Shown here: positions 1 through 64,000 of the stretch, piece after piece
Numbering within the stretch: position 1 is the stretch's first letter
Layout of the letters: each line of letters starts with the position of its first letter
Origin: JBDRCC01 sp043822065 [NCBI: archaeon]
GTDB taxonomy: Archaea > Undinarchaeota > CAZHTU01
Reading direction: 5' to 3'
NCBI GenBank assembly: GCA_043822065.1
Contig: JBDRCC010000001.1
Span: 19,332-83,331 of the forward strand
DNA length: 64,000 nucleotides
Notes under the pieces: generated by a model
Database searches by the model: none
What the model was told of the DNA's origin: nothing
Seen by the model: only the letters and a program-made list of their open reading frames with translations
Program-made: the position numbers and the translations under genes

Positions 1-1126
1 CACCAGAACCCCCTACATTGTGTGTCATGCCGATTTCAGCTTCCCCGACCTGCCTCTTTCCTGCCTGGTTGAGGAGCTGCTCCTTAATCTCGAGCACCTG
101 CGCGATTCCTGTCGCGCCTACTGGGTGGCCCTTTGACTTGAGCCCGCCGGATGAGTTTATTGCGATTTTGCCGTCAAGCGCGGTTTCGCCCTCGAGCGCC
201 GCCCTTCCGCCCTCGCCATTCTCAAAGAAGCCGAGGTCTTCGGTGGCGATTATTTCCGCTATTGAGAAGCAGTCATGGACTTCAGCCAGGTCTATGTCTT
301 TCGGATGAAGCCCTGCCTGCGTGTAAGCCTGCTTTGACGCGTAGATTGCTGCATTCAGGCTGGTCATTGTGGGCCTCCCGTGCAGTGCGATTGTGTCGGT
401 TGCGTGGCCAGAGCCCAATATCCAGACCGGAGAGTCGGAGAGCTCCTTCGCCTTTTTCTCGCTGGCGAGTATTACCGCCGCGCCGCCGTCTGAAAGGGGT
501 GAGCAGTGCAGAAGCCTGAGCGGGTCTGCTACCATAGCGGAACGTAGGACTGCATCAATGCTGACCTCGTACCTGAACTGGGCATGGGGATTCATTGTGC
601 CGTTGTGGTGGCTTTTCGAGGATACTGCTGAGAGCATCTCCTCTGTGGTGCCATATTTGTTCATGTGCGCCCTTGCCATCATGGCGTAGACGCCTGGGAA
701 AGTCAGCCCGTAGAATGACTCCCATTCCTGGTCGGCTGCCGTCGCAAGGACCTGGGTTGCAGTCTCGGCACTGACATCTGTCATCTTTTCGACCCCGCCG
801 ACGACCACAATGTCGTGCATCCCGCTTGCGATGTCCAGGTATGCCTGCCTGAGGGCAAGCCCGCCTGATGCGCATGCTGATTCGACTCTGACAGAAGGGA
901 CTGGCTGGAGGCATGTCGTGTCTGCGAGGAGCGACGCCAGGTGCTCCTGCTTGACGAAGTTTCCGCCGGACATGTTGCCGCCGTACAGCGCCTCAATGTC
1001 CCTTGTGGTCACGCCAGCGTCCCTCATTGCAAGGACGCCTGCCTCGACGATGAGGTCCCTGAGCGACTTGTCCCAAAGTTCGCCGAACTTCGTCATTCCA
1101 GTGCCAATTACTGCTACCTTGTTCAT
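1..1126 (-). CDS. Acetyl-CoA acetyltransferase (archaeal thiolase), partial
   Basis: Thiolase that condenses two acetyl-CoA to acetoacetyl-CoA, the first step of the mevalonate route to archaeal isoprenoid lipids. The reverse strand reads MNKVAVIGTGMTKFG at the start, VESACASGG with the nucleophilic Cys about residue 85, and a thiolase-like GHPVGATG block; the C-terminus lies beyond the window edge. The start ATG (1124-1126) overlaps the stop of the HMG-CoA synthase gene as ATGA, so the two are translationally coupled. In archaea these two enzymes usually form a complex with a DUF35 protein encoded next to them; that third gene, if present, would lie just outside the window. Confidence 0.9.
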   Translation of the reverse strand, partial: MNKVAVIGTGMTKFGELWDKSLRDLIVEAGVLAMRDAGVTTRDIEALYGGNMSGGNFVKQEHLASLLADTTCLQPVPSVRVESACASGGLALRQAYLDIASGMHDIVVVGGVEKMTDVSAETATQVLATAADQEWESFYGLTFPGVYAMMARAHMNKYGTTEEMLSAVSSKSHHNGTMNPHAQFRYEVSIDAVLRSAMVADPLRLLHCSPLSDGGAAVILASEKKAKELSDSPVWILGSGHATDTIALHGRPTMTSLNAAIYASKQAYTQAGLHPKDIDLAEVHDCFSIAEIIATEDLGFFENGEGGRAALEGETALDGKIAINSSGGLKSKGHPVGATGIAQVLEIKEQLLNQAGKRQVGEAEIGMTHNVGGSG

Positions 1127-2166
1127 TCGAGCTTGAACTTCCCCCTCATTTTTGCATACTGAGTGTAATTGATGTATTCCTTGCGGTCGATATAGTACTG
1201 TGTAGTCGGGGCGAGCTTCTGTGCCGCCTTGAGGTGCTTTGTCGTCTTTATGTAGAACGAGTCGCTCCCTGCGCCTGAGCCGTAGGACGTCATCAGGATT
1301 GTCTGGTTTGCGTCTGCCTTGTCAAGGACGTGCGAAAGCGCGAGCGGGGAGCAGCCGGAGTATGTGTTTCCAACGTCCTGCACTATCATCCCTGGGAGGT
1401 ACTGCTCTTCGGTGAAGCCGAGCTTTTCAGCGGCTCTCCGCGGGAACTTACCGTTCGGCTGGTGGAAGACGACGTAATCGAAATCCTTCGGCTTCTTGCC
1501 TATTTTTTGGAGAAGCGCCTCGGTGCAGCTGCAGACGTGCTTGAAGTAAGCCGGGTCGCCCGTGAACCTCCCACCGTGGGATGGGTATGGCGCGCCTTCC
1601 CGCCTCCAAAAGTCCGGAGTGTCGGTAGTGTATGAATGGAATGCCTTTATCTCGGCCAGGACTTTCTTCTTGCCGATGAGGTACGCCGCGCCGCCGCTTG
1701 CGGTGGTGTATTCCAGCGCATCGCCAGGGGCGCCTTGGGCGGTGTCAGCGCCGATTGCAAGGCCGTAGTCCATATAGCCGCCAGCAACGAGGCCGAGGCA
1801 GGTCTGGATTGCTGTCGTGCCCGCCTTGCATGCGAATTCAAAGTCAGCCGCAGTCAGGTGCGGGGTCGAGCCGAGCGCCTGCGCAACTATTCCTGCAGAA
1901 GGCTTTACGGCATACGGGTGGGATTCCGAGCCAACGAAGACTGCTCCGATTGCCGTCCGAGGGATCTGGGCCCTTGCGAAGGCGTTCTTCGCAGCCTGGA
2001 CTGAGATTGTGACTGTGTCCTCGTCCACGGAGGCGACCGACTTCTCCCGTATTAGGAGGCCTGCCTTGACAGATTCGGCATTGCCGCCCCATACCGCGGC
2101 AATCTCTTCGGCTTTTATCCTAAAACGTGGGACATAAGCCCCATAACCAACTATACCTATGCTCAT
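1123..2166 (-). CDS. Hydroxymethylglutaryl-CoA synthase (archaeal)
   Basis: HMG-CoA synthase, 347 aa, the usual length for archaeal/bacterial forms. It condenses acetoacetyl-CoA with acetyl-CoA. The catalytic triad is visible: Glu81 in VGSESHPYAVKP, Cys113 in EFACKAGTTA and His235 in VFHQPNGKFP. The N-terminus MSIGIVGYGAYVPRFRI is typical, which supports the ATG at 2164-2166. It leads an operon with the thiolase (4-bp overlap). Product and pathway are family knowledge; residues are seen directly. Confidence 0.96.
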   Translation of the reverse strand: MSIGIVGYGAYVPRFRIKAEEIAAVWGGNAESVKAGLLIREKSVASVDEDTVTISVQAAKNAFARAQIPRTAIGAVFVGSESHPYAVKPSAGIVAQALGSTPHLTAADFEFACKAGTTAIQTCLGLVAGGYMDYGLAIGADTAQGAPGDALEYTTASGGAAYLIGKKKVLAEIKAFHSYTTDTPDFWRREGAPYPSHGGRFTGDPAYFKHVCSCTEALLQKIGKKPKDFDYVVFHQPNGKFPRRAAEKLGFTEEQYLPGMIVQDVGNTYSGCSPLALSHVLDKADANQTILMTSYGSGAGSDSFYIKTTKHLKAAQKLAPTTQYYIDRKEYINYTQYAKMRGKFKLE

Positions 2167-2190
2167 GGAGAGAACTCAATAGTAAGGAGG

Positions 2191-2200
2191 GGTTTATATG
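2191..2200 (-). promoter_or_regulatory. TATA box of the HMG-CoA synthase-thiolase operon
   Basis: CATATAAACC on the reverse strand, centred about 29 nt before the HMG-CoA synthase ATG, so the mRNA would have almost no leader. This is the commonest promoter spacing in the window. Confidence 0.55.
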
Positions 2201-2268
2201 TATTGTGGATGCCGATTCGAGTAGCGTATGTAGCGCACCGCATTTGCCAAAAGGGAGCAGACCAAAAG

Positions 2269-2278
2269 GTTTTAATTC
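2269..2278 (+). promoter_or_regulatory. TATA-like box of tRNA-Pro
   Basis: GGTTTTAATT lies about 32 nt before the first base of tRNA-Pro, a normal distance for an archaeal tRNA promoter. Confidence 0.45.
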
Positions 2279-2305
2279 CGTTTGACTAATCAACTTAGCA
2301 CCTAT

Positions 2306-2380
2306 GGGGCCGTAGGGTAGCCTGGTCCATCCTTCGGCGTTCGGGACGCCGAGACCCCAATTCAAATTTGGGCGGCCCCA
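2306..2380 (+). tRNA. tRNA-Pro (anticodon CGG)
   Basis: Full cloverleaf. Acceptor GGGGCCG pairs with CGGCCCC, the anticodon stem CGGCG/CGCCG encloses loop TTCGGGA with anticodon CGG (2342-2344), and the T arm is CCCAA-TTCAAAT-TTGGG. The discriminator is A2380. CCA is not encoded, so the CCA-adding enzyme is needed. No intron is seen. Confidence 0.95.
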
Positions 2381-2473
2381 TTTTTGTTTATCTTAGCCAA
2401 GCTGAAGCGCTCTTAAGAATAGAAGGGGGCCGCCTTTCGACAGCCCCATGGGTTTGTTGGGTTTTTGGTTTTT

Positions 2474-3157
2474 TTATGTTGGGTTTTTTGTTTTCCTGCA
2501 CGTGGCCGCTGTACTACTAACAAGCTCGTAGGCCCTATGTGCATCTGATTTGCTTAGAATGAGAAGGATTTCATTGGGGGTGGAAATTACCTCCTCAACT
2601 GAGATTCCGGACCGCTCCAGAATCCCAAACAGATAGTAGTACAGGCCTGGTGTTTCCGCTCCTGGGAGCGAAGTTCTGATAGAAAGAGCGTGAACGTCCG
2701 TCTGGTAGTAGAGGATGCCGGGGCGGAGCTGGTCCTTGAGCCGTTCGGCTATTTGCTGGTCGGCGATTACTCCGGTCTCGACCTGCCCTTGGACCAGGTA
2801 CATTGTTTCGCCCTCCGCCCAGCGGACATCCTGCAGTTGGGTGTTCAGCACGGTAAGGGAATTGGGGTTTTTCTTGAGCGTTATCCTGACGAGCCCGCCC
2901 TTGAGGGAGAATGCCGAGCCGGCAAGGGCTTTGAGAATGTTTTCGCCGTATGGCTCTTTTTCTATGCCTTCAGCATACCTGCGTATTGCAATGACTATTG
3001 CCTCCATCGAGCAGCCCTTTATCTGGGCGCGGACTTCAGGGTAGAGCTTCCTTGCCAAGGCTGAGTGGTTAATTATGTCTTCCTTCAGCCCATCAACAAG
3101 AAACGGCTTTGCTTCTATCAGTTCTCTCACCAGGTCAGATACCTTTGATTTTTTCAT
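2474..3157 (-). CDS. ACT-domain-like conserved archaeal protein
   Basis: 227 aa of unknown function. The first ~85 residues are helical (MKKSKVSDLVRELIEAKPFL...). The last third resembles an ACT-type ligand-binding fold: an alternating strand-helix pattern around LPGAETPGLYYYLFGIL, then GISVEEVISTPNEILLILSK, as in aspartokinase regulatory domains. No catalytic motif is seen. It may be a small-molecule sensor or regulator. It is monocistronic between tRNA-Pro and the divergent aldehyde dehydrogenase, and a TATA-like box on its strand lies near 3217-3229. Confidence 0.6.
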   Translation of the reverse strand: MKKSKVSDLVRELIEAKPFLVDGLKEDIINHSALARKLYPEVRAQIKGCSMEAIVIAIRRYAEGIEKEPYGENILKALAGSAFSLKGGLVRITLKKNPNSLTVLNTQLQDVRWAEGETMYLVQGQVETGVIADQQIAERLKDQLRPGILYYQTDVHALSIRTSLPGAETPGLYYYLFGILERSGISVEEVISTPNEILLILSKSDAHRAYELVSSTAATCRKTKNPT

Positions 3158-3208
3158 TCCTCAGGTTTGTCTAATTTTAGACTTATTGAATGATTTGTTT
3201 AGTGAAAA

Positions 3209-3408
3209 AGGTAGGAAGTATATAAAATAGTAGGGTTTGTTTGAATATTATGAGCGGATATCCGGCTTTAATCCAAACAAATAGTATAGTATTATACATA
3301 ATTTATGTAATAAATACTATTGTGCACGCATTCGATAGTTAGCAGTATCCGAGAAAATTATATACCACTAGGTTTTAAGGGCAGGCAGGAAAGATGGAGT
3401 TGGGGTGA
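3209..3408. promoter_or_regulatory. Divergent promoter region with palindromes (ACT protein / aldehyde dehydrogenase)
   Basis: AT-rich 250-bp gap between divergent genes. It holds a reverse-strand TATA near 3217-3229, a palindrome CGGATATCCG at 3254-3263, a palindrome ACATAATTTATGT at 3296-3308 flanked by an AATAGTAT/ATACTATT inverted repeat, and a forward TATA (AAATTATATACC, about 3353-3364). A Shine-Dalgarno-like GGGGTGA at 3402-3408 sits 5 nt before ATG 3414. The palindromes look like regulator sites, but no regulator can be named. Confidence 0.45.
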
Positions 3409-3413
3409 ATTTA

Positions 3414-4874
3414 ATGGATTACAAGATGTACATTAACGGCGAGTGGGTCGAGAGCGCGTCAGGCAAGACTTTTGAGAGCGTAAATCCCGCCAATAAAAAA
3501 TCACTTGGCACATTCCAGAAGGGAACTAAAGAAGATGTCAATGCCGCGATTGACGCGGCAGAGGGCGCATTTGAAAAATGGAGCTCCACCCCGGCGCCGA
3601 GGCGCGGCGAGATACTGTTCAAGGTCGCAGAAATTCTGAAGAGACGGAAAGAGGAGCTGTCCAAGCTCGTGACCATCGAGATGGGGAAGGCCATCAAGGA
3701 GGGCAGGGGCGACGTGCAGGAGGCAATTGACACTGCAGAGTACTTCGCAGGCGAGGGACGGCGGCTGTTCGGGCACACCACGCCGTCAGAGCTGCCGGAC
3801 AAGTTCGCGATGACTATAAGGCAGCCAGTCGGGGTCATGGGGCTGATTACGCCGTGGAACTTCCCGATTGCTATTCCATCATGGAAGGTACTGCCTGCAC
3901 TGATTTGCGGCAACACCATGGTGTTAAAGCCGGCGAGCGACACGCCGCTGTGCGCGACAAAGTTCGTCGAAGTTCTCGCGGAGGCTGGCGTGCCCAAGGG
4001 CGTGGTAAACATGGTCACGGGCTCCGGCGGCGAAGTCGGCGACCCGATTGTTGAGAGCAAAAAGATTAGGGGGATATCATTCACGGGCTCGCACGAGGTT
4101 GGCGAAGCCATCACAAGGAAGATTGGAATACGGAAGCTCGGGCTTGAGCTCGGCGGGAAGAACGCGATAATAGTAATGGACGACGCAAAGCTCGACCTTG
4201 TGGTCGAAGGCATAATATGGGGCGGATACGGGACGACAGGGCAGAGATGCACCGCCGCGAGCAGGGTCATAGTCCACGAGAAGGTAAAGGGCAGGCTGGA
4301 AAAGATGCTCGTTGAGAGGATTTCGAAGCTCAGGCTCGGAGACGGGCTTGACCTGAAGACTGATGTCGGCCCGCTGGTGAATGAGAAAGCGGCCCAGAAG
4401 ACCCACAAGTACACAGAGATAGCGGGCAAGGAGGGCGCAAAGCTCCTGATAGGCGCAGAGTTCGGGCCGAAGACTGGATTCTTCTACAAGCCGACGCTGT
4501 ACTCCGACTGCACCTGTGACATGAAGTGCTGCCAGGAGGAGATATTCGGGCCTTTTGTCTCGATGATACCTGTCAAGGGGCTTGGCGAAGCCATAGAGGT
4601 TTGCAACAACATCGAGTACGGGCTGAGCTCGTCGATATACACTGAGAATATGAGGAACGCGTTCAAGGCGATTTACGGTATAGAGGCTGGAATAACCTAC
4701 ATCAACTCATCGACAATCGGCGCGGAAGCCCACCTTCCGTTCGGCGGGGTCAAGGGCACTGGCAACGGCACAAGGGAAGCCGGGATTGAGGGGATACACG
4801 AGTTTTCCGAGACGAAAACTGTGTACTTTGATTATTCTGGCAAACTACAAAAAGCCCAGATTGATGTAGACTAA
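3414..4874 (+). CDS. NAD(P)-dependent aldehyde dehydrogenase
   Basis: Aldehyde dehydrogenase superfamily, 486 aa, full length. Visible catalytic elements are Asn149 in TPWNFPIAIPSWK, Glu245 in LELGGKNA and the nucleophile Cys279 in GQRCTAASR. The C-terminal LPFGGVKGTGNGTREAG is the usual oligomerisation/substrate region. It oxidises an aldehyde to an acid; substrate choice (lactaldehyde, glyceraldehyde-3-phosphate, semialdehydes) cannot be read reliably. An in-frame GTG at 3405 exists, but GGGGTGA at 3402-3408 is better placed as the ribosome site for ATG 3414. The next gene starts 3 bp after its stop, so the two are co-transcribed. Confidence 0.93.
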   Translation: MDYKMYINGEWVESASGKTFESVNPANKKSLGTFQKGTKEDVNAAIDAAEGAFEKWSSTPAPRRGEILFKVAEILKRRKEELSKLVTIEMGKAIKEGRGDVQEAIDTAEYFAGEGRRLFGHTTPSELPDKFAMTIRQPVGVMGLITPWNFPIAIPSWKVLPALICGNTMVLKPASDTPLCATKFVEVLAEAGVPKGVVNMVTGSGGEVGDPIVESKKIRGISFTGSHEVGEAITRKIGIRKLGLELGGKNAIIVMDDAKLDLVVEGIIWGGYGTTGQRCTAASRVIVHEKVKGRLEKMLVERISKLRLGDGLDLKTDVGPLVNEKAAQKTHKYTEIAGKEGAKLLIGAEFGPKTGFFYKPTLYSDCTCDMKCCQEEIFGPFVSMIPVKGLGEAIEVCNNIEYGLSSSIYTENMRNAFKAIYGIEAGITYINSSTIGAEAHLPFGGVKGTGNGTREAGIEGIHEFSETKTVYFDYSGKLQKAQIDVD

Positions 4875-4877
4875 GCC

Positions 4878-5783
4878 ATGGGCGTGCTTGCGGGATTTGC
4901 AGGAGTTTGGGCTCTGATTGCCTTAGGGAAGATTGTCCAGCTAAAGGGGATACTGAACGAGGACGCTGCGAAGCAGATTAACGTTTTTGTCCTGATGGTC
5001 GCGATGCCTGCGCTAAGCTTCGAGGCGATGTACAATATTGAAAGCTTCACAGGGCTTTACTGGCTTCCGGTTGGCGGGCTGCTTGTGGCGCTTGTAGTTA
5101 CTGCGATTGCGTTCCCTGCAGCCAAGATGATGAAGCTTAAGAAGCAGGAGACGGGAAGCTTTGTGATAAGCAGCCTTCTGCCGAATGTCGGATTCCTCGG
5201 CCTGCCGATTATGGCAGCCTTCTTTGGGCAGGCAGGGGTTGAGGCGGCTGTCGTGTACATAATCTCGTTCAACATTCTTTCGCCGACGGTTGTGAATTAC
5301 ATTTCCGAGTGCTATGGCGGGGCATGCCCTGCGAGCGGAAAGCAGATGCTCAAGAAAGTCCTGCTGTTCCCGCTTTTTATCGCATTCATCCTTGGGATAG
5401 CCTTCAACTTTTCAGGCATCGCCCTCCCTGAGATTCTAATGACACTCGTTGGCGATGTTGGAAGCATAACCATCCCGCTGATTCTGGTTTCCATCGGCGT
5501 CCTGCTGAAGATGGAAAAGGCTGACGCGTTCAAGGCGGTCGGGGCGATAGGCGCCCTCAGATTCATTGTTGCGCCGCTGGTTGCTTACGCCTTCGGGGTT
5601 TCGGTTGGGCTTTCGGGAGTCATACTTGCGGTGCTGGTACTGGAGAGCGCGATGCCGCCTGCGATTGCAAACCTGTCGTACAGCATAGAACGGAAACTTG
5701 ACGTCAAGCTGACGCTCAATGCGATATTCTACCTGACCCTCGCGAGCATGGTTGCCCTGCCAGTCATTGCATGGCTGCTGTAG
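4878..5783 (+). CDS. AEC (auxin efflux carrier) family permease
   Basis: 301 aa, almost entirely hydrophobic, with about ten membrane helices. The N-terminal block MGVLAGFAGVWALIALGK, the internal LLPNVGFLGLPIMAAFFG and the C-terminal LESAMPPAIANLSYS match the AEC/bile-acid-sodium-symporter-like fold, including the unwound helix crossover (NVGFLG). AEC proteins export or import organic anions such as malate. It lies 3 bp after the aldehyde dehydrogenase and may move the acid product, which is an inference. Confidence 0.85.
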   Translation: MGVLAGFAGVWALIALGKIVQLKGILNEDAAKQINVFVLMVAMPALSFEAMYNIESFTGLYWLPVGGLLVALVVTAIAFPAAKMMKLKKQETGSFVISSLLPNVGFLGLPIMAAFFGQAGVEAAVVYIISFNILSPTVVNYISECYGGACPASGKQMLKKVLLFPLFIAFILGIAFNFSGIALPEILMTLVGDVGSITIPLILVSIGVLLKMEKADAFKAVGAIGALRFIVAPLVAYAFGVSVGLSGVILAVLVLESAMPPAIANLSYSIERKLDVKLTLNAIFYLTLASMVALPVIAWLL

Positions 5784-5797
5784 GCGGCTGCTAAATT

Positions 5798-5806
5798 ATT
5801 TAAATA
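5798..5806 (+). promoter_or_regulatory. TATA box of the marC-like gene
   Basis: ATTTAAATA centred 26 nt before ATG 5828; predicted leaderless transcript. Confidence 0.6.
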
Positions 5807-5827
5807 CAAATTATATCTTGGGTAGGC

Positions 5828-6460
5828 ATGTACGCAGAGTTCCTCAAGGTGTTTCTGGCGATATTCGTAATAGTTAACCCCATAGGCATACTGCCAAGGT
5901 TCATCGCGCTCACTGCGGGCCAGAAGAAGAGCGAGATATTGAGGACCACAAGGGTTTCAGTATTCATCGGGTGCGCCCTGCTCATCCTATTCGCACTTGC
6001 TGGCAAGTACATACTTTCGTTCTACGGAATAACCACTGACGGGCTGAGGATAGCCGGCGGAGTCCTGCTTTTTGCTGTTGCTTTCGAGATGGTCTTCAAG
6101 GGAGTGCCCAGGACCAAGCACCATCCGGAGGGCGTAGTGTTCAAGGCGACCGACGACGTCGCCGTTTTCCCGCTGGCGATGCCGATGCTCACTGGCCCGG
6201 GCGCGATTACCACGGTCATAATACTGATGCAGGGGCAGATCGGATACGCCGGGTATTCAAGCATAATTGCGGCGATTCTCCTGACTTATGCAATAGCGTT
6301 CTTCCTGTTCAGCTTTTCAGAGCCGGTGCACCGCCTCCTGGGAGAAACTGGCACGAACGTACTGACCAAGGTTTTCGGCATCCTGATGGCTGCGATATCA
6401 GTCGAATACATAGCGACCGGCGTCCAGAACAAGGCGCTTGCCCTGATGAGCCGCTGCTGA
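5828..6460 (+). CDS. MarC family integral membrane protein
   Basis: 210 aa with six predicted membrane helices. MarC/UPF0056 family blocks are present: FLAIFVIVNPIGILPRFIALT near the start, and FPLAMPMLTGPGAITTVIIL in the middle. Family function is unsettled (an old link to multiple antibiotic resistance has been withdrawn). It has its own promoter. It is complete, with nothing unusual. Confidence 0.88.
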   Translation: MYAEFLKVFLAIFVIVNPIGILPRFIALTAGQKKSEILRTTRVSVFIGCALLILFALAGKYILSFYGITTDGLRIAGGVLLFAVAFEMVFKGVPRTKHHPEGVVFKATDDVAVFPLAMPMLTGPGAITTVIILMQGQIGYAGYSSIIAAILLTYAIAFFLFSFSEPVHRLLGETGTNVLTKVFGILMAAISVEYIATGVQNKALALMSRC

Positions 6461-6512
6461 GAGCTGGGAAATTGTTTTAAGGTTAGACCTACTAATTCAA
6501 AGGGTGCCTGAT

Positions 6513-6586
6513 GCCCGGATGGGGTAGTCTGGATATCCTGACGGCTTGCGGAGCCGTTGACCCGAGTTCAAATCTCGGCCCGGGCA
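6513..6586 (+). tRNA. tRNA-Arg (anticodon GCG)
   Basis: Cloverleaf with anticodon stem ACGGC/GCCGT, loop TTGCGGA, anticodon GCG (6548-6550), T arm CCGAG-TTCAAAT-CTCGG, acceptor GCCCGGA against CCCGGGC, discriminator A6586, no encoded CCA. The bottom acceptor pair is an A7-C66 mismatch, all other stem pairs being Watson-Crick. The gene ends 32 bp before the arginyl-tRNA synthetase start. Confidence 0.93.
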
Positions 6587-6589
6587 CTT

Positions 6590-6600
6590 ATTTAAAAATA
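6590..6600 (+). promoter_or_regulatory. TATA box of argS
   Basis: ATTTAAAAATA lies right after tRNA-Arg(GCG) and about 25 nt before ATG 6619. This places the argS start at 6619 (leaderless) rather than inside the tRNA. Confidence 0.6.
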
Positions 6601-6618
6601 GGGGAGTTTAGGGAAATC

Positions 6619-8316
6619 ATGTGGGATGACTTCAAAGCCGAGGTAAAGAAAGAGGTAAATTTTGCGCTTAAGGAGCTCGACGCGAGCCTGTCAATTGACT
6701 CGTTTGAGCAGCCGCCGGGAGGCTTCGGCGACCTCAGCACGACGGCGCCGCTCGTCCTTGCCAAAGAGCTCGGCAGGAAGCCGCGGGACATCGCAAAGGA
6801 TATGCTTGACATAATCTCGACCAGGAAACACAAGCTTATTTCAAAGGTTGAGGTTGCTGGGCCCGGGTATTTGAATTTCTATTTAGATTATGACAAGTCC
6901 GCAGGCGTGCTAATTGCGGATGTCCTGAAGAAAAAGGACAACTACGGCAAGAGCGCAGTTGGAAAGAAAAAGAAGACGCTTGTCGAACACACTTCGGCAA
7001 ACCCAGACGGTCCTCTGCACGTCGGGCATTTTAGGAACTCTGTCATCGGCGACTGCCTTGCCAGGCTGCTGAATTTTGGGGGATATGACGCGTCCACCGA
7101 GTTTTACGTTAATGACGGCGGAAGGCAGATGGGAGTCTGCCTCTGGTCGTATATGAATTTCCACGCAGGGGAGAAGCCTGACGGAAAGAAGGACCACTGG
7201 GTTGCCAAGGTCTATATTGACGGGAACAAGAGGCTTGAGGGAAATGAGGAAGGGGAAAAGCAGGTTGCGCAGCTCCTTTTGGATTATGCCGCAGGAAAGC
7301 ACCAGGAAACCTGGAGCAAGGTAGTCGACTGGTGCCTTGAGGGGCACAAGCAGACGCTTGAGGGGCTTGGGATATCCGTAGACGCTTACCACAAGGAAAG
7401 CCGTGAGGTGTGGGACGGCTCCGTAAAAAAGATGATAAAGCTCGTGGAGAAGAGCAAGAATGCGCTGAAGGATGGGGAGCTCCTCGGAATGGACCTGAAG
7501 GAGCACGGCTTCGAAAAGGAGTTCCTGGTCAGGAGGTCGGACGGGACGATACTGTACGGCGCAAAGGACCTGGCGTATCATTTTTTCCATAAGGCTGGGC
7601 AGGCGGATTGGATGATAAATGTCCTCGGCTCAGACCACAAGCTGTATTACGGGCAGCTGAGGACGGCGCTGAACCTCCTTGGCGTAAAGCAGAAATTTGA
7701 CGTCGTGCACTACGAGTTCCTCACCCTGCCGGAAGGGCAGATGAGCACGCGGAGGGGGACATATATCGCGGTCGACGATCTAATCGCAGAGGCGCGGAAG
7801 AGGGCGCTTGCCGAAGTAAAGAAGAGGCGGAGCGACCTTTCGGAGAAGGAGATGCTCAAGATTGCGGACGGGGTCGCGGTCGGCGCGCTGAGGTACTCTA
7901 TAGCCTCGATTTCCCCGGAGAAGCCGATATTTTTCAAATGGGAGGACGCGCTGAACTTTGACAAGAGCTCCGCCCCCGCGCTCCAGTATACTTTTGCAAG
8001 GACGACGAGGATACTTGAAAAGTCGAAGGAGAAGCCGGACCCAAAGGTAAAGTCGCTTGAGGAAAGCGAAAAGATGCTCGTCAGGAAGATTGCAAGGTTC
8101 CAGGAGACTGTTGAAAAGGCGGCGAGCGAGCTCCGACCGCACGTAATCGCTAACTACGCCGACGAGCTGAACACGGCGTTCAAGGATTTTTACGCAAAGT
8201 GCCAGGTCATTGGCTCTGACAAGGAGGCGCAGCGGCTTGCAATAGTAAAGGCAGTCAACCAGGTAATGAAGAACTGCCTGAATATCCTGGGCATTGAGCC
8301 GCTGGCGGTGATGTAA
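6619..8316 (+). CDS. argS: Arginyl-tRNA synthetase
   Basis: Class I synthetase, 565 aa, charging tRNA-Arg. N-terminal additional domain (about 1-110), HIGH-type motif HVGH in ANPDGPLHVGHFRNSVIGD, KMSKS-type loop QMSTRRGT, and a C-terminal DALR-type anticodon-binding domain ending LNILGIEPLAVM. The reading frame stays open upstream through tRNA-Arg, but that extension is rejected because it would translate the tRNA; ATG 6619 has a TATA box at leaderless distance. The PfkB gene begins at the base after the stop, so they form an operon. Confidence 0.97.
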   Translation: MWDDFKAEVKKEVNFALKELDASLSIDSFEQPPGGFGDLSTTAPLVLAKELGRKPRDIAKDMLDIISTRKHKLISKVEVAGPGYLNFYLDYDKSAGVLIADVLKKKDNYGKSAVGKKKKTLVEHTSANPDGPLHVGHFRNSVIGDCLARLLNFGGYDASTEFYVNDGGRQMGVCLWSYMNFHAGEKPDGKKDHWVAKVYIDGNKRLEGNEEGEKQVAQLLLDYAAGKHQETWSKVVDWCLEGHKQTLEGLGISVDAYHKESREVWDGSVKKMIKLVEKSKNALKDGELLGMDLKEHGFEKEFLVRRSDGTILYGAKDLAYHFFHKAGQADWMINVLGSDHKLYYGQLRTALNLLGVKQKFDVVHYEFLTLPEGQMSTRRGTYIAVDDLIAEARKRALAEVKKRRSDLSEKEMLKIADGVAVGALRYSIASISPEKPIFFKWEDALNFDKSSAPALQYTFARTTRILEKSKEKPDPKVKSLEESEKMLVRKIARFQETVEKAASELRPHVIANYADELNTAFKDFYAKCQVIGSDKEAQRLAIVKAVNQVMKNCLNILGIEPLAVM

Positions 8317-9183
8317 ATGATAGTCTCCTGCGGGCACACGGCTTACGACAATATCTTTCGGCTCAAGGTCCTTCCTGAGCTGAACGGCTCCTGCGTCGTC
8401 GACCAGTTTGGCAGGCACTTTGGCGGCGGCGGGGCAAACGTCGCAGTGGCACTGGCAAAGCTTGGACTGAAGGTGAAGCTGTTCTCAACCGCCGGAGAGG
8501 ACTTCACGGGGTCGGAATACGAGAAGTCGCTAATCAAGAGCAAGGTGGACATTGAGCACGTGACCATAGCCGACGAGAAGACTGCCGAAAGCTGGATGTA
8601 CTTCGACGAAATGCAGCGCTACAAATGCTTCTTTTACTGGGGCGCGTCAAGGTTTTTGCAGTACTTCAAGGTCCCGACGGACATACGGAAGCACGACTTC
8701 TTTTTCAACGCCCTTGACCCGCAGTTTGTCAGGGCGAACATAGGGCTTGTCAAGGGGAAAGTCGCGTTCGACCCGTCGTATGACATATACCTCTACACGA
8801 AGGAGGACTTCGCTAAGATACTGCCGAGGGTGGACTACCTTTTCCTCAACGAGCACGAGTACCCGATTGTTATGAAGAACAGCGGCCTGACGAAGAACAA
8901 GATACTAAGGAAAGTGGGCACAATGGTTGTCTCAAAAGGCTCCGCCGGCTGCGAGGTCCACACCGAGAGCCATGTCCGGATGGTCCCAACTCCGCCAGTC
9001 GACGTCGTTGACACAGTCGGCGCAGGCGACGCGCACCGAGCAGGCTTTATGGCCGGCATAGAGAAGGGCTACAGCGAAGTGGAAGCAGCCAAAATTGGAA
9101 ACTTCGTCGCGTCATTTTCCATACAGGAATTCGGGGCGCAGGCGCGGCTCCCCACGTGGGAAGAAGTCGAAAAGCTCCTTTAG
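8317..9183 (+). CDS. PfkB family sugar/nucleoside kinase
   Basis: 288 aa ribokinase-like kinase. The N-terminal di-glycine block HFGGGGANVAVALAKLG and the C-terminal anion-hole motif DTVGAGDAHRAGFMAGI are clear; the catalytic Asp is in GAGD. The usual Phe/Ala after GAGD is A-H here. Substrate could be ribose, adenosine, fructose-6-phosphate or similar and cannot be settled. It starts at the base after the argS stop. Confidence 0.85.
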   Translation: MIVSCGHTAYDNIFRLKVLPELNGSCVVDQFGRHFGGGGANVAVALAKLGLKVKLFSTAGEDFTGSEYEKSLIKSKVDIEHVTIADEKTAESWMYFDEMQRYKCFFYWGASRFLQYFKVPTDIRKHDFFFNALDPQFVRANIGLVKGKVAFDPSYDIYLYTKEDFAKILPRVDYLFLNEHEYPIVMKNSGLTKNKILRKVGTMVVSKGSAGCEVHTESHVRMVPTPPVDVVDTVGAGDAHRAGFMAGIEKGYSEVEAAKIGNFVASFSIQEFGAQARLPTWEEVEKLL

Positions 9184-9202
9184 GCTACTGCCCCGCAGAA
9201 AC

Positions 9203-9211
9203 TAATTTAAG
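9203..9211 (+). promoter_or_regulatory. TATA-like box of tRNA-Arg(TCG)
   Basis: TAATTTAAG lies about 30 nt before the tRNA. Confidence 0.45.
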
Positions 9212-9235
9212 CCGGCTTAGTCTTATAGGTATTAC

Positions 9236-9312
9236 GGGCCTGTAGCGCAGACTGGAAGCGCGAGTGGCTTCGGACCACTAGGTCGGGGGTTCAAATCCCT
9301 CCAGGCCCGCCA
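9236..9312 (+). tRNA. tRNA-Arg (anticodon TCG), CCA encoded
   Basis: Acceptor GGGCCTG/CAGGCCC, anticodon stem AGTGG/CCACT with loop CTTCGGA, anticodon TCG (9270-9272), discriminator G9309 and an encoded CCA (9310-9312). The last bases of the CCA coincide with the left end of the short insertion that follows. The two tRNA genes in this window without such an insertion encode no CCA. Confidence 0.95.
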
Positions 9313-9402
9313 TAATATTTGTAGGTGGTTTTCTTTGGGGTAATGCATAGACCTTTCTTTTTCTAAAAGAAAGGGATTCGCTGAAAATCCCTCCAGGCCC
9401 GC
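9311..9402 (+). mobile_element. Short cargo-free tRNA-tail element A
   Basis: 92-bp unit between two 18-bp direct repeats of the tRNA-Arg(TCG) 3' end: AAATCCCTCCAGGCCCGC at 9293-9310 and again at 9385-9402. Inside it is a perfect 10-bp hairpin with a 3-nt loop, CCTTTCTTTT-TCT-AAAAGAAAGG. A related unit follows tRNA-Arg(TCT) at 18172-18275, with nearly the same hairpin, a shared GTTTTCTTT tract and the same downstream TTATTTT. The repeat layout is what site-specific integration at a tRNA 3' end leaves, but no recombinase fits inside; it could be a minimal element mobilised in trans or a deletion remnant. Confidence 0.65.
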
Positions 9403-9415
9403 TTATTTTCAGTTT

Positions 9416-10666
9416 TTATGCCGTTGGGTCTGCGACCTTTCCGATGAAAATGATGTTCCCGGTCTCTGTTTCCTGTATGATAAAGAGGAAGGGGTGGTCC
9501 GCGCGGAATATTTTAGGGGGCATGGGAAACCCCGTAAACTTCATTGCGACACCCGTTGCTGCTGCGACCTCGGTTCCCTCTTCGTTGACATCGATGTAAG
9601 CCTGGTGGAGCACTATGCCAATGTAAAGGTTCCGCGTGCCGTCCATCCCAGAAAAGTCTGCCTTGGCTGGCGAGAACGCCGTTGGCATTCCCATGGAGAT
9701 TAGGCTGTTTGTCAGGTCGTATTTGGTCTCAAAGGTGAACTTCGGGAGATAAACATCGACATCTTCGGCTTGCAGCTTGGCTCTCCACTCGCTTAGTTTC
9801 TCAAGGGACAGTGAATTTTCTAAGGCGGAAATATCCCCATCTTTTGGCAGGAGAACCAGCATGGAGAGCTGCTCTCCCACGTAGGGCATTTCAAGTATCT
9901 GGAGGTCATCCGTTTCTGTATATTTAAAGTTGGCTTCTTCCCCCGTCAGCTTCATCATTGGAACCTTGACAGTTTTGTAAGGGCTGACGCGGAAGTCTTC
10001 GTCCCTGGTGTCCGCCTTGTCAAACTGCTTGAGCCAGTCGCCCTTGAAGTAAACCGCATTTGTAAGCACGAAGCTTGTGTCTGGGGTTATTGTGCCCTCT
10101 GGAAACAGGTCTTTTATTTTGTTGTTAGTCTGACCTTCGACCCATGTGTTGATTGTGATGCGCGATTTCTCGGTTTCCCGGAGAAAGTCAACATTGGTTG
10201 CCTTCCCGCCATAGTATGATTCGACTGTGGTGAGGTACCCGTCCAGGAACTTGTAATCCTGCTGGGCCCAGAGGGCATTCGCAGTGTGGAGCTTGTACGC
10301 CTTGCCCTCTGCATTTAGCCGGTTGTAAAGGCTGGCGAAGGATGAGCGGCGGGCGGTGTCGTCTTCTGGAAAGTGGAATACGCCCAGCATCTCCTCTGCT
10401 GTCTCGCCGCGGGCGCCTTCGTATGCCATGGCTAACGCCGTGGAAATGCTCCAGGGGGAAATGAATAGGTTCTCGCCATCGGCTTTCAGTTCAGAATACG
10501 CGGCCAGGGCAAATTGCGTATTTGAGCCTATAAGCCCGCTGACCCCCTCCGGTGTTGCCTGGCTATCGTCTGCTGGTTGAGGGGAGGCTGGCGGCCTATC
10601 GCCGGTGCAGCCCATTGCAAGAACAAGGGCAAGCAGAAGCCATACGGGGAGGATTCCATTCTTCAT
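9416..10666 (-). CDS. Secreted serpin (serine protease inhibitor) lipoprotein
   Basis: 416 aa serpin, slightly longer than the ~370-aa core because of an N-terminal export region. Residues 1-20 form a lipoprotein signal with lipobox LAMGC, so Cys20 would be lipidated and the protein tethered outside. Serpin signatures are NLFISPWSISTALAMAYEGA near the start and ADHPFLFIIQETETGNIIFIGKV at the end (in parts). The reactive-loop hinge is of inhibitory type: EEGTEVAAATG from residue 362, which places the scissile bond near Thr378-Gly379. Inhibitory serpins trap serine or cysteine proteases irreversibly; the target protease is unknown. Confidence 0.93.
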   Translation of the reverse strand: MKNGILPVWLLLALVLAMGCTGDRPPASPQPADDSQATPEGVSGLIGSNTQFALAAYSELKADGENLFISPWSISTALAMAYEGARGETAEEMLGVFHFPEDDTARRSSFASLYNRLNAEGKAYKLHTANALWAQQDYKFLDGYLTTVESYYGGKATNVDFLRETEKSRITINTWVEGQTNNKIKDLFPEGTITPDTSFVLTNAVYFKGDWLKQFDKADTRDEDFRVSPYKTVKVPMMKLTGEEANFKYTETDDLQILEMPYVGEQLSMLVLLPKDGDISALENSLSLEKLSEWRAKLQAEDVDVYLPKFTFETKYDLTNSLISMGMPTAFSPAKADFSGMDGTRNLYIGIVLHQAYIDVNEEGTEVAAATGVAMKFTGFPMPPKIFRADHPFLFIIQETETGNIIFIGKVADPTA

Positions 10667-10691
10667 TGTACCTAGTAGATAAGCGCGGCGT

Positions 10692-10701
10692 TATATAATT
10701 T
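10692..10701 (-). promoter_or_regulatory. TATA box of the serpin gene
   Basis: AATTATATAA on the reverse strand, about 30 nt before the ATG at 10664-10666, giving a leader of only a few nucleotides. Confidence 0.55.
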
Positions 10702-10749
10702 TTTTGTTTTGCAGGGCGGCAGGGGAAAAGCTTAGCTAGGGGATGCGGG

Positions 10750-10784
10750 CTGGTTTCAGAGTTTAGAAACCAGCATATTTATTA
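10750..10784 (+). promoter_or_regulatory. Inverted repeat plus TATA before archaetidylserine synthase
   Basis: A perfect 8-bp inverted repeat CTGGTTTC/GAAACCAG (10750-10757 and 10766-10773) lies directly against a TATA-like CATATTTATTA (10772-10784), 28 nt before ATG 10807. It could be an operator that covers the transcription-factor-B site. Confidence 0.45.
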
Positions 10785-10806
10785 ATGACTCTGAGTATCC
10801 TAAATT

Positions 10807-11478
10807 ATGATAAAGCTAAAGGACTGGATAACCCTTGCAAACCTTGCGTTTGGGTTTGCCGCGATAATATTTATTCTAGAGGGGGACTACCAGACGGGCA
10901 CCAGGTTCATACTCCTCGCCGCGCTTGCGGACGGAAGCGACGGATTCATCTCAAGGAAGTTCTCAAAGCCTGACGACTACGGGCGTGAGCTTGACTCGCT
11001 ATGCGACTTAGTCTCATTCGGCGTCGCGCCGGCTCTTTTGATATACAAGTCGATTGTGGGCGGGTTCCTCGGGATATTCGTCGGGCTCGCGCTCCTTTCA
11101 GCAGCAGCCCTGCGGCTTGCGAGGTTCAACCTGGTTTCAGGAGGGGACCGCTCGCTTTTCATCGGTCTCCCGGTTCCGGCATCCGCGATACTTGTCGTGA
11201 CCTACTTCAATACTCACATAGTGCTTGAGAGGTACCTCATAACCGCGTTCCTGCTTTTCCTTGCCCTGCTTAACATAAGCGAGTTCAGGTACCCAAGCCA
11301 GAAGAGGGGCCTGAAGAAGCGGCAGGTTCTTGCGCTGGTCATAATTATCGGGTTCTTCCTGTACTATGTAAAGGAGGGGCTCATGTGGAACTTCCTGTTT
11401 GTGTCTGGCGTGATATACCTGATGGCGCCGCTGTATTACGGCATAAGAAAGTATATTCCGCCTAGGCTCCAGCTATAA
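10807..11478 (+). CDS. Archaetidylserine synthase (CDP-alcohol phosphatidyltransferase)
   Basis: 223 aa membrane enzyme transferring CDP-archaeol to serine. The CDP-alcohol phosphotransferase motif is present as ADGSDGFISRKFSKPDDYG continuing to RELDSLCD, matching DG-x2-(A/S)R-x8-G-x3-D-x3-D with Ser in place of the usual Ala. About six to seven membrane helices follow. The assignment to serine rests on the convergent archaetidylserine decarboxylase next door, with which it overlaps by 17 bp at the 3' end, and on similarity to the PssA branch. Confidence 0.88.
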   Translation: MIKLKDWITLANLAFGFAAIIFILEGDYQTGTRFILLAALADGSDGFISRKFSKPDDYGRELDSLCDLVSFGVAPALLIYKSIVGGFLGIFVGLALLSAAALRLARFNLVSGGDRSLFIGLPVPASAILVVTYFNTHIVLERYLITAFLLFLALLNISEFRYPSQKRGLKKRQVLALVIIIGFFLYYVKEGLMWNFLFVSGVIYLMAPLYYGIRKYIPPRLQL

Positions 11479-12064
11479 CTGAGATTCCTGCCTTCAGCTT
11501 GTCCCCTTTGGAAACTTTTGGCTTAAGCCTTGGAGGGAGGGTGACATCGCACCGCGAGCCGAAGCGTATCATGCCGAAGCGCTGGCCTTGCGAGAGCGTA
11601 TCGTTTTCTGAAACCCAGGTGACAATCCGCCTTGCAAGGATTCCGGCAAAGCGCTCGATTTTTAGGTTCCCTGATTTTGTTTTGAGGGTTATTGCCTCCC
11701 TCTCGTTTTCTGAGGATTTTTTCGAGAATGCCGGGGCAAATGTACCTCTCTGGTAGGATATCTTGAGGACCTTTCCATCACAGGGCATGCGGCTTATGTG
11801 GACGTTGAACGGCGACAAGAAGACGGATATCCTGTTCTTTGAAACAGAAACGACAGTTCCGTCCGTCGGCGAGAGCAAGCCAGGGATTTTTTTAATCCTG
11901 CGCTCAGGGTCGCGGAAAAAGTAGATTGTAAAACAGAGGAACGCGAAAGAAAGCCAGAATATGTACCTTGAAATGGCTGTTTGGAATGCGTAATACGCTA
12001 AGCCTATGGAGGCAGTTAGCGCAAGGACTGGGATGATGATTACGGAGGAGCCCCTCGCGAGCAT
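11462..12064 (-). CDS. Archaetidylserine decarboxylase proenzyme (Psd-like)
   Basis: 200 aa. It has two N-terminal membrane helices, then the decarboxylase domain with LSPTDGTVVSVSKNRISVFL, FNVHISRMPCDGKV, and a GS self-cleavage site in MIRFGSRCDV, where the Gly-Ser bond breaks to form the pyruvoyl group. This short archaeal/bacterial type makes archaetidylethanolamine. It overlaps the stop of carS by one base (TGATG), so carS-asd is one operon. Confidence 0.9.
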   Translation of the reverse strand: MLARGSSVIIIPVLALTASIGLAYYAFQTAISRYIFWLSFAFLCFTIYFFRDPERRIKKIPGLLSPTDGTVVSVSKNRISVFLSPFNVHISRMPCDGKVLKISYQRGTFAPAFSKKSSENEREAITLKTKSGNLKIERFAGILARRIVTWVSENDTLSQGQRFGMIRFGSRCDVTLPPRLKPKVSKGDKLKAGISVIAGA

Positions 12065-12564
12065 CAGTATGGAACCTCCTTGAGCTTGGCAAGGTACGCG
12101 AGTATGTTGAAGCTCCTGTGGATGAGGGGGGTTACAAGGATTAGGAAAGCGGCCTGCACCGGGTTCACATGTATCCGGATGCTTACAAAGAGAAGTGCGA
12201 ATATTATAAACATAATCTGGTCAAGGATACTCGCATTTGCGCCTGACGTGAAGCCGAGCCGCCTTTTGATGAAGCTGCCGAAGATATCACCAAATATCGT
12301 TCCAGACGCGAGCAGGAAGGCTGAGCCGGCTGTAAGCTGGCTTGCGAGAGGATATGCTGCGAGGAACGGCGCCGATAGGAAGTATGCGGCAGTGCCGCAG
12401 AGTATTCCAAGGACTGTGCCGCGGATGGTCTTTCCCTTTCCAAGTATAGGCCTGCCGTCGCGGAATTTTTTCCCGAAGTCGAGCGGCCTGCCTCCGCCAA
12501 AAAGGACGGGGGAGGCGTTAGCAACGTAGGCAGGGATGATAAACAGGAATGCGTCAACGAGCAT
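12064..12564 (-). CDS. carS: CDP-archaeol synthase
   Basis: 166 aa integral membrane enzyme (CarS, formerly DUF46) that activates digeranylgeranylglyceryl phosphate with CTP, giving the substrate for the head-group transferases on either side. Visible family blocks are ANASPVLFGGGRPLDFGKKF, DGRPILGKGKTIRG and SGTIFGDIFGSFIKRRLG. A TTG 15 bp further upstream is in frame, but the ATG at 12562-12564 lies 27 nt from the reverse-strand TATA (12587-12595) and is preferred. Confidence 0.93.
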   Translation of the reverse strand: MLVDAFLFIIPAYVANASPVLFGGGRPLDFGKKFRDGRPILGKGKTIRGTVLGILCGTAAYFLSAPFLAAYPLASQLTAGSAFLLASGTIFGDIFGSFIKRRLGFTSGANASILDQIMFIIFALLFVSIRIHVNPVQAAFLILVTPLIHRSFNILAYLAKLKEVPY

Positions 12565-12586
12565 GGCTTGGCTAAGCAAATTATTG

Positions 12587-12615
12587 ATTTAAAGGTTTGG
12601 GTAAATATTTAATAA
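12587..12615. promoter_or_regulatory. Divergent promoters of carS and the AIP synthase gene
   Basis: The reverse-strand TATA CTTTAAATC (12587-12595) serves carS, and the forward TATA AATATTTAATAA (12604-12615) serves the gene at 12635. Both are 25-28 nt from their start codons, so both mRNAs would be leaderless. Confidence 0.55.
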
Positions 12616-12634
12616 GGCTGGGTTTAGTCGTATT

Positions 12635-13336
12635 ATGCCCCTAAACGACTACAGGAAGCAGGCGGACGTGGTTCTCATGCCGCTTGCAAGGCGATGGATC
12701 GACATAAGCCCCAACAAATTCAGCGCCATGTCGATGTTCTGCGCAGTCCTCGCCGGGCTGTGCTTTTACCTTGGCGGGTGGCTGCTTGTTGGCGCGGCTG
12801 TTTTTGTTTTCCTAAACGCGCTGTTTGACGCCGTTGACGGGAAGATAGCAAGGCTGACAAAGAACACGACCCAGAGGGGGGACTTTTTGGACCATATAAT
12901 CGACAGGTATTCTGACATCGTCATCCTGCTTGGGATAATGTACTCTGCCTACGGGCACGTGGGGCTCGGAGTGTTCGCGATAATAGGCACCGTAATGACA
13001 AGCTACATAGGCACCCAGGCTGAGGCGAGCGGCGGAAAGCGCGAACGGGGAGGCCTGCTAGGGAGGGCGGACCGGATTGTGATAGTAATGTTCCTGCCGC
13101 TGGTGCAGGGAGCCATGCTGATGTACGGTACGCTGGTGCAGGGATTCATGCTGATGTACGGTACGCTGGTGCCGGGATTCATGCTGATGTACGGCATTGG
13201 GCAATTTTACGGGCTTTACCTGACCGGCTGGGTCCTGCTGCTTCTTGCATTAACAGGAAACTACACTGCGTTCAGGAGGTTCCAGCTGACCTGGTCGCGG
13301 ATTGGCGGGAAGAAGTATAGGGGGGAAAAACTGTGA
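12635..13336 (+). CDS. Archaetidylinositol phosphate synthase (CDP-alcohol phosphatidyltransferase)
   Basis: 233 aa membrane enzyme. The active-site motif spans DAVDGKIARLTKNTTQRGDF and LDHIIDRYSD, the normal DG-x2-AR-x8-G-x3-D-x3-D. Sequence around NKFSAMSMFCAVLAGLCFYL resembles archaeal enzymes that join CDP-archaeol to inositol phosphate. Residues from about 155 hold three copies of an 11-residue repeat (LVQGxMLMYGT) encoded by tandem 33-bp DNA repeats. It overlaps the next gene by GTGA. Confidence 0.85.
   Translation: MPLNDYRKQADVVLMPLARRWIDISPNKFSAMSMFCAVLAGLCFYLGGWLLVGAAVFVFLNALFDAVDGKIARLTKNTTQRGDFLDHIIDRYSDIVILLGIMYSAYGHVGLGVFAIIGTVMTSYIGTQAEASGGKRERGGLLGRADRIVIVMFLPLVQGAMLMYGTLVQGFMLMYGTLVPGFMLMYGIGQFYGLYLTGWVLLLLALTGNYTAFRRFQLTWSRIGGKKYRGEKL
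13100..13195 (+). repeat. 33-bp tandem repeat (x3) inside the AIP synthase gene
   Basis: Three nearly identical 33-bp units begin with CTGGTGC(A/C)GGGA at 13100, 13133 and 13166. They keep the reading frame and add 22 hydrophobic residues to a membrane segment. Near-identity at the DNA level indicates a recent expansion. Confidence 0.9.
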
Positions 13337-13764
13337 ACGTTGAAGAGGTAATGACCAAGGACGTCGTCGTCATAACAAAGGGCGCCAGTGTGAAAGACGC
13401 AATAGACTCGATTGTCCAGTTCCACGTCGGCTGCGTGCTTGTCATTGAGAACAGCACCGCAATCGGCATAGTGACCGAGCGGGACGTCCTCAAGAAGGTC
13501 ATCTCGCCAGGGAAGGACCCCAACCTCCTAAAGGTGGAGGACATAATGTCCACGCCACTGGTCACGGTTGAGCCAGACAGCAGCATAGAAGCGGCAGGGG
13601 CACTGATGGTCGAGAACAATATCAAGAAGCTGCCCGTAGTAAGAGATGGGGAGCTGGTAGGCATACTGACTGCGACGGACATCGTAGCTAACGAGCCGCG
13701 ACATGTCATTGAGCTTTCCGAGCTGATGCTGAAAAGCGGCGTTGAAGCAGGCGTTGGTGGCTAA
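13333..13764 (+). CDS. CBS-domain pair protein
   Basis: 143 aa consisting of two tandem CBS domains (about 7-60 and 70-125), with no catalytic partner. Typical strands are VEDIMSTPLVTVEPDSSIEA and NNIKKLPVVRDGELVGILTA. Such stand-alone modules bind adenine nucleotides and act as energy sensors. The start is GTG 13333, which overlaps the upstream stop; the last base of its stop overlaps the first base of the htpX ATG. Confidence 0.88.
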   Translation: MNVEEVMTKDVVVITKGASVKDAIDSIVQFHVGCVLVIENSTAIGIVTERDVLKKVISPGKDPNLLKVEDIMSTPLVTVEPDSSIEAAGALMVENNIKKLPVVRDGELVGILTATDIVANEPRHVIELSELMLKSGVEAGVGG

Positions 13765-14729
13765 TGGGAACCCTAAAACTGAAGGCGACAATGCTTTTGA
13801 CGTTTTTTCTGGTATTTGGCGTCCTATTTGCGTTCCTGTCTATTGTTTCGCTTTACTTCGGCTTTGGCGCATACGGGGCGCTTTTCATAAGCCTATTTTT
13901 TGTCACGGCGCAATGGTATTTCAGCCCCAAGCTGATAAGATGGTCCACCAAGATGCAGCCGCTCCAAAAGGGCGAGAACGCCTTTCTTGAGAACGCTGTC
14001 GAAGACCTTGCCAGGGAGGCTGGAATCCCGGCGCCGCAGATTGCAATAGTCCCGGACCCGACGCCAAACGCGTTTGTCTTCGGAAGGACTGTGAAGAGCT
14101 CCATGCTGGCAGTCCACCAGGGGCTTTTGAACACGCTCAGCAAGGATGAGGTCAAGGCAGTGCTCGCCCACGAGATAGGGCACCTGAAGCACAGGGACTG
14201 CCAGCTGATGACTGTTGTCTCTGCCATTCCGCTGGTGGCATACATGATGTGGAGGAGCACGTTCTTCACCAGGCGGCGGAGCAAGGGGGGCGGAGCAATG
14301 ATTGCGGTGGGGATAGCCTCGCTCCTGGTTTATTTCCTTTCACAGCTTCTTGTCCTTTCCCTGAGCCGGCTTAGGGAGTATTATGCCGACGCATATTCGG
14401 CGAAGGCGACGGGAAAGCCGTCCGACCTCGGAAGCGCACTTACCAAGATAAGCCTCGGGCTTTCAAGGGCGGAGAAGACCGGGAACTTGAGGGCTTTTTA
14501 CATAGGGGACCCGATAACCGCAAGGCGGGAAATATCTGCCGTGGCAAACCGCTCAAGCCAGTATGATGTGAACGGGGACGGAGTCCTGGACGACGCGGAG
14601 CTCCAGCGCGCCCTGAAGGAGGAGTCTGCGAGCAGGGGCGCAAGGCTGCTTGAGCTTTTCTCGACCCATCCAAGGGTATTCAGGCGCCTGGACGCGCTTA
14701 AAAAAATAGAAGGGGAGTTAGCCGCTTAG
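13764..14729 (+). CDS. HtpX-like membrane zinc metalloprotease with EF-hand
   Basis: 321 aa M48B protease of membrane protein quality control. Two N-terminal helices (about 8-50), the zinc motif HEIGH (His136, Glu137, His140), two more hydrophobic segments, and the third ligand Glu205 in REYYADA. Unusual: residues 268-279 (DVNGDGVLDDAE) form a canonical 12-residue EF-hand calcium loop with acidic/Asn residues at positions 1, 3, 5, 9 and 12, placed in the C-terminal cytosolic region before the STHP motif. This suggests calcium-responsive activity. Seen directly in sequence; calcium binding is inferred. Confidence 0.92.
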   Translation: MGTLKLKATMLLTFFLVFGVLFAFLSIVSLYFGFGAYGALFISLFFVTAQWYFSPKLIRWSTKMQPLQKGENAFLENAVEDLAREAGIPAPQIAIVPDPTPNAFVFGRTVKSSMLAVHQGLLNTLSKDEVKAVLAHEIGHLKHRDCQLMTVVSAIPLVAYMMWRSTFFTRRRSKGGGAMIAVGIASLLVYFLSQLLVLSLSRLREYYADAYSAKATGKPSDLGSALTKISLGLSRAEKTGNLRAFYIGDPITARREISAVANRSSQYDVNGDGVLDDAELQRALKEESASRGARLLELFSTHPRVFRRLDALKKIEGELAA

Positions 14730-14746
14730 GCTAACCCGCTATTTTC

Positions 14747-16087
14747 TTATTTCAGGTGTTTCTCAACAAACTCGTCGAGGACCTGCTCGATTGAGGGGTT
14801 GCTTATTGACGTAATGTCATAGGATACCCTGACAATCGGCTTGTTGCACTTCACGAGCTTGGCGAGGTCAATTGGGCTCCCGTCGACAACGACGTCGCAT
14901 TTGGCGGCGTTTATTGTTGTCTCCAGGTCCTTGAGCTGCTCCTCATTGTACCCCATTGCCGGGACGATTTCTTTCAGTTGGGGGAACTCCTCGAAGATTG
15001 CCTTCATCGTCCCAACCAAATAGGGCGTTGGGTCGATGATTTGAGCCCCGCCTTCCTTGGCGGCGACATAGCCCGCGCCGAAGCTCATCCCGCCGTGGGT
15101 GAGGGTTGGGCCGTCTTCCACGACGAGAACCTTCTTTCCTTTGATGCTTTGGGGGTCTTCGACGCTCACTGTGGAATTCGTCCGTATTATCTTCGCTTGC
15201 GGGTTTATCCTCTTGATGTTCCTTTCGACGGTTTTCACGTCCTCCGGCTTGGCGTTGTTCATCTTGTTGATGATTACTGCGTCTGCGACGCGCACGTTCA
15301 CTTCACCGGGGTGGTACTTGATCTCATGGCCGGGCCTGAGCGGGTCTGCGACCACGAATTCCAGGTCAGGCACGTAGAAAGAAACCTCGTTGTTTCCGCC
15401 GTCGAACACTATCACGTCAGCCTCTTTTTCTGCCTGGCGGACGATTTTCTCATAGTCGACGCCTGAGTAGATTACAAGGCCCTGTTCGATGTAGGGCTCG
15501 TACTCTTCCCGCTCCTCGATGGTGCAGTGGTTCTTTTCGAGGTCTGCGTATTCTGCAAACCTCATGACTTCCTGCTCGACGAGGTCTGCATAGGGCATCG
15601 GCTCCCGAATTGCTACGACCTTGAACCCTTTGCCCTTGAGGTAGCGGTAAACCGCCCTGGAGACCTGGCTCTTTCCGCAGCCGGTCCTGACAGCGGTAAC
15701 CGCGACTACCGGCTTGGTTGACTTAACCATTGTGTTATTCCTGCTGATTAGGCGGTAATTTGCTCCGGCGGCGAGTGCTATTGAGCCCTTGTGAACGACT
15801 TCCTCGTGGGAAACGTCGGAGTATGCTAAAATGACTTCGTCAATTTTGTTTTTCTTGACAAATTCGCTGAGCTTTGCCTCCGGAATCATCGGGATGCCGT
15901 TCGGGTAAAGCTTCCCTGCCAGCGCGGGCGGGTATTTCCGCTCGGCTTCCTCAATCGTTCCGACGTTCTGTTCGCCCGCAACGGTGAAGGCTTTCACGTC
16001 GTAGTCCTCATTGTCCCTGAAAACGGTGTTGAAGGTGTGGAAGTCCATACCCAGTGCACCGATAATAACAACACTAGTCTTTTTCAA
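14747..16087 (-). CDS. Cyclic 2,3-diphosphoglycerate synthetase
   Basis: 446 aa, the usual length. Catalyses ATP-dependent ring closure of 2,3-diphosphoglycerate to cyclic 2,3-DPG, a solute of some thermophilic methanogens. N-terminal Rossmann-like part, then a P-loop region AVTAVRTGCGKSQVSRAVY (about 129-147), IVFDGGNNEVSFY (Walker B-like), and NKMNNA. Start is TTG (16085-16087) preceded by GGGGGT, so initiation is Shine-Dalgarno driven. The partner 2-phosphoglycerate kinase is at 47330-48241, so both steps of the pathway are in the window. Confidence 0.88.
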   Translation of the reverse strand: MKKTSVVIIGALGMDFHTFNTVFRDNEDYDVKAFTVAGEQNVGTIEEAERKYPPALAGKLYPNGIPMIPEAKLSEFVKKNKIDEVILAYSDVSHEEVVHKGSIALAAGANYRLISRNNTMVKSTKPVVAVTAVRTGCGKSQVSRAVYRYLKGKGFKVVAIREPMPYADLVEQEVMRFAEYADLEKNHCTIEEREEYEPYIEQGLVIYSGVDYEKIVRQAEKEADVIVFDGGNNEVSFYVPDLEFVVADPLRPGHEIKYHPGEVNVRVADAVIINKMNNAKPEDVKTVERNIKRINPQAKIIRTNSTVSVEDPQSIKGKKVLVVEDGPTLTHGGMSFGAGYVAAKEGGAQIIDPTPYLVGTMKAIFEEFPQLKEIVPAMGYNEEQLKDLETTINAAKCDVVVDGSPIDLAKLVKCNKPIVRVSYDITSISNPSIEQVLDEFVEKHLK

Positions 16088-16137
16088 TTTGAAACCCCCT
16101 TACATTTCATAACTAGAATATAGGGATATGGCTGATG

Positions 16138-17070
16138 TTATTTAAACTTTTCCTTGAAAATCTGAGTTCCAGCGCTTCCGGAGACTGCAGCCTCGAGGTT
16201 GTCTATCGAGGTGATGACCGCACGCTTGCCGCCTGACTCGAGGAATTCTATCGCCGCCTCCACCTTTGGGCCCATGCTCCCTGGGGGGAAGTGCCCCGCA
16301 GCAAGGTATTTTTTCGCCTCTGCGGCGGTCAGGCTGTTCAGCTCGACCTCGGTAGGCTTCCCGTAGTTGAGCGACACCTTGTCGACGTCGGTCAGGAGAA
16401 TCATTGCGTCCGCCTTTATCTCCTGCGCAAGCTTTGAGGTCGCAAGGTCCTTGTCAATGACTGCCTCCACCCCGCGAATTTTCTCGCCGCGCTCAATCAT
16501 CGGTATCCCTCCGCCGCCGCAGGCAATGACAATTATGCCCATGCGGACGAGCCGCCTTATCTCCTCGCGCTCTAATATCCTCAGGGGCTTTGGCGAAGGG
16601 ACGACGCGCCGGTAGCCCTTGCCGTGGATTGGTATCGTCTGGAAGGGAAGCTTTTCGGCCTCCCCTTTGGAGTAGTACGGCCCTATCGGCTTTGTCGGGT
16701 TCTTGAAGGCGGGGTCGTTTTCGTCGACGACGACGCCGGTGACTATCGTGGCAATCAGCTTGTCGACTTTCAGCTTGCGGAACTCGTTTTCGAGCGCACG
16801 CTCTATGAGATAGCCGAGCAGGCCCTGGCTTTCCGCGACGAGGACTTCAAGCGGCATTTTCGGGACGGCGTGGGCCGCCTCCTGCTGGAGGAGGAGGTAG
16901 CCAATCTGCGGGCCGTTGCCGTGAGTGAGCGCAATGTTGTACTTGGCGGCTAAGTGCGCTATCTGGCGGCATGGCTCCGAGAGGTTCTTCCTCTGCTCGT
17001 CAAACGTGCCCTTCTGTCCGTGCTTTATCAGGGCATTTCCGCCGAGCGCGATAACAATAGTTTCACCCAT
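16138..17070 (-). CDS. arcC: Carbamate kinase
   Basis: 310 aa amino-acid-kinase-fold enzyme that makes ATP from carbamoyl phosphate (or the reverse). Signature stretches are IVIALGGNALIKHGQKG, LTHGNGPQIGYLLLQQE, IACGGGGIPMIERGE and PPGSMGPKVEAAIEFL. The frame runs 51 bp further upstream, but ATG 17068-17070 gives the standard N-terminus MGETIVIALGG. It is divergent from the carbamoyltransferase; together they suggest carbamoyl phosphate turnover. No arginine deiminase is nearby. Confidence 0.94.
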   Translation of the reverse strand: MGETIVIALGGNALIKHGQKGTFDEQRKNLSEPCRQIAHLAAKYNIALTHGNGPQIGYLLLQQEAAHAVPKMPLEVLVAESQGLLGYLIERALENEFRKLKVDKLIATIVTGVVVDENDPAFKNPTKPIGPYYSKGEAEKLPFQTIPIHGKGYRRVVPSPKPLRILEREEIRRLVRMGIIVIACGGGGIPMIERGEKIRGVEAVIDKDLATSKLAQEIKADAMILLTDVDKVSLNYGKPTEVELNSLTAAEAKKYLAAGHFPPGSMGPKVEAAIEFLESGGKRAVITSIDNLEAAVSGSAGTQIFKEKFK

Positions 17071-17075
17071 GGGAA

Positions 17076-17101
17076 AATATAAAGCTTCGTTCTTTATTAA
17101 C
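17076..17101. promoter_or_regulatory. Divergent promoter, carbamate kinase / carbamoyltransferase
   Basis: Only 39 bp separate the two start codons. Forward TATA AATATAAAGC (17076-17085) is 29 nt from ATG 17110; reverse TATA TTAATAAAG (17093-17101) is 27 nt from the carbamate kinase ATG. The promoters interlock, so the two genes are probably regulated together or compete. Confidence 0.5.
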
Positions 17102-17109
17102 CATGCGAA

Positions 17110-18024
17110 ATGGTGCGGCATTTACTTTCTATAAACGACATGACCAAAGAGAGGGTAGAGAAGATACTCGACAAAGCCTCCGAGCTTAAGGCTGGACGGA
17201 AGAGACTTGCAGGCAGGGACGCGCTGCCCGGGAAAAACCTGGCGATGATTTTCGAGCGGGCTTCGACCAGGACGAGAATAAGCTTTGACCTGGCGATAAC
17301 CGAGCTCGGCGGGCATGCGATGGAATTGAGCCCGAGCACCCTGGCGATGAGCAAGGGGGAGAGCCTCGAGGACACTGCGCATGTCATGGAGCGGTTCTAC
17401 GACGCGATAATGATACGGACCTACAGCCACGAGACGCTGAAGAGGTGGGCGTCGGTCGCAAAAATCCCGATAATAAACGGGCTTGACGACGTCGAGCACC
17501 CATGCCAGGCGATATGCGACATGCTCACCGTAAGGGAGCACTTTGGCAAGCTGAAGGGGCTGAACTTCGTCTTCGTTGGGGACTGCGACCAGAACATGGC
17601 AACTTCTCTGGCGCTCATTTGCGGCATGATGGGCCTGAACTTCACCGCCGCATGCCCGAAGGAATACCAGACCAAGGGCTGGGTCCAGAAGCAGATAAAG
17701 GGCAAGATAAACTTCAGAATCGAGCACGACCTCAAGAAGGCGGCAAAGGATGCAGATGTGATATACACTGACATCTGGGTGAACCCAGGCTTCGAGAAGG
17801 AGAAGGAAGCGAGGCTGAAAATCCTGAGACCGTACCAGGTGAACGAGGAAGTGGCGAAAAGCGCTCCGGACGACTACGTTTTCATGCACTGCCTGCCAGC
17901 CAACAGGGGGCAGGAGGTCACGGACGAGGTAATCGACAGCAAGAACTCGATAGTCTTCGAGCAGGCTGAAAACAGATTGCACGGGCAGAAGGGCATATTG
18001 ATTGATTTGATTACGGGGCTATAG
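17110..18024 (+). CDS. Ornithine carbamoyltransferase-like enzyme
   Basis: 304 aa transcarbamoylase. Carbamoyl phosphate sites are intact: STRTR (52-56), HPCQ (130-133) and HCLPA (260-264). The amino-acid-binding loop, usually D-x-W-x-SMG in ornithine carbamoyltransferase, reads DIWVNPG (221-227) here, with N-P-G replacing S-M-G. That leaves the second substrate open: ornithine is most likely by overall similarity, but putrescine or another amine is possible. Confidence 0.82.
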   Translation: MVRHLLSINDMTKERVEKILDKASELKAGRKRLAGRDALPGKNLAMIFERASTRTRISFDLAITELGGHAMELSPSTLAMSKGESLEDTAHVMERFYDAIMIRTYSHETLKRWASVAKIPIINGLDDVEHPCQAICDMLTVREHFGKLKGLNFVFVGDCDQNMATSLALICGMMGLNFTAACPKEYQTKGWVQKQIKGKINFRIEHDLKKAAKDADVIYTDIWVNPGFEKEKEARLKILRPYQVNEEVAKSAPDDYVFMHCLPANRGQEVTDEVIDSKNSIVFEQAENRLHGQKGILIDLITGL

Positions 18025-18030
18025 AGAAAA

Positions 18031-18039
18031 GTTTTAAAC
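18031..18039 (+). promoter_or_regulatory. TATA-like box of tRNA-Arg(TCT)
   Basis: GTTTTAAAC lies about 29 nt before the tRNA. Confidence 0.45.
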
Positions 18040-18063
18040 TGCAGAATTGATTAGTCGGTTTAG

Positions 18064-18173
18064 GCTCCGGTAGCCTAGTTTGGATAAGGCGTCAACGGAA
18101 ATTGGAAAAACCCAAATCCGGCGCAAGCCTTCTAAGCTGAAGACCGCGGGTTCAAATCCCGCCCGGAGCGCCA
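18064..18173 (+). tRNA. tRNA-Arg (anticodon TCT) with intron, CCA encoded
   Basis: Acceptor GCTCCGG/CCGGAGC, D arm GCCT/AGGC, T arm GCGGG-TTCAAAT-CCCGC, discriminator G18170, encoded CCA 18171-18173. A 32-nt intron (about 18095-18126, one-base ambiguity) interrupts the 5' strand of the anticodon stem. Removing it gives a perfect TCAGC/GCTGA stem and loop CTTCTAA with anticodon TCT. The intron is therefore at position 29/30, not the canonical 37/38. It folds internally through CGGA/TCCG and TTGG/CCAA. Confidence 0.9.
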
Positions 18174-18275
18174 CTTTATAGTTCTGAGCGGAGCGAAGAC
18201 TAAGGTAGTTTTCTTTTTCGTCGACGTTTTTCTTTTTCTAAAAGAAAAAGGCCGTGAGAATCCCACCCGGAGCGC
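18172..18275 (+). mobile_element. Short cargo-free tRNA-tail element B
   Basis: 104-bp unit between two copies of the tRNA-Arg(TCT) 3' end: AATCCCGCCCGGAGCGC at 18155-18171 and AATCCCACCCGGAGCGC at 18259-18275 (one mismatch). It contains the hairpin TTTTTCTTTT-TCT-AAAAGAAAAA, like element A at 9311-9402, and the copy is again followed by TTATTTT. The left end of both elements begins with CA, completing the encoded CCA. Confidence 0.65.
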
Positions 18276-18280
18276 TTATT

Positions 18281-18961
18281 TTATTCAGAGGCGCCGAATG
18301 TGTTTTGAGTATTTTTTGCTGGCGGCTTTTTTTCAGTAGGTGCAGGCTTTGCCTTTTCAGGCTCCTCCTCGTCCATGCCGCCGAAGCTACCAAAGTCATC
18401 TTTTTCCACTGCCCCTGGCAACGGCTCCTCAGTTTTTGGAGCCGGGAGAACCTTGGTCACTATGAACTCCACGCCGAAATAGAAAATGACGAAGAAAAGC
18501 AGGATGCCGACAAGGGTCGGTATCGTGTCTACCGGGCGGATGAGGTAGGGTGAGTAAATGAACGGGGTGAACACTATCAGGAAGTAGGACACCTCGCGTA
18601 TTCGCCCTATCGCCTTCGCGACCTCACGCCCCTGGATTGCCATACGCATTATGATTAGCCCGTAGATGAGCATTGCAACTGCAACGCCGACCTTGAACGC
18701 GACGAGGGGAGTTATCCTGGCGATGTTGAGCCGCGAGAACATTGTCCTAATCCAGTCAATCCCTACCCACAGGGCAGTAAGCCCGTTTGCGGCGGCGTTG
18801 CCCAAGTCGGTCCCCCTCCGCTCCTGGTAGTAGTCGTTGACAATCCAGTTTAGGTATACTGGGATAAGTATCCAAAGCATCTCCGGGTTGTCGTATGGGC
18901 CGTAAACAAAGACCTTCCAAAGCCCCTGGGGGATGAGAATGAGGAACTCTACAAATTCCAT
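18281..18961 (-). CDS. Uncharacterised membrane protein with acidic-proline tail
   Basis: 226 aa, not recognised. About four to five membrane helices (for example VGVAVAMLIYGLIIMRMAI and IPTLVGILLFFVIFYFGVEF), then a ~45-residue hydrophilic tail rich in Pro, Glu and Lys (from about residue 182). The tail probably faces the cytosol. Convergent with tRNA-Arg(TCT) across the tail element; divergent from the VIT-like gene. Confidence 0.7.
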   Translation of the reverse strand: MEFVEFLILIPQGLWKVFVYGPYDNPEMLWILIPVYLNWIVNDYYQERRGTDLGNAAANGLTALWVGIDWIRTMFSRLNIARITPLVAFKVGVAVAMLIYGLIIMRMAIQGREVAKAIGRIREVSYFLIVFTPFIYSPYLIRPVDTIPTLVGILLFFVIFYFGVEFIVTKVLPAPKTEEPLPGAVEKDDFGSFGGMDEEEPEKAKPAPTEKKPPAKNTQNTFGASE

Positions 18962-19006
18962 CGTGCAGGTAACCGTTTTATACTTAATATTCTTTTCTAC
19001 CTATAC

Positions 19007-19597
19007 ATGAACTTCATTAAGGCAAGCCTCTCAAAGATGAGGCGGTACAGGAAGATTTCAGCAGTTGACGAGATATCCAGGCGCTACTTTGTTATGAACG
19101 GCTTCGACGGCGCCCTCGTGACGCTTGGCGTGATAATGGGCTCGTATTTCTCCGGTGTCCATGACGCGTATCTCATAATCGGCGCAGTTTTGGGCGGGGC
19201 GCTTGCGATGGCGCTCTCTGGGGCATCCGGTGCGTTCTTCACGGAAAGGGCGGAGCGGAGGTTCAAGCTCAGGAGGATTGAGCGCGCGATGCTCACGAAG
19301 CTCAAGGACACCCAGCACGGCAGGGCATCGGTTTTTGCGTACTACTGGACTGCATTCATAAACAGTTCATCGTCGGCAGCGGCTTCAGTCATCATACTTA
19401 TACCAATCATGCTGAACGCAGCGGGCTTAGTCCAGATTTCTACGGCAGTGTACGGCTCCATTGGAATTGCATTTGCAATGATTTTCGCACTTGGCGTCTA
19501 CCTTGCCAAGCTATCGAAGGATAATGCAGTCGCACAGGGGCTTAAGATGGTGTTTGTCGGGCTAATCTGCGCGGGGATTATTCTTCTTTTTGCCTGA
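19007..19597 (+). CDS. VIT1/CCC1-family membrane transporter
   Basis: 196 aa with about five membrane helices. The N-terminal FVMNGFDGALVTLGVIMGSYFSG and the GAVLGGALAMALSGASGAFF segment match the vacuolar iron transporter (VIT1/CCC1, DUF125) pattern, including Asp in helix 1. Family members move Fe2+ or Mn2+ across membranes. The long cytosolic metal-binding loop of eukaryotic members is short. Its 3' end overlaps the convergent DUF357 gene by 20 bp. Confidence 0.75.
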   Translation: MNFIKASLSKMRRYRKISAVDEISRRYFVMNGFDGALVTLGVIMGSYFSGVHDAYLIIGAVLGGALAMALSGASGAFFTERAERRFKLRRIERAMLTKLKDTQHGRASVFAYYWTAFINSSSSAAASVIILIPIMLNAAGLVQISTAVYGSIGIAFAMIFALGVYLAKLSKDNAVAQGLKMVFVGLICAGIILLFA

Positions 19598-19862
19598 GAA
19601 TGCTGTTGTTGAGGCCGATTTCGTACCAGGACCATGCCCAGATTATCGCCTCGAATGAGTTTACGTAATCGCCCTTTTCCATGAAGTGCTTGCAGTCGTG
19701 GACGTAGGCTAATATGTTTGCCATGAATTCGCCGCCCTTCTCCCCCATCGGCTCGATGCCGGGAAGCAGGGGCTCGAGCTTGTCAAGCCATTTGAGTATC
19801 TCTTCCTTGGTGACCCTGTCCTTTATCTTTGCCCCGGTTTCGCTTTTAAATCCAGCGCCCAT
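19578..19862 (-). CDS. DUF357-like small helical protein
   Basis: 94 aa from ATG 19860-19862 (frame open 15 codons further up). The C-terminal block ILAYVHDCKHFMEKGDYVNSFEAIIWAWSW fits archaeal DUF357, a helical-bundle family of unknown function. The upstream CCA-enzyme gene starts 10 bp away on the other strand, so the promoters overlap. Confidence 0.65.
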   Translation of the reverse strand: MGAGFKSETGAKIKDRVTKEEILKWLDKLEPLLPGIEPMGEKGGEFMANILAYVHDCKHFMEKGDYVNSFEAIIWAWSWYEIGLNNSILRQKEE

Positions 19863-19872
19863 ATAGGGTAGT

Positions 19873-21165
19873 ATGAAAGAAGTCTTAGATAAGATTACCC
19901 CTTCCAAAGAGGAGCGGGAGAGGGTCCACAGGCTTGCGCAGGAGATGGTCGCGGAGATACGGAAGCTTGGCTACCATGCAGAGGTGATGGGCTCAATCGC
20001 GAAGGAGACCTGGGTCTCAGGCGAGGCTGACATCGACATATTTGTTTTCTTCAGCCAGAAGACGACAAAGCAGGAGCTAGAAAGGAAAGGCCTGGAGCTC
20101 GGGAAGAAAATATTCAAGAAGCTCGGGGGGAGCTTTGAGATTGGGTTTGCCGAGCACCCTTACGTCAAGGGCGAGATAAGGGGAATAGGCGCGGACATTG
20201 TACCTTGCTACAAGCTCAAGAAGGTCGAGATAAAGAGCGCGGTGGACCGGACGCCGTTCCACACGCATTACGTCAACAAAAGGCTGAAGAAGCCCCAGAG
20301 GAAAGAAGTCCTCCTGCTCAAGCAGTTCTGCCGCGGGCAGGAGATATACGGCTCCGAGCTGAAGACGGAGGGGCTTTCCGGCTACCTCTGCGAGATTCTC
20401 ATACTCAGGTACGGGACGTTCTCAGACTGCATCGACGCGATTTCGAAGTGGAAGGAGGGCAAGATAATAGACATTGAGGAGCATTACCTCAAGGACGAAG
20501 CCGAAAAGCTCAGGCAGCAGTTCAGGGCCCCGCTGATAGCCATAGACCCTGTCGACCTGAACAGGAACGTTGCCGCGGTGCTAAGCAGGAAGAACCTGCT
20601 CAAACTGATAAAAGCTGCAAAGGGGTACAGGCAGAAGCCGTCTGAAAAGTTCTTTTTCCAGGGAAGGGTTGAGCCCATGAGCCCAAGGAGAATAAAGGGC
20701 TGCATGTTTGTCGTCTTCCCGCGGGAAAAGGTGCTTGACGACATAATCTACCCGCAGATGAGGTCGACTGCCAAGAAGATATCCACCGCGCTCATGATTA
20801 ACGGGTTTGAGGTGCTGAAGGAGGGCGCCTGGGCGAACGGGAGCTGCGTCCTTGTGTTCAGGCTCAAGTCTGCAAGGATTCCAAAGAAGTACAAGCACTA
20901 CGGCCCCCCGCTTGAGATGAAGGAGCACACCGCAAGGTTCCGGAAGAAGTACAAGTCTGTGAAAAAGGAAGGAAAGCGGCTTGTCGTCCTGAGGGAAAGG
21001 AAGTACCAGGAGGCTGACGCCTTCCTTAAGGCTTACCTGAGGAAGGAAAAAGGCATCGCAAGCCACCTTGACGCAAAAAAGGCGAAGATGGTAACGGATG
21101 CCAAAAGCATTTTCAGGGAGGATTTCGGCCAGTGGCTCACAAAGTGGTACAATGAAAAAGACTAA
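19873..21165 (+). CDS. cca: CCA-adding enzyme (class I tRNA nucleotidyltransferase)
   Basis: 430 aa archaeal class I enzyme that adds CCA to tRNA 3' ends without a template. The nucleotidyltransferase motif reads GSIAKETWVSGEADIDIF, with the metal-binding Asp pair in DID, followed by the archaeal all-helical and tail domains. It is needed here because at least tRNA-Pro(CGG) and tRNA-Arg(GCG) lack encoded CCA. Forward TATA CTTTTAAAT lies at about 19841-19850. It overlaps the ZPR1 gene by 14 bp. Confidence 0.95.
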   Translation: MKEVLDKITPSKEERERVHRLAQEMVAEIRKLGYHAEVMGSIAKETWVSGEADIDIFVFFSQKTTKQELERKGLELGKKIFKKLGGSFEIGFAEHPYVKGEIRGIGADIVPCYKLKKVEIKSAVDRTPFHTHYVNKRLKKPQRKEVLLLKQFCRGQEIYGSELKTEGLSGYLCEILILRYGTFSDCIDAISKWKEGKIIDIEEHYLKDEAEKLRQQFRAPLIAIDPVDLNRNVAAVLSRKNLLKLIKAAKGYRQKPSEKFFFQGRVEPMSPRRIKGCMFVVFPREKVLDDIIYPQMRSTAKKISTALMINGFEVLKEGAWANGSCVLVFRLKSARIPKKYKHYGPPLEMKEHTARFRKKYKSVKKEGKRLVVLRERKYQEADAFLKAYLRKEKGIASHLDAKKAKMVTDAKSIFREDFGQWLTKWYNEKD

Positions 21166-21625
21166 TAAAATGAAGCTTGCTGGCAAATGCCCGGTCTGCG
21201 GAAGCGACCTTGAGTACAGCTGGAGCGAAGAGAACATACCCTACTTTGGAAACATACTCATAACCCTGCTCAAGTGCAAGTGCGGGTACAAGTCGTCGGA
21301 CGCCATCTCAACTGATGAAAAGGCGCCCTACCACGGAGAGCTGAAGGTCTCGAAAAAGACACTGAACACTAGGATAGTGAAATCGAGCACGGGAAACGTC
21401 AGAATCCCTGAGCTCGGGGTGGACATCAGCTCAGGCCCCGCATCTGAAGGATACGTCAGCAATGCGGAGGGTGTGTTGAACAGGATAGAAGAGGCGATAG
21501 GGAGCAGGAGGGGCGGGGCGAAAGTGAAGAAGATGATGGCTGACGTAAGGGCTGGAAAAAAGACAGTTACCCTGATAATCGACGATCCCAAGGGGAACTC
21601 TTTCATCGTGAAGGCTGAGAGATAA
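21152..21625 (+). CDS. ZPR1-type zinc finger protein
   Basis: 157 aa. The N-terminal zinc ribbon has CPVCGS and, about 30 residues later, CKCGYKSSD; the rest (YHGELKVSKKTLNTRIVKSS ...) matches the ZPR1 beta domain. Archaeal forms carry one ZPR1 module where eukaryotes have two; eukaryotic ZPR1 is an EF1A-folding chaperone. An internal ATG (21170) is an alternative start. Convergent 3' overlap of 23 bp with the next gene. Confidence 0.88.
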   Translation: MKKTNKMKLAGKCPVCGSDLEYSWSEENIPYFGNILITLLKCKCGYKSSDAISTDEKAPYHGELKVSKKTLNTRIVKSSTGNVRIPELGVDISSGPASEGYVSNAEGVLNRIEEAIGSRRGGAKVKKMMADVRAGKKTVTLIIDDPKGNSFIVKAER

Positions 21626-21878
21626 TTCGTTCAATTTCTGCCTTTTTCGACATATTGAGGTAGTAGGCGTCGCCGTGACGGGTTTTTCCATAACAGCAGA
21701 CAAGACGCTGCTGCATCAGGTCGTGAAGGACGTACTTTACATAGCCCCTCAGGTGCGCATCAATGCCGGATTGGAGCCGTTCGAATAATAGATGACCTTT
21801 CCCCCATGCCGTTTCGCGGTAAAGCCTCCTAAGGACCGCCTTCCGGATTTCATTGTAATTCTCTGGCGAGATTCCCAT
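21603..21878 (-). CDS. Small winged-helix-like protein
   Basis: 91 aa, not assigned. Pattern of three helices followed by a short hairpin (VKYVLHDLMQQRLVCCYGKT ... AYYLNM) resembles a winged helix. Support for a real gene: a reverse-strand TATA (TTTAAATAC, 21900-21908) lies 26-28 nt from the ATG at 21876-21878. Possibly a DNA-binding regulator. Confidence 0.6.
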   Translation of the reverse strand: MGISPENYNEIRKAVLRRLYRETAWGKGHLLFERLQSGIDAHLRGYVKYVLHDLMQQRLVCCYGKTRHGDAYYLNMSKKAEIERIISQPSR

Positions 21879-21899
21879 AAAATCACTGGCGGGTTTGTT

Positions 21900-21972
21900 T
21901 GTATTTAAAGTTTCCTGAAGAGACTTTCTAAAAATAGCCGCTACGGGCTAAAAATAGAAAAGCTTATAAATT
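21900..21972. promoter_or_regulatory. Divergent TATA boxes of two winged-helix genes
   Basis: Reverse TATA at 21900-21908 serves the 21603-21878 gene. Forward GCTTATAAATT (21962-21972) serves ATG 21993. Both predict leaderless mRNAs. Between them are two copies of CTAAAAATAG (21928-21937 and 21949-21958), a possible operator pair. Confidence 0.5.
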
Positions 21973-21992
21973 CTGAAACCTAAGTATGAAGC

Positions 21993-22337
21993 ATGAGTGA
22001 AGTGCCCGAATCAATATTCATAGAAACCTTCGGCAATTCGCCGATGAACAGGGTGCTTGATTTTTTAGTCACCTATGAGGGGTTTGACTACTCCATGACG
22101 CAGATTGCCGAGTATTCTGAAATCGGATACGCCACCTTAAAACTGTTCTGGAAGAACCTCGAAGAGAACGGAATAGTGAAGATGACGAGGAAGGTCGGGA
22201 ACGCAAAGATGTACAAACTGAACCTTGATAGTCCCGTCGTCCAGAAGTTCTGGGATTTCTACTGGGCAGTCGCCAAAATCAAGACTGATGATTACTTCAG
22301 GAAAGAGGGGCTCCTCCAAGCCGCCAAAAAGGTTTAA
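21993..22337 (+). CDS. Winged-helix transcriptional regulator
   Basis: 114 aa. A winged-helix domain covers about 15-85: SPMNRVLDFLVTYEGFDYSM, TQIAEYSEIGYATLKLFWKN (recognition helix) and NGIVKMTRKVGNAKMYKLN (wing). Related to archaeal regulators of the MarR/ArsR type. It has its own TATA box and lies just before the HMG-CoA reductase gene (23 bp), which it could co-transcribe with. Confidence 0.75.
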   Translation: MSEVPESIFIETFGNSPMNRVLDFLVTYEGFDYSMTQIAEYSEIGYATLKLFWKNLEENGIVKMTRKVGNAKMYKLNLDSPVVQKFWDFYWAVAKIKTDDYFRKEGLLQAAKKV

Positions 22338-22360
22338 ATCCCACGAGGGTTAGTTTTCTT

Positions 22361-23623
22361 ATGAAGTCCTCAAAAATATCCGGGTTCTACAAGCTCCCAA
22401 TAGGGGAGCGGCTGAGGATTGTAAAGGAGTTTGCCGGGCTGTCTGACGAGGAGGCCGGGCTGCTGGCGAAGGCGTCGGCGCTTCCCTTTGAGACTGCGGA
22501 CAGGATGGTGGAGAATGCGCTTGGCTCATTCCCGCTGCCGCTCGGGGTTGCAGTGAATTTTACAGTAAACGGCAGGGACTACCTTATCCCAATGGCGACT
22601 GAAGAGCCGTCCGTGATTGCAGCCGCGTCGAATGCTGCAAAGATTGCCAGTGCAAATGGCGGGTTCAAGGCGAAGGCTGACGCGCCCGTGATGATAGGGC
22701 AGGTCCAGGTCACCGGGCTGAAGAGCCTTGCCGCTGCGAAGCGGAAGATACTCGCATCCAAAACGGAAATAATCAAAGCCTGCAACGAGAAGGACCCGAT
22801 GCTCGTCAAGTTCGGCGGCGGGTGCAAGGGCGTAGAGGTCAGGATGTTTGAAAAGGAGAAGATGCTCGTTGTCCACCTGCTTGTGGACTGCAGGGACGCG
22901 ATGGGCGCGAACGCGGTAAACACGATGGCAGAAGCGGTTTCGCCGCTGATTGAGAAATTGTCCGGCGGGAGAGTCTACCTCCGGATACTGTCGAATTATG
23001 CTGACAAAAGGCTTGTCCGCGCAGAAGCAGTCTTCGGCAAGGAGGCGCTCGGCGGAAAGGACTCTGTCGACGGGATAATCTGGGCGTACAAGTTTGCAAA
23101 GGCAGACCCCTACCGGGCGGCGACGCACAACAAGGGGATAATGAACGGCATTTCGGCAGCCATAATCGCAACCGGGAACGACTTCAGGGCAATCGAAGCC
23201 GGGGCGCACGCCTTTGCCTCAAAGAGCGGGAAGTACATGCCGCTGACAAGGTATGAAAAGACAAAAAGCGGGGACCTTAAGGGGTATATCGAAATACCGA
23301 TGGCGGTCGGAACAGTGGGCGGGGCGACGAAGGTCCACCCTGTCGCGAAGGTCAACATGAAGATTCTTGGGGTTAAGTCCGCCACCGAGCTGGCAGAGGT
23401 CATTGCATCGCTTGGGCTTGCACAGAACCTGGCCGCGCTCAGGGCGCTGGCGAACGAGGGCATCCAGCGGGGGCACATGGGCCTGCACGCGAGGAATGTC
23501 GCCGCCACGGCCGGCGCGAAGGGGAAGGACATAGACAGGATTGCAGAGCTGATGATTAAGGAGAAAAATATCAGCATAGAGCGGGCAACGAAACTGCTTG
23601 AGAGTTCTAGTCGACTGCAATGA
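22361..23623 (+). CDS. HMG-CoA reductase, class II type
   Basis: 420 aa, matching class II (Pseudomonas mevalonii/Archaeoglobus) rather than class I in length and in lacking N-terminal membrane helices. The N-terminus RLRIVKEFAGLSDEEAGLLA and ENALGSFPLPLGVAVNF follow class II. Catalytic residues: Glu82 (ATEEPSV), Lys258 (THNKGIMN), Asp274 (GNDFR) and His372 (RGHMGLHARN). It produces mevalonate; the upstream enzymes are at 1-2166. Class II forms in archaea are usually explained by acquisition from bacteria. Confidence 0.93.
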   Translation: MKSSKISGFYKLPIGERLRIVKEFAGLSDEEAGLLAKASALPFETADRMVENALGSFPLPLGVAVNFTVNGRDYLIPMATEEPSVIAAASNAAKIASANGGFKAKADAPVMIGQVQVTGLKSLAAAKRKILASKTEIIKACNEKDPMLVKFGGGCKGVEVRMFEKEKMLVVHLLVDCRDAMGANAVNTMAEAVSPLIEKLSGGRVYLRILSNYADKRLVRAEAVFGKEALGGKDSVDGIIWAYKFAKADPYRAATHNKGIMNGISAAIIATGNDFRAIEAGAHAFASKSGKYMPLTRYEKTKSGDLKGYIEIPMAVGTVGGATKVHPVAKVNMKILGVKSATELAEVIASLGLAQNLAALRALANEGIQRGHMGLHARNVAATAGAKGKDIDRIAELMIKEKNISIERATKLLESSSRLQ

Positions 23624-23640
23624 GAGGATTTTTCTGACAA

Positions 23641-23776
23641 TTAGTATACTAAACATATCACACGTTTTTTTATAGTAATACATCCTAAATAAACGCTACA
23701 CTCTAAAAAAATAGATATTTTGTATACTATCGATATATGAAAAAATATATAAATTAGTATACTAAATTGTATACAA
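23641..23776. promoter_or_regulatory. Four GTATAC-centred operator-like palindromes around the fic promoter
   Basis: TTAGTATACTAA occurs at 23641-23652 and again at 23754-23765; TTGTATACTA at about 23719-23728; TTGTATACAA at 23767-23776. All share the core TNGTATACNA. The fic TATA (AAAAATATATAAA, about 23740-23752) sits between the second and third sites, so a bound repressor would block initiation. No DNA-binding protein is encoded next to it. Confidence 0.65.
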
Positions 23777-23801
23777 AACAATTAATCTTATTAAAAAGAC
23801 G

Positions 23802-24854
23802 ATGAGACACATAGTTAAGAAAAATATTAGCGGAAACGAGTATTATTATTTTCAACTCAAGCTAGCGTCGATAGACCCAAAAAAGGAGCCGTATCTGTAC
23901 AGCAAGTACATTGGCGAGTATTTGCCGTCAGAGTCTGTTCTAAAAAACTTTTTAATGAAGCGGGCGGAAGATTTGGCGATAATTACTGCGAGTAACCTTG
24001 GTAAGGGCATACGTACATATTTCAGAAATGGACCGGATATTAAAGAAGTAGAAAGGGATAGATGGTGGTTTTATTTTATTAACAATTACGATCTTTTTGA
24101 GGATCAAAATTCTACGTATCAGTCATTATTTGCCATACTATTTACGCTCCATACAAATGTAATAGAGGGCTCCAAAATGAGACAAGACGATATTATCGCC
24201 ATGACTAGTGACTCCCGGAAGAAAGTAGTCACCTTCGAAGAGAAAGAGGTCACAAATACCCTGGATGCACTCAAGTTTTCAGTTTCTAATGAAATGAAGT
24301 GGAATGTATCTTCAATAAAAAAACTTCATAGTAAGATATTGCCGGATGACCCCTTGGCCGGAAAATTTAGGATACGGGAGGTGGAGGTTGGTGATGCGAC
24401 GCGAACGCGACTGTACAATACCGTGGAACCGCAAAAAATTAGAAAAGAACTTAGAGAGTTACTTTACTGGTTCAACAGGGAACATAACAAGGTATATCCT
24501 CCTCAACTAGCTCTTGAATTCCATTGGAGATTTGAGAGAATCCACCCATTTCAAGATGGAAATGGGCGAGTAGGGAGATTACTGCTAAATAGAATACTAA
24601 TTGAGCACCACTTCATGCCAGTGATTTTCTTTTCGGAAAACGTTAGACAGTATTACGATGCAATAGCGCAAGCTAGAAACGGTAATTCTAGCAAGTTAGC
24701 TACGTTTTTCCTTAGGCAAAATAAAAAAACAAAGGAAGCCATGGAGCGTTTTAAAAGGGAAGGTATTGTCTCAGGACGGCGCTCTAGGATAGGTAGATGG
24801 ACGATTAAAAGAGGAAAAACACCGAAAGAGTACGACGTAGAGGCCGAGGAATAA
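23802..24854 (+). CDS. Fic-domain protein (AMPylase-type), class II
   Basis: 350 aa Fic/DOC enzyme, expected to transfer AMP (or another nucleotide) to a hydroxyl side chain. The catalytic motif HPFQDGNGRVGR (248-259) is intact. An inhibitory motif TNVIEG (118-123), matching (S/T)xxxE(G/N), lies N-terminal to the Fic core, which defines class II self-inhibited Fic proteins. The C-terminal 45 residues are basic. The gene is visibly more AT-rich than its neighbours, with its own operator cluster, indicating lateral acquisition. Confidence 0.92.
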   Translation: MRHIVKKNISGNEYYYFQLKLASIDPKKEPYLYSKYIGEYLPSESVLKNFLMKRAEDLAIITASNLGKGIRTYFRNGPDIKEVERDRWWFYFINNYDLFEDQNSTYQSLFAILFTLHTNVIEGSKMRQDDIIAMTSDSRKKVVTFEEKEVTNTLDALKFSVSNEMKWNVSSIKKLHSKILPDDPLAGKFRIREVEVGDATRTRLYNTVEPQKIRKELRELLYWFNREHNKVYPPQLALEFHWRFERIHPFQDGNGRVGRLLLNRILIEHHFMPVIFFSENVRQYYDAIAQARNGNSSKLATFFLRQNKKTKEAMERFKREGIVSGRRSRIGRWTIKRGKTPKEYDVEAEE

Positions 24855-24882
24855 TCTAACTTTTTGACATAAAGTTTAATGT

Positions 24883-26544
24883 TTACTTCTGGCCTAAGTA
24901 CAGCTGGTCGATATAGCTAAGGTCGCTGCAGTCCTCCGGCTTCCGGTCGTCCCTGAGGCAGACGAGCCGAGGAAAGCGGAGGGCGTAGCCTGACGAGTAT
25001 GTCGGAGATTTCTGTATCTCCTCGTAAGCGATTTCAAAGACAACTTCCGGCTTGATTTCAATCTTCTGGCCTTTCTCCGAGATTGCCAGGGGCTTGAGGA
25101 GCGCGGTCAGCTCCCTGAACTGGTCGTCGGACAGTCCCGTCGCCATTTTGCCGATTTCCAAAAACTCGCCGGTCTGGGCGTCCCGGCAGGCAAGGTAGAA
25201 CGAGCCGAACCAGGACGTCCTCCTCCCTTCGCCCCAGTCGGCGCCGATGACGACGAGGTCGAGGTTTTCCATTGTAGGCTTGATTTTGAGCATGTACCCG
25301 ACCCGCGAGCCAGGCTTGTACCCGGCGTCGAGGTTTTTCGCCATTATGCCCTCCTGCCTGTCCTTCAGGGCGGCGTCATAGAATTTCTGTATCTCCTTTT
25401 CATTGTCTGACACTATCTTTGTGGAGAGCCTTAGGCGGTCTGACTGTGACACAATCTTTTCAAGGGCTTCCCTGCGCCTTTTGAGCGGCTCGGAGAGGTA
25501 GTTCTTCCCGTCGAGGTAGAGGAGGTCGAATAGGTGGAGGGTGACCGGGTGGGACTTGGCTACCTCGTCGATGTCGTACTTCCGCTTTATCCGCTTTGAA
25601 AGCATCTGGAAGGGTAGCGCCTTCCCCGTCTTTGGGTCGGTGGCGACGGCTTCGCCTTCGATAATTGCGTTTTTTGCCTTGACTCCGTGCGAGACCATCT
25701 TGACTATGTCCGGGAACTGTTTTGTCACATCCTCAAGGCGGCGGGTATAAACTGTGATTTTTTTGTCAACGATGTGTATCTGGGTGCGGGCGCCGTCGAA
25801 CTTGTACTCGTACTGCGCCTTGCCTATGCGCTGGACCGCGTCCTTGATTCCATCTGCCTTCTGGGCGAGCATTACCTTGAGCGCCCTGCCTGGCTCGAGC
25901 TTGGACTTGAGGAGGCCGGGTTCCCCTGAGGACTTTGCAATCTTTGAGACCTCACTGAAGTCGTTGAGGATGTCGTATGAGTGCTGGACCGCCTGCGGCG
26001 AGACTTCGAACGCCTTTGCAATGGCGTCGCGGACTATGCCCTCGCCGACCCCAATTCTCAGGGTGCCGAGTATCGTCCTCACTATGTAGCATGCTTCCGC
26101 CGGGCTGGCGGAGGAGAGGAGCTTTGAGACGACAGCCATTTTCCTGTCCACCGACTTCGCCCCGGAGATTTCAGCAAGGCGTTTCAGTTCGGAGTGGACG
26201 CCTGCGGTGTCAAGGGTCGCAGATGCAAGCGTCTGCTGCCTTTTGAATTTAAGGAGCTCCCGCGCGGTTAGCCCGTGGTCCCCGGTCTTTTTCATGGCTT
26301 CGTCAAACTTTGCCTTTGGCGCGCCCGAGACCCGGAGGATTGCCTTCTCGACGAGCTTTGAGGCGATTCCTATCTCCTTGTCTGAGTGCGGGGGAAAGAC
26401 CCTGCCCTGGGAGAGGAGGACTACCGAGCCGAGGACTGCAGAAGGCGTTTTTGCTAGGAACTCAGCCAGTAGGGCAGTCTTTTCCAAAGTCTTTGGCGTG
26501 GACTCAAGGCGCCCGTATAAGCCTGCCAGTTCGGAGTACCGCAT
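24883..26544 (-). CDS. lig: ATP-dependent DNA ligase
   Basis: 553 aa archaeal replicative ligase. N-terminal DNA-binding domain (about 1-210), nucleotidyl lysine Lys248 in YEYKFDGARTQ, and an OB-fold with MENLDLVVIGADWGEGRRT and a C-terminal block ending YALRFPRLVCLRDDRKPED. Seals nicks in replication and repair. Reverse-strand TATA CATTAAAAAC (about 26565-26575) predicts a leaderless mRNA. Confidence 0.96.
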   Translation of the reverse strand: MRYSELAGLYGRLESTPKTLEKTALLAEFLAKTPSAVLGSVVLLSQGRVFPPHSDKEIGIASKLVEKAILRVSGAPKAKFDEAMKKTGDHGLTARELLKFKRQQTLASATLDTAGVHSELKRLAEISGAKSVDRKMAVVSKLLSSASPAEACYIVRTILGTLRIGVGEGIVRDAIAKAFEVSPQAVQHSYDILNDFSEVSKIAKSSGEPGLLKSKLEPGRALKVMLAQKADGIKDAVQRIGKAQYEYKFDGARTQIHIVDKKITVYTRRLEDVTKQFPDIVKMVSHGVKAKNAIIEGEAVATDPKTGKALPFQMLSKRIKRKYDIDEVAKSHPVTLHLFDLLYLDGKNYLSEPLKRRREALEKIVSQSDRLRLSTKIVSDNEKEIQKFYDAALKDRQEGIMAKNLDAGYKPGSRVGYMLKIKPTMENLDLVVIGADWGEGRRTSWFGSFYLACRDAQTGEFLEIGKMATGLSDDQFRELTALLKPLAISEKGQKIEIKPEVVFEIAYEEIQKSPTYSSGYALRFPRLVCLRDDRKPEDCSDLSYIDQLYLGQK

Positions 26545-26593
26545 GAGCCTCTATAAGCTCAGCACGTTTTTAATGCTTTAGAGGGCAAGATAG

Positions 26594-26604
26594 AATTTTA
26601 AACC
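26594..26604 (+). promoter_or_regulatory. TATA box of the ABC exporter gene
   Basis: AATTTTAAACC is centred 28 nt before TTG 26627, supporting a leaderless TTG start. Confidence 0.45.
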
Positions 26605-26626
26605 GGTGCTCTATTAGCATATTAAG

Positions 26627-28351
26627 TTGCTAGGGATATCTGCAAGCAAGACAAAGAGAATTTTGGCCTACGCAAAGCCGCATCTAGGGCTGATGGCGCT
26701 TGTCTTCCTGGTTATGATAGTCGCCACGGCGCTCGGGCTCGTCAACCCGTACCTTATGAAGATATTAATCGACGACGTCCTCGTCGCCGGAAACCTCAGG
26801 CTCTTTGCATACGTGCTCGGCGCGTATATTGTGGTGATGGTGATTGCGATAGGGGTTACCATCGCGCTCAGCTATTATTCCACGCTCCTGACTGAGCGGA
26901 TTGCACTTGACGTGAGGAGGCAGCTGTTCAACCACATTGAGTCGATGTCCCTCGGCTTCTTCAAGGAGCGCAAGACGGGGGACATAGTGTCGCGGCTGAT
27001 GACAGACGTCTATGGGGTGCAGTCGTACATAACGACGTTCATGAACGGCATAGTGCTGAACATCATAACCCTGGTGATAATATTCGCAATAACGATGTCA
27101 ATCAACTGGCAGATTACGCTGATTTCCCTCTACATCGTGCCGTTTTATATCTGGGCTGAGAAGTACTACGGCAACCTGATGCGGAAGCAGAGGAGGAAGC
27201 TGCGGGAGCAAAGCGCAGACATGCTGGGCTTCCTTGAGGAGAACATAAACTTCGTCAAGCTGGTCAAGAGGTTCCACAGGGAGGAGTATGCCGAGGCGGA
27301 CTTCAAGAGGCGGGCGGAGAAGATGCTCAAGCTGGACGTCAAGGCGTCGCTCACGGGCGGGCTGGCTTCAAGCTTCATCGCGCTTGTGACATTCCTGCCC
27401 CTACTTGTCATCTTGGGGATTGGCGGCTACCAGGTGATAAAGGGGATGCTTACCATCGGCGGGATGATTGCGATATACACTTATATCGGCAAGCTGTTCG
27501 AGCCGATTGACAGCCTGAACTCCTCGGTCATGTCCCTCCAGGGCGCGCTTGCGTCCGTGGACCGCGTGTTTGAGTTCCTCGACAAGAAGGAAAAGATAGT
27601 GGACGCCCCTGACAGCGTGGCTGTCAAGTCCCTGAAGGGGGAGATAGAGTTCAAGAAAGTCAGCTTCAAGTTCAAGGACAAGGTCATCCTGGACAACGCA
27701 AGCTTCAGGATAAAGCCTGGCGAGCAGGCTTATCTCATCGGCGCCAGCGGGAGCGGGAAGAGCACGATTGGCGACCTGATATTCAGGTTCTACGACCCGG
27801 ACAAGGGGCAGGTGCTCATTGACGGCATGGATGTAAAAAAAATCAAGATTGGCTCCCTGCGCGAGCGGCTGGGGATTGGCTCGCAGGAGCTGATACTCTT
27901 CAATACCACGATTGCCGACAACATCCGCTTTGGCAAGACGCACGCAAAAATGGAGGAGGTAAAGGCGGCGGCGAAGACTGCGCAGGCTGCGGACTTCATC
28001 GAAAAAATGCCGGAAGGCTACGAGACAGTAGTAGGGCCTGGCGGCGGGCTTCTTTCCGGCGGGCAAAAGCAGAGGATATCCCTATCGAGGACGATTCTGC
28101 ACAACCCGGACATCTACATACTTGACGAGGTAACGACCGGGCTTGACCCGGAGTCTGAGAAAAAGATAGAAAGCGCCCTGCGGGAAGTGACCAAAGGCAA
28201 GACGACGGTGTACATAACTCACAAGCTCCGCTCTGCAAAAGGCGCGAAGAGGATTCTCTTCTTGAGGGACGGGAAAATAGTAGAGGATGGAAGCTTCGAC
28301 GCGTTGCTCAAGAAGAAAGGAGATTTTTACAAGTTCTACAAAGAAGGATAA
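26627..28351 (+). CDS. ABC exporter, fused membrane and ATPase domains
   Basis: 574 aa half-transporter of the MsbA/lipid-peptide exporter type. Six membrane helices in about 1-310, then an ATPase domain with Walker A GASGSGKST (about 372-380), signature LSGGQKQR and Walker B IYILDEV. It lacks an N-terminal C39 peptidase domain, so it does not itself cleave leader peptides. Base composition is that of the host chromosome, but it lies immediately upstream of the AT-rich peptide-modification island and could export its product (inference). TTG is the most upstream start consistent with the TATA box. Confidence 0.9.
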   Translation: MLGISASKTKRILAYAKPHLGLMALVFLVMIVATALGLVNPYLMKILIDDVLVAGNLRLFAYVLGAYIVVMVIAIGVTIALSYYSTLLTERIALDVRRQLFNHIESMSLGFFKERKTGDIVSRLMTDVYGVQSYITTFMNGIVLNIITLVIIFAITMSINWQITLISLYIVPFYIWAEKYYGNLMRKQRRKLREQSADMLGFLEENINFVKLVKRFHREEYAEADFKRRAEKMLKLDVKASLTGGLASSFIALVTFLPLLVILGIGGYQVIKGMLTIGGMIAIYTYIGKLFEPIDSLNSSVMSLQGALASVDRVFEFLDKKEKIVDAPDSVAVKSLKGEIEFKKVSFKFKDKVILDNASFRIKPGEQAYLIGASGSGKSTIGDLIFRFYDPDKGQVLIDGMDVKKIKIGSLRERLGIGSQELILFNTTIADNIRFGKTHAKMEEVKAAAKTAQAADFIEKMPEGYETVVGPGGGLLSGGQKQRISLSRTILHNPDIYILDEVTTGLDPESEKKIESALREVTKGKTTVYITHKLRSAKGAKRILFLRDGKIVEDGSFDALLKKKGDFYKFYKEG

Positions 28352-28371
28352 GAATAAGTAGGAATGCATAA

Positions 28372-28382
28372 TCTAAATAAAG
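28372..28382 (+). promoter_or_regulatory. TATA box of the first island radical SAM gene
   Basis: TCTAAATAAAG centred about 28 nt before ATG 28405; leaderless. It separates island transcription from the ABC exporter. Confidence 0.5.
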
Positions 28383-28404
28383 AAACTAAAGCATATAAGC
28401 CATT

Positions 28405-30195
28405 ATGAAAATTCTGCTAATAGAGCCCAATGTACAAACATCAAATTACGTGTCCCAACGGGACTACAGGGACAATGGTGAGTTGGAGTCACCATGGGCA
28501 GGCTATCTAGCCGCAGTTATAGGTAGAAGGCATGATATAAAGTTCATAAATTGCTCGTTTCCCCCAACGGATAGTAGCGGATACTTTAGTATTAAAAGAA
28601 AGAAGAGCATTACCGATATTGAAATTTTGAACAACTTTAGAAAGTTCTCACCTTCGGTAGTCGCGTTTACATCTTATGAAAAATCATTTGAGAGAGTAGT
28701 AAAATTGGCAAAAAAGTTCAAGAGGACAAACCCAGCGTGCAAGATAGTCTTAGGTGGGCATTACCCAACGTTCACCTATACGCAATTGTTAGATGGGACG
28801 TGGTGCGATATCGTGGTTGTTGGTGAGGGATTCATTACCATAAAAGAATTAGTGTCATGTATAAACGCTGGAAAAAGCTTTGATGAAGTTAAAGGAATAG
28901 CCTATTTAGAGAATAATAGGATAGTTTATACTGGACGACGGGAGCCATTAAAAGATTTGGACGTTTTACCGTTTCCAGATAGGCAGATATACCCAAAATG
29001 CAAGGAGCTTACGGATAGCAGCATACTAATTATATCGTCGATGGGCTGCCCGTGGGGAAAATGCACATTTTGCAGTATTGGGGCGTTTTATAATGGGCGA
29101 CATTATGCAACACGATCGGCTAAAAACATTCTTGACGAGATTGAGTCAGTAGCTAGGGTAAGGGAAGTAAAATCAGTCCATTTTGTCACGGAAGGGGCAC
29201 TTTATCAGCTAAAAAGCATTATAAATGAAAAAGTAAAACGAGGGCTAAATTTTAAATTTACATTAGAGGCAAGGATTGATGAGATCCTAAGATTTAAAGA
29301 CAGTATAAGCTACGCAAAAAAAAATGGATTGGACGGGTTTCTTATAGGCATAGAAGTATTTTCCGACAGGATTTTAAAAATATTTAATAAAGGTTTGACC
29401 TGTGACAAAATAATATCTGCGCTCGACTACTTAGATGATTTGAGGATACCTAAATTGCTAGCATTTATTCCGTTTTCACCCTGGATAACCCGGGAAGAAT
29501 TTTTATACAATCTTAGAATGATGCTAAATTGCGCAGTCTGGAAAGATCCAAGACTGTATTATATCCCGTTAAACGAAATCTTTCAAGAGGTTGAGTTTTA
29601 CGCTGGAACTGAATTGCGAAAGCAGTATGGTAGGAGTTTAGATTATGAGAATGCGGACCTAAAAAAGGCGCTAGATAGGATGACTCATATACGAAGTATC
29701 AATAAACGCGTAGGGGATGCGGACACTGGCTCAGTAAGACTAAAATGGATCTCACTTGCGAGATATGTAGCTGGCAGTATTAGGGCGAAGAGTAAGTATC
29801 ATGGTAAGGGGATACCTGGGATCGGCCTAAATGCACAATACATAACAATAAACAAAGAAGACACGCCTTGCTTAATAAACAAAGATAGGACAATATATCG
29901 CCTTAATGGAAAGGAGTTGCGCGCAATGAGGGAATTAAAGCAAAAATCGCCTAATTTGTATGAAGAGATAGGGATGGTGATACTGCCCAGCAAGTCATAT
30001 TTAGTAGATGTTATGCGCAAGAGGGCCGCGCCTATAACAAAAGAACAGCTTGTTTTTGCGCAGTATTCTCTAATGGGGTTGACTGAAGGGGAGATACGCA
30101 AGCAATTCGAGTATGAAAAACTGAGGTACGCCCCGGGCAACATAAAAAGGTATTTAAATATAAAGAGAGATAGTTTGTATCGGAGGGAGGTATAA
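28405..30195 (+). CDS. B12-binding-type radical SAM enzyme (island enzyme 1)
   Basis: 596 aa. Residues 1-185 form a Rossmann-like domain of the cobalamin-binding class (MKILLIEPNV, VLGGHYPTF, VVVGEGFITIKEL). The radical SAM core starts near 205. Its cluster motif is C215-PWGK-C220-TF-C223, that is CX4CX2C instead of the common CX3CX2C. A ~200-residue C-terminal extension is unassigned. It ends 1 nt before a small peptide gene with a strong ribosome site, so the two are co-expressed. Likely a peptide or small-molecule tailoring enzyme; substrate unknown. AT-rich codon use points to transfer. Confidence 0.88.
   Translation: MKILLIEPNVQTSNYVSQRDYRDNGELESPWAGYLAAVIGRRHDIKFINCSFPPTDSSGYFSIKRKKSITDIEILNNFRKFSPSVVAFTSYEKSFERVVKLAKKFKRTNPACKIVLGGHYPTFTYTQLLDGTWCDIVVVGEGFITIKELVSCINAGKSFDEVKGIAYLENNRIVYTGRREPLKDLDVLPFPDRQIYPKCKELTDSSILIISSMGCPWGKCTFCSIGAFYNGRHYATRSAKNILDEIESVARVREVKSVHFVTEGALYQLKSIINEKVKRGLNFKFTLEARIDEILRFKDSISYAKKNGLDGFLIGIEVFSDRILKIFNKGLTCDKIISALDYLDDLRIPKLLAFIPFSPWITREEFLYNLRMMLNCAVWKDPRLYYIPLNEIFQEVEFYAGTELRKQYGRSLDYENADLKKALDRMTHIRSINKRVGDADTGSVRLKWISLARYVAGSIRAKSKYHGKGIPGIGLNAQYITINKEDTPCLINKDRTIYRLNGKELRAMRELKQKSPNLYEEIGMVILPSKSYLVDVMRKRAAPITKEQLVFAQYSLMGLTEGEIRKQFEYEKLRYAPGNIKRYLNIKRDSLYRREV
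30182..30190 (+). promoter_or_regulatory. Strong ribosome-binding site of island peptide 1
   Basis: GGAGGGAGG ends 6 nt before ATG 30197, inside the last codons of the radical SAM gene. It stands out because almost all other island genes appear leaderless. It would give the peptide higher translation than the enzyme. Confidence 0.7.
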
Positions 30196-30196
30196 A

Positions 30197-30379
30197 ATGC
30201 CAGAAATTAAAAAACTTAATCCGCCAACAGTTGACAAAATAGTGACTAACATGGGGAAAGTGAATTTAGCTCCAGAGTCAATAACGGCTATTCGTGGGGT
30301 TATAAAGGAACAGAAAGATGGCGCCGACACAAATATTGTTGACTGCAAAGGCAACCCGAACATGCTGGGTCAGAAATAG
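30197..30379 (+). CDS. Putative RiPP precursor peptide 1
   Basis: 60 aa, no recognised family. The ATG follows the radical SAM stop by one base, with a strong Shine-Dalgarno site. Residues 12-24 read VDKIVTNMGKVNL, closely matching VERIVSNLKNLHL in the second island peptide (31872-32003): both fit V-(D/E)-(K/R)-I-V-(S/T)-N-(L/M)-x2-(L/V)-x-L. The C-terminal part has a single Cys (DTNIVDCKGNPNMLG) suited to modification. Leader/core division is inferred, not shown. Confidence 0.65.
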   Translation: MPEIKKLNPPTVDKIVTNMGKVNLAPESITAIRGVIKEQKDGADTNIVDCKGNPNMLGQK

Positions 30380-30427
30380 TTAGGATAGTTGTAGTAACAT
30401 ACGCTTTACGCGCTACTTGGCTTTATG

Positions 30428-31798
30428 CTAGTAGCAATTTTTTATTTTTGGCAGGGTATCCTCGATTAGCACGTCATACTCGGCTATATCTATGGGTTTG
30501 GTAAGAAGTCTGCCGAGGAAATATTTCACAACGTCTTTCATTGGGGTGCATATCTCCTTAGACGGTTTGAATAATGATCCTGTGAAGCTAAGATTATTAT
30601 ACGGACAATAGCCCGCGCATATGTACTTACAAAAACAGGAAGCGCAGGCATTTATACGATGGACAGTAATATTTCGTATTAAATTAAGCTTCTTGGGATT
30701 TATGCGCACCTTGTTGCCGTTTATTGAGCCATAAACAAAAGTATTGCATACGCTATCGGTAAGATCGGATGCAACCAAACAAGAGAGTATTTTACCTCTG
30801 GGGTGAACCACAAACAAAGGGCCACTTGAGTTGCATCCATAAATGGTCAACCCAAATGGGCTCATCTGCAGACCCGACAGATAGATGCCATGTTTCTCAG
30901 CAAACTCTATGCAGCGCAATGATTCGTGCACAAACTTTTCAAGATCAGGTAGTTGCAAGGCAGATGCCCTGCCAAACTGCCGGCATGGAGCGAAAGAAAC
31001 CCGCTTTATCTTTAGGGAAACAAAATGCTTAAGAATTTCCATCATACGCCCCTCACAGTATTTTGTAAAGGTTGCAGATACCCCATAGGAAACGCCGTAT
31101 TTATTAAACATGGCTATAGTTCGTCTAACGGAGTGGTATGATTTGTTTCCAGACAGCAAAGGCCGCTGTGCATTCTGAATAGAGGGGGGACCGTCAAAAG
31201 AAAGCTGGACATGCGCGCCGATTTTTTTAAACCATTTAACCTGCGATTCATTCAATGTCCCGTTAGTGGTAGAGCTAACCCTGAGTTCAATCCCTCGTGC
31301 ATCACACTCCTTTTTTGCATAAGAGTAACAGCGTTTCATTAAATCAAACGCAAGGCTGGGTTCGCCTGCAGAAAAAAGCGATAGAAGGAAGGTTTTGTCA
31401 CTTTTTTTAATTCCGTAGTCTATTGCTGTCTTTGCTATGCTCCACGGCATGTAATAAACCGTAGTACTGCCAGTATTGGAACAACAATAAGTACAGCGCA
31501 TATTGCAATCAGTAGTCAATAGGAGAGTTACAGTAGGTATGGTAGATAACGCCGCCCTCAAGGTAGGCACGGTATCTTGGGAGTCAACGAATTTGAAAAA
31601 TCCTGTGACTAATCGGTGATTAGTATTTCTTTGCTCTACAAATTCCTTGTTTACGAGCGCAAGTATTCCCTTTTTTGGGACATAAATTATGTACTTGTTC
31701 GATTCGTAGGGAATAGTAAAGTGTTTGGATTTTGTTTTTGAAGGAACTGTCTTAGAATAACATATTTTCACGCTTTTGTATATCTTAGGCGCAGCCAT
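30428..31798 (-). CDS. Radical SAM/SPASM peptide-maturase-like enzyme (island enzyme 2)
   Basis: 456 aa. N-terminal ~85 residues form a beta-rich region that could bind a leader peptide. The radical SAM cluster is C98-NMR-C102-TY-C105, then SAGEPSLAF for SAM binding. The C-terminal SPASM region has Cys322, Cys340, Cys385, Cys388, Cys390, Cys394, Cys398 and Cys417, enough for two auxiliary iron-sulfur clusters. SPASM enzymes of this layout modify ribosomal peptides (thioether, C-C links) or activate sulfatases; with two peptide genes beside it the first role is favoured. Convergent with peptide 1, divergent from peptide 2. Confidence 0.88.
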   Translation of the reverse strand: MAAPKIYKSVKICYSKTVPSKTKSKHFTIPYESNKYIIYVPKKGILALVNKEFVEQRNTNHRLVTGFFKFVDSQDTVPTLRAALSTIPTVTLLLTTDCNMRCTYCCSNTGSTTVYYMPWSIAKTAIDYGIKKSDKTFLLSLFSAGEPSLAFDLMKRCYSYAKKECDARGIELRVSSTTNGTLNESQVKWFKKIGAHVQLSFDGPPSIQNAQRPLLSGNKSYHSVRRTIAMFNKYGVSYGVSATFTKYCEGRMMEILKHFVSLKIKRVSFAPCRQFGRASALQLPDLEKFVHESLRCIEFAEKHGIYLSGLQMSPFGLTIYGCNSSGPLFVVHPRGKILSCLVASDLTDSVCNTFVYGSINGNKVRINPKKLNLIRNITVHRINACASCFCKYICAGYCPYNNLSFTGSLFKPSKEICTPMKDVVKYFLGRLLTKPIDIAEYDVLIEDTLPKIKNCY

Positions 31799-31819
31799 TG
31801 AAGTGTAGTACCTACCTAA

Positions 31820-31850
31820 CTTTAAATAGTATTTGACAATATTTATATCC
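31820..31850. promoter_or_regulatory. Divergent promoters of the SPASM gene and peptide 2
   Basis: Reverse TATA in CTTTAAATA (31820-31828) is 26-28 nt from the SPASM ATG. Forward TATA ATTTATATCC (31841-31850) is 26 nt from ATG 31872. Both mRNAs would be leaderless, and the two genes share one control region. Confidence 0.6.
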
Positions 31851-31871
31851 TATTGCCATATTATATTATTG

Positions 31872-32003
31872 ATGGTTTCAGTAGTGCACCCACTATTAAA
31901 AAAGGATGTAGAACGGATTGTTTCAAACTTGAAGAACTTGCATTTGGAGGATGCAGAGGCTAATGAGTTTATTGAACAGATAAGTGATCTATGTAGTGGC
32001 TAA
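31872..32003 (+). CDS. Putative RiPP precursor peptide 2
   Basis: 43 aa, short and easily missed. It is supported by a TATA at leaderless distance and by similarity to island peptide 1: residues 13-25 VERIVSNLKNLHL against VDKIVTNMGKVNL. It ends EFIEQISDLCSG with a single Cys three residues from the C-terminus. Divergent from the SPASM enzyme and overlapping the kinase-like gene by 4 bp tail to tail. Precursor role is inferred from context. Confidence 0.6.
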   Translation: MVSVVHPLLKKDVERIVSNLKNLHLEDAEANEFIEQISDLCSG

Positions 32004-33010
32004 GAGAGTTGATTGATAAGATACGCTATTCTTTGTCTTTGTGTTTCTGTTTTTGATTGAGCCAACTCGTGTTTCAATATCTGGATGGCAGTATCGAAGT
32101 TTTCACGAGGGGGAAATTCTATAAACAGATTTTTTTTCGTCAGCTTTTTTCCAATATACGCCTCGACGATCTTCTTTTCTGATTGTTTAGCTGGGATGGG
32201 TCTATCGCTCTGTAAAAAAGCGCGTGCAAAGGAAGTTATAAAATATTTTTTTCTGTTTGGGAGAATGTGGTCGATATCTGAAAATAAGCGATATAACGCC
32301 AACACTCTAAAACGAGGCTCAGTATTTGGCATTACGCCCTCCCAGGTACCGCCATACGTAGGTTCAAAATCAGCTATTTCCCCTTCAGTCGTTATGTTGT
32401 TTAATTCCATAGCACCATGGTATAGCCCAATATCAAACATTTTTCTTATGCTCTTGCCAAGGGTACTTGCGAGATAGTTGCAGTATTCCTTTTCAGTTTG
32501 TTTGCGGATCGCAAGATAGGCGTTTAGTATATCTGTTTCGAAGAGGAAGTCTGAGAGCCGCAACGGAGAAGCGAATGTTCTGGCAATAACTGCTAGTTTC
32601 TTCCCCTCGAAGGTACCATAATCGTAGCAACCAACTGGCCTCTGGCAAAAGACCCCTGCGTTAAATGCTATTTTAGAGAGATTATGTTCTGCTAATGCTG
32701 TGGGGAGTTCAACTCCGCCCCATGCAAACCGGTTTAGTAGCCGTATCTTTTGCCCCTCAAAACCAATCCCTTTGTATTCTATTCCAGGATACCATTGGTC
32801 CCCAGATCTCCACGGGACATAGAACCAAGCTGATCTTGATGAGTGGCTTTCAAGGCAGGTAATGTTCCCAGGGCGTACTGACAAGGCTGGAACGGGAATC
32901 TGCACATGTTCTTTAAAATAGAATTTTGTTTTTGCAGTTGAAAAATTATAACACTTGGGGTAGACCCTCCGGCTTAGTTTCCATACGTCCTCCAAAAAGT
33001 TCTTGACCAT
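32000..33010 (-). CDS. Atypical kinase-fold-like protein (island)
   Basis: 336 aa, no family recognised with certainty. The order of elements suggests a protein-kinase/aminoglycoside-kinase fold: a glycine-containing strand pair and helix near 96-120, a hinge-like strand LAVIARTFASPLRLSDFL (139-156), HGAMELNNI (198-206) in place of a catalytic HxDxxxxN loop, and ADFE (213-216) in place of DFG. The catalytic Asp is Ala, so it may be a pseudokinase or use another mechanism. Reverse TATA GCTATATAAA at 33041-33050. Confidence 0.6.
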   Translation of the reverse strand: MVKNFLEDVWKLSRRVYPKCYNFSTAKTKFYFKEHVQIPVPALSVRPGNITCLESHSSRSAWFYVPWRSGDQWYPGIEYKGIGFEGQKIRLLNRFAWGGVELPTALAEHNLSKIAFNAGVFCQRPVGCYDYGTFEGKKLAVIARTFASPLRLSDFLFETDILNAYLAIRKQTEKEYCNYLASTLGKSIRKMFDIGLYHGAMELNNITTEGEIADFEPTYGGTWEGVMPNTEPRFRVLALYRLFSDIDHILPNRKKYFITSFARAFLQSDRPIPAKQSEKKIVEAYIGKKLTKKNLFIEFPPRENFDTAIQILKHELAQSKTETQRQRIAYLINQLS

Positions 33011-33040
33011 GTCTGTGCACTTAGAAGTACCAATAGGGGA

Positions 33041-33099
33041 TTTATATAGCTTACTTTGCAGAATACGAACACTTCATCTTGAGGCAAATGTTAAATAAA
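33041..33099. promoter_or_regulatory. Divergent promoters, kinase-like gene / radical SAM 3
   Basis: Reverse TATA 33041-33050 (GCTATATAAA) serves the kinase-like gene with a leader of about 8 nt. Forward GTTAAATAAA (33090-33099) is 27 nt from ATG 33122. Confidence 0.5.
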
Positions 33100-33121
33100 T
33101 GTAGCTATAAGAGAGTATACG

Positions 33122-34429
33122 ATGAGAATAGCTTTGATAACCCCAGTCCAGACGTTTAATAGGGCAGTTGAGATTATTCCATACCCAAGTCTTGGATTAC
33201 TATATCTCGCAGCGTATCTTGAAAAAAAAGGACATAAGGTAAGAATAATAGACCTGCCTTTTTTAATGATAAAAAACAAGGAGAATATGACTTTTTCTAG
33301 GGTTAGAGAGATTCTCAAAGAGTACAACCCAGATGTGATTGGGATAACCACACGGTGCCTGGATTATCCTTTTGATATACTGCTAGCACGGAATATAAAG
33401 AGGTTCATCAAAAAACCAATAATCTTTGGAGGTGTGCAGGCAACGCATACTGCTTACGACACGATAAAGGAGTTCAAGTGGGTAGATTTTGTTGTGAAGG
33501 GGGAGGGAGAGGTAACATTTATTGAACTCTTGACCGCCATTAAGGAAGGCAGACCATTCAATGAGGTGAGAGGTATTGTGTATAGAGAGGGCAACCGCGT
33601 AATTGAAACGAAAGACCGCCCATTCATTGAGGATATTGACTGTCTTCCTTTGCCAGCGTATCATTTGATACCAAAAGTAAAGAAGTACGGTTTAGACGCA
33701 ATCCCTCTCATAACAACACGTGGGTGCCCCTTCAACTGCGCTTTCTGTTCGGTCTCAACAATGTGGAAAAGGACATTACGATGTAGGGGTGTACGCAGCA
33801 TTATGCAGGAGATTAAACGGGAAAGAAAACGGCAGGGATTGAACCATGTTTCAATAAAGGATGACACGTTTACAGTAGATAATAGACGGCTCAAGATTTT
33901 GTGTAGAGAGTTCAAAAAAGAGGGAGTTACGTGGACTTGCTTTTCAAGGGTAGACACGATAGATGAAGATATGCTTGAGCTTATGAAGGATAGTGGGTGT
34001 AACGGTATTTTTTATGGTGTTGAGTCAGCTTCGGTAAGAATACTGAAAAAAATAAGAAAGGGTGATAAAAGATTTTTGGAGAATGCCAGAAAAAATATTA
34101 AGAAGTGCCATGAGCTAGGTTTAGAACAGATTGTGTCGTTTATAATAGGATTTCCTAGTGAAACTGAGAAAGAAATCGCTAAAACGGTTGATATGGCGGA
34201 GAAAATGAAAAAACGGGGTTGCTCTACACAAGTTCATTTCCTCAGCCCGCTCTCTGGGTCGGACATCTATAAGAGCAATAAGAACAATTTAATATTTGTA
34301 GGCCACTCGTCAGACGTATCTAGTGTCCGTGGCTTGAGTAAGAAATATGTGGATTTGATAAAGAAGTACCCACATATTTTCCCTCAATTTTATATTATTA
34401 AAAACAGTGCACTTGCGAAATGGATTTAG
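33122..34429 (+). CDS. B12-binding-type radical SAM enzyme (island enzyme 3)
   Basis: 435 aa of the BchE/methylthiotransferase-like cobalamin class. The N-terminal domain (1-175) includes YPSLGLLYLAAYLEKKGHKV and FGGVQATHT, and the radical SAM cluster is C202-PFN-C206-AF-C209. Further SAM-core strands are FYGVESAS and SFIIGFPSETE. Likely methylates or rearranges an unactivated carbon. Similar domain layout to island enzyme 1 but with the canonical CX3CX2C motif. AT-rich like the rest of the island. Confidence 0.87.
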   Translation: MRIALITPVQTFNRAVEIIPYPSLGLLYLAAYLEKKGHKVRIIDLPFLMIKNKENMTFSRVREILKEYNPDVIGITTRCLDYPFDILLARNIKRFIKKPIIFGGVQATHTAYDTIKEFKWVDFVVKGEGEVTFIELLTAIKEGRPFNEVRGIVYREGNRVIETKDRPFIEDIDCLPLPAYHLIPKVKKYGLDAIPLITTRGCPFNCAFCSVSTMWKRTLRCRGVRSIMQEIKRERKRQGLNHVSIKDDTFTVDNRRLKILCREFKKEGVTWTCFSRVDTIDEDMLELMKDSGCNGIFYGVESASVRILKKIRKGDKRFLENARKNIKKCHELGLEQIVSFIIGFPSETEKEIAKTVDMAEKMKKRGCSTQVHFLSPLSGSDIYKSNKNNLIFVGHSSDVSSVRGLSKKYVDLIKKYPHIFPQFYIIKNSALAKWI

Positions 34430-34443
34430 GCGTTTTACGCGAT

Positions 34444-36069
34444 TCAATTAAAAAATTTATCAAAGTTGATTAGCAGTTCTTGTGAGTCTTCATCCTTGAG
34501 CAATACTCCTTTTCCGACTGTGTTGTAGACCAAGTCGATATGCATACTGCAAGAGATGTCACCGTAAAAATTTGTATTCCGACCAAGTGCAATATGGAAT
34601 GAGTTTCTTTGCTTTTCATCGAGTAATGGGCTGCCAATTGGTCTATTGCCAAGGAAACCTATGCCAAACTCACCCATGTACGGGAAGCTATCAGTATCCC
34701 CAAAGCTCTTTGCTTGGTCAAACATTTCCGCAACCACTTTAGAATTGCGAGCTGCAGACCATTTGGCTACCTTTCCGTTTTTAAAAGTAAGATGCAGACC
34801 TTCAATTTTTTTTCCAAAGTAGAATACCTCATCGAATAGTATTTTGCCATTTGTTTTTTCTTTTAGCGGTGCGATAAAGACTTCTCCTGATGGGATATTA
34901 AGGGAATATTTGGCGCCTTCTTTCTGCTCGTCATCTATCAAAGCCCTGCGACCGTCCGTACTAAACCTCAGCTCAAGCGAACCATCTTTAGAGGACAACA
35001 AGAGATTTTTGCGATTTCCTATAAGAAGTTTAGCGTTATGCATTTTTTCGCGAGGCAGATTTAAAAAAATAGAGAGGGCGTCCTCGAGAACCCTGCAAAG
35101 GTCAGTATAATTAGAATAACTTAGTGCTGATCTGTTTGCTTTGAAATCAGAATAGCTAGGGTAATCCACTAGTATATGTGTGGCATGCCTGTGCCTTTTT
35201 TCGATAACCTCCTTAAGAGTATCAGAAAACCTTTGCGGTTTCCATTTGATTTCGTGGCCAGATGCATTATCCTCTTTCATAAAGTTTATCGTCCCGTTGA
35301 CATAAGCTGCCCGGTTGTAGTCCGACTTTCGCATCACATTGAGTATAGCATTATGCGCATCGCGGTTTAAGGCTACAAAATATTTTAGGTCCCCAGCATC
35401 ACCAGTCCCATGGCAGCCTTTCTTCCAAAGGGCATCTAAAAGAGAATACGCCATTTGTAGAATAGCTGGAACGCCAAATTCAGTACCTATACTTACCCAA
35501 GACTTTTTGGGGTAGTCATAAAAATCGTTAACTATGTAATCCGCAAGCTTTGCATGATTTGGATAAGCAAATTCCATAAGACGAGCGCGCTGTTTGGCAG
35601 TGTAGGTGTAATAAATCCGTTTCCCATTTTTTAATTTCAAGAAGCGAGTTCGAGGATATCCTGGAAAAGCAGGTTGGAATATGGTTAGTAGGTCTTGACC
35701 GGCTACATTTGTATGGTTAAGATATTGTGAAAAGTTTTTTGATTTTTCTTTGTTTAGATCATTTTCATCAAAACGCGAAAAAACTATTCTTTTATTGAAA
35801 TCGGACTTCAATTTTTCCGAAAAAATGGAGTCATAGCGCCTATCGTCAAAAATGCAGATTTTGGAAAGGGCGCCCACTTTAGCAAATTTCTCGGTCAGGG
35901 AGTACGCAAGTTCTATTTGAGCTAAAACATTTGGGTTGATTTCAAAGAGGATGTCATCCTTTTCAGATGGATCTATTCTGGTGACTATTTCCTCTTCTAG
36001 CCCCATTGGGTAACAGTACCTGCTAGTTGCTTTTGTGAGTGAGGGGCTGTAGGATATGTACGGATCCAT
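34444..36069 (-). CDS. M29-type aminopeptidase homologue with long N-terminal domain (island peptidase)
   Basis: 541 aa from ATG 36067-36069, chosen because it is 27 nt from the reverse TATA at 36091-36100. The C-terminal half matches M29 thermophilic aminopeptidases: NIPSGEVFIAP (Glu396), GEFGIGFLGNRPIG (Glu467), FHIALG (His492) and SMHIDLVY (His510, Asp512) line up with the metal ligands, so it should be active. The N-terminal ~300 residues (ordinary M29 proteins are ~410 aa) are unassigned. In this island it could trim leader or modified peptides. Confidence 0.8.
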   Translation of the reverse strand: MDPYISYSPSLTKATSRYCYPMGLEEEIVTRIDPSEKDDILFEINPNVLAQIELAYSLTEKFAKVGALSKICIFDDRRYDSIFSEKLKSDFNKRIVFSRFDENDLNKEKSKNFSQYLNHTNVAGQDLLTIFQPAFPGYPRTRFLKLKNGKRIYYTYTAKQRARLMEFAYPNHAKLADYIVNDFYDYPKKSWVSIGTEFGVPAILQMAYSLLDALWKKGCHGTGDAGDLKYFVALNRDAHNAILNVMRKSDYNRAAYVNGTINFMKEDNASGHEIKWKPQRFSDTLKEVIEKRHRHATHILVDYPSYSDFKANRSALSYSNYTDLCRVLEDALSIFLNLPREKMHNAKLLIGNRKNLLLSSKDGSLELRFSTDGRRALIDDEQKEGAKYSLNIPSGEVFIAPLKEKTNGKILFDEVFYFGKKIEGLHLTFKNGKVAKWSAARNSKVVAEMFDQAKSFGDTDSFPYMGEFGIGFLGNRPIGSPLLDEKQRNSFHIALGRNTNFYGDISCSMHIDLVYNTVGKGVLLKDEDSQELLINFDKFFN

Positions 36070-36090
36070 AGAATATACTTGTACCAAGGG

Positions 36091-36130
36091 CTATAAAAAG
36101 AATAGCATGGAGGGATAAACGTTAAATAAG
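36091..36130. promoter_or_regulatory. Divergent promoters, M29 peptidase / pentose phosphate operon
   Basis: CTTTTTATAG on the reverse strand (36091-36100) serves the peptidase. CGTTAAATAAG (36120-36130) serves ATG 36157. This is also the right-hand composition boundary of the AT-rich island. Confidence 0.5.
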
Positions 36131-36156
36131 CGCAGATACTTCTTACCTGCGGGGAC

Positions 36157-36795
36157 ATGGAAGTAAAGATTGCGCCATCGATTTTATCAGCGGATTTTGC
36201 AAGGCTAGAGGACGAGATAAAGCGCATCGAGGACGTGGCGGATTGGATTCATGTCGATGTGATGGACGGGCACTTTGTGCCGAACATATCAATCGGCGTA
36301 CCTGTGGTGCGGAGCGTAAGCAGGATTACCGACCTGCCGATTGACACCCACCTGATGATAAGCAACCCGATGGGCTTCCTAAAGCCGTTTTCGGAGGCGG
36401 GGTCGGACTACATATCCGTGCACGCGGAGGTGTGCAAGGACCTTTCAGAGCCGATAGCTGCTATACACGGGCTTGGCAGGAAGGCAGGGGTGGTATTCAA
36501 CCCCAATACGGGGGTCAAGCCGCTCTGGAATGTGATTGACGAGGTGGATTACGTGCTTGTTATGGCGGTCATGCCGGGCTTCTCCGGGCAGAAGTTCATG
36601 CCCGAGGTCCTGAAGAAGGTCGAGGAGATAAGGAACCGGTCCGACATCGACATCCAGGTGGACGGCGGGATAAATATTAATAATGCGAAGTCATGTGTAG
36701 AAGCTGGGGCAAACATTCTCGTTGCCGGAAACGCTGTCTTCAAGGCGGAGGACCCGCGGAAGGCGGTGTTAGAGCTTAAAGAGTGCGCTGAATGA
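36157..36795 (+). CDS. rpe: Ribulose-phosphate 3-epimerase
   Basis: 212 aa TIM barrel. Interconverts ribulose- and xylulose-5-phosphate. Clear motifs: KIAPSILSADFARLEDEI, IHVDVMDGHFVPNIS, THLMISNP and VMAVMPGFSGQKFMPEVL; IQVDGGIN carries the second catalytic Asp. First gene of an operon whose members overlap by ATGA: rpe, transketolase N, transketolase C, transaldolase, Trm-G10. Confidence 0.96.
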   Translation: MEVKIAPSILSADFARLEDEIKRIEDVADWIHVDVMDGHFVPNISIGVPVVRSVSRITDLPIDTHLMISNPMGFLKPFSEAGSDYISVHAEVCKDLSEPIAAIHGLGRKAGVVFNPNTGVKPLWNVIDEVDYVLVMAVMPGFSGQKFMPEVLKKVEEIRNRSDIDIQVDGGININNAKSCVEAGANILVAGNAVFKAEDPRKAVLELKECAE

Positions 36796-37601
36796 GGGTT
36801 GAGGAACTCGAGATAAAGGCAAGAGAGATACGGCGCGACATCATCGGGATGCTCGCCGAAGCCGGCTCAGGCCACCCCGGCGGCTCGCTGTCAATAGCTG
36901 ATATTCTTACGGTTCTTTATTTCCACAAGATGCGCCACAGGCCGAAGGAGCCGAAGTGGCAGGACAGGGACAGGTTCGTCCTGAGCAAGGGGCACGGCGC
37001 GCCTGCGCTGTATGCCGTTCTTGCGGAGGCTGGCTATTTCCCGAAGGATGACTTGAAGACCCTGCGGAAGCTTGGCTCGCACCTCCAGGGGCACCCGGCC
37101 CAGCACAAGACGCCAGGCGTCGAGGCTTCGACCGGCTCGCTCGGGACTGGGTTGTCGCAGGCGTGCGGGATGGCGCTTGCCGGAAAGCTCGACAAAAAGG
37201 ATTATAGGGTTTATGCCGTGGTCGGGGACGGCGAATGCGACGAAGGGCAGATTTGGGAAGCCGCGATGTCGGCGGCGCACTACAAGCTCGACAATTTATG
37301 CGTTTTCCTTGACAGGAACTGCATCCAGCTTGACGGGTTCACGGACAAGGTGATGTGCCTGGGCGATATTTCTGCAAAGTGGAAGGCGTTCGGCTGGAAT
37401 GTCGTTGGGATTGACGGGCATGACGTCAGGCAGATAGTAAAGGCGCTCGATGATGCTGAAACGGTGAAGGGAAAGCCGACGATGATTGTTGCAAAGACTG
37501 TCAAGGGGAAGGGTGTCTCGTTCATGGAGAACAAACCCGAGTGGCACGGCGTAGCCCCGAACAAGGAGCAGACTGCAAAGGCGCTGGAGGATCTGAAATG
37601 A
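36792..37601 (+). CDS. Transketolase, N-terminal subunit
   Basis: 269 aa, thiamine-diphosphate-binding half of a split transketolase, as usual in archaea. Motifs: GHPGGSLSIADILTVLYF, DRFVLSKGHGAPALYAVL, and GDGECDEGQIWEAAMSA, the ThDP-binding GDG motif, followed by FLDRNCIQLDG. Works as a heterotetramer with the next gene product. Confidence 0.96.
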   Translation: MRVEELEIKAREIRRDIIGMLAEAGSGHPGGSLSIADILTVLYFHKMRHRPKEPKWQDRDRFVLSKGHGAPALYAVLAEAGYFPKDDLKTLRKLGSHLQGHPAQHKTPGVEASTGSLGTGLSQACGMALAGKLDKKDYRVYAVVGDGECDEGQIWEAAMSAAHYKLDNLCVFLDRNCIQLDGFTDKVMCLGDISAKWKAFGWNVVGIDGHDVRQIVKALDDAETVKGKPTMIVAKTVKGKGVSFMENKPEWHGVAPNKEQTAKALEDLK

Positions 37602-38542
37602 AGGGCACGAAGACCTCTATCAGGGACGTCTACGGGGACACCCTCGTCGAGCTAGGGAAGTCAAACAGGGACATAGTCGTTCTTGACGCCGACCTTTCGT
37701 GCTCGACGAAGACTGAGAAGTTCGGAAAGGCTTACCCGGAGAGGTTCTTTAATATGGGAATCTCAGAGGCGAACATGATAGGATATGCCGCCGGGCTGAG
37801 CCTCTGCGGGAAGATACCGTTTGCCTCGTCTTTTGCAATGTTTGCGGCGGAGAAGTGCTTTGAGCAGATAAGGAACACCCTCTGCTATTCTAGCCTGAAT
37901 GTCAAAATAGTCGCGACGCATTCCGGGATAAGCGTCGGCCCTGACGGCGTGTCGCACCAGGCGATTGAGGACATCGGAATAATGCGCGGATTGCCGAACA
38001 TGAAAGTATGGGTGCCTGCGGACGGAATCCAGACGCGCGAGATGATACACGAGGCGGCTAAGGTCAAGGGTCCGCAGTACATCCGCTTAAGCAGGGTAAA
38101 GTTCCCTGATCTGTATGATGAGGGATACAAGCTGAAGGACAAATGTGATGTCCTAAGGGAAGGGAAAGACGTTACGATTATCGCCTGCGGGCTTGAGGTT
38201 TCAGAAGCCCTGAAAGCGGCTGACAAGCTCAAGGAAAAGAAAATAGACGCTGCCGTCCTGAACATGCACTCGATAAAGCCGCTGTGCGAAGGGTGCGCCG
38301 TGAAGTGGGCGAAGAAGACAGGACGGGTCGTGACTGCTGAGGAGCATAGCATAATAAACGGGCTCGGGAGCGCGGTTTCAGAGGTCCTTGCCGAAAAGTA
38401 TCCTGTGCCGGTCGGAAGGGTCGGGCTGAGGGACGCATTCGCAGAATCCGGCGAGCAGGAAGAGCTATTCAGGAAGTACGGGCTGGATTCTGACGCAATA
38501 GCTAAAAAGGTCGTCGAGATAATGAAGGCGGGGGAGAAATGA
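37598..38542 (+). CDS. Transketolase, C-terminal subunit
   Basis: 314 aa from ATG 37598 (the frame is open further upstream but lies inside the N-subunit gene; ATGA overlap fixes the start). Contains the pyrimidine-binding half, with FGKAYPERFFNMGISEANMI carrying the conserved Glu, FAAEKCFEQIRNTLCY and THSGISVGPDG. The C-terminal domain ends FRKYGLDSDAIAKKVVEI. Confidence 0.95.
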   Translation: MKGTKTSIRDVYGDTLVELGKSNRDIVVLDADLSCSTKTEKFGKAYPERFFNMGISEANMIGYAAGLSLCGKIPFASSFAMFAAEKCFEQIRNTLCYSSLNVKIVATHSGISVGPDGVSHQAIEDIGIMRGLPNMKVWVPADGIQTREMIHEAAKVKGPQYIRLSRVKFPDLYDEGYKLKDKCDVLREGKDVTIIACGLEVSEALKAADKLKEKKIDAAVLNMHSIKPLCEGCAVKWAKKTGRVVTAEEHSIINGLGSAVSEVLAEKYPVPVGRVGLRDAFAESGEQEELFRKYGLDSDAIAKKVVEIMKAGEK

Positions 38543-39186
38543 AGATATTCCTGGACACTGCAAACATAGACCAAATCCGCGAAATGGCTGCGCTCGGCAT
38601 GGTCGACGGCGTTACAACCAACCCGACGCTGATTGCGAAGGAAGGAGTCAACTACAAGAAGAGGCTTGCCGAGATTGCCAAGGTCGTGAAGGGCCCGATA
38701 TCCGCCGAGGCTGTTTCTGAGAAGGCGGAAGGCATGGTGAAAGAGGGGATTGAGTACTCAAAGATAGCGAAGAACATCATAATCAAGATAACGATGACCG
38801 AGGAGGGCATGAAGGCTGTAAGGGTGCTTGAGAAGCGCGGGATAAGGACGAACGTCACCCTTGTCTTCACCCCGAACCAGGCGCTTGTTGCCGCGAAGGC
38901 AGGGGCGAGCTACGTCAGCCCGTTTGTCGGGAGGCTAGACGACAGGGGCGAGGACGGGATGAAGGTCGTCGAGGACATCATGGAGATTCTCGGGAACTAC
39001 AGGTTCAAGACCCAGGTCATCGTCGCAAGCGTCAGGAACGCGGAGCACATGGTAAGGGCGGGCAGGTGCGGGGCGCCGATTGCAACCGTGCCGTACCAGA
39101 TACTCAAGGAGATGTTCAGGCACGAGCTGACCGACGCTGGCATAAAGAAATTTCTCGAAGACTGGGAGAAAGTAAAGAACAAATAA
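38539..39186 (+). CDS. Transaldolase (MipB/TalC type)
   Basis: 215 aa short transaldolase. Starts MKIFLDTANIDQIREM; DGVTTNPTLIAKEG, the Schiff-base Lys in IIIKITMTEEG, and FTPNQALVAAKAGASYVSPF are typical. Completes the non-oxidative pentose phosphate branch, which supplies ribose-5-phosphate. Stop and the next start overlap as TAATG. Fructose-6-phosphate aldolase activity is an alternative within the same family. Confidence 0.93.
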   Translation: MKIFLDTANIDQIREMAALGMVDGVTTNPTLIAKEGVNYKKRLAEIAKVVKGPISAEAVSEKAEGMVKEGIEYSKIAKNIIIKITMTEEGMKAVRVLEKRGIRTNVTLVFTPNQALVAAKAGASYVSPFVGRLDDRGEDGMKVVEDIMEILGNYRFKTQVIVASVRNAEHMVRAGRCGAPIATVPYQILKEMFRHELTDAGIKKFLEDWEKVKNK

Positions 39187-40124
39187 TGTACGGAATTCTG
39201 CTGGAAAAGGTGCATCCCGAGCTTCCTTTAGCTGAGGTAATAGCCCTGTGCGAAACCTGCGGATGCAGCGTCGTTGGCAGGGCGGACGACCTAGTTCTTG
39301 TAGATGGAAAGCTTGACTGGGGGCGGCTCGCGCTTAGCAAGCGGGTTTTCAAGATTGAGTATGTTGGCTCGGAGCGGCTTGAGGGCTTTAAGCGGATGCG
39401 GGCGGACAACTTTGCAGTAAGGACTGGCAAAAAGGCGCTTGACATCGAGATTGCAAAGAAAATAAAGGGAACGGTCAACCTCGGGAGCCCGAAGATGGTT
39501 TTCATAGGGGTGAAAAAGCGGAAGTTTTATTTTGGCAGGCAGGTGTTCGAGAGGGGAAGCTTTGAGTCGAGAAAGGGCAGGTACAGGGAGTACTCGAAGC
39601 CAATTTCAATCCACCCGAAGTTTGCAAGGTGCCTTGTCAATTTGGCAAGGGTAAGAACCGGGCAGAGGATTCTTGACCCGTTCTGCGGCACTGGCGGAAT
39701 CCTGATTGAGGCGTCGATGATGGGGCTGAAGGCTGTCGGGTACGATATCGACCCTGAGATGGTCGAGGGCACCAAGACAAACCTCAGAGGCCTTGGGCTA
39801 AAAGGCGTGGTGCTGCGGGGGGACGCCCGCAGGCTGACGGCTCCAAAAGTCAACGCAATTGTGACCGATCCGCCATACGGGAGGTCTTCGAGCTTCACTG
39901 GAAGCGAGCTAAAAGACCTGTACCGGGACTCCCTGAAGAATATGGCTGGGCTGCTGAAGAATGGGGGGTATCTCGCGATAATCTGCCCTGCGGAGATTGA
40001 GCTTGAGAAGATTGCGCCGCCGGGGCTGAAACTTGCAGAAAAATACTACCAGCGGGTGCACAAGAGCCTGGCTAAGAATTTCTACGTCTTTAGAGCAAGT
40101 AGTAGGCTGCAAAAGCCGCCATAG
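39186..40124 (+). CDS. tRNA (guanine10-N2)-methyltransferase, Trm-G10 type
   Basis: 312 aa from ATG 39186. N-terminal THUMP-like domain (about 50-150) binds tRNA; the Rossmann methyltransferase has ILDPFCGTGGILIEASMMG, GYDIDPEMVEG and the exocyclic-amine motif TDPPYGRS. The archaeal enzyme makes m2G/m2,2G at position 10. Last gene of the pentose phosphate operon; overlaps the convergent membrane-protein gene by 35 bp. Confidence 0.92.
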   Translation: MYGILLEKVHPELPLAEVIALCETCGCSVVGRADDLVLVDGKLDWGRLALSKRVFKIEYVGSERLEGFKRMRADNFAVRTGKKALDIEIAKKIKGTVNLGSPKMVFIGVKKRKFYFGRQVFERGSFESRKGRYREYSKPISIHPKFARCLVNLARVRTGQRILDPFCGTGGILIEASMMGLKAVGYDIDPEMVEGTKTNLRGLGLKGVVLRGDARRLTAPKVNAIVTDPPYGRSSSFTGSELKDLYRDSLKNMAGLLKNGGYLAIICPAEIELEKIAPPGLKLAEKYYQRVHKSLAKNFYVFRASSRLQKPP

Positions 40125-40665
40125 GGACTGCCGTGTTTATTAAGGGGTAGAAGACCCAAACGGTGATAATGCTTTTTATGTAGCCGATGGGCATGGTGAC
40201 CCCGAGATATAAGCGCGGGAGGTAGAGGATTGACTGCTCGATGACGACTGCTATGGCGACGAGCTTGACAAGGTTCCCATAGTGGTGGGTCAGAAAGACA
40301 AACGCGTAGACGGCAACTATCCATCCTATGAACCGCAGGAGGCACTTCAGGCCGTCGTCGACGTTGTTAAGCTGTATCCACCTTGCAACGTAGATGTTCA
40401 GGAATATGATTGGAATCGCCCATTTCGGCCCGAACCAAAAGGCGATGTAATATGGCGTATATGTCTGGATGTCTATGGTGTGCGGGAGCTCGGGTATCTG
40501 CATTAGATAGCACTTCGTAGTTAGCCCAAGCCAGACAAGAAATGCGCCCACGCCCCACCTTGTGTCCCACATAGAGGCTGCGAGGAAGAGGCAGACTGCA
40601 GTAATCCCAAAGTAGAGCCTCTCGGAGGTCTTGTTTTGGGACCATATTGAGACTGGGAATTTCAT
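40090..40665 (-). CDS. Uncharacterised multipass membrane protein
   Basis: 191 aa, not recognised. About five membrane helices, for example YFGITAVCLFLAASMW and GYIKSIITVWVFYPLINTAV. Between helices is LMQIPELPHTIDIQTYTPYY. Its 3' end overlaps the Trm-G10 gene on the other strand, and codon use is host-like. Confidence 0.7.
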   Translation of the reverse strand: MKFPVSIWSQNKTSERLYFGITAVCLFLAASMWDTRWGVGAFLVWLGLTTKCYLMQIPELPHTIDIQTYTPYYIAFWFGPKWAIPIIFLNIYVARWIQLNNVDDGLKCLLRFIGWIVAVYAFVFLTHHYGNLVKLVAIAVVIEQSILYLPRLYLGVTMPIGYIKSIITVWVFYPLINTAVPMAAFAAYYLL

Positions 40666-40758
40666 ATTCTCCCGGAGTATGCTTAAGCCGGCAATCAGCT
40701 TAAACCCTGTGGCTGGAGCATAGAAGCCTATAAAAGTGAAAAACGGCTAAAAAAGCCC

Positions 40759-41661
40759 ATGTTTGAGGTATTCTTTCTCGGCACCGGGGCTGCAATCCCA
40801 TCGAAGGACAGGGGGCACACGACCATCGCTGTCAGGCGGAACGGCGAGATAACCCTCCTTGACTGCGGCGAGGGCGCACAGCGCGAGATGATAAAAAACG
40901 GCCTGAGCATCATGAAGGTCAGGCGCATACTCATAACCCACCTGCACGCGGACCATGCCGCCGGGCTTTTTTCCCTCCCGCAGAGCCTTTACCTGCTGAA
41001 CAGGCGGGAGCCGCTCGACATCTACGGGCCGAAGGGCATAAAGTCGATGGGAACTGCATTCGAGAAGTTCTTCTTCTTTGAGCCGGACTATGCGATAAGG
41101 TACCACGAGCTGCCGGAGGAAGAGGCGCTTGTCTATTCCGACAGCGAGATTGAAATCAGGTCGGTCGGCGTCGAGCACAGCCTCCCGACGGTTGCATATT
41201 CCATAAGGGAGAAAGACAGGCTGCACCTGGACGCCAAGAAGGCGAACGGGCTTGGGGTGAAGCCTGGGCCGCTGAGGAAAAATCTGACGGACGGGAAGGA
41301 CATAGTGGTCAACGGGAAAAAGGTAAGGTCGAAGGACGTGACCAAGCTTGAGAAGGGGCTGAAGATTTCGTATTCCGGGGACACCGCGCCCTGCCAGTCA
41401 TTCAAGAAGCTTGCAAGGGATTCGGACCTGCTTATCCACGAGGCGACTTTCAGGGCGGAGAAGGAGGCAGAGTCCAAGGAGTACGGGCATTCGACTTCGG
41501 TCGGCGCGGCAAAGGTCGCGAAGGAGACGAATTCGAAAAAGCTTGCCCTTGTGCACATCAGCCCCAGGTACGAGGAGCCCAAAGAGCTGGAGAAAGAGGC
41601 GAAAGCGGTGTTCAGGAACACGGTTGCCTCCAAAGACGGCATGAAGCTTGTGCTAAAATGA
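40759..41661 (+). CDS. rnz: Ribonuclease Z (tRNA 3'-processing endonuclease)
   Basis: 300 aa metallo-beta-lactamase fold. MFEVFFLGTGAAIPSKDRGH, the metal motif THLHADHAAG, the SYSGDT motif and the HST(S)VGAA/HISPRY ligands are in order. Cuts pre-tRNA 3' trailers; two tRNAs here carry long 3' elements that it would have to remove. TATA near 40728-40737. Its stop overlaps the ATG of the orphaned tyw1 start (ATGA). Confidence 0.95.
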   Translation: MFEVFFLGTGAAIPSKDRGHTTIAVRRNGEITLLDCGEGAQREMIKNGLSIMKVRRILITHLHADHAAGLFSLPQSLYLLNRREPLDIYGPKGIKSMGTAFEKFFFFEPDYAIRYHELPEEEALVYSDSEIEIRSVGVEHSLPTVAYSIREKDRLHLDAKKANGLGVKPGPLRKNLTDGKDIVVNGKKVRSKDVTKLEKGLKISYSGDTAPCQSFKKLARDSDLLIHEATFRAEKEAESKEYGHSTSVGAAKVAKETNSKKLALVHISPRYEEPKELEKEAKAVFRNTVASKDGMKLVLK

Positions 41662-41684
41662 AGCCGGAGCTTGAGGAAGAGTGA
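41658..41684 (+). pseudogene. Orphaned original 5' end of tyw1
   Basis: ATG 41658 overlaps the rnz stop (ATGA) and reads MKPELEEE, then TGA at 41682. TYW1 proteins typically begin M-x-P-E-(L/E)-x-x-x, and the present tyw1 reads GELQEALKKQ at the same place. This looks like the first eight codons of the ancestral tyw1, cut off by the insertion that follows. Composition is host-like up to 41681 and AT-rich immediately after. Confidence 0.6.
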
Positions 41685-41724
41685 GTTTTCCTAAAGTATT
41701 ACTGGCAATCTACTATCTCGAGAC

Positions 41725-41733
41725 GTGTATAAC
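41725..41733 (+). promoter_or_regulatory. TATA-like box of the homing endonuclease gene
   Basis: GTGTATAAC lies about 34 nt before ATG 41763. Confidence 0.35.
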
Positions 41734-41762
41734 TCATGAAACAAAAGAGTTATTAAAAGCTT

Positions 41763-43148
41763 ATGAGATATCCCATTCAGTTCGTTGCAAAAATATGTTA
41801 CGATAAGAGGTCGCACTACTGCGTTGTTATGCCAAAGAAATTATGTGTAGACAACTCTCTGCACTCCGGTGACATTCTTAAGCTGAGAATCGGTGAAAAG
41901 ACTATATTTGTAAAGTTAAAAAGACGGTGCAAATCACTTACATTTACTATTAGCGCTAAGATAGGTAGAATGTTTGATACAAAGGAAAATGTTACAATTA
42001 TGGAAAAGTTGGAACTTAGAAAACCTGATAGTGAGGATATTGTTTTTGAAGGGGGTAATGTAGACCTTTATAGGTCACTGCCAATATACTCCACTAGAGC
42101 TAAATTAGAATGGAATTACTGTTTATTGGACGATTCTCTACTACTATGCATAGAACCTAAACATGTACGCGGAACGGAATTTAAATACATAATAGTTCCT
42201 CAGTACCTTGATGTCGAAAAGCTAGGTTTGATGTGTGGGTTGATCTTTTCTGATGGTTTCAAAAAATTTGGCTTTGAGGATTTCTATGGTGAAAAATGTA
42301 AGACTACTACTACGTTTCAATTCACCAATGGAGATCCTTGTGTAATAAAATTATTTACGACATTAACGAGAGATTTACTCGAGATAGAACCATCTGAGTA
42401 CAACGGAAATTTGTCATTTCCGCAGAAACTTTCTGAAGAGAAGACAGATAAAATTAGAAGATTCTGGGAAGATTCTTATGGTGTTAGGATTAAGTTAATA
42501 TCTTTTAGAGATACTAAGAATAATAAGTGTCCGTGGGGGATAGCTACTATTAGGATACATAAAATGGTATTGGCAGAATTCGTCGTGAGTCTGCTCAGAA
42601 AATTGTTGAAGTGGACACTCTGCTCTCAAGACAAATTGGCGTACATTTTTAAGAAAGAGTTTATCAGAGGCGCATTAATAGGTGATGGCTCACCGATACT
42701 CGACAAAGGTGTATTGAGACGGTATATGATAAGTATCGAAACTAAAAAAGAGGGCGAACTTTACGTAGAACTGCTGAATTCTCTTGGAATAGAATCTCGG
42801 CTGTTATGGACGAAAGATGAGAAGGTAGCACCATATTTGAGGAAGGTTGATCTGCGAGGAGAATATAAATTCCTAGAAAAAATAGTTTATGCCTTTCCGC
42901 TTGGCATATTTATTAACGGCGACTTTTTAGGGTCTTTAGAGAAAGAACTAAAAGCGCTTCATGGATTGTTTCGACATTCTAAGTGCCATGTTAAAGATCA
43001 CAAAAAGTTAATAGACCTTGCTGAGAAGATAGATGTGAGGTTTAAAGCTGATTTATATAAACTTAAAGAAGCTGGTATTCAACTCCCAAAAGTTTATGAG
43101 GAGTACTGCCTAAATAGAATACCATTGCCTATCAAAAGTAGAAAATAA
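41763..43148 (+). CDS. LAGLIDADG homing endonuclease with AbrB-like N-terminus
   Basis: 461 aa. N-terminal ~55 residues resemble a SpoVT/AbrB swapped-hairpin DNA-binding module (HYCVVMPKKLCVDNSLHSGD, then a beta strand). Two LAGLIDADG helices follow: LGLMCGLIFSDG (154-165) and FIRGALIGDG (300-309), with candidate catalytic Asp164 and Asp308, so it is a single-chain pseudo-dimer. It is free-standing with its own start and stop, not an intein. It ends 3 bp before the tyw1 ATG. Confidence 0.85.
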   Translation: MRYPIQFVAKICYDKRSHYCVVMPKKLCVDNSLHSGDILKLRIGEKTIFVKLKRRCKSLTFTISAKIGRMFDTKENVTIMEKLELRKPDSEDIVFEGGNVDLYRSLPIYSTRAKLEWNYCLLDDSLLLCIEPKHVRGTEFKYIIVPQYLDVEKLGLMCGLIFSDGFKKFGFEDFYGEKCKTTTTFQFTNGDPCVIKLFTTLTRDLLEIEPSEYNGNLSFPQKLSEEKTDKIRRFWEDSYGVRIKLISFRDTKNNKCPWGIATIRIHKMVLAEFVVSLLRKLLKWTLCSQDKLAYIFKKEFIRGALIGDGSPILDKGVLRRYMISIETKKEGELYVELLNSLGIESRLLWTKDEKVAPYLRKVDLRGEYKFLEKIVYAFPLGIFINGDFLGSLEKELKALHGLFRHSKCHVKDHKKLIDLAEKIDVRFKADLYKLKEAGIQLPKVYEEYCLNRIPLPIKSRK

Positions 43149-43151
43149 GAG

Positions 43152-44075
43152 ATGTATAAAAGTTTTGCTGGAGAGTTACAAGAAGCATTGAAAAAGCAAC
43201 ACTATGGTATATTCGGTAAACATTCTGCCGTAAAAGTTTGCGAATGGACGAAAAAAAGTTTGACGGAGAATAATGTATGTTATAAAGAATCCTTCTATAA
43301 AATAAAGAGCCACCAGTGCATGGAGATGACTCCTGCCGCCGGCTTCTGCAACTTCAGGTGCACGTACTGCTGGAGGAAGCACGAGCTGAACCAAGGTGCA
43401 GATATGGAGGGGATTAAGATAGACGAGCCGGCTGGCATTATTGACGGCCTTGTCCAGGAGCGGAAAAAGCTGCTTATCGGGTTCAAGGGGAATGATAAGG
43501 TTGACCAAAAAAAGCTGCAGGAGGCGATGAGCCCGAAGCACGCCGCGATTTCGCTGACGGGGGAGCCTACGCTTTACCCGAAGATTGGGGAGATGATTGA
43601 TGAGTTCCATAAGAGGAAGATGACGACGTATTTGGTTACGAACTGCTCGCGGCCGGATGTGCTTGAAAAAATACCGGAGCCGACCCAGCTGTACCTGAGC
43701 GTGACATCGCCGACTGAGGAGGCATTCAAGCGGATTAATGTTCCGCTGGAACGGGGCGCCTGGAGTAAGGTGCAAAAGACGCTGGAGCTTGTGCCGAGCT
43801 TCTCATGCCCGACCGTGATGCGGCTGACCATGATTGCAGGGCACAACATGGGCTTGGGCAGGGAGTTCGCGAAGGTCGTCAGCAGGGCTCAGCCGAGGTA
43901 TGTGGAGGTAAAAAGCTTTATGCTGATTGGCGGGGCGAGGCACAGGAACCTGACCCTGGACAACATGCCGAAGCATGAGGAGCTCAGGGAATTCTCAAGG
44001 AAGCTTGCGGAAGAGACATCATATAGTATTAAGGACGAAAAGGCAGACTCGAGAGTAGTGCTACTTAGCAAGTGA
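43152..44075 (+). CDS. TYW1 radical SAM enzyme of wyosine biosynthesis (5' end apparently replaced)
   Basis: 307 aa archaeal TYW1 (4-demethylwyosine synthase) acting on m1G37 of tRNA-Phe. GIFGKHSAVKVCEWTKKSL and SFYKIKSHQCMEMTPA precede the cluster motif C66-NFR-C70-TY-C73-WR; ISLTGEPTLYP and YVEVKSFMLIGGAR follow. The first ~52 codons are AT-rich and the remainder GC-rich; an older start lies 1.5 kb upstream at 41658. The protein appears complete and functional in spite of the insertion. Confidence 0.93.
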   Translation: MYKSFAGELQEALKKQHYGIFGKHSAVKVCEWTKKSLTENNVCYKESFYKIKSHQCMEMTPAAGFCNFRCTYCWRKHELNQGADMEGIKIDEPAGIIDGLVQERKKLLIGFKGNDKVDQKKLQEAMSPKHAAISLTGEPTLYPKIGEMIDEFHKRKMTTYLVTNCSRPDVLEKIPEPTQLYLSVTSPTEEAFKRINVPLERGAWSKVQKTLELVPSFSCPTVMRLTMIAGHNMGLGREFAKVVSRAQPRYVEVKSFMLIGGARHRNLTLDNMPKHEELREFSRKLAEETSYSIKDEKADSRVVLLSK

Positions 44076-44741
44076 GCAGCTGGGGCTGCCAGATTTTTTG
44101 GTGTATGTTTGGTGTAGGTTGGTGTATGTTCACCTACACCAGCATTTTACCTACACCAACCTATTTTTCAGGATATGGGGGTGTAGTTTGTGTAGTTAGT
44201 GCAGTTAGTGTAGTTATGCGCCTTTAAGCCCCTATAGTGCTATAGTGCAGTAGCGATTTCTTGCTGCGGCACGCCAGCCAAACGCCCGGTCCGGGCGCCA
44301 TTTGCCGGCTTGGCTGCGCAGGTGCGGAAACGCCTATCATGCGGGCGCAGCCCGCATGAACGTCCCCCCCGATAATATGGGGAGCTTTGCTCCCCTAGAT
44401 TTGATTGTTAGGCTCGCGGCGCGCGCGGCCAGGCGGGCGCTGGCGCTTATGAAAAACCTGGGAATTTGGCGCCCGAAGCGCGCTTTTGGAAGCCGGGCGG
44501 AAGGTGCAAATACAATTTTACGTAAATATATTTACGGAAGAAAATTAACAACGAAATAATTAGGTGGATTTTGTCAGATCGATGTCGCCTCTTCATCGCC
44601 CGAAGATGCAGCAGGCATGATGGGCATCAGTGGGTGTACACGTCGTCATCCAAAACCCATTATGTTTTGTTTTGTGCCTATTTAAGGATTTAGAGCGGGC
44701 ATGGGATATCTATTTTAGCTGGTTCCGACTAAAGTTTCCCG
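44076..44741. other. 666-bp hairpin- and repeat-rich non-coding region
   Basis: No credible protein gene. Contents: a 12-bp inverted repeat TAGGTTGGTGTA (44115-44126)/TACACCAACCTA (44152-44163); four 9-bp tandem units of the GTGTAGTTA type (44181-44216); GC-rich hairpins CGCCCGG/CCGGGCG (44283-44297), CATGCGGGC/GCCCGCATG (44339-44359) and GGGGAG/CTCCCC (44379-44395); and a 16-bp palindrome CGTAAATATATTTACG (44521-44536). The 44260-44400 part could be a structured RNA, but it has no diagnostic motif of RNase P, SRP or 5S RNA that I can see. A forward TATA CTATTTAAGG (44678-44687) serves the flippase gene. Confidence 0.6.
44570..44655 (-). ncRNA. Candidate C/D-box guide RNA
   Basis: On the reverse strand: box C-like ATGACGA (44649-44643), exactly 12 nt, box D' CTGA (44630-44627), a 28-nt spacer, box C'-like CGATGAA (44598-44592), 14 nt, box D CTGA (44577-44574). 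A reverse TATA (CTTAAATAG, about 44678-44686) fits a start near 44655. The second guide, GAGGCGACATCGAT, is complementary except for one base to the conserved 23S rRNA stretch around TCGATGTCGGCTC near the peptidyl-transferase centre. The long D'-C' spacer and imperfect C box are against it. Confidence 0.35.
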
Positions 44742-45935
44742 ATGTTCAAGCAGAGCCTTAAGCTGATAATATTCGCTGGGATAGCCATGATTTTGAGGTA
44801 CGGCTACAGGATATCGATTTCCAGGGGGATGGGTCTCGAGGCATACGGCAGGGTCGGGGTCGCGATGACGATACTCGACGTGTTCGTGCTGTTTCTCCTC
44901 AGCAGCATCCCGCCCACCATGGCGAAGTTCAGGGCTGAGGGCGGGCTTGTCCTGAAATCCGCGTACAAGTTCATGTACCTCGGGCTCGGCTCGAGCGTTT
45001 TGCTGCTCGCGCTTTCGCCGGTGGTCATGAAGTACATGGAAATCCCTTTCACATATATCCTCATAATCTCTGGCTGCATACTGGTCGGGACGGTAACAGC
45101 GATATTCCGGGGCATAATGCAGGGGACGCACCGGACTGACGAATTTGGGATTTCGCAGATAGTCACTGCTGCAGGGTTTTTCGGGTTCGTGCTCCTTTCA
45201 TTGTACTTAGGGATTGGCGAGATTGGCGCTGTACTGGCGCTCTTCGCCGGCATGTCGCTTCCTGCGTTTTACTTGTACCCCAAGGTAAAGTTGGAGAAGA
45301 GCGACGGCGACCACTTTGGAAAGATGTGGAGGTACCTGGTCCCGATATCTGCGACAAGGATAATCGACGCGTTCGTCCTGAACATAGACCTGCTCATGCT
45401 GAAGATATGGTACCCAGCGACCGTGATAGGCATGTACTCGATTGCCGGGCCGATTGCCGGGCTCCCTATGGTCGCGTTCAGCAGCATTGCGACCGTCCTC
45501 CTCCCGAAGGTTTCCGCGAGCAAGAAGGACGGGAGGATGCTGACCAAGAAGGCGGCGCAGATATCTGTGGTGATAATACTTGGCGTGCTGGTACTCATCC
45601 TGCTGCCGAAGTTCTTCATTAAAATCCTGTTCAACCCGCAGCTGACCGAGCTTGAGTGGGCGCAGACGGTTGCGACGCTCAGGATAATGGCGTTTTCGAC
45701 TGTCTTTATAGGGATATACAAGCTGGTAGCAGCATCACTCCAGGGGATGGGCATGGCAAAGGAGCTGTGCTATTTCACGGTCATGGTGCTTGCAGTGGAG
45801 ATACTTATAGGGGCTGCGGTCATACCTGAGTATGGGATGCTCGGAGCAGCCGGCACGACGCTGGTTGCGTCGGGGGTTGCAGTCACTGGTGCGCTTGCTT
45901 TGCTCAGGCGTAGCGAAATACATAAAAGACATTAG
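44742..45935 (+). CDS. Wzx/MATE-like polysaccharide flippase
   Basis: 397 aa with about 12 membrane helices (slightly short for the family). N-terminal RYGYRISISRGMGLEAYGRVGVA, GIMQGTHRTDEFGISQI and ISATRIIDAFVLNIDLLML are characteristic of O-antigen/oligosaccharide flippases of the MVF superfamily. It probably moves lipid-linked glycans used to glycosylate the sequon-rich surface proteins encoded nearby. Confidence 0.85.
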   Translation: MFKQSLKLIIFAGIAMILRYGYRISISRGMGLEAYGRVGVAMTILDVFVLFLLSSIPPTMAKFRAEGGLVLKSAYKFMYLGLGSSVLLLALSPVVMKYMEIPFTYILIISGCILVGTVTAIFRGIMQGTHRTDEFGISQIVTAAGFFGFVLLSLYLGIGEIGAVLALFAGMSLPAFYLYPKVKLEKSDGDHFGKMWRYLVPISATRIIDAFVLNIDLLMLKIWYPATVIGMYSIAGPIAGLPMVAFSSIATVLLPKVSASKKDGRMLTKKAAQISVVIILGVLVLILLPKFFIKILFNPQLTELEWAQTVATLRIMAFSTVFIGIYKLVAASLQGMGMAKELCYFTVMVLAVEILIGAAVIPEYGMLGAAGTTLVASGVAVTGALALLRRSEIHKRH

Positions 45936-45951
45936 CCATAGCTATTAAGTG

Positions 45952-47337
45952 ATGAAAGGGCATGTTCTCGTTCTATTGGTTCTGCTCGCGGCAGGAGCCT
46001 TTGCTGAGAGTGATGTATACACCTTAGAGGTCGGGAAGACCGGGCTCCTGTTGGAGGGGCTGAGGATTACCCCTTACGAGATGACGTACAAGTCCCAGTT
46101 CGTGCCGGACACGGTCTACATGAACGTGTACGGGCGGGGCGTGTATGCCAACAGGGCTTTCGCTGCGAATGACTCGCTGGAGGTCGGGAGTATAGTAATC
46201 ACGGCGATGAATGTGACCAGCGACCAGAACAGGGACAATGAGACCATTGTCTTCAAGGCAAGGTCACTCCGCTGCGTGAACTGCGGCGAGTATTTTGATT
46301 CGTATGGAATATGCGGCGACAGGTTATGCTCGCTTTATGAAAACCCGCGGATATGCAAGGCGGACTGCAACGCGACAATCAGCACCAGGAGCGACCTTGT
46401 GGGTATTGGGGAAAGTATCAGCTTCAATGGAGGTAGGATAAGGCACATTCAGATACTCGGCGACCTTCTGCAGGTAAATATAACAAGAAGGAATGGGGAT
46501 ATGAGCACGGACTTGCTAAGGTCTGGCCAGACCCTCGAGTTGGACATGGGGCGCATGACGCTCAACTCGGTGAGCAACGACGGGAAGGTTTCCATTAAGC
46601 TTGAGCCGCTTGTTGACTACTGCGGGAACATAGTCTGCGAAATTGGCGAGGACTTTGACACCTGCCCGCAGGACTGTGACTACATAGAGCGGGTGATGCG
46701 GGCAAACAACACGCTGGAGTTTTCAAGGTATATTGTAAAGTTCCTGAACGCCACGCAGGACGGGGCGGTGATTGAGGTCGAAGAAGGCACCCTTTCCATC
46801 AAGAAGCTGACGCTGAAGGGCGGCGATGAGCAGCTGCTCAAGGGCGCTGCCCTTAGGATGTCTGAGCTCAACACGTCGGCAGGAAACCAGAGCGCGCTTT
46901 TGGTGATAGGGGAGACGCCTGGTGCAACGGACAGCCCCTCTGCACCTAGCCCATCTGGCAAAAAGGACTTTACCGTGACGGTCTTTGCGAATTACATTGA
47001 CTGGGATTTGGGAAACGCGCTGAGAGGTGGGTTGGACGACAAGAACATAGGGTACAACAGGGTCATCCCGGACGACGTCTCAGGGAAAAAGGAGGAGAAG
47101 TACATCGTGGTCCTTGGCGGGCCGGACGCGCCGGACAAGATTGGCACCCTGGTCAGGGAGATTCTGAATTACGAGGAGGAGGAACAGTGCAAGGCTGGGG
47201 TCTACATCCATTACAAGAGGGATATGTGGATAGCCCCGCAGAAGGTCGTCGTGCTGTGCGGGCCGGACAGGTACGGGACGATGAAGGCGGCAAGGGATTA
47301 TATAGGGGGTCTGGTTCAATATCTCAAAGATGGCTGA
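45952..47337 (+). CDS. Secreted cell-surface protein with Cys-rich CGxxxC repeats
   Basis: 461 aa from ATG 45952 (a GTG one codon upstream is also possible). Signal peptide about 1-19 (HVLVLLVLLAAGAFAESD). Two Cys-rich modules of the C-G-x2-(V/L)C-x-(I/L)-x-E...C-x3-C type: CGDRLCSLYENPRICKADC and CGNIVCEIGEDFDTCPQDC, possible metal- or disulfide-stabilised loops. A Pro/Ser linker (from about 324) leads to a C-terminal domain with YIVVLGGPDAPDKIG and VVLCGPDRYGT, like S-layer-associated segments of archaeal surface proteins. Several N-glycosylation sequons. The stop overlaps the next start by 8 bp. Confidence 0.75.
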   Translation: MKGHVLVLLVLLAAGAFAESDVYTLEVGKTGLLLEGLRITPYEMTYKSQFVPDTVYMNVYGRGVYANRAFAANDSLEVGSIVITAMNVTSDQNRDNETIVFKARSLRCVNCGEYFDSYGICGDRLCSLYENPRICKADCNATISTRSDLVGIGESISFNGGRIRHIQILGDLLQVNITRRNGDMSTDLLRSGQTLELDMGRMTLNSVSNDGKVSIKLEPLVDYCGNIVCEIGEDFDTCPQDCDYIERVMRANNTLEFSRYIVKFLNATQDGAVIEVEEGTLSIKKLTLKGGDEQLLKGAALRMSELNTSAGNQSALLVIGETPGATDSPSAPSPSGKKDFTVTVFANYIDWDLGNALRGGLDDKNIGYNRVIPDDVSGKKEEKYIVVLGGPDAPDKIGTLVREILNYEEEEQCKAGVYIHYKRDMWIAPQKVVVLCGPDRYGTMKAARDYIGGLVQYLKDG

Positions 47338-48241
47338 AGAGAATATTTTCGTCAAGTCTGGGGATTATGTACTGCCGTTCTCACCCTGGCTTCTGACCCA
47401 GGAGATTATGCCCACGGGGATACACCCGGAGAAGGCGCACACAATTGCAAAGCAGGTCGGCGACCTCCTGAAGGCGGAGGGCAGGCGGTTCGTAAGCCCG
47501 CACGACATAACCGAGCTCATTGAGAAGAGCCTTGATGCGGTCGACCCCAAGCTCCCGGGCAGGTACAAGGTCTGGCACGAGTTCAGGACCAGGCGGGCTA
47601 ATGGGGAGATAAAGACCCCGTTGATTATACTAATTGGCGGTGGGACTGGGACAGGGAAGTCGTCCGTCGCCCTTGAGGTCGCCCACAGGCTATGCATAAG
47701 AAACGTAATAGGCACAGACTACGTCAGGGAGGTTCTGAGGACGCTGTTCTCCGAGACAATCCTGCCGGACATTTACCTGAGCACCTATGACGCATGGGAG
47801 GCGGTCAAGATTCCGATAGCACCGGGCGAGGACAAGGTTGCAGTTGGGTATATAGAGCAAGTCAAGCATGTGAGCGTCGGGATAGATGCCATAATACAGC
47901 GGGCAAGAAAGGAGGGAAAGGACGTCGTAATTGAGGGCATACATATACTCCCTGGCATGTTCAAGTACGAGCGCGACGACCTGTCGATAAGCACGGTCGT
48001 CCTGACGGTAAACAACAAGGACGAGCACAGGCTCAGGATATCCCAAAGGGGGGTGTATTCGTCAAGGGAAAGCACGGAGTACCTGAAGCGGTTTGACAAT
48101 ATACGGAACATCCAGCATTTCATAAATGAGCAGGCGTCCAGCAGGGGCGTGCCGGTTATAGACAACGTCACTTTCGACAAGACGCTTGAGGCGATAATAG
48201 AAAAAACGACTTCAAACGTCACGAAGATACTTGGAAATTAG
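47330..48241 (+). CDS. 2-phosphoglycerate kinase
   Basis: 303 aa. N-terminal ATP-cone-like domain (about 1-90), then a P-loop kinase with IGGGTGTGKSS (102-112), NVIGTDYVREVLRT and IEGIHILPG. This layout matches 2-phosphoglycerate kinase of Methanothermus fervidus, which makes 2,3-diphosphoglycerate for cyclic-DPG synthetase (14747-16087). Product identity is family knowledge; the pairing in one window strengthens it. Its 3' end overlaps the convergent transporter gene by 23 bp. Confidence 0.85.
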   Translation: MAEENIFVKSGDYVLPFSPWLLTQEIMPTGIHPEKAHTIAKQVGDLLKAEGRRFVSPHDITELIEKSLDAVDPKLPGRYKVWHEFRTRRANGEIKTPLIILIGGGTGTGKSSVALEVAHRLCIRNVIGTDYVREVLRTLFSETILPDIYLSTYDAWEAVKIPIAPGEDKVAVGYIEQVKHVSVGIDAIIQRARKEGKDVVIEGIHILPGMFKYERDDLSISTVVLTVNNKDEHRLRISQRGVYSSRESTEYLKRFDNIRNIQHFINEQASSRGVPVIDNVTFDKTLEAIIEKTTSNVTKILGN

Positions 48242-49103
48242 GCTTACTGTTCTTTTGGACGACTGCATAGACGCCGAGGAGTATAAAGAATGCCCCTCCA
48301 AGGGTCAGAGCAGTGGGGACCTCCTTAATGACAAAAAAGGCGAGAAACGTTGCGACTAAAGGCTCTAATGCGGTCACAATGAAAACTTTCTGTGCTTTTA
48401 CCTTCCGGACTCCTTCCATGAACAAGATAAAGGCTATGCCGCATGTGAAGACTCCAAGGTACAGCAAGAACGGAAAATTCATGCTGACGACCTCAATTGA
48501 CTGGTTAATGAGGGAGAATGAAAAGAGCGCAGATATTACAAGATACTGCCAAAATGCAAGATAGTATCCTGAGGCTTTCTTTGAGACCGTCTTGGCTGTG
48601 ATTGCCATAGCGGAATAGAAGATGCCGCTCCCGATACCTGCGAGGACGCCAAGCGTATCTCTCGAGTTGATTGAAAAGTTCGTGGGGTCAAGGATGAGTA
48701 CTATCCCAAAGAGCGTTAGAGTTAAGCCGACTAGCGTCTCCCTCCGTATTTCCTCTTTCAGGATGGAGTTTGCCAGTATTACTGAAAATACGGGAGCGGT
48801 GTAGAGCAGAAAAACTGAGTTTGCGATTGTCGTATTAAGAACTGCGTAGAAGTAGAGGAGTATTGAAAGACCCTGAAAAAGACCTACGAGGAATGTCTTT
48901 GCAGGATAAACGAGCTTTAGCTCCCCCGTTTTCTTCTTTAAGAGTATTATCATCAGAATGAAGAGGACGCCTATTGCTGCCCTAAAGAATAGTATCGAGT
49001 ATGCAGTCATGGACTCTATCATCCTTACGAAGACTCCAACCGACCCTGCCAAGATGGAAAAAACTATGAGCTGGAGGTATCCACTTGGTTCATTGCGCTG
49101 CAT
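48219..49103 (-). CDS. EamA/DMT-family transporter
   Basis: 294 aa with ten membrane helices in two EamA repeats. Typical signatures: SILAGSVGVFVRMIESMTAY, FFRAAIGVLFILMIILL, LLYTAPVFSVILANSILKEE and ALEPLVATFLAFFVIKEVPT. Exporter of amino acids, nucleobases or other metabolites; substrate not predictable. It shares a bidirectional promoter with the ribosomal stalk operon. Confidence 0.9.
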   Translation of the reverse strand: MQRNEPSGYLQLIVFSILAGSVGVFVRMIESMTAYSILFFRAAIGVLFILMIILLKKKTGELKLVYPAKTFLVGLFQGLSILLYFYAVLNTTIANSVFLLYTAPVFSVILANSILKEEIRRETLVGLTLTLFGIVLILDPTNFSINSRDTLGVLAGIGSGIFYSAMAITAKTVSKKASGYYLAFWQYLVISALFSFSLINQSIEVVSMNFPFLLYLGVFTCGIAFILFMEGVRKVKAQKVFIVTALEPLVATFLAFFVIKEVPTALTLGGAFFILLGVYAVVQKNSKPNFQVSS

Positions 49104-49122
49104 AGGAATAGTAATTGGAAAA

Positions 49123-49186
49123 CTTATATAAATGGGTTTGAATAAGGAGTAGTCACCCAGAGACTGCTTCGGCAGGAGGGAGAATT
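49123..49186. promoter_or_regulatory. Bidirectional TATA and leader hairpin of the L1-L10-L12 operon
   Basis: CTTATATAAAT (49123-49133) is nearly symmetric and sits 25 nt from the EamA start on one side. On the other it would start an mRNA with a ~35-nt leader, unusual in this leaderless genome. The leader contains CTGC-TTCG-GCAG (49164-49175), a UUCG-type hairpin overlapping the ribosome site GCAGGAGGGAG (49172-49182), 4 nt before TTG 49187. Archaeal L1 is known to repress its own operon in methanococci; this hairpin is the candidate control site. Confidence 0.5.
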
Positions 49187-49816
49187 TTGGATCTGCAACC
49201 AGCGATTGAAAAAACGCTACAAGGCTCGAAGAAGCGGAAGTTTGTCCAGAGTGTGGATATTCTGATTAGCCTGAAGGATATCGACCTCAAGAAGACAGAA
49301 TCAAAGTTTGTCGAGGAGGTTGTCCTCCCGAACGGGCGCGGCAAGGATCCGAAGATAGGCATATTCGCATCCGCAGAAATGGCGGAGAAGGCAAAGGGCC
49401 TGAATTTAACAATTATACCCGACAGGGACATCGAGAAGCTTGGGAAGGACAAACGACAGGTAAGGAAGATAGTGGGCGGCCACGACTTCTTCATTTCCGA
49501 GCCGGACTTCATGATAAGGATAGGTAAGGCATTCGGCATGGCGATGGGGCCGAAAGGCAAGATGCCGAAGCCGATACCGCCAGGCTCCGACCCGACGATT
49601 TTCTACGAGAGGTTCAGGAGGGCAATCAGGATAAAGCTCAGGGAGCAGCCCATGGTGCAGGCGACGATTGGCATGGAGAACATGGATCCGCAAAAGCTCG
49701 CCCAGAACGCGGACGCAGTACTCTCCGCCGTAAAGCGCAGGATGCCAAACGGCGATGACAACATCAGGGGGGTATTTTTCAAGACCACGATGGGCCAGCT
49801 CGTGAGGGTAGAATGA
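49187..49816 (+). CDS. rpl1: Ribosomal protein L1 (uL1)
   Basis: 209 aa (archaeal L1 is about 210-220). FVQSVDILISLKDIDLKK, VVLPNGRGKDPKIGIFAS, ARxIG-like MAMGPKGKMPKPIPPGSDP and the C-terminal RGVFFKTTMGQLVRV are standard. Start is TTG 49187, placed by an AGGAGGGAG ribosome site. Binds 23S rRNA at the L1 stalk and probably regulates its own mRNA. Overlaps L10 by ATGA. Confidence 0.96.
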   Translation: MDLQPAIEKTLQGSKKRKFVQSVDILISLKDIDLKKTESKFVEEVVLPNGRGKDPKIGIFASAEMAEKAKGLNLTIIPDRDIEKLGKDKRQVRKIVGGHDFFISEPDFMIRIGKAFGMAMGPKGKMPKPIPPGSDPTIFYERFRRAIRIKLREQPMVQATIGMENMDPQKLAQNADAVLSAVKRRMPNGDDNIRGVFFKTTMGQLVRVE

Positions 49817-50661
49817 CGCCACTGAAAGAGGCGACCATGAGGCGGCTGAAGAGGATTATGGCAGACTACAAGGTAGTCGGCATCCTCAACGTAAAAAACA
49901 TGCCTTCGAGGCAGTTCCAGAAAATAAAGAACAGCATGGACGCCCAGGTCGTAATGAGCAAGAAGAGCCTCATCCAGAGGGCGCTCGAGGGAAGCGACAA
50001 GAAGGGGATAGCTGACCTCATAAAGAACATCGAGGGGCAGCCGGCATTAGTATTCACAAATGACAACCCGTTCAAGCTGTACGCCCAGATAATGAAGAGC
50101 AGGGCGCCGGCAGCCTGCAAGGGCGGCGAGATTGCGCCGAACGACATAACCATAGAGAAGGGCGACACCCCGTTCCTGCCAGGCCCGATGCTCGGGGAGC
50201 TCAAGTCAGCAGGGCTTAGTGTCGCAATAGAGAAGGGCAAGATAGTCGTAAGGGAGACAAAGACAATCGTAAGGACGGGCCAGGTAATAGAGCCGAAGGT
50301 AGCAGGCATACTCAACAAGCTCGGGATTGAGCCGCTCGAGATAGGGCTTGACCTCACCGCAGCATACGAAAACGGCTTCATATTCGGAAAGGGCGTGCTC
50401 GCGATAGACGAGGCTGAGTACTTCAACAACTTCGTCACTGCGCACAGGAACGCATTCGACCTGTCAGTCGGGGCGGGAATCCCGCTCAGGGACAACATTG
50501 AGGTGCTCCTCTCGAAGTGCTACTCAGAGAGCATGGCAGTCGCCAAAGAGGGCGGAGTGATAATCCCGGCAACGGTCGAAGGCATGCTGGGGGCGGCAAA
50601 CGCAATTGCAAGCAGTCTTAATCAACAGTTAAACATTGTAAAGGAGGTACAAAATGGCTGA
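49813..50661 (+). CDS. rpl10: Ribosomal protein L10 (uL10/P0)
   Basis: 282 aa. [25 protein letters not shown] and [14 protein letters not shown] (rRNA-binding domain) are followed by an insertion domain ([16 protein letters not shown]) and the helical spine. It stops at the spine and lacks the longer C-terminal L12-like tail found in many archaeal L10 proteins (about 310-350 aa), so it may bind fewer L12 dimers. Confidence 0.95.
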
Positions 50662-50998
50662 AGCAGGGAATAAGGGCGGATCTATGGAATACATCTACGC
50701 CGCGATGCTGCTTCACAGCGCCGGCAAGAAAGTTGCAGAAGCCGACGTTGGGAAGGTGCTCGACGCAGCAGGTGTAAAGAAGGACGACTCCATGGTAAAG
50801 GCTCTGGTAGCAGCCCTTGACGGCGTAAACATTGAAGACGCCATAAAGAAGGCCGCAACCGTCCAGGTTGCCGCAGCAGCGCCAGCCGCCGGTGGCGGAG
50901 CAGCTGCAGTGAAAGAAGCTGCCAAAGAGGATACCGCAAAGGAAGACGAGAAGAAAGCCGAAGAAGCAGCGGCAGGTCTTGGAAGTCTGTTTGGTTAG
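50654..50998 (+). CDS. rpl12: Ribosomal protein L12 (P1-type)
   Basis: 114 aa acidic stalk protein: N-terminal dimerisation helices ([20 protein letters not shown]), an Ala/Gly-rich hinge ([15 protein letters not shown]), a charged stretch and the factor-binding tail GLGSLFG. A GGAGGT site at 50642-50647 precedes ATG 50654, which overlaps the end of rpl10 by 8 bp, giving strong translation as expected for the multicopy stalk. Confidence 0.96.
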
Positions 50999-51070
50999 AC
51001 CTGACTCATAAGGGATGACGGTCCCGAAGACTCCAGGAACGACAGTTCTAGCGGATAGTATTCTGGGAAA

Positions 51071-51081
51071 AGCTATAAATG
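51071..51081 (+). promoter_or_regulatory. TATA box of alaS
   Basis: AGCTATAAATG, centred 28 nt before ATG 51104; leaderless. Confidence 0.6.
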
Positions 51082-51103
51082 AACAGCTTTTATTGACTGA
51101 GCA

Positions 51104-53860
51104 ATGAAGCTTCCTAGTTACGAGGTTGAACTTTTCAGGCAGAAGGGCTTTGAGAGGAAGAAATGCCCGAAGTGCGAAGAGTATTTTTGGACGCTTGACC
51201 CGAAGAGGGAGACCTGCGGCGATTCGCCGTGCGACGAGTACTCATTCATAGGCAAAGCCCCTGTCTCCAAGAGGAGCCTTGACAAAGCCAGGGAGGAGTA
51301 CATCTCATTCTTCGCCAAGGAGGGGCACACCCCGCTCAAGAGGTACCCGGTGGTGGCAAGGTGGCGGGACGACGTTTATTTCACAATCGCTTCAATCGCA
51401 TGCTTCCAGCCGTGGGTCATTGAGGGCGTTACGGACCCCCCGGCAAACCCGCTTGTAATCAGCCAGCCGTGCATTAGGTTCAACGACATAGACAACGTCG
51501 GAAAGACAGGCAGGCACATGACGCTCTTTGAGATGATGGCGCACCACGCCTTCAACAAGAAGGGCAAGGAAGTGTACTTCAAGGACAGGACCGTGGAGCT
51601 CTGCTACGACTTCCTCTGTGATTTTGGCATAAAGCCGAAGGACATATCATTCAAGGAAGCCTGGTGGGAGGGCGGAGGGAATGCAGGCCCCTGCCTGGAG
51701 ACGCTTACCCACGGGCTCGAGCTTGCGACTCTTGTTTTCATGCAGTTTGTCGGGCCTGTCGACGGAAAATACCAGAACATGGACATGACCGTCGTCGACA
51801 CAGGCTACGGGCTGGAGAGGCTCACCTGGCTTTCGACCGGCGCCCCGACGGCGTATGACGCGGTTTTCGGGGACATAGTCGAAAAGATAAGGGCGCAGTC
51901 CGGAGTCCACAAGCTTGACAAGAAGATAATGTCGGAATATTCAAAGGTCGCAGGGATAATGAACGTCGAGACGTCAAAGGACCTCGAGTCCCTCCGCTCC
52001 CAGGCCGCAAAGAGGGTCGGGATGTCAAAGAAGGACCTCATAGATCACATAGTGCCGTGGGAGAACATCTACTCGATAGCTGACCACAGCAGGGCGGTCT
52101 CAATGATGATTGCGGACGGGGTTGTCCCGTCAAACGTCAGGGACGGGTATTTTGCAAGGCTCCTGATAAGGAGGGCGCTTAGGGCGATGAAGGACATAGG
52201 GCTTTCAATCCCGTTCACGAGCATCGTCACGGACATGGCAAAGAGCATGAAGCACTTCCCCGAGGTTGAGGAATCCCTCAGGACGATAAACAAGATACTT
52301 GAGGTCGAGGACAAGCGGTTCAGGGAGAGCGTGGAGCGCGGCAGAAAGCTTGTAGAGCGGAAAATGGAGGTCATAAAGAAAAGCGGAAAGAATGAGCTTC
52401 CGCTTTCAGACCTGATAGAGCTTTACGACTCGCACGGGCTTCCGCCCGCGGAGGTCAAGGAGTTCGCCAGGGAGGCGGGGCTGACAGAGTTCAAGGTACC
52501 AGATGATTTTTACATAAGGGTAAGCGAGAAGCACTCGAAGGAGCGCAAGGAAGTCGAGGAAAAGAGCACAATGCATAAGCTTGTGGAGAGCCTCAAGCCG
52601 ACGGTACCGCTCTATTACGAGGACCAGTACCTCAAGAGCACCGAGGCGAACGTCCTGAAGATAATAGATGATAAGTTTGTGGTCCTAGACAAGACGATTT
52701 TCTACCCGGAGGGGGGAGGCCAGCCTTCCGACAAGGGGCACATAGGCGGCCAGGAAGTCTTAAGCGCCCAGAAGTATGGGGACGTCATAGTCCATGAGCT
52801 AAAGGAGAAAGCCCGCCTGCCTAAAAAGGTCAAATGTGAGATATTCTGGGACAGGCGCAAGCTGCTCATGCAGGCGCATGACGCGGCCCACATAATAAAC
52901 GGCGTGTGCGTCAATGTCCTTGGCCCGCATGTGTGGCAGACAGGAGCCCAGAAGGGGATAGAAAGCTCGAGGCTTGACATAACGCATTATGACAAGATAC
53001 CGCCGGAGATGCTAACGCGCATAGAGCGCGAGGCAAACAAGATTGTTACCGAGAACCGGCCGATAAAGATAACCTGGATGGGCAGGAACGACGCCGAAGA
53101 AAAGTACGGGTTCCGGCTTTACCAGGGCGGCGCAGTGCCTGGCAACAAGATAAGGGTTGTCGAAATAGATGATATTGAGGCATGCGGCGGGCTGCACGGC
53201 AAATACACCGGCGAGATAGGGCTGGTAAAGATTCTGAAAGCGGACAGGATACAGGACGGCGTAATACGGCTCGAGTTCACTGCCGGCGAATCCGCCCTGC
53301 GGTACATCCAGAAGAACGAGGAGATTATAGACGAGGTCGCAAATTCATTCTCGGTCCCGAGGGAGATGATAGGGGGCACCGCAAAGAGGTTCTTCAAGGA
53401 GTGGATGGAGCGGGGCAAGGAACTGGAAAGCCTTTACTCGGAGCTTGCGACTGCGCGGGCGCTCGACCTGCTTGCAAACGCAAAGAAGCTTGGCAAGTAC
53501 CGGCTGGTGTCCGGAAGCTATAGGAATGCCGATGTAAAGGAGCTTTCGAAGATAGCAGACGAAATAATCCAAAAGCAGCCGGATTCGGCTGCGGTCCTCA
53601 GCGGCTTTGACGAGGATTCTGCAAAGTTCCTCATAGCATTCGGCCCGAGCGCAGTCAAGCTGGGCATGGACGCAAACGAGCTCATGAAGGACGTCTCAAA
53701 AGTCCTCGGGGGCGGAGGCGGCGGAAGCAAGGACAAAGCCACCGGCGGAGGCCCCGTAAACAATCTTGATGCCGCGATGAAAAAGGCGAGCGAGGAGCTT
53801 GTTTCCATGATGAAAGAAAAGAGCCCGACCCTCAAGCTCACGTCTGTTTTCTCAAAATAA
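51104..53860 (+). CDS. alaS: Alanyl-tRNA synthetase (archaeal type)
   Basis: 918 aa. Archaeal N-terminal extension with a zinc-knuckle (CPKCEEYFWTLDPKRETCGD), class II catalytic core (TFMQF-like LVFMQFVGPVDGKY, GYGLERLTWL), and an editing domain with zinc ligands in AHDAAHIIN and CGGLH. The C-terminal DHHA1-type domain ends with a GGGGGGSKDKATGGGPV loop, tRNA-elbow binding. Complete and of normal length. Confidence 0.97.
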   Translation: MKLPSYEVELFRQKGFERKKCPKCEEYFWTLDPKRETCGDSPCDEYSFIGKAPVSKRSLDKAREEYISFFAKEGHTPLKRYPVVARWRDDVYFTIASIACFQPWVIEGVTDPPANPLVISQPCIRFNDIDNVGKTGRHMTLFEMMAHHAFNKKGKEVYFKDRTVELCYDFLCDFGIKPKDISFKEAWWEGGGNAGPCLETLTHGLELATLVFMQFVGPVDGKYQNMDMTVVDTGYGLERLTWLSTGAPTAYDAVFGDIVEKIRAQSGVHKLDKKIMSEYSKVAGIMNVETSKDLESLRSQAAKRVGMSKKDLIDHIVPWENIYSIADHSRAVSMMIADGVVPSNVRDGYFARLLIRRALRAMKDIGLSIPFTSIVTDMAKSMKHFPEVEESLRTINKILEVEDKRFRESVERGRKLVERKMEVIKKSGKNELPLSDLIELYDSHGLPPAEVKEFAREAGLTEFKVPDDFYIRVSEKHSKERKEVEEKSTMHKLVESLKPTVPLYYEDQYLKSTEANVLKIIDDKFVVLDKTIFYPEGGGQPSDKGHIGGQEVLSAQKYGDVIVHELKEKARLPKKVKCEIFWDRRKLLMQAHDAAHIINGVCVNVLGPHVWQTGAQKGIESSRLDITHYDKIPPEMLTRIEREANKIVTENRPIKITWMGRNDAEEKYGFRLYQGGAVPGNKIRVVEIDDIEACGGLHGKYTGEIGLVKILKADRIQDGVIRLEFTAGESALRYIQKNEEIIDEVANSFSVPREMIGGTAKRFFKEWMERGKELESLYSELATARALDLLANAKKLGKYRLVSGSYRNADVKELSKIADEIIQKQPDSAAVLSGFDEDSAKFLIAFGPSAVKLGMDANELMKDVSKVLGGGGGGSKDKATGGGPVNNLDAAMKKASEELVSMMKEKSPTLKLTSVFSK

Positions 53861-53868
53861 GCAGCGGG

Positions 53869-56800
53869 CTATCCGCCAACCACAGGCACGACCTGGACTG
53901 GTGTTGTTGCCTCTTTTTCCTTTGACTCGTAGGTGAACTTTATCCTCGCCTGGCTGAGGTGCAGCTGGCCCTCGATTGGGATTATCATCACTTTGTACGC
54001 GAGCTGAAGCGTCTGCCCAGGCATGATGTTCTGCAGGCTCCACGCAAGGCGCGTCCCCTCCATTACCTTCTCCACCTGCGGCACAAGGCGCGGGTCTACG
54101 CCGGCAAACGAATCAGGAAGCAGTGTGAACCCGAGCGGCAGGGTGTCATGGACGATTACGCTGTTCATCGGGCTGTCGGACTCGTTCCGGATTGAAAGGT
54201 TGATTGCAATCTGGTTCTGGGCGTTTCTGACGAGCTGCTTCGGCCAGGTGTATTTCGCAAGGGTGACTTTCGCCTCCGTGCCAGCAACGCAGACTTTTTC
54301 CGGCGGGCGGAGCATCAGCTGGATGCTTGCAGGTATACGCCTGACAAGGCTTGGCGGGAGCCTTGCAAGGAGGTTTTTCTCCTGGACGGTTATTATTATC
54401 ACTTCGCGCTTGTAGTAGCCAAACCCGGCAAGCAGGCAGAATGTGACAAGGGTCGCAATCAAGGTAAGGCTTACCCCAAATGGTGGGGCGGCTGCTCCTG
54501 CTTCAACCGGCTCTGGCGGAAGCGTTTCCGGGATTGGTATGTCCTTGATGAGCGCATACGCCTGATCTAGCAGGAGCTTCATTCCGGCGTAGTCCCCTTC
54601 CGCCTCTTTCACCTTTGCCTGCTGGAGGAGTTTCTTCGCCTCGTTGACAGCAGTCACGTCTTCGCCCTTTACATTCCCGAGAAGCGCGAAGACCTTGTTT
54701 TCCACGTCGTCCAACAGAGGGGATATTAGCTCATCGACCTGCGCTTCAGAGTCGCTTATCGCAGTATTGAATTTGGAGAATGCCAGATCCGCCTTGGATT
54801 TTGCGTTCGGGTAGTCGGACGCCCCGTATAGGTTGTTTGCCTGGGAAAGGAGAGCATCGCCCCCCTCGAGGGAGGCATTGGCTTCGGCAGTGGACAAATC
54901 TAAGGATTCAAGGCTGAATATCCATGACACTAAGCTGTCCCGCGCCTTGCTCGCGGCATTAAGGGCGGAAAGCGCTTCGGACGCGGAAGTCGTGAGCGGC
55001 GTTTCGCCGAGGTAGGGCAGAAGGTGGAATTTTATCCTGGCTGTTTTGCAGGTCCCTACTGAGAGGTAGGTCCCGTTCTCGGATTTGACTCCGCAAACAT
55101 CCGCCTTTATCTGGGCGCTGTAGTAGAATGTCCCGTTTTCTGCTGTGGACGGGACTAATACCCGCACATAAACGTCCTTTTTCTCCTTTGCAGGCACCTC
55201 TACGGATTCTGACTCGTACCAGTCCGGGTCCATGCCTGACATTCGCATGTGAAGGTGCGCAAGCTCGTCTCCCTCGTTTTCTACGGTATAGATTAGCGTC
55301 TTCTCGACCCCAAGCGTCAGGTTGACCTCCCGCTCGAAGGAGTCAAAGGAGATTGGCTTTGCTGTAAGTGTGACTGAGGAGGATGACGAGCCGCCGCCTG
55401 TGTCGTCACCAGTGCCGCTTGTAGCATTTTCCACAAGGCTCACTATGACTGAAGAGGTGCCGTTGCCGTAATTGCCGTTTCTTGAGTAGCCGACTGTGAC
55501 ATTGTAGGTGCCGGGGTAGGTGATTGTCATCGTGCATAAGACAACCCGGGCGCCTGCACCGAGGCCTTTTTCGCTTGAGGTCATGTACTGGCTCGGGCTG
55601 CAGGACACAGCCCCGCTGGCAGACGTGTCAATATCCGCGCCGTGGATGTCGCTGACTATGTAGTAGAAGTAGCTTGCAGTGTCCTCGTTCACGAGGGAAG
55701 TAAGGCTCTGGGCTGTCAGGATAAGGCTTGAAGAGACGCTGAGCGTCGTGTTCGCATAGGCGCTCTCGTTTGACGTCTGGTTCTTCCAGTGGAATACTAC
55801 TGACTTGACTCCAGTAGTGCCGGTGAGGGATGCCTGGCGGGTTGCGTTGTACAGCCCTGCTGTCGCGGTTTCCGTGACTGTGAAGGGCTCGCCTTCGCCC
55901 TCGACGGTGACATTCGCAGTCATATTTGCAGAGGTGTTCACTATCCCTGTAACCGGGCTCCCAGCTTTCGTGAGGTTCACCCATACACCATAATACTCAT
56001 AGCGGTTAAGCACAAGGTCAGCCGGGTTTGAGGTCAGGTAAGAAACCCATATGTCTGCGAGAATCGTAGAGTTGACATAGACATTTATGAAATCGGTAAC
56101 GGAGATGTTGCCTTTCGTTCCCGTAACATAAATGGTGTGGGGGCCGGATTCAGTGAAGTTGAAATGGCAGGTTGCGTTGCCTGCTGCATCGGTATTTGTC
56201 CGGTAGATTGCCATGCCTGCGCCGCCCCTCCAGGTGTCGTTGCAGGTTATGTTGGCGTCCGGCACGAAAGCGGTTGAGTTGAAGAGGCTGACGTTGACGT
56301 ATCCGGCTGTGTTTTCAGGATAGGTGGATGCGTTGGCAGTTATGTTCATGTAGAGCCAGTCGATGTAGTAGAGGACGGATGTGTTGACCGAGTTATTGCA
56401 CTGGTCGTAGGCGTAGACTGTGAAGTTTGCGGGCCCGTACTGCCCCAAAACGAAGCGGCAGGTGACGTCTGTCCCGTTGGCAGTTATGTTGATTGTCTCA
56501 AGAGTCTGGCTGTTGATGCAGCTGAGGTTCGCGACTGGGGCTCTCAAGCCGGACGCATCGAAGATGCCGACGGCCAATGAGAGGTTTGTGCCGTTGGAGT
56601 AATAGACAAAGGTAGGCGTGATGCTTGCCGACAGGAGGTCTGTTACATACAAAGTGATGTTGCCATATGCAATCTCGGCGCCCGCTGTTTGGTTGTAGAT
56701 GACACTTAGGAGGGACTGGGTGGTGTCGTTGACTGTGTAGTTTCCGCGCAGGAGCTGGAATGAGCTGGAGTAGGTTTCGTTCCTAAGGGGGATTGTGGTG

Positions 56801-58803
56801 CTGAGGAGTGGGATTGAGAGGTTTGAGAAGCCTATGTCCGCCGGCTGGGTGGTGACGTTGAACTCAATGTTGTTGCCGAGGTTGTATATTGTCTTGTTTG
56901 GGTAGACGCCGATTGAGGCCTCGTAGTAGCTCTTGTTGAAGAAGAATGTTTCGGACGAGTTCGACTGCTCATAGCTGTCGTTTGCAACGACGCGCCAGTA
57001 GTATTTCGTTATCCCTGGGACTGAGCTGACTGCAAGAGTGGTCTGCTCGGTGGAGGAATGGTATGAGGGGCTTGTGCCGTTTTCATAGTAGACATAGTAG
57101 GTTATTGTGCCGTTGCGCAGGTTCACGAACTTGAAGTAGTCAAAGTATAGTGAAGTATTTTGAGCGACGGAAGTGTCGCCAGTCCCGAAGTGTATTTCCT
57201 CGACAAGGAGCTGGATGTAGGAGACATTTGTAAGGTTGAAAGAGCCCGCGCTGGAAGTTGGGTTTGTGAGGTTGACTGTCAGGAGGTATTCTGCCCCAGC
57301 CGCGAGCGAGTAATTCCACTGGCGCCAGTCGGACTCTTTGTCGTAGAGGACTATCTTGAAGCCGGAAACCGCCTTGTCGGTTGTCTGGACGTAGAAGCGG
57401 AGCGCGTCGTAGGCGCTGGCGTCAAATGGTGCGAGGAAGGTCCGGTTCAGGATGTTTGTCTCGGAAATGGTGTCGCCGTCGTTGCTTACGGTCCAGTTGA
57501 GCCCGAAGGAGCCGTCGCGGACGAATGCTGTCTGATTTGTAATGTTTACAGAGTTCCCGGAGATTCCCCAGTCTGTCTGGTTCGCCTCGCCTGGAACCAT
57601 CAGGTGGATGTCTGAGTCAAAGACGTCAATCCACTTGAGGGTGTGGAGGGTGCCGCGCCCAAGGCTGGCGTTTGGTGGAGAGAGGAGCTGGGGGGTAGAT
57701 GGACGGTTGTTTCTGGCAAAGGTGCGGAGTGAACTTGTGGAGCCGTTTTCGTAGGAGTCATTGGAGACGACATACCAATAATAGGTCTGCCCTGGGGAAG
57801 TTGTTATGTTCAGGCTGTAGCTAGATGCGATATTGTAGACTGGCGGGTCGGAGCTGGTTCCGAAGTGGACGATGTACGTCACTAGGTCTGACTCTGCGTC
57901 GTAGCTTGGCGCCCAGGTGAGTGTCACGTTTTCAGAATATACCCTCTGGCTGTTTGAAGGGTAGAGGAGTGTAGTTATGTTTGGAGGTGCATTTTTCCTG
58001 AAGGAGTCTGCGAGCCGGGTAAGGTAAATCCTGCCTTTGACCGTACGGGTGGACTCTGAGTCATTTAGATAAACTGTTACCCGTCCATCCTCGACGCTGA
58101 AGTTGAAGAAGTGGACGACTGACCAGCCGCTGGCTGAGGTGGCTTTCGCAACCCAGGTTGGGTACTCGTCGACCTTGGCGCCGAGGTACTCCCCAGGGCC
58201 GTAGAGCTCTATGTCGAGCTTGTAGTAGCCGTTCTGGACCTCGATGCTGGCATTGACCACCGGGCAGTTTTCGCCGAGCTCGCAGAGGGTATCGTAGGTT
58301 GAGTCCCTGCCTATAGGGGGGGCAGAAATCTTCTGCCACTTGCTGTCGAAAGAATTTTCAGAATCTGTGAAATAGTCGCCGACCGCCGGCTCTGAGAAAT
58401 TTGCAGTGTAGAGTGTCTGGTTCCAGGAACTGAACTCGCTCATGTTGCCGAATTCGGACGCGTTGTAGGAGCGGACTTTCCAGTAATACGTCGTCCCGTT
58501 CAGGAGGCCTGTTGCGGTGTAATTAGTCTCGTTGACTACGTTGGTGCAGGAGGCATTGTTCAGTACTGTTGCTATAGTGGAGGAAAGGCATAGTGTGTAG
58601 TTCAGGCCGGTGTCTAGCTCATATGCCGGGTCTGAGGCGGACCAGTTGAGCATGACGGAAGTGCCGGTGATTCTAGTATAGTTCACTGGGTAGGTCGTGT
58701 TCGGCTGGACAGCAGTTGAGCTGTCGCCGGCGCCTGCAAGAACTAAGGCGAGCATTAGAGCTAATACTATACTCCCTACTAGGAGACCCTTCTTGCAATG
58801 CAT
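53869..58803 (-). CDS. Giant glycosylated surface protein with fibronectin III/Ig-like domains and a DUF11-like C-terminus
   Basis: 1644 aa from ATG 58801-58803, chosen because the TATA at 58827-58836 is 24-33 nt away (a start 21 nt upstream would lie next to the TATA). Signal sequence KKGLLVGSIVLALMLALVLAG. Then fibronectin-III domains (about 30-135, 270-365 and a third split by a galactose-binding-like insert near 430-540), several Ig-like repeats dense in N-x-S/T sequons, a Ser-rich linker, an NEW3-like beta domain, a helical bundle, one membrane helix (PFGVSLTLIATLVTFCLLAG), a basic stop, and a DUF11-like domain. Probably an adhesin or cell-envelope anchor. Confidence 0.8.
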   Translation of the reverse strand: MHCKKGLLVGSIVLALMLALVLAGAGDSSTAVQPNTTYPVNYTRITGTSVMLNWSASDPAYELDTGLNYTLCLSSTIATVLNNASCTNVVNETNYTATGLLNGTTYYWKVRSYNASEFGNMSEFSSWNQTLYTANFSEPAVGDYFTDSENSFDSKWQKISAPPIGRDSTYDTLCELGENCPVVNASIEVQNGYYKLDIELYGPGEYLGAKVDEYPTWVAKATSASGWSVVHFFNFSVEDGRVTVYLNDSESTRTVKGRIYLTRLADSFRKNAPPNITTLLYPSNSQRVYSENVTLTWAPSYDAESDLVTYIVHFGTSSDPPVYNIASSYSLNITTSPGQTYYWYVVSNDSYENGSTSSLRTFARNNRPSTPQLLSPPNASLGRGTLHTLKWIDVFDSDIHLMVPGEANQTDWGISGNSVNITNQTAFVRDGSFGLNWTVSNDGDTISETNILNRTFLAPFDASAYDALRFYVQTTDKAVSGFKIVLYDKESDWRQWNYSLAAGAEYLLTVNLTNPTSSAGSFNLTNVSYIQLLVEEIHFGTGDTSVAQNTSLYFDYFKFVNLRNGTITYYVYYENGTSPSYHSSTEQTTLAVSSVPGITKYYWRVVANDSYEQSNSSETFFFNKSYYEASIGVYPNKTIYNLGNNIEFNVTTQPADIGFSNLSIPLLSTTIPLRNETYSSSFQLLRGNYTVNDTTQSLLSVIYNQTAGAEIAYGNITLYVTDLLSASITPTFVYYSNGTNLSLAVGIFDASGLRAPVANLSCINSQTLETINITANGTDVTCRFVLGQYGPANFTVYAYDQCNNSVNTSVLYYIDWLYMNITANASTYPENTAGYVNVSLFNSTAFVPDANITCNDTWRGGAGMAIYRTNTDAAGNATCHFNFTESGPHTIYVTGTKGNISVTDFINVYVNSTILADIWVSYLTSNPADLVLNRYEYYGVWVNLTKAGSPVTGIVNTSANMTANVTVEGEGEPFTVTETATAGLYNATRQASLTGTTGVKSVVFHWKNQTSNESAYANTTLSVSSSLILTAQSLTSLVNEDTASYFYYIVSDIHGADIDTSASGAVSCSPSQYMTSSEKGLGAGARVVLCTMTITYPGTYNVTVGYSRNGNYGNGTSSVIVSLVENATSGTGDDTGGGSSSSSVTLTAKPISFDSFEREVNLTLGVEKTLIYTVENEGDELAHLHMRMSGMDPDWYESESVEVPAKEKKDVYVRVLVPSTAENGTFYYSAQIKADVCGVKSENGTYLSVGTCKTARIKFHLLPYLGETPLTTSASEALSALNAASKARDSLVSWIFSLESLDLSTAEANASLEGGDALLSQANNLYGASDYPNAKSKADLAFSKFNTAISDSEAQVDELISPLLDDVENKVFALLGNVKGEDVTAVNEAKKLLQQAKVKEAEGDYAGMKLLLDQAYALIKDIPIPETLPPEPVEAGAAAPPFGVSLTLIATLVTFCLLAGFGYYKREVIIITVQEKNLLARLPPSLVRRIPASIQLMLRPPEKVCVAGTEAKVTLAKYTWPKQLVRNAQNQIAINLSIRNESDSPMNSVIVHDTLPLGFTLLPDSFAGVDPRLVPQVEKVMEGTRLAWSLQNIMPGQTLQLAYKVMIIPIEGQLHLSQARIKFTYESKEKEATTPVQVVPVVGG

Positions 58804-58825
58804 AAACGTTATCAAGGCAACCAAT

Positions 58826-58836
58826 CATTTAAACCT
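58826..58836. promoter_or_regulatory. Shared TATA region, giant surface protein / METTL5-like gene
   Basis: CATTTAAACC read forwards and GGTTTAAATG read backwards; only 49 bp separate the two start codons, so both genes use this AT core. Confidence 0.5.
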
Positions 58837-58852
58837 TTGTTTTTATCGGAGA

Positions 58853-59482
58853 ATGAACAAAAAACAGCTTGAAATTGCACTCTCAAAGTTAGAGGGATTT
58901 GAAGAGCCGGTAGAGGGGCTTGAGCAGTACAGGACGCCTGGCTCTGTTGCCGCGGACATGCTCCATACTGCGTATATGCAGGGTGACATAGCCGGCAAGA
59001 CCGTCGCTGACCTTGGCTGCGGCACTGGGGTGCTTGCAATAGGTGCAGTCCTGCTTGAGGCAAAGAAAGTTTACGGAGTAGACATTGAGCCTGACGCCAT
59101 TGAGCTTGCTGTTTCGAATGAGAAGAGGGCTCTTGGAGAGCGGAGGATAGAGTGGATGCTCGCGCCAGTCGATGAGTTTGAAACGAAAGTCGACACTGTC
59201 GTCCAGAACCCTCCATTTGGGATTAAGGAGCGGCACGCAGACACTGTTTTCCTGGAAGCGGCGCTGAAGACGGCGAAAGTCATCTACACCATCCACGACG
59301 GGAACGAGGATACCCGAAAGTTTATAAACAATCATGTCAAATCATTAGGAGGCGCCGTATCCTGGGTCAAGAGGCTTGATTTTGAGCTTCCCAGGACATT
59401 GGAGCACCACAGGCTGGAGCTTACGCGCATTCCTGTTGACCTTTATAGGGTGGTATCTCATGAAACTGAAAAAAATCGATGA
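58853..59482 (+). CDS. METTL5-like N6-adenine rRNA methyltransferase
   Basis: 209 aa from ATG 58853; an upstream in-frame extension overlaps the divergent gene and its promoter and is rejected. Motif I ADLGCGTGVLAIGAV, VYGVDIEPDAIELA, and the catalytic NPPFG of N6-adenine methyltransferases. In eukaryotes METTL5 methylates one adenine of 18S rRNA; archaeal homologues are inferred to act on 16S rRNA. Its 3' end overlaps rpoL by 23 bp. Confidence 0.88.
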   Translation: MNKKQLEIALSKLEGFEEPVEGLEQYRTPGSVAADMLHTAYMQGDIAGKTVADLGCGTGVLAIGAVLLEAKKVYGVDIEPDAIELAVSNEKRALGERRIEWMLAPVDEFETKVDTVVQNPPFGIKERHADTVFLEAALKTAKVIYTIHDGNEDTRKFINNHVKSLGGAVSWVKRLDFELPRTLEHHRLELTRIPVDLYRVVSHETEKNR

Positions 59483-59705
59483 TTCGGATGGAATTTTGAA
59501 GGTGGAGATGGAGGGCGAGGACCACACGCTTGCAAACCTGCTCAGGGATGAGTGCAAGGGGTCCGTAGTCTCTTACAGGGTGGCGCACCCGCTGACCAGC
59601 AGCCCGGAGATAACTGTCAAGGACAAGAACGCCAAGAAGGTCCTGGCTGAGGCGGCTAAGAGCATCCAGTCGCTCTGCAAGGAATTCAGCTCAAAGTTCA
59701 AATAA
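59460..59705 (+). CDS. rpoL: DNA-directed RNA polymerase subunit L (Rpo11)
   Basis: 81 aa from ATG 59460. LKVEMEGEDHTLANLLRDEC and VSYRVAHPLTSSPEITV match the Rpo11/RPB11 fold that dimerises with Rpo3 to start polymerase assembly. The stop shares its last base with the next start (TAATG). Confidence 0.95.
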   Translation: MKLKKIDDSDGILKVEMEGEDHTLANLLRDECKGSVVSYRVAHPLTSSPEITVKDKNAKKVLAEAAKSIQSLCKEFSSKFK

Positions 59706-60160
59706 TGAGGGTTGTCGTCGACAAGGCAACTACGCGGGTTTTTGGAGAGGTTTGGGAGATTGTTGTTGGCTTAGGCCTTGCTTTCGTGCTTTATGCGGGC
59801 ATGTCGTTCGCGTTCCACACCCCGGTCCCCCTGACTGCGGTCGTATCGGACAGCATGGAACCAAATTATTATAAAGGGGATATGTTAGTAGTATATGGCA
59901 GTAGCTACGGCGTCGGGGATGTCGTAGTTTACGAAAATCCGAGGACAAGCCTTCCCATCGTCCACCGGGTGGTAAACGTGACTGACGATGGCAGGTTCAT
60001 CACAAAGGGGGACAACAACCCCCAGGATGATGTTTCCTCAGGGATAACCCCTGCGCCCGTCGGCGAGGAGAGCGTCCTTGGGAAGTCCGTCCTCCGGGTG
60101 CCGTACCTCGGCTGGATAAAAATCCTGTTCATGCGGTACGTGCTGGGATTCAAGGTCTAA
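59705..60160 (+). CDS. Signal peptidase I (archaeal S26B type)
   Basis: 151 aa with an N-terminal membrane anchor (EIVVGLGLAFVLYAGMSFAF). Catalytic Ser in VVSDSMEPNYYKGDM, His in PIVHRVV (in place of the bacterial Lys) and the GDNNPQDD acidic box. It removes signal peptides from Sec substrates such as the surface proteins at 45952-47337 and 53869-58803. Ends with a second hydrophobic segment. Confidence 0.93.
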   Translation: MRVVVDKATTRVFGEVWEIVVGLGLAFVLYAGMSFAFHTPVPLTAVVSDSMEPNYYKGDMLVVYGSSYGVGDVVVYENPRTSLPIVHRVVNVTDDGRFITKGDNNPQDDVSSGITPAPVGEESVLGKSVLRVPYLGWIKILFMRYVLGFKV

Positions 60161-60161
60161 A

Positions 60162-60491
60162 ATGGGAGTGGTCTTTTGCGACAAGTGCGGAAGCGTGATG
60201 TACCTGGAAGGCAAGCGCCTCAGGTGCAGGAAGTGCAAGAGCTTTAAGATTGTCAGCAGGCAGGGCAAGGAAAAGGACTTCGTGATAAAGCAGGAAGTAG
60301 TCCACAACCCGAACGAGGATGTTTATACCGTCAAGGAGGAGGGGGCTCTCCCGACAACGAAAGCCGAATGCCCGGAGTGCAGCCACGAGACGGCATACTA
60401 CTGGTTCGAGCAGACGAGAAGCCTTGATGAGCCGAGCACCAGGTTCTTCAGGTGCCTGCAGTGCAAGAACACGTGGAGAGAGTATTCTTAG
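60162..60491 (+). CDS. Transcription elongation factor TFS
   Basis: 109 aa, two zinc ribbons: CDKCGS/CRKCKS at the N-terminus and CPECSHETAYYW ... CLQCKNTW at the C-terminus. The acidic hairpin RSLDEPSTRFFRC carries the D-E pair that stimulates RNA cleavage by stalled polymerase. It begins 1 nt after the signal peptidase gene. Confidence 0.95.
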   Translation: MGVVFCDKCGSVMYLEGKRLRCRKCKSFKIVSRQGKEKDFVIKQEVVHNPNEDVYTVKEEGALPTTKAECPECSHETAYYWFEQTRSLDEPSTRFFRCLQCKNTWREYS

Positions 60492-60514
60492 AATAGCGAC
60501 GGTAGACCAAGATA

Positions 60515-60525
60515 GATTTATAAGC
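60515..60525 (+). promoter_or_regulatory. TATA box of the second operon half (to pcn and deoxyhypusine synthase)
   Basis: GATTTATAAGC; the mRNA start would be near 60545, just before an AGGTGAT ribosome site (60548-60554) and ATG 60558. Confidence 0.5.
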
Positions 60526-60557
60526 TATAGATTCTTTAGGTGATAATAGGTGATAAA

Positions 60558-60782
60558 ATGGTAAGGCGAATCGAACACAAGAGTGTCTGGGTCGGACTTT
60601 CAGTGGGAGGCGCCCTCTCGATTGTGATAGGCGTGCTTTGGTTCATATTCACGATTGCGGGCAAACTGCTCGAGACAATGAGGCAGGATTGGATAGCTGC
60701 GCTCGTCATAATCGTGCTCGGCATGCTTGCAGTTGTGATAGGCGACACCGTCCTGATGAAGAAAGAAGCAGAAGGAGCATGA
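60558..60782 (+). CDS. Small two-helix membrane protein
   Basis: 74 aa. Two membrane helices (WVGLSVGGALSIVIGVLWFIF and WIAALVIIVLGMLAVVIGD), charged ends. Start ATG 60558 is favoured by AGGTGAT at 60548-60554 over an in-frame GTG 18 nt upstream. Function unknown. Stop overlaps the next start (ATGA). Confidence 0.75.
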   Translation: MVRRIEHKSVWVGLSVGGALSIVIGVLWFIFTIAGKLLETMRQDWIAALVIIVLGMLAVVIGDTVLMKKEAEGA

Positions 60783-61078
60783 AGCCATTTTTGGAAGCTT
60801 ATTCAAAGACAGACGCACGGGACGGCAAAAAGGTCCAGATTATCGGGAGGATTGAGAAAGCCAATGGAGGATTCTCCCTGAAGGCTGAAAAGTCCAGTAA
60901 GCCCCTTATTTTTGCCCAAAAGCCGCAAAAGCTAGAAAACATGGAGCTGGTGCGGGTTTTTGGCACAGCCGCCGCAGGCGGGATAAAGGTTGATTTTGTC
61001 CAGGATATGGCTGGCCTTGACCTAGATAAATACTTAAAGGTAAAAGCCCTTGAGGAGTTGAGCAAAAATGAGATCTAA
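60779..61078 (+). CDS. Small OB-fold-like protein of unknown function
   Basis: 99 aa. Strand-rich pattern KVQIIGRIEKANGGFSLKAE and LVRVFGTAAAGGIKVDFVQD looks like a small OB fold; it lies in an operon with pcn, so a nucleic-acid role is possible. No family assigned. Overlaps the next gene by 11 bp. Confidence 0.65.
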   Translation: MKPFLEAYSKTDARDGKKVQIIGRIEKANGGFSLKAEKSSKPLIFAQKPQKLENMELVRVFGTAAAGGIKVDFVQDMAGLDLDKYLKVKALEELSKNEI

Positions 61079-61289
61079 AGCGGTTTTGGTTGGAACTGCT
61101 CTGCTTTCTGCAACTGCTTTTGCACAGGAGGAGGGTTCGGCCGCGCCGGACGCCAATCTCCCGGCACTGGTAGGCAGCGGATTTGGGCAGATAGTTACTG
61201 GAAGCGTTGGTCTCAAGCTGAGCGTGGTGTTCCTCGTGCTGATTGGATTCGCAGTGGGGTACTACCTCGCGACAAGCGGGAAGATATAA
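61068..61289 (+). CDS. Small membrane-anchored exported protein
   Basis: 73 aa. Signal-like N-terminus (KAVLVGTALLSATAFAQEE), a short Ala/Pro-rich stretch, then a membrane helix LSVVFLVLIGFAVGYYLAT. Not recognised. Conserved position before pcn cannot be judged from one genome. Confidence 0.65.
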   Translation: MRSKAVLVGTALLSATAFAQEEGSAAPDANLPALVGSGFGQIVTGSVGLKLSVVFLVLIGFAVGYYLATSGKI

Positions 61290-61296
61290 TCATAAG

Positions 61297-62034
61297 ATGT
61301 TTGAAGCGAAATTAAAAGAGGCAAAGCTGATGAAGCAGAGCATAGATGCTGCTTCCCAGCTGATAAGCGAGACGTCACTTAGCATCAGGAAGGACGGTAT
61401 CGAGATGACCGCCATGGACCCGGCTAACGTCTCCATGGTAAGCTTTTTCATAGATGCGAAGGCTTTTGAGAAATACAATCTGGACAAAGACCTGAGCATT
61501 GGCGTCAGCATGGAAGACCTGACGAAAATCCTCAAAAGGGTGAAGGCTGACGAAGCCCTTGAACTGACATTAGCAAGCGAAAACAGGCTTGAGATAGGCA
61601 TGGGCAAGAGAAAGTTCAACATACCCCTCCTGGACCTCGGGGACAAGCAGACGAAGAAGCCAGACCTGGCATTCCCGGCTGCGGCTGAGATTAAGACCGG
61701 CGCTTTCGCAGATGCAATCTCAGATGCGGAGATTGTCTCCGACGCAGTCACGTTCGAAGCCTCCAAGACGGAGCTGAAGCTGACGGCGGAAGGGGACGGG
61801 CGGAAGGTCGAGATACTGCTCGATGGCAAGTCGGACGACGTTATCAAAATCGTGGCAGATTCTGAGGCGAGGTCCATTTTCCCGCTTGACTACCTCAAGA
61901 AGATGCTGAAGGGGGTTTCGATTGCGGAAACCGTGAACATCCAGCTGGGGAAGGACTACCCGCTGAAGCTCTCGGTCCGCGACGAGAACTTCCAGATGAG
62001 TTATATTCTCGCACCCAGGATAGAGAACGAATAG
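61297..62034 (+). CDS. pcn: DNA polymerase sliding clamp (PCNA)
   Basis: 245 aa from ATG 61297. Two-domain clamp: MFEAKLKEAKLMKQSIDAAS, ISIRKDGI-like LSIRKDGIEMTAMDPANVSM, LDLGD connector region, and the C-terminal YLKKMLKGVSIAETVNIQLG, ending LAPRIENE. Homotrimeric ring for replication; binds ligase and others. A longer upstream reading frame overlaps the previous gene and lacks homology. Confidence 0.96.
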   Translation: MFEAKLKEAKLMKQSIDAASQLISETSLSIRKDGIEMTAMDPANVSMVSFFIDAKAFEKYNLDKDLSIGVSMEDLTKILKRVKADEALELTLASENRLEIGMGKRKFNIPLLDLGDKQTKKPDLAFPAAAEIKTGAFADAISDAEIVSDAVTFEASKTELKLTAEGDGRKVEILLDGKSDDVIKIVADSEARSIFPLDYLKKMLKGVSIAETVNIQLGKDYPLKLSVRDENFQMSYILAPRIENE

Positions 62035-62043
62035 GGGGGACAG

Positions 62044-63075
62044 ATGAACAGGACAAAAGAGGATTACCTTGTGGAAGAAGTGAAGCACATTGACATCAAG
62101 AAGCACAATGTCATAAAGCTCCTCGACGAGATGGGGGACACCGCGTTCCAGGCGAGGAACATGTCACGGGCGGCGAAGATATACGACCGGATGCTTGCTG
62201 ACAAGGACTGCTCTGTAATACTCTGCCTTGCCGGCTCGATTTTCAGCGCAGGGCTGAAGAAGGTAGTCTATGACCTGATTGACAGCAACATGGTGGATGC
62301 CATAGTCTCCACCGGGGCGATAATAGTCGATCAGGACTTCTTTGAGGGGCTCGGGTTCAAGCACTACAAGGGCACGCCCATGAGCGACGACAACGAGCTC
62401 AGGGAGCTTCACATTGACAGGATTTATGACACTTACATAGACGAGGACGACCTCAGGGTCTGCGACATGACCGTCGCTGAGATTGCAAACTCGCTCCAGA
62501 AGAAGCCATACTCCTCAAGGGAGTTCATCCGCGAGATGGGAAGGTACCTCGTCGAGAACAAGAAGGGCAAGGGCTCGGTCGTCAGGATAGCGTACGAGAA
62601 AAAGGTCCCGATTTTTGTCCCGGCGTTCTCTGACTGCTCGGCAGGGTTTGGCCTGGTCCACCACCAATGGAACAACCCGGGAAGCCACATGACAATAGAC
62701 TCTGCAAAGGACTTCCTCGAGCTCACGAAGATAAAGATTGAGAGCAAGGAAACCGGCATATTCATGATAGGCGGGGGCGTCCCGAAGAACTTCACCCAGG
62801 ACACCCCGGTCGCGGCGGACATCCTAGGAAAGGAGGTCCCGATGCACAAGTACGCCATCCAGATTACTGTCGCCGACGAGAGGGACGGCGCGCTCTCCGG
62901 CTCGACTCTCAAGGAGGCAAACTCCTGGGGCAAGGTCGACCTGGCGTTTGAGCAGATGGTCTATTCGGAGGCAACGATTGCGATGCCGCTGATAGCGGCT
63001 TACGCCTACCACAAGAAGAGCTGGAAGAAGAGGCCTCAGAGAAAATACGGCGAGATGCTAGACTCAGCCAAGTAG
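62044..63075 (+). CDS. Deoxyhypusine synthase family protein (paralogue 1)
   Basis: 343 aa. Conserved DHS fold motifs: LAGSIFSAGLKKVVYDLIDS, VSTGAIIVDQDFFEGLG, FVPAFSDCSAGFGLVHHQ, MIGGGVPKNF, and the active-site stretch GALSGSTLKEANSWGK with the catalytic Lys in SWGK. The length and N-terminal sequence resemble the long DHS-like branch found in bacteria and some archaea, in which members may act in polyamine metabolism. It follows pcn by 9 bp and overlaps the convergent paralogue by 12 bp. Confidence 0.85.
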   Translation: MNRTKEDYLVEEVKHIDIKKHNVIKLLDEMGDTAFQARNMSRAAKIYDRMLADKDCSVILCLAGSIFSAGLKKVVYDLIDSNMVDAIVSTGAIIVDQDFFEGLGFKHYKGTPMSDDNELRELHIDRIYDTYIDEDDLRVCDMTVAEIANSLQKKPYSSREFIREMGRYLVENKKGKGSVVRIAYEKKVPIFVPAFSDCSAGFGLVHHQWNNPGSHMTIDSAKDFLELTKIKIESKETGIFMIGGGVPKNFTQDTPVAADILGKEVPMHKYAIQITVADERDGALSGSTLKEANSWGKVDLAFEQMVYSEATIAMPLIAAYAYHKKSWKKRPQRKYGEMLDSAK

Positions 63076-64000
63076 CGCTGCTGCGACGAACGGGAACGTC
63101 AGCGTCGCGTCGGCTTCGACGAGGACGCTGTTCTTTTTGTTTTTGAGCTTGTTCCAGCTGACCGCCTCCTTTGGATGGGCGCCGGACAGCGAACCGTCAT
63201 ACTGCGTCCCTGTCGAGAGGTAAATTGCATAGTCGAGCCCGTCGCGCAGGATGGCTGCGCCGATTAGGTGGTGCTTTGAAATGCCGCCGCCGAGGACTAC
63301 GCCTGCGATTTTGTCAGGGCCCAGCACGAGCTGGTAGAACCGGTTCAGGTCGGTGGTGGTGTCGACAATCAGCGGCTCCTTCTTGTTCTGGTTGAAGAAG
63401 AACAGGTGGTCGCCCATCGCGCCGTCGACAAAGCCCGGGCAGAAGATTGGTATGCCGTTCTTTGATGCCTGGCAAAGGACAGAATGCTTATCAGTGAGCT
63501 TTTTGCCCATCCTAAAGATGTATTCGCTCGCAGGAATCAGCTTTTTTTCGGAGTATATTTCTTTTATGAAGGCATTATGCCAGTCCTCAAAGTCGCAGTA
63601 GTGCTTGTCCGGGACATAGATGTTTCCAAGGCGGTTCATGGAGTTTGCCTTGACTTCCGCGTCGTCAGCCTCAAAGTCCCCGAGAAGGAATGGGCTCATG
63701 GTCTTGATGACGTCCTCCTCGATTGCGCCGGTTGTGGTAACGATTGCCGTAATGAGCTTTTTTTCGCAGAGCTGGGCGATAATCTCCCTAAGCCCGCTCG
63801 AGACCATGTTTGAGGTGCAGGTCAGGAAAATCGCGCATTTTTCCTTCTTTATTTCATCGACAAGCTCGCAGGCGCGCCCGAGCTCGGACGCCTGGAAGCC
63901 GAGGCGCTTGAACCTGCTGGCGTAGCCGCCAAGGAGGGTCGGGTCAAATCCTTTTATCTTGTCCAGGCTGGCAATGTCTATGCTCCCGCTTGATTTTTTC
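63064..64000 (-). CDS. Deoxyhypusine synthase (paralogue 2), 5' end beyond window
   Basis: At least 311 aa; the frame is open to the window edge, so the start lies outside. It reads GGYASRFKRLGFQASELGRA near the visible N-terminus, FLTCTSNMVSSGLREIIAQL, VTTTGAIEEDVIKTM, FCPGFVDGAMGDHLFF and VVLGGGISKHHLIGA. The active-site region is GSLSGAHPKEAVSWNK, with Asn replacing the usual Gly before the catalytic Lys. Its closeness to canonical archaeal DHS makes it the likely modifier of aIF5A. Confidence 0.88.
   Translation of the reverse strand, partial: KKSSGSIDIASLDKIKGFDPTLLGGYASRFKRLGFQASELGRACELVDEIKKEKCAIFLTCTSNMVSSGLREIIAQLCEKKLITAIVTTTGAIEEDVIKTMSPFLLGDFEADDAEVKANSMNRLGNIYVPDKHYCDFEDWHNAFIKEIYSEKKLIPASEYIFRMGKKLTDKHSVLCQASKNGIPIFCPGFVDGAMGDHLFFFNQNKKEPLIVDTTTDLNRFYQLVLGPDKIAGVVLGGGISKHHLIGAAILRDGLDYAIYLSTGTQYDGSLSGAHPKEAVSWNKLKNKKNSVLVEADATLTFPFVAAALLG

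What the first reader, a model, noticed from the sequence alone, without database searches (positions are those of the whole stretch)
28370..36100. Candidate new archaeal RiPP (modified peptide) system
Seen: an AT-rich island with three radical SAM enzymes (CX4CX2C at 28405-30195; SPASM type at 30428-31798; CX3CX2C at 33122-34429), a kinase-like protein, an M29-type metallopeptidase and two short peptide genes directly beside the enzymes. Known: SPASM and B12 radical SAM enzymes are common RiPP maturases, and such clusters need precursor peptides, a leader protease and an exporter. Inferred: the peptides are precursors, the M29 homologue is the protease, and the upstream ABC exporter secretes the product. 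I know of no described system with this exact enzyme set.
Basis: partly seen in the sequence, partly recalled or inferred. Interest (0 to 1): 0.93.

Follow-up and report, generated by a model that had tools for sequence, protein, structure and literature searches.

The report
Candidate archaeal modified-peptide gene island
A foreign-looking stretch of DNA in an archaeon carries three radical enzymes, a peptidase-like protein and two tiny genes that look real, which together resemble a factory for a chemically modified peptide, but no relative was found to prove it.

Summary
The genes described are there. A block of about 7.7 kb (28405-36069), GC3 0.37-0.43 against about 0.7 in its neighbours, holds two B12-binding radical SAM enzymes, a SPASM radical SAM enzyme with the SPASM cysteine motif, an M29-type protein with its metal ligands, a kinase-like orphan and two short genes. 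Both short genes look real: they rank first and second of 69 short ORFs on coding score. One has a strong Shine-Dalgarno site just behind the first enzyme gene; the other has a TATA-like box at the right distance. A peptide-modifying (RiPP) cluster is the best reading.

The ABC exporter has native composition and is not part of the block. The kinase-like protein lacks the usual catalytic Asp. The two peptides resemble each other only weakly. The decisive test, conservation beside the enzymes in relatives, could not be run: the window's genome is not held and its lineage could not be reached. No relative of the kinase-like gene or of the peptides was found in what was searched. The three radical SAM enzymes score below the cut-offs of all NCBIfam families listed. 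Verdict: probable new variant of a known kind, unproven.

The parts
28405..30195 (+). P0002: B12-binding radical SAM enzyme, 596 aa, CX4CX2C, with a C-terminal extension (about residues 435-596) that no fetched relative covers
   Evidence: Pfam Radical_SAM and B12-binding; motif; matches in the 105 loci then in hand reach residue 434 at most
30197..30379 (+). P0001: 60-aa short gene, candidate precursor, one Cys (residue 50)
   Evidence: Best held-out codon score of 69 short ORFs; GGAGGGAGG before the ATG, one base between the P0002 stop and this start
30428..31798 (-). P0003: radical SAM/SPASM enzyme, 456 aa
   Evidence: CX3CX2C and SPASM motifs; NCBIfam nif11-like maturase 140 bits, PapB 125, SCIFF maturase 112, all below cut-off; best PDB sequence match 5wgg, E 6.6e-22
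31872..32003 (+). P0007: 43-aa short gene, candidate second precursor, one Cys (residue 41)
   Evidence: Its ORF (31833-32003) has the second-best codon score of 69; TATA-like TTTATATC at -30, a match that 1.6% of 250 other island ATGs reach
32000..33010 (-). P0004: kinase-like orphan protein, 336 aa, HGAMELNN ... DFE
   Evidence: Weak Bud32 hit E 0.027; profile comparison with 25 Bud32-like sequences; no significant match in Pfam or PDB, none in plasmids or phages at E 0.1
33122..34429 (+). P0005: second B12-binding radical SAM enzyme, 435 aa, CX3CX2C
   Evidence: Pfam; NCBIfam ApyD 257 bits, cut-off 750; motif
34444..36069 (-). P0006: M29-type metallopeptidase homologue, ATG start at 36069 (a TTG at 36087 is also possible); about the first 200 residues without known family
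   Evidence: PF02073 62.7 bits over residues 362-505; ligands E402, E473, H498, H516, D518 (numbered from the TTG) aligned with eight M29 proteins

Best explanation
The island is a horizontally acquired RiPP-type biosynthetic cluster. Shown: one compositional block with open reading frames for two B12 radical SAM enzymes, one SPASM radical SAM enzyme, an M29-type protein with an intact metal-ligand set, a kinase-like protein lacking the catalytic Asp, and two short genes with expression signals. Inferred: P0001 and P0007 are precursor peptides with an N-terminal leader and a short C-terminal core holding a single Cys. The SPASM enzyme would make a thioether or C-C crosslink in the core, the B12 enzymes would add methyl groups or do further C-H chemistry, the kinase-like protein would act as a non-phosphorylating or altered partner, and the M29 protein would trim the product. 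Export, if any, is by a host transporter not carried in the island.
For: All seven genes share GC3 0.37-0.43, both short genes included. The short genes rank 1 and 2 of 69 on held-out coding score; one has a Shine-Dalgarno site, the other a TATA-like box. The eight best NCBIfam profiles of P0003 (25 of 53 shown) are maturases of peptides or of a small enzyme subunit, and its best PDB match, 5wgg, is the SCIFF maturase CteB by my recall. SPASM motif complete. The best NCBIfam profile of P0005 is the RiPP enzyme ApyD. M29 ligands kept. P0001 starts directly behind P0002.
Against: No relative of either peptide was found (P0001 in viral contigs; both against 105 loci), so conservation beside the enzymes is untested. 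Leader similarity of the two peptides is weak: 519 of 20000 shuffles score as high, and each is only tied fourth to sixth among the window's other short ORFs in similarity to the other. The three radical SAM enzymes are far below the cut-offs of named RiPP maturase families, and the best profile of P0002 is BchE, not a RiPP enzyme. No RiPP recognition domain was shown. The exporter is not in the island. The closest fetched relatives of P0005 (33-34% identity) lie beside a radical SAM gene with no short precursor-like gene that I could see. The codon score has little power: P0003, surely a real gene, scores below zero when held out. The TATA consensus was chosen after I had seen such boxes by eye; P0003 and P0004 do not reach it (5 and 3 of 8).
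Confidence: 0.55

Rival explanations
1. The enzymes act on a lipid, sugar or other small molecule, and the two short genes are regulators or incidental small proteins.
For: B12 radical SAM enzymes are widespread: 97 of 292 genomes sampled from the Thermoplasmata phylum match P0002 at E <= 1e-12. The closest fetched relatives of P0005 sit in L106 and L107 next to another radical SAM gene, without a short precursor-like gene that I could see. NCBIfam lists BchE, HpnJ, HpnR and phosphonate enzymes among the best profiles of P0002 and P0005.
Against: P0003 is nearest to peptide and protein maturases, and both short genes share the composition of the block and look expressed.
Confidence: 0.22
2. 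The peptides are scaffolds for a small redox cofactor or metal-binding compound, in the manner of PQQ or mycofactocin, released by digestion of the peptide by the M29 protein, and kept inside the cell.
For: No exporter in the island, an intact M29-type ligand set, a single Cys near the C-terminus of each peptide, and several quite different enzymes for very short cores.
Against: No evident dehydrogenase or other user of a cofactor among the seven genes. The P0001 C-terminus does not resemble PqqA or MftA as I recall them. The mycofactocin maturase profile gives P0003 39 bits, cut-off 265.
Confidence: 0.15
3. The island is a recently acquired, unselected or decaying cluster with no present function.
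For: Sharp compositional difference from neighbours and the Ala in place of the catalytic Asp in P0004.
Against: The reading frames are open, the radical SAM motifs, SPASM cysteines and M29 ligands are kept, and four of seven genes have a TATA-like box matching 7 of 8 at -30 to -33.
Confidence: 0.08

Closest known systems
SPASM peptide maturases of the ranthipeptide, SCIFF and nif11-like groups (PapB NF047865, TIGR03974, TIGR04064)
   Same: Radical SAM core CX3CX2C plus SPASM cysteine motif; adjacent short genes; 5wgg (CteB by recall) is the best PDB sequence match
   Different: 112-140 bits against cut-offs of 340-519; the peptides have one Cys each, not the Cys-rich cores that I recall for these groups
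ApyD of the aminopyruvatide pathway
   Same: B12-binding radical SAM enzyme in a RiPP cluster; best NCBIfam profile of P0005
   Different: 257 bits against a cut-off of 750; that pathway also uses a cytochrome P450 (start of abstract seen in the listing), absent among the seven genes here
RiPP radical SAM C-methyltransferases (TIGR03975, rSAM_ocin_1)
   Same: B12-binding and radical SAM domains in P0002 and P0005
   Different: 82 and 117 bits against a cut-off of 282
M29 aminopeptidases (PepS, AmpS, AmpT)
   Same: Metal-ligand part of the protein with E, E, H, H, D; PDB matches to PepS, E 1.8e-4
   Different: About the first 200 residues have no match; about 540 aa against 408-418 for the solved ones; the Tyr of the published EEHYHD motif (abstract start seen in the listing) is not at the spacing that I recall
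Seven-SPASM cluster with Cys-rich peptide in an archaeal genome (L041)
   Same: SPASM enzymes, short peptide and a B12 radical SAM enzyme in one neighbourhood
   Different: CefB-like SPASM enzymes in tandem, Cys-rich peptide, no match to P0004 or P0006 in the 20 kb fetched; not homologous as a set

Membership tests
Radical SAM RiPP cluster (general) | Radical SAM maturase of peptide-modifying type | tested here: met
   P0003 has CX3CX2C and the SPASM motif; its best NCBIfam profiles are mostly peptide maturases, though below cut-off
Radical SAM RiPP cluster (general) | Short precursor gene beside the maturase that is a real gene | tested here: met
   P0001 and P0007: codon score rank 1 and 2 of 69; Shine-Dalgarno or TATA-like signal. 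That they are precursors is inferred
Radical SAM RiPP cluster (general) | Precursor conserved with the maturase across genomes | tested here: inconclusive
Radical SAM RiPP cluster (general) | RiPP recognition element | tested here: inconclusive
   No Pfam recognition-domain hit for the P0002 C-terminus or P0003 N-terminus; N-terminus of P0003 against the N-terminal part of six L041 SPASM proteins: E 0.011, but 2 of 200 shuffles and a P0005 segment score as high; P0002 model pLDDT 43
Radical SAM RiPP cluster (general) | Dedicated protease and exporter in the cluster | tested here: inconclusive
   M29-type protein with its metal ligands; the ABC exporter has native composition and lies outside the block
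Radical SAM RiPP cluster (general) | Modified peptide product | not testable with these tools
   Needs mass spectrometry
Ranthipeptide maturase PapB (NF047865) | Score above curated cut-off 340 | tested here: not met
   P0003 125.5 bits
SCIFF maturase (TIGR03974) | Score above curated cut-off 425 | tested here: not met
   P0003 111.9 bits
nif11-like peptide maturase (TIGR04064) | Score above curated cut-off 518.7 | tested here: not met
   P0003 140 bits
ApyD (NF050148) | Score above curated cut-off 750 | tested here: not met
   P0005 256.9 bits, P0002 93.9 bits
RiPP radical SAM C-methyltransferase (TIGR03975) | Score above curated cut-off 281.85 | tested here: not met
   P0002 81.7 bits, P0005 116.6 bits
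Peptidase family M29 (PF02073) | Score above curated cut-off 27 | tested here: met
   P0006 62.7 bits, profile positions 207-350 of 406
Peptidase family M29 (PF02073) | Metal-ligand set E, E, H, H, D | tested here: met
   Aligned with eight M29 proteins; the first Glu is present in 7 of those 8, the other four ligands in all
Peptidase family M29 (PF02073) | Tyr of the EEHYHD motif | tested here: inconclusive
   Thr stands at the spacing that I recall for the Tyr, but none of the eight comparators has Tyr there either
Protein kinase-like fold (Bud32 as yardstick) | Catalytic-loop Asp of HGD/HRD | tested here: not met
   HGAMELNN in P0004 against HGDLTTSN
Protein kinase-like fold (Bud32 as yardstick) | Fold | tested here: inconclusive
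   Single-sequence model pLDDT 36; 30-column profile match above 149 of 150 shuffles, hhalign probability 2%

The most novel reading that the evidence does not exclude
A new class of archaeal modified peptide: two single-Cys precursors processed by two B12 radical SAM enzymes and one SPASM enzyme together with a kinase-fold protein whose catalytic base is lost, used as a recognition or novel transfer partner, and an M29-type protease, which my searches did not find described in such clusters. The lack of an island exporter would fit an intracellular cofactor-like product.
Probability: 0.2. Interest if true: 0.75.

Novelty: new variant of a known kind. Interest (0 to 1): 0.5.

Why it matters
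RiPP clusters are predicted across archaea, DPANN included, with radical SAM types among the abundant classes, but a 2025 paper says that before its own work only two haloarchaeal lanthipeptides had been validated by experiment (PMC12144867, three passages read). A compact archaeal cluster with two B12 enzymes, one SPASM enzyme and short, simple cores would be a tractable way to see archaeal peptide chemistry, and a kinase-like protein without its catalytic Asp would be an unusual partner.

Tried and rejected
Searching for relatives of the set. P0004 in genome contigs found none; alanyl-tRNA synthetase gave five loci at 39-44% identity, one in a record titled Methanomicrobiales and four titled Thermoplasmata. 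I call their phyla Halobacteriota and Thermoplasmatota by recall; the tool does not name them. The synthetase matched 119 of 120 genomes of the first phylum; matches over most of its length were 39-48% identical with no close one. I could not name the window's own phylum. All genome samples below were drawn from larger groups. P0006 in 292 genomes of the second phylum matched 160; I fetched eight neighbourhoods of the best hits and they held no other island gene. P0003 matched 38 of 61 relatives of the first genome at E <= 0.001 and 13 of 292 of the second phylum at E <= 1e-8; the best hits are 24% and 28% identical. P0004 matched 0 of 392 and 0 of 292; the tool warns that without a positive control an empty answer shows nothing. 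P0002 matched 97 of 292 at E <= 1e-12; in the capped list no match goes past residue 420. P0005 was not itself searched in genomes. IMG/VR: P0002, P0004, P0006 and P0001 none; P0003 one at 27%; P0005 twenty at 25-33%; these scans need exact 8-residue matches. Plasmids: P0003 in 71 records, P0002 in 97, P0006 in 21, all under 60% identity; P0004 none, nor in phages. P0007 was not scanned in any collection, only blasted against the 105 loci then in hand.

Structure models of P0004 and P0002 were too poor to search (pLDDT 36 and 43), so no fold search was run. A PqqD-like recognition domain in the P0002 C-terminus, suspected by eye, had no Pfam support. No 8-base or longer repeat is shared by the two edges of the block (28340-28409 and 36060-36169). 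The defence library gave P0003 pVip at 30 bits and P0005 the candidate PDC-M51A at 67 bits; I take these as general radical SAM similarity. The sigma-70 promoter scan is not suited to archaea and was at chance level.
Full report
What is there. Between an ABC transporter gene (26627-28351) and ribulose-phosphate 3-epimerase (36157-36795) lies a block of seven genes whose composition differs sharply from its neighbours. Four have Pfam matches: P0002 (28405-30195, +) and P0005 (33122-34429, +) are B12-binding radical SAM proteins, P0003 (30428-31798, -) is a radical SAM protein with a SPASM motif, and P0006 (34444-36069, -) is M29-like. P0004 (32000-33010, -) is an orphan with a kinase-like motif. 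P0001 (30197-30379, +) and P0007 (31872-32003, +) are ORFs of 60 and 43 aa. GC3 is 0.37-0.43 in all seven. Of 28 other genes measured, 25 lie at 0.64-0.78; Fic (0.41) and a LAGLIDADG-like ORF (0.34) are low, and the low value printed for the transketolase C-terminal gene comes from a wrong start that I gave the script. The ABC transporter has GC3 0.76, and Pfam shows its two ABC domains but no C39 peptidase domain, so I read it as a native gene that happens to be next door.

Are the short genes real? I trained a codon score on the five long genes, leaving out any gene that overlaps the ORF scored. Of 69 ORFs of 25-140 codons in the block, P0001 came first (13.5 bits in all) and the P0007 ORF second (7.6 bits), the next best having 3.6. 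The score has limited power: held-out P0003 scores slightly below zero. Besides that, P0001 begins with one base between it and the stop of P0002 and has GGAGGGAGG before its ATG; three ATGs of the block have a Shine-Dalgarno-like 5-mer and the other two lie inside P0004. P0007 has TTTATATC at -30, a 7 of 8 match to an archaeal TATA consensus (recalled, and chosen after I had seen such boxes by eye). P0002, P0005 and P0006 also have 7 of 8 at -30 to -33; P0003 and P0004 do not (5 and 3 in that range). Among 250 other ATGs of the block 1.6% reach 7. I take both short genes as real with good confidence.

Are they precursors? That is inferred. Each has one Cys near the C-terminus and, by eye, a charged N-terminal part. 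They seem to share a stretch (VDKIVTNMGKVNL and VERIVSNLKNLHL), but the local alignment score is reached by 519 of 20000 shuffles, and each is only tied fourth to sixth among the window's other short ORFs (553 in all) in similarity to the other. So a shared leader is suggestive, no more. Neither has a significant match to a Pfam or NCBIfam model.

The enzymes. P0003 has the radical SAM motif CNMRCTYC, CX12GX4C and CX2CX5CX3C with later Cys residues, which is the SPASM layout as I recall it. Its best NCBIfam profiles are nif11-like peptide maturase (140 bits), PapB (125), SCIFF maturase (112), HxsB (101) and the quinohemoprotein amine dehydrogenase maturase (94), all far below their cut-offs (25 of 53 families shown). 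Its best PDB sequence match is 5wgg, which I recall as the SCIFF maturase CteB. P0005 is nearest to ApyD (257 bits, cut-off 750) and P0002 to BchE (123 bits, cut-off 481), with ApyD at 94 and the RiPP C-methyltransferase model at 82 bits. P0002 has a C-terminal extension that no fetched relative covers (best reach residue 434 of 596). P0006 aligns with most M29 proteins from about residue 350 onwards, with some from about 204-240, and keeps the ligands E402, E473, H498, H516 and D518, numbered from its TTG; its first 200 residues have no significant match. P0004 has no significant Pfam or PDB match and hits Bud32 at E 0.027. Against a profile of 25 archaeal Bud32-like sequences it aligns LASTLGKSIRKMFDIGLYHGAMELNNITTE to the catalytic loop: score 22.2, above 149 of 150 shuffles, with the other four long island proteins at 12.7-13.6, but hhalign probability is only 2%. 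The catalytic Asp is Ala in P0004, so ordinary phosphate transfer is doubtful.

Relatives. The window's genome is not held. The scan with P0004 in one genome for each of 84,980 species found nothing, but it needs exact 8-residue matches and is a weak test. The scan with alanyl-tRNA synthetase gave five distant hits in what I take to be two phyla, Halobacteriota and Thermoplasmatota; a wider look in the first found no close match. In samples of these phyla I found no P0004 (0 of 392 and 0 of 292 genomes), distant SPASM or radical SAM proteins (38 of 61 genomes at E <= 0.001; 13 of 292 at E <= 1e-8), M29 matches (160 of 292) and common B12 radical SAM proteins (97 of 292 at E <= 1e-12). Two loci of the second phylum (L106, L107) carry a B12 radical SAM protein 33-34% identical to P0005 next to another radical SAM gene, with no short precursor-like gene that I could see in a list of ORFs of 35 codons or more; this was judged by eye. 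It is the best evidence that enzymes like P0005 also work without a peptide. None of the 105 loci then in hand matches P0001, P0007 or P0004 at E <= 0.001.

Judgement. The set reads best as a RiPP cluster: one SPASM enzyme of peptide-maturase type, two very probably real short genes, and a peptidase homologue, moved in as one block. The claim rests on gene neighbourhood and motif, not on conservation or chemistry, so I put it at 0.55. A small-molecule role for the radical enzymes (0.22) and an intracellular cofactor-type product (0.15) remain open. The boldest reading I keep is a new class with a base-less kinase-fold partner (0.2).

Literature. Searches in an open-licence library: 'archaea, RiPP, radical SAM, precursor peptide, B12-dependent' gave 3 papers; DPANN with RiPP and biosynthetic gene cluster gave 9; radical SAM, SPASM, archaeal, RiPP, M29 gave 3 papers with at least four of the terms, none with M29; RiPP with four M29 phrases gave 5 papers with at least two of the terms, none of them holding RiPP; ApyD with radical SAM and RiPP gave 5, 3 listed; radical SAM and RiPP with four DPANN phyla gave 167 with at least three terms, 10 listed. 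Of these I read three passages of PMC12144867 and otherwise only listings and abstract starts. Those passages state that RiPP clusters are predicted across Asgard, TACK and DPANN archaea, with radical SAM types (ranthipeptides, sactipeptides) among the abundant classes, so an archaeal radical SAM RiPP cluster as such is not new. Nothing I saw describes this gene set.

Noticed in passing
L041 (G051:C1:2530000-2549900), 4464-16803: An archaeal genome (relative of a Methanomicrobiales record) has seven SPASM radical SAM genes in tandem (the three of seven tested are CefB-like, 241-320 bits, cut-off 600) behind a 58-aa Cys-rich peptide and an 84-aa ORF, with a B12 radical SAM gene nearby; the peptide was found in 1 of 60 related genomes, its own.
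   Followed up: partly
L106 7393-10314 and L107 6080-8895: Two genomes of the Thermoplasmata phylum share an adjacent pair of a B12 radical SAM gene (33-34% identical to P0005) and another radical SAM gene, without a short precursor-like gene evident by eye.
   Followed up: partly
window 9416-10666 (-): A serpin over its full profile length (Pfam E 3e-123) in an archaeal window.
   Followed up: no
window 41763-43148 (+): A second AT-rich ORF (GC3 0.34) with a weak LAGLIDADG match (below the family cut-off) lies 3 bases before a Tyw1-type gene (43152-44075); possibly a homing endonuclease.
   Followed up: no
window 23802-24854 (+): An AT-rich Fic-domain gene (GC3 0.41) close to the island, matching candidate defence models PDC-S04 and SoFic.
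   Followed up: no
window 18064-18170 (+) and 2305-2381 (+): Rfam finds a tRNA spanning 107 bases that ARAGORN does not call, perhaps holding an intron; ARAGORN in turn calls a tRNA-Pro at 2305-2381 that Rfam does not list.
   Followed up: no
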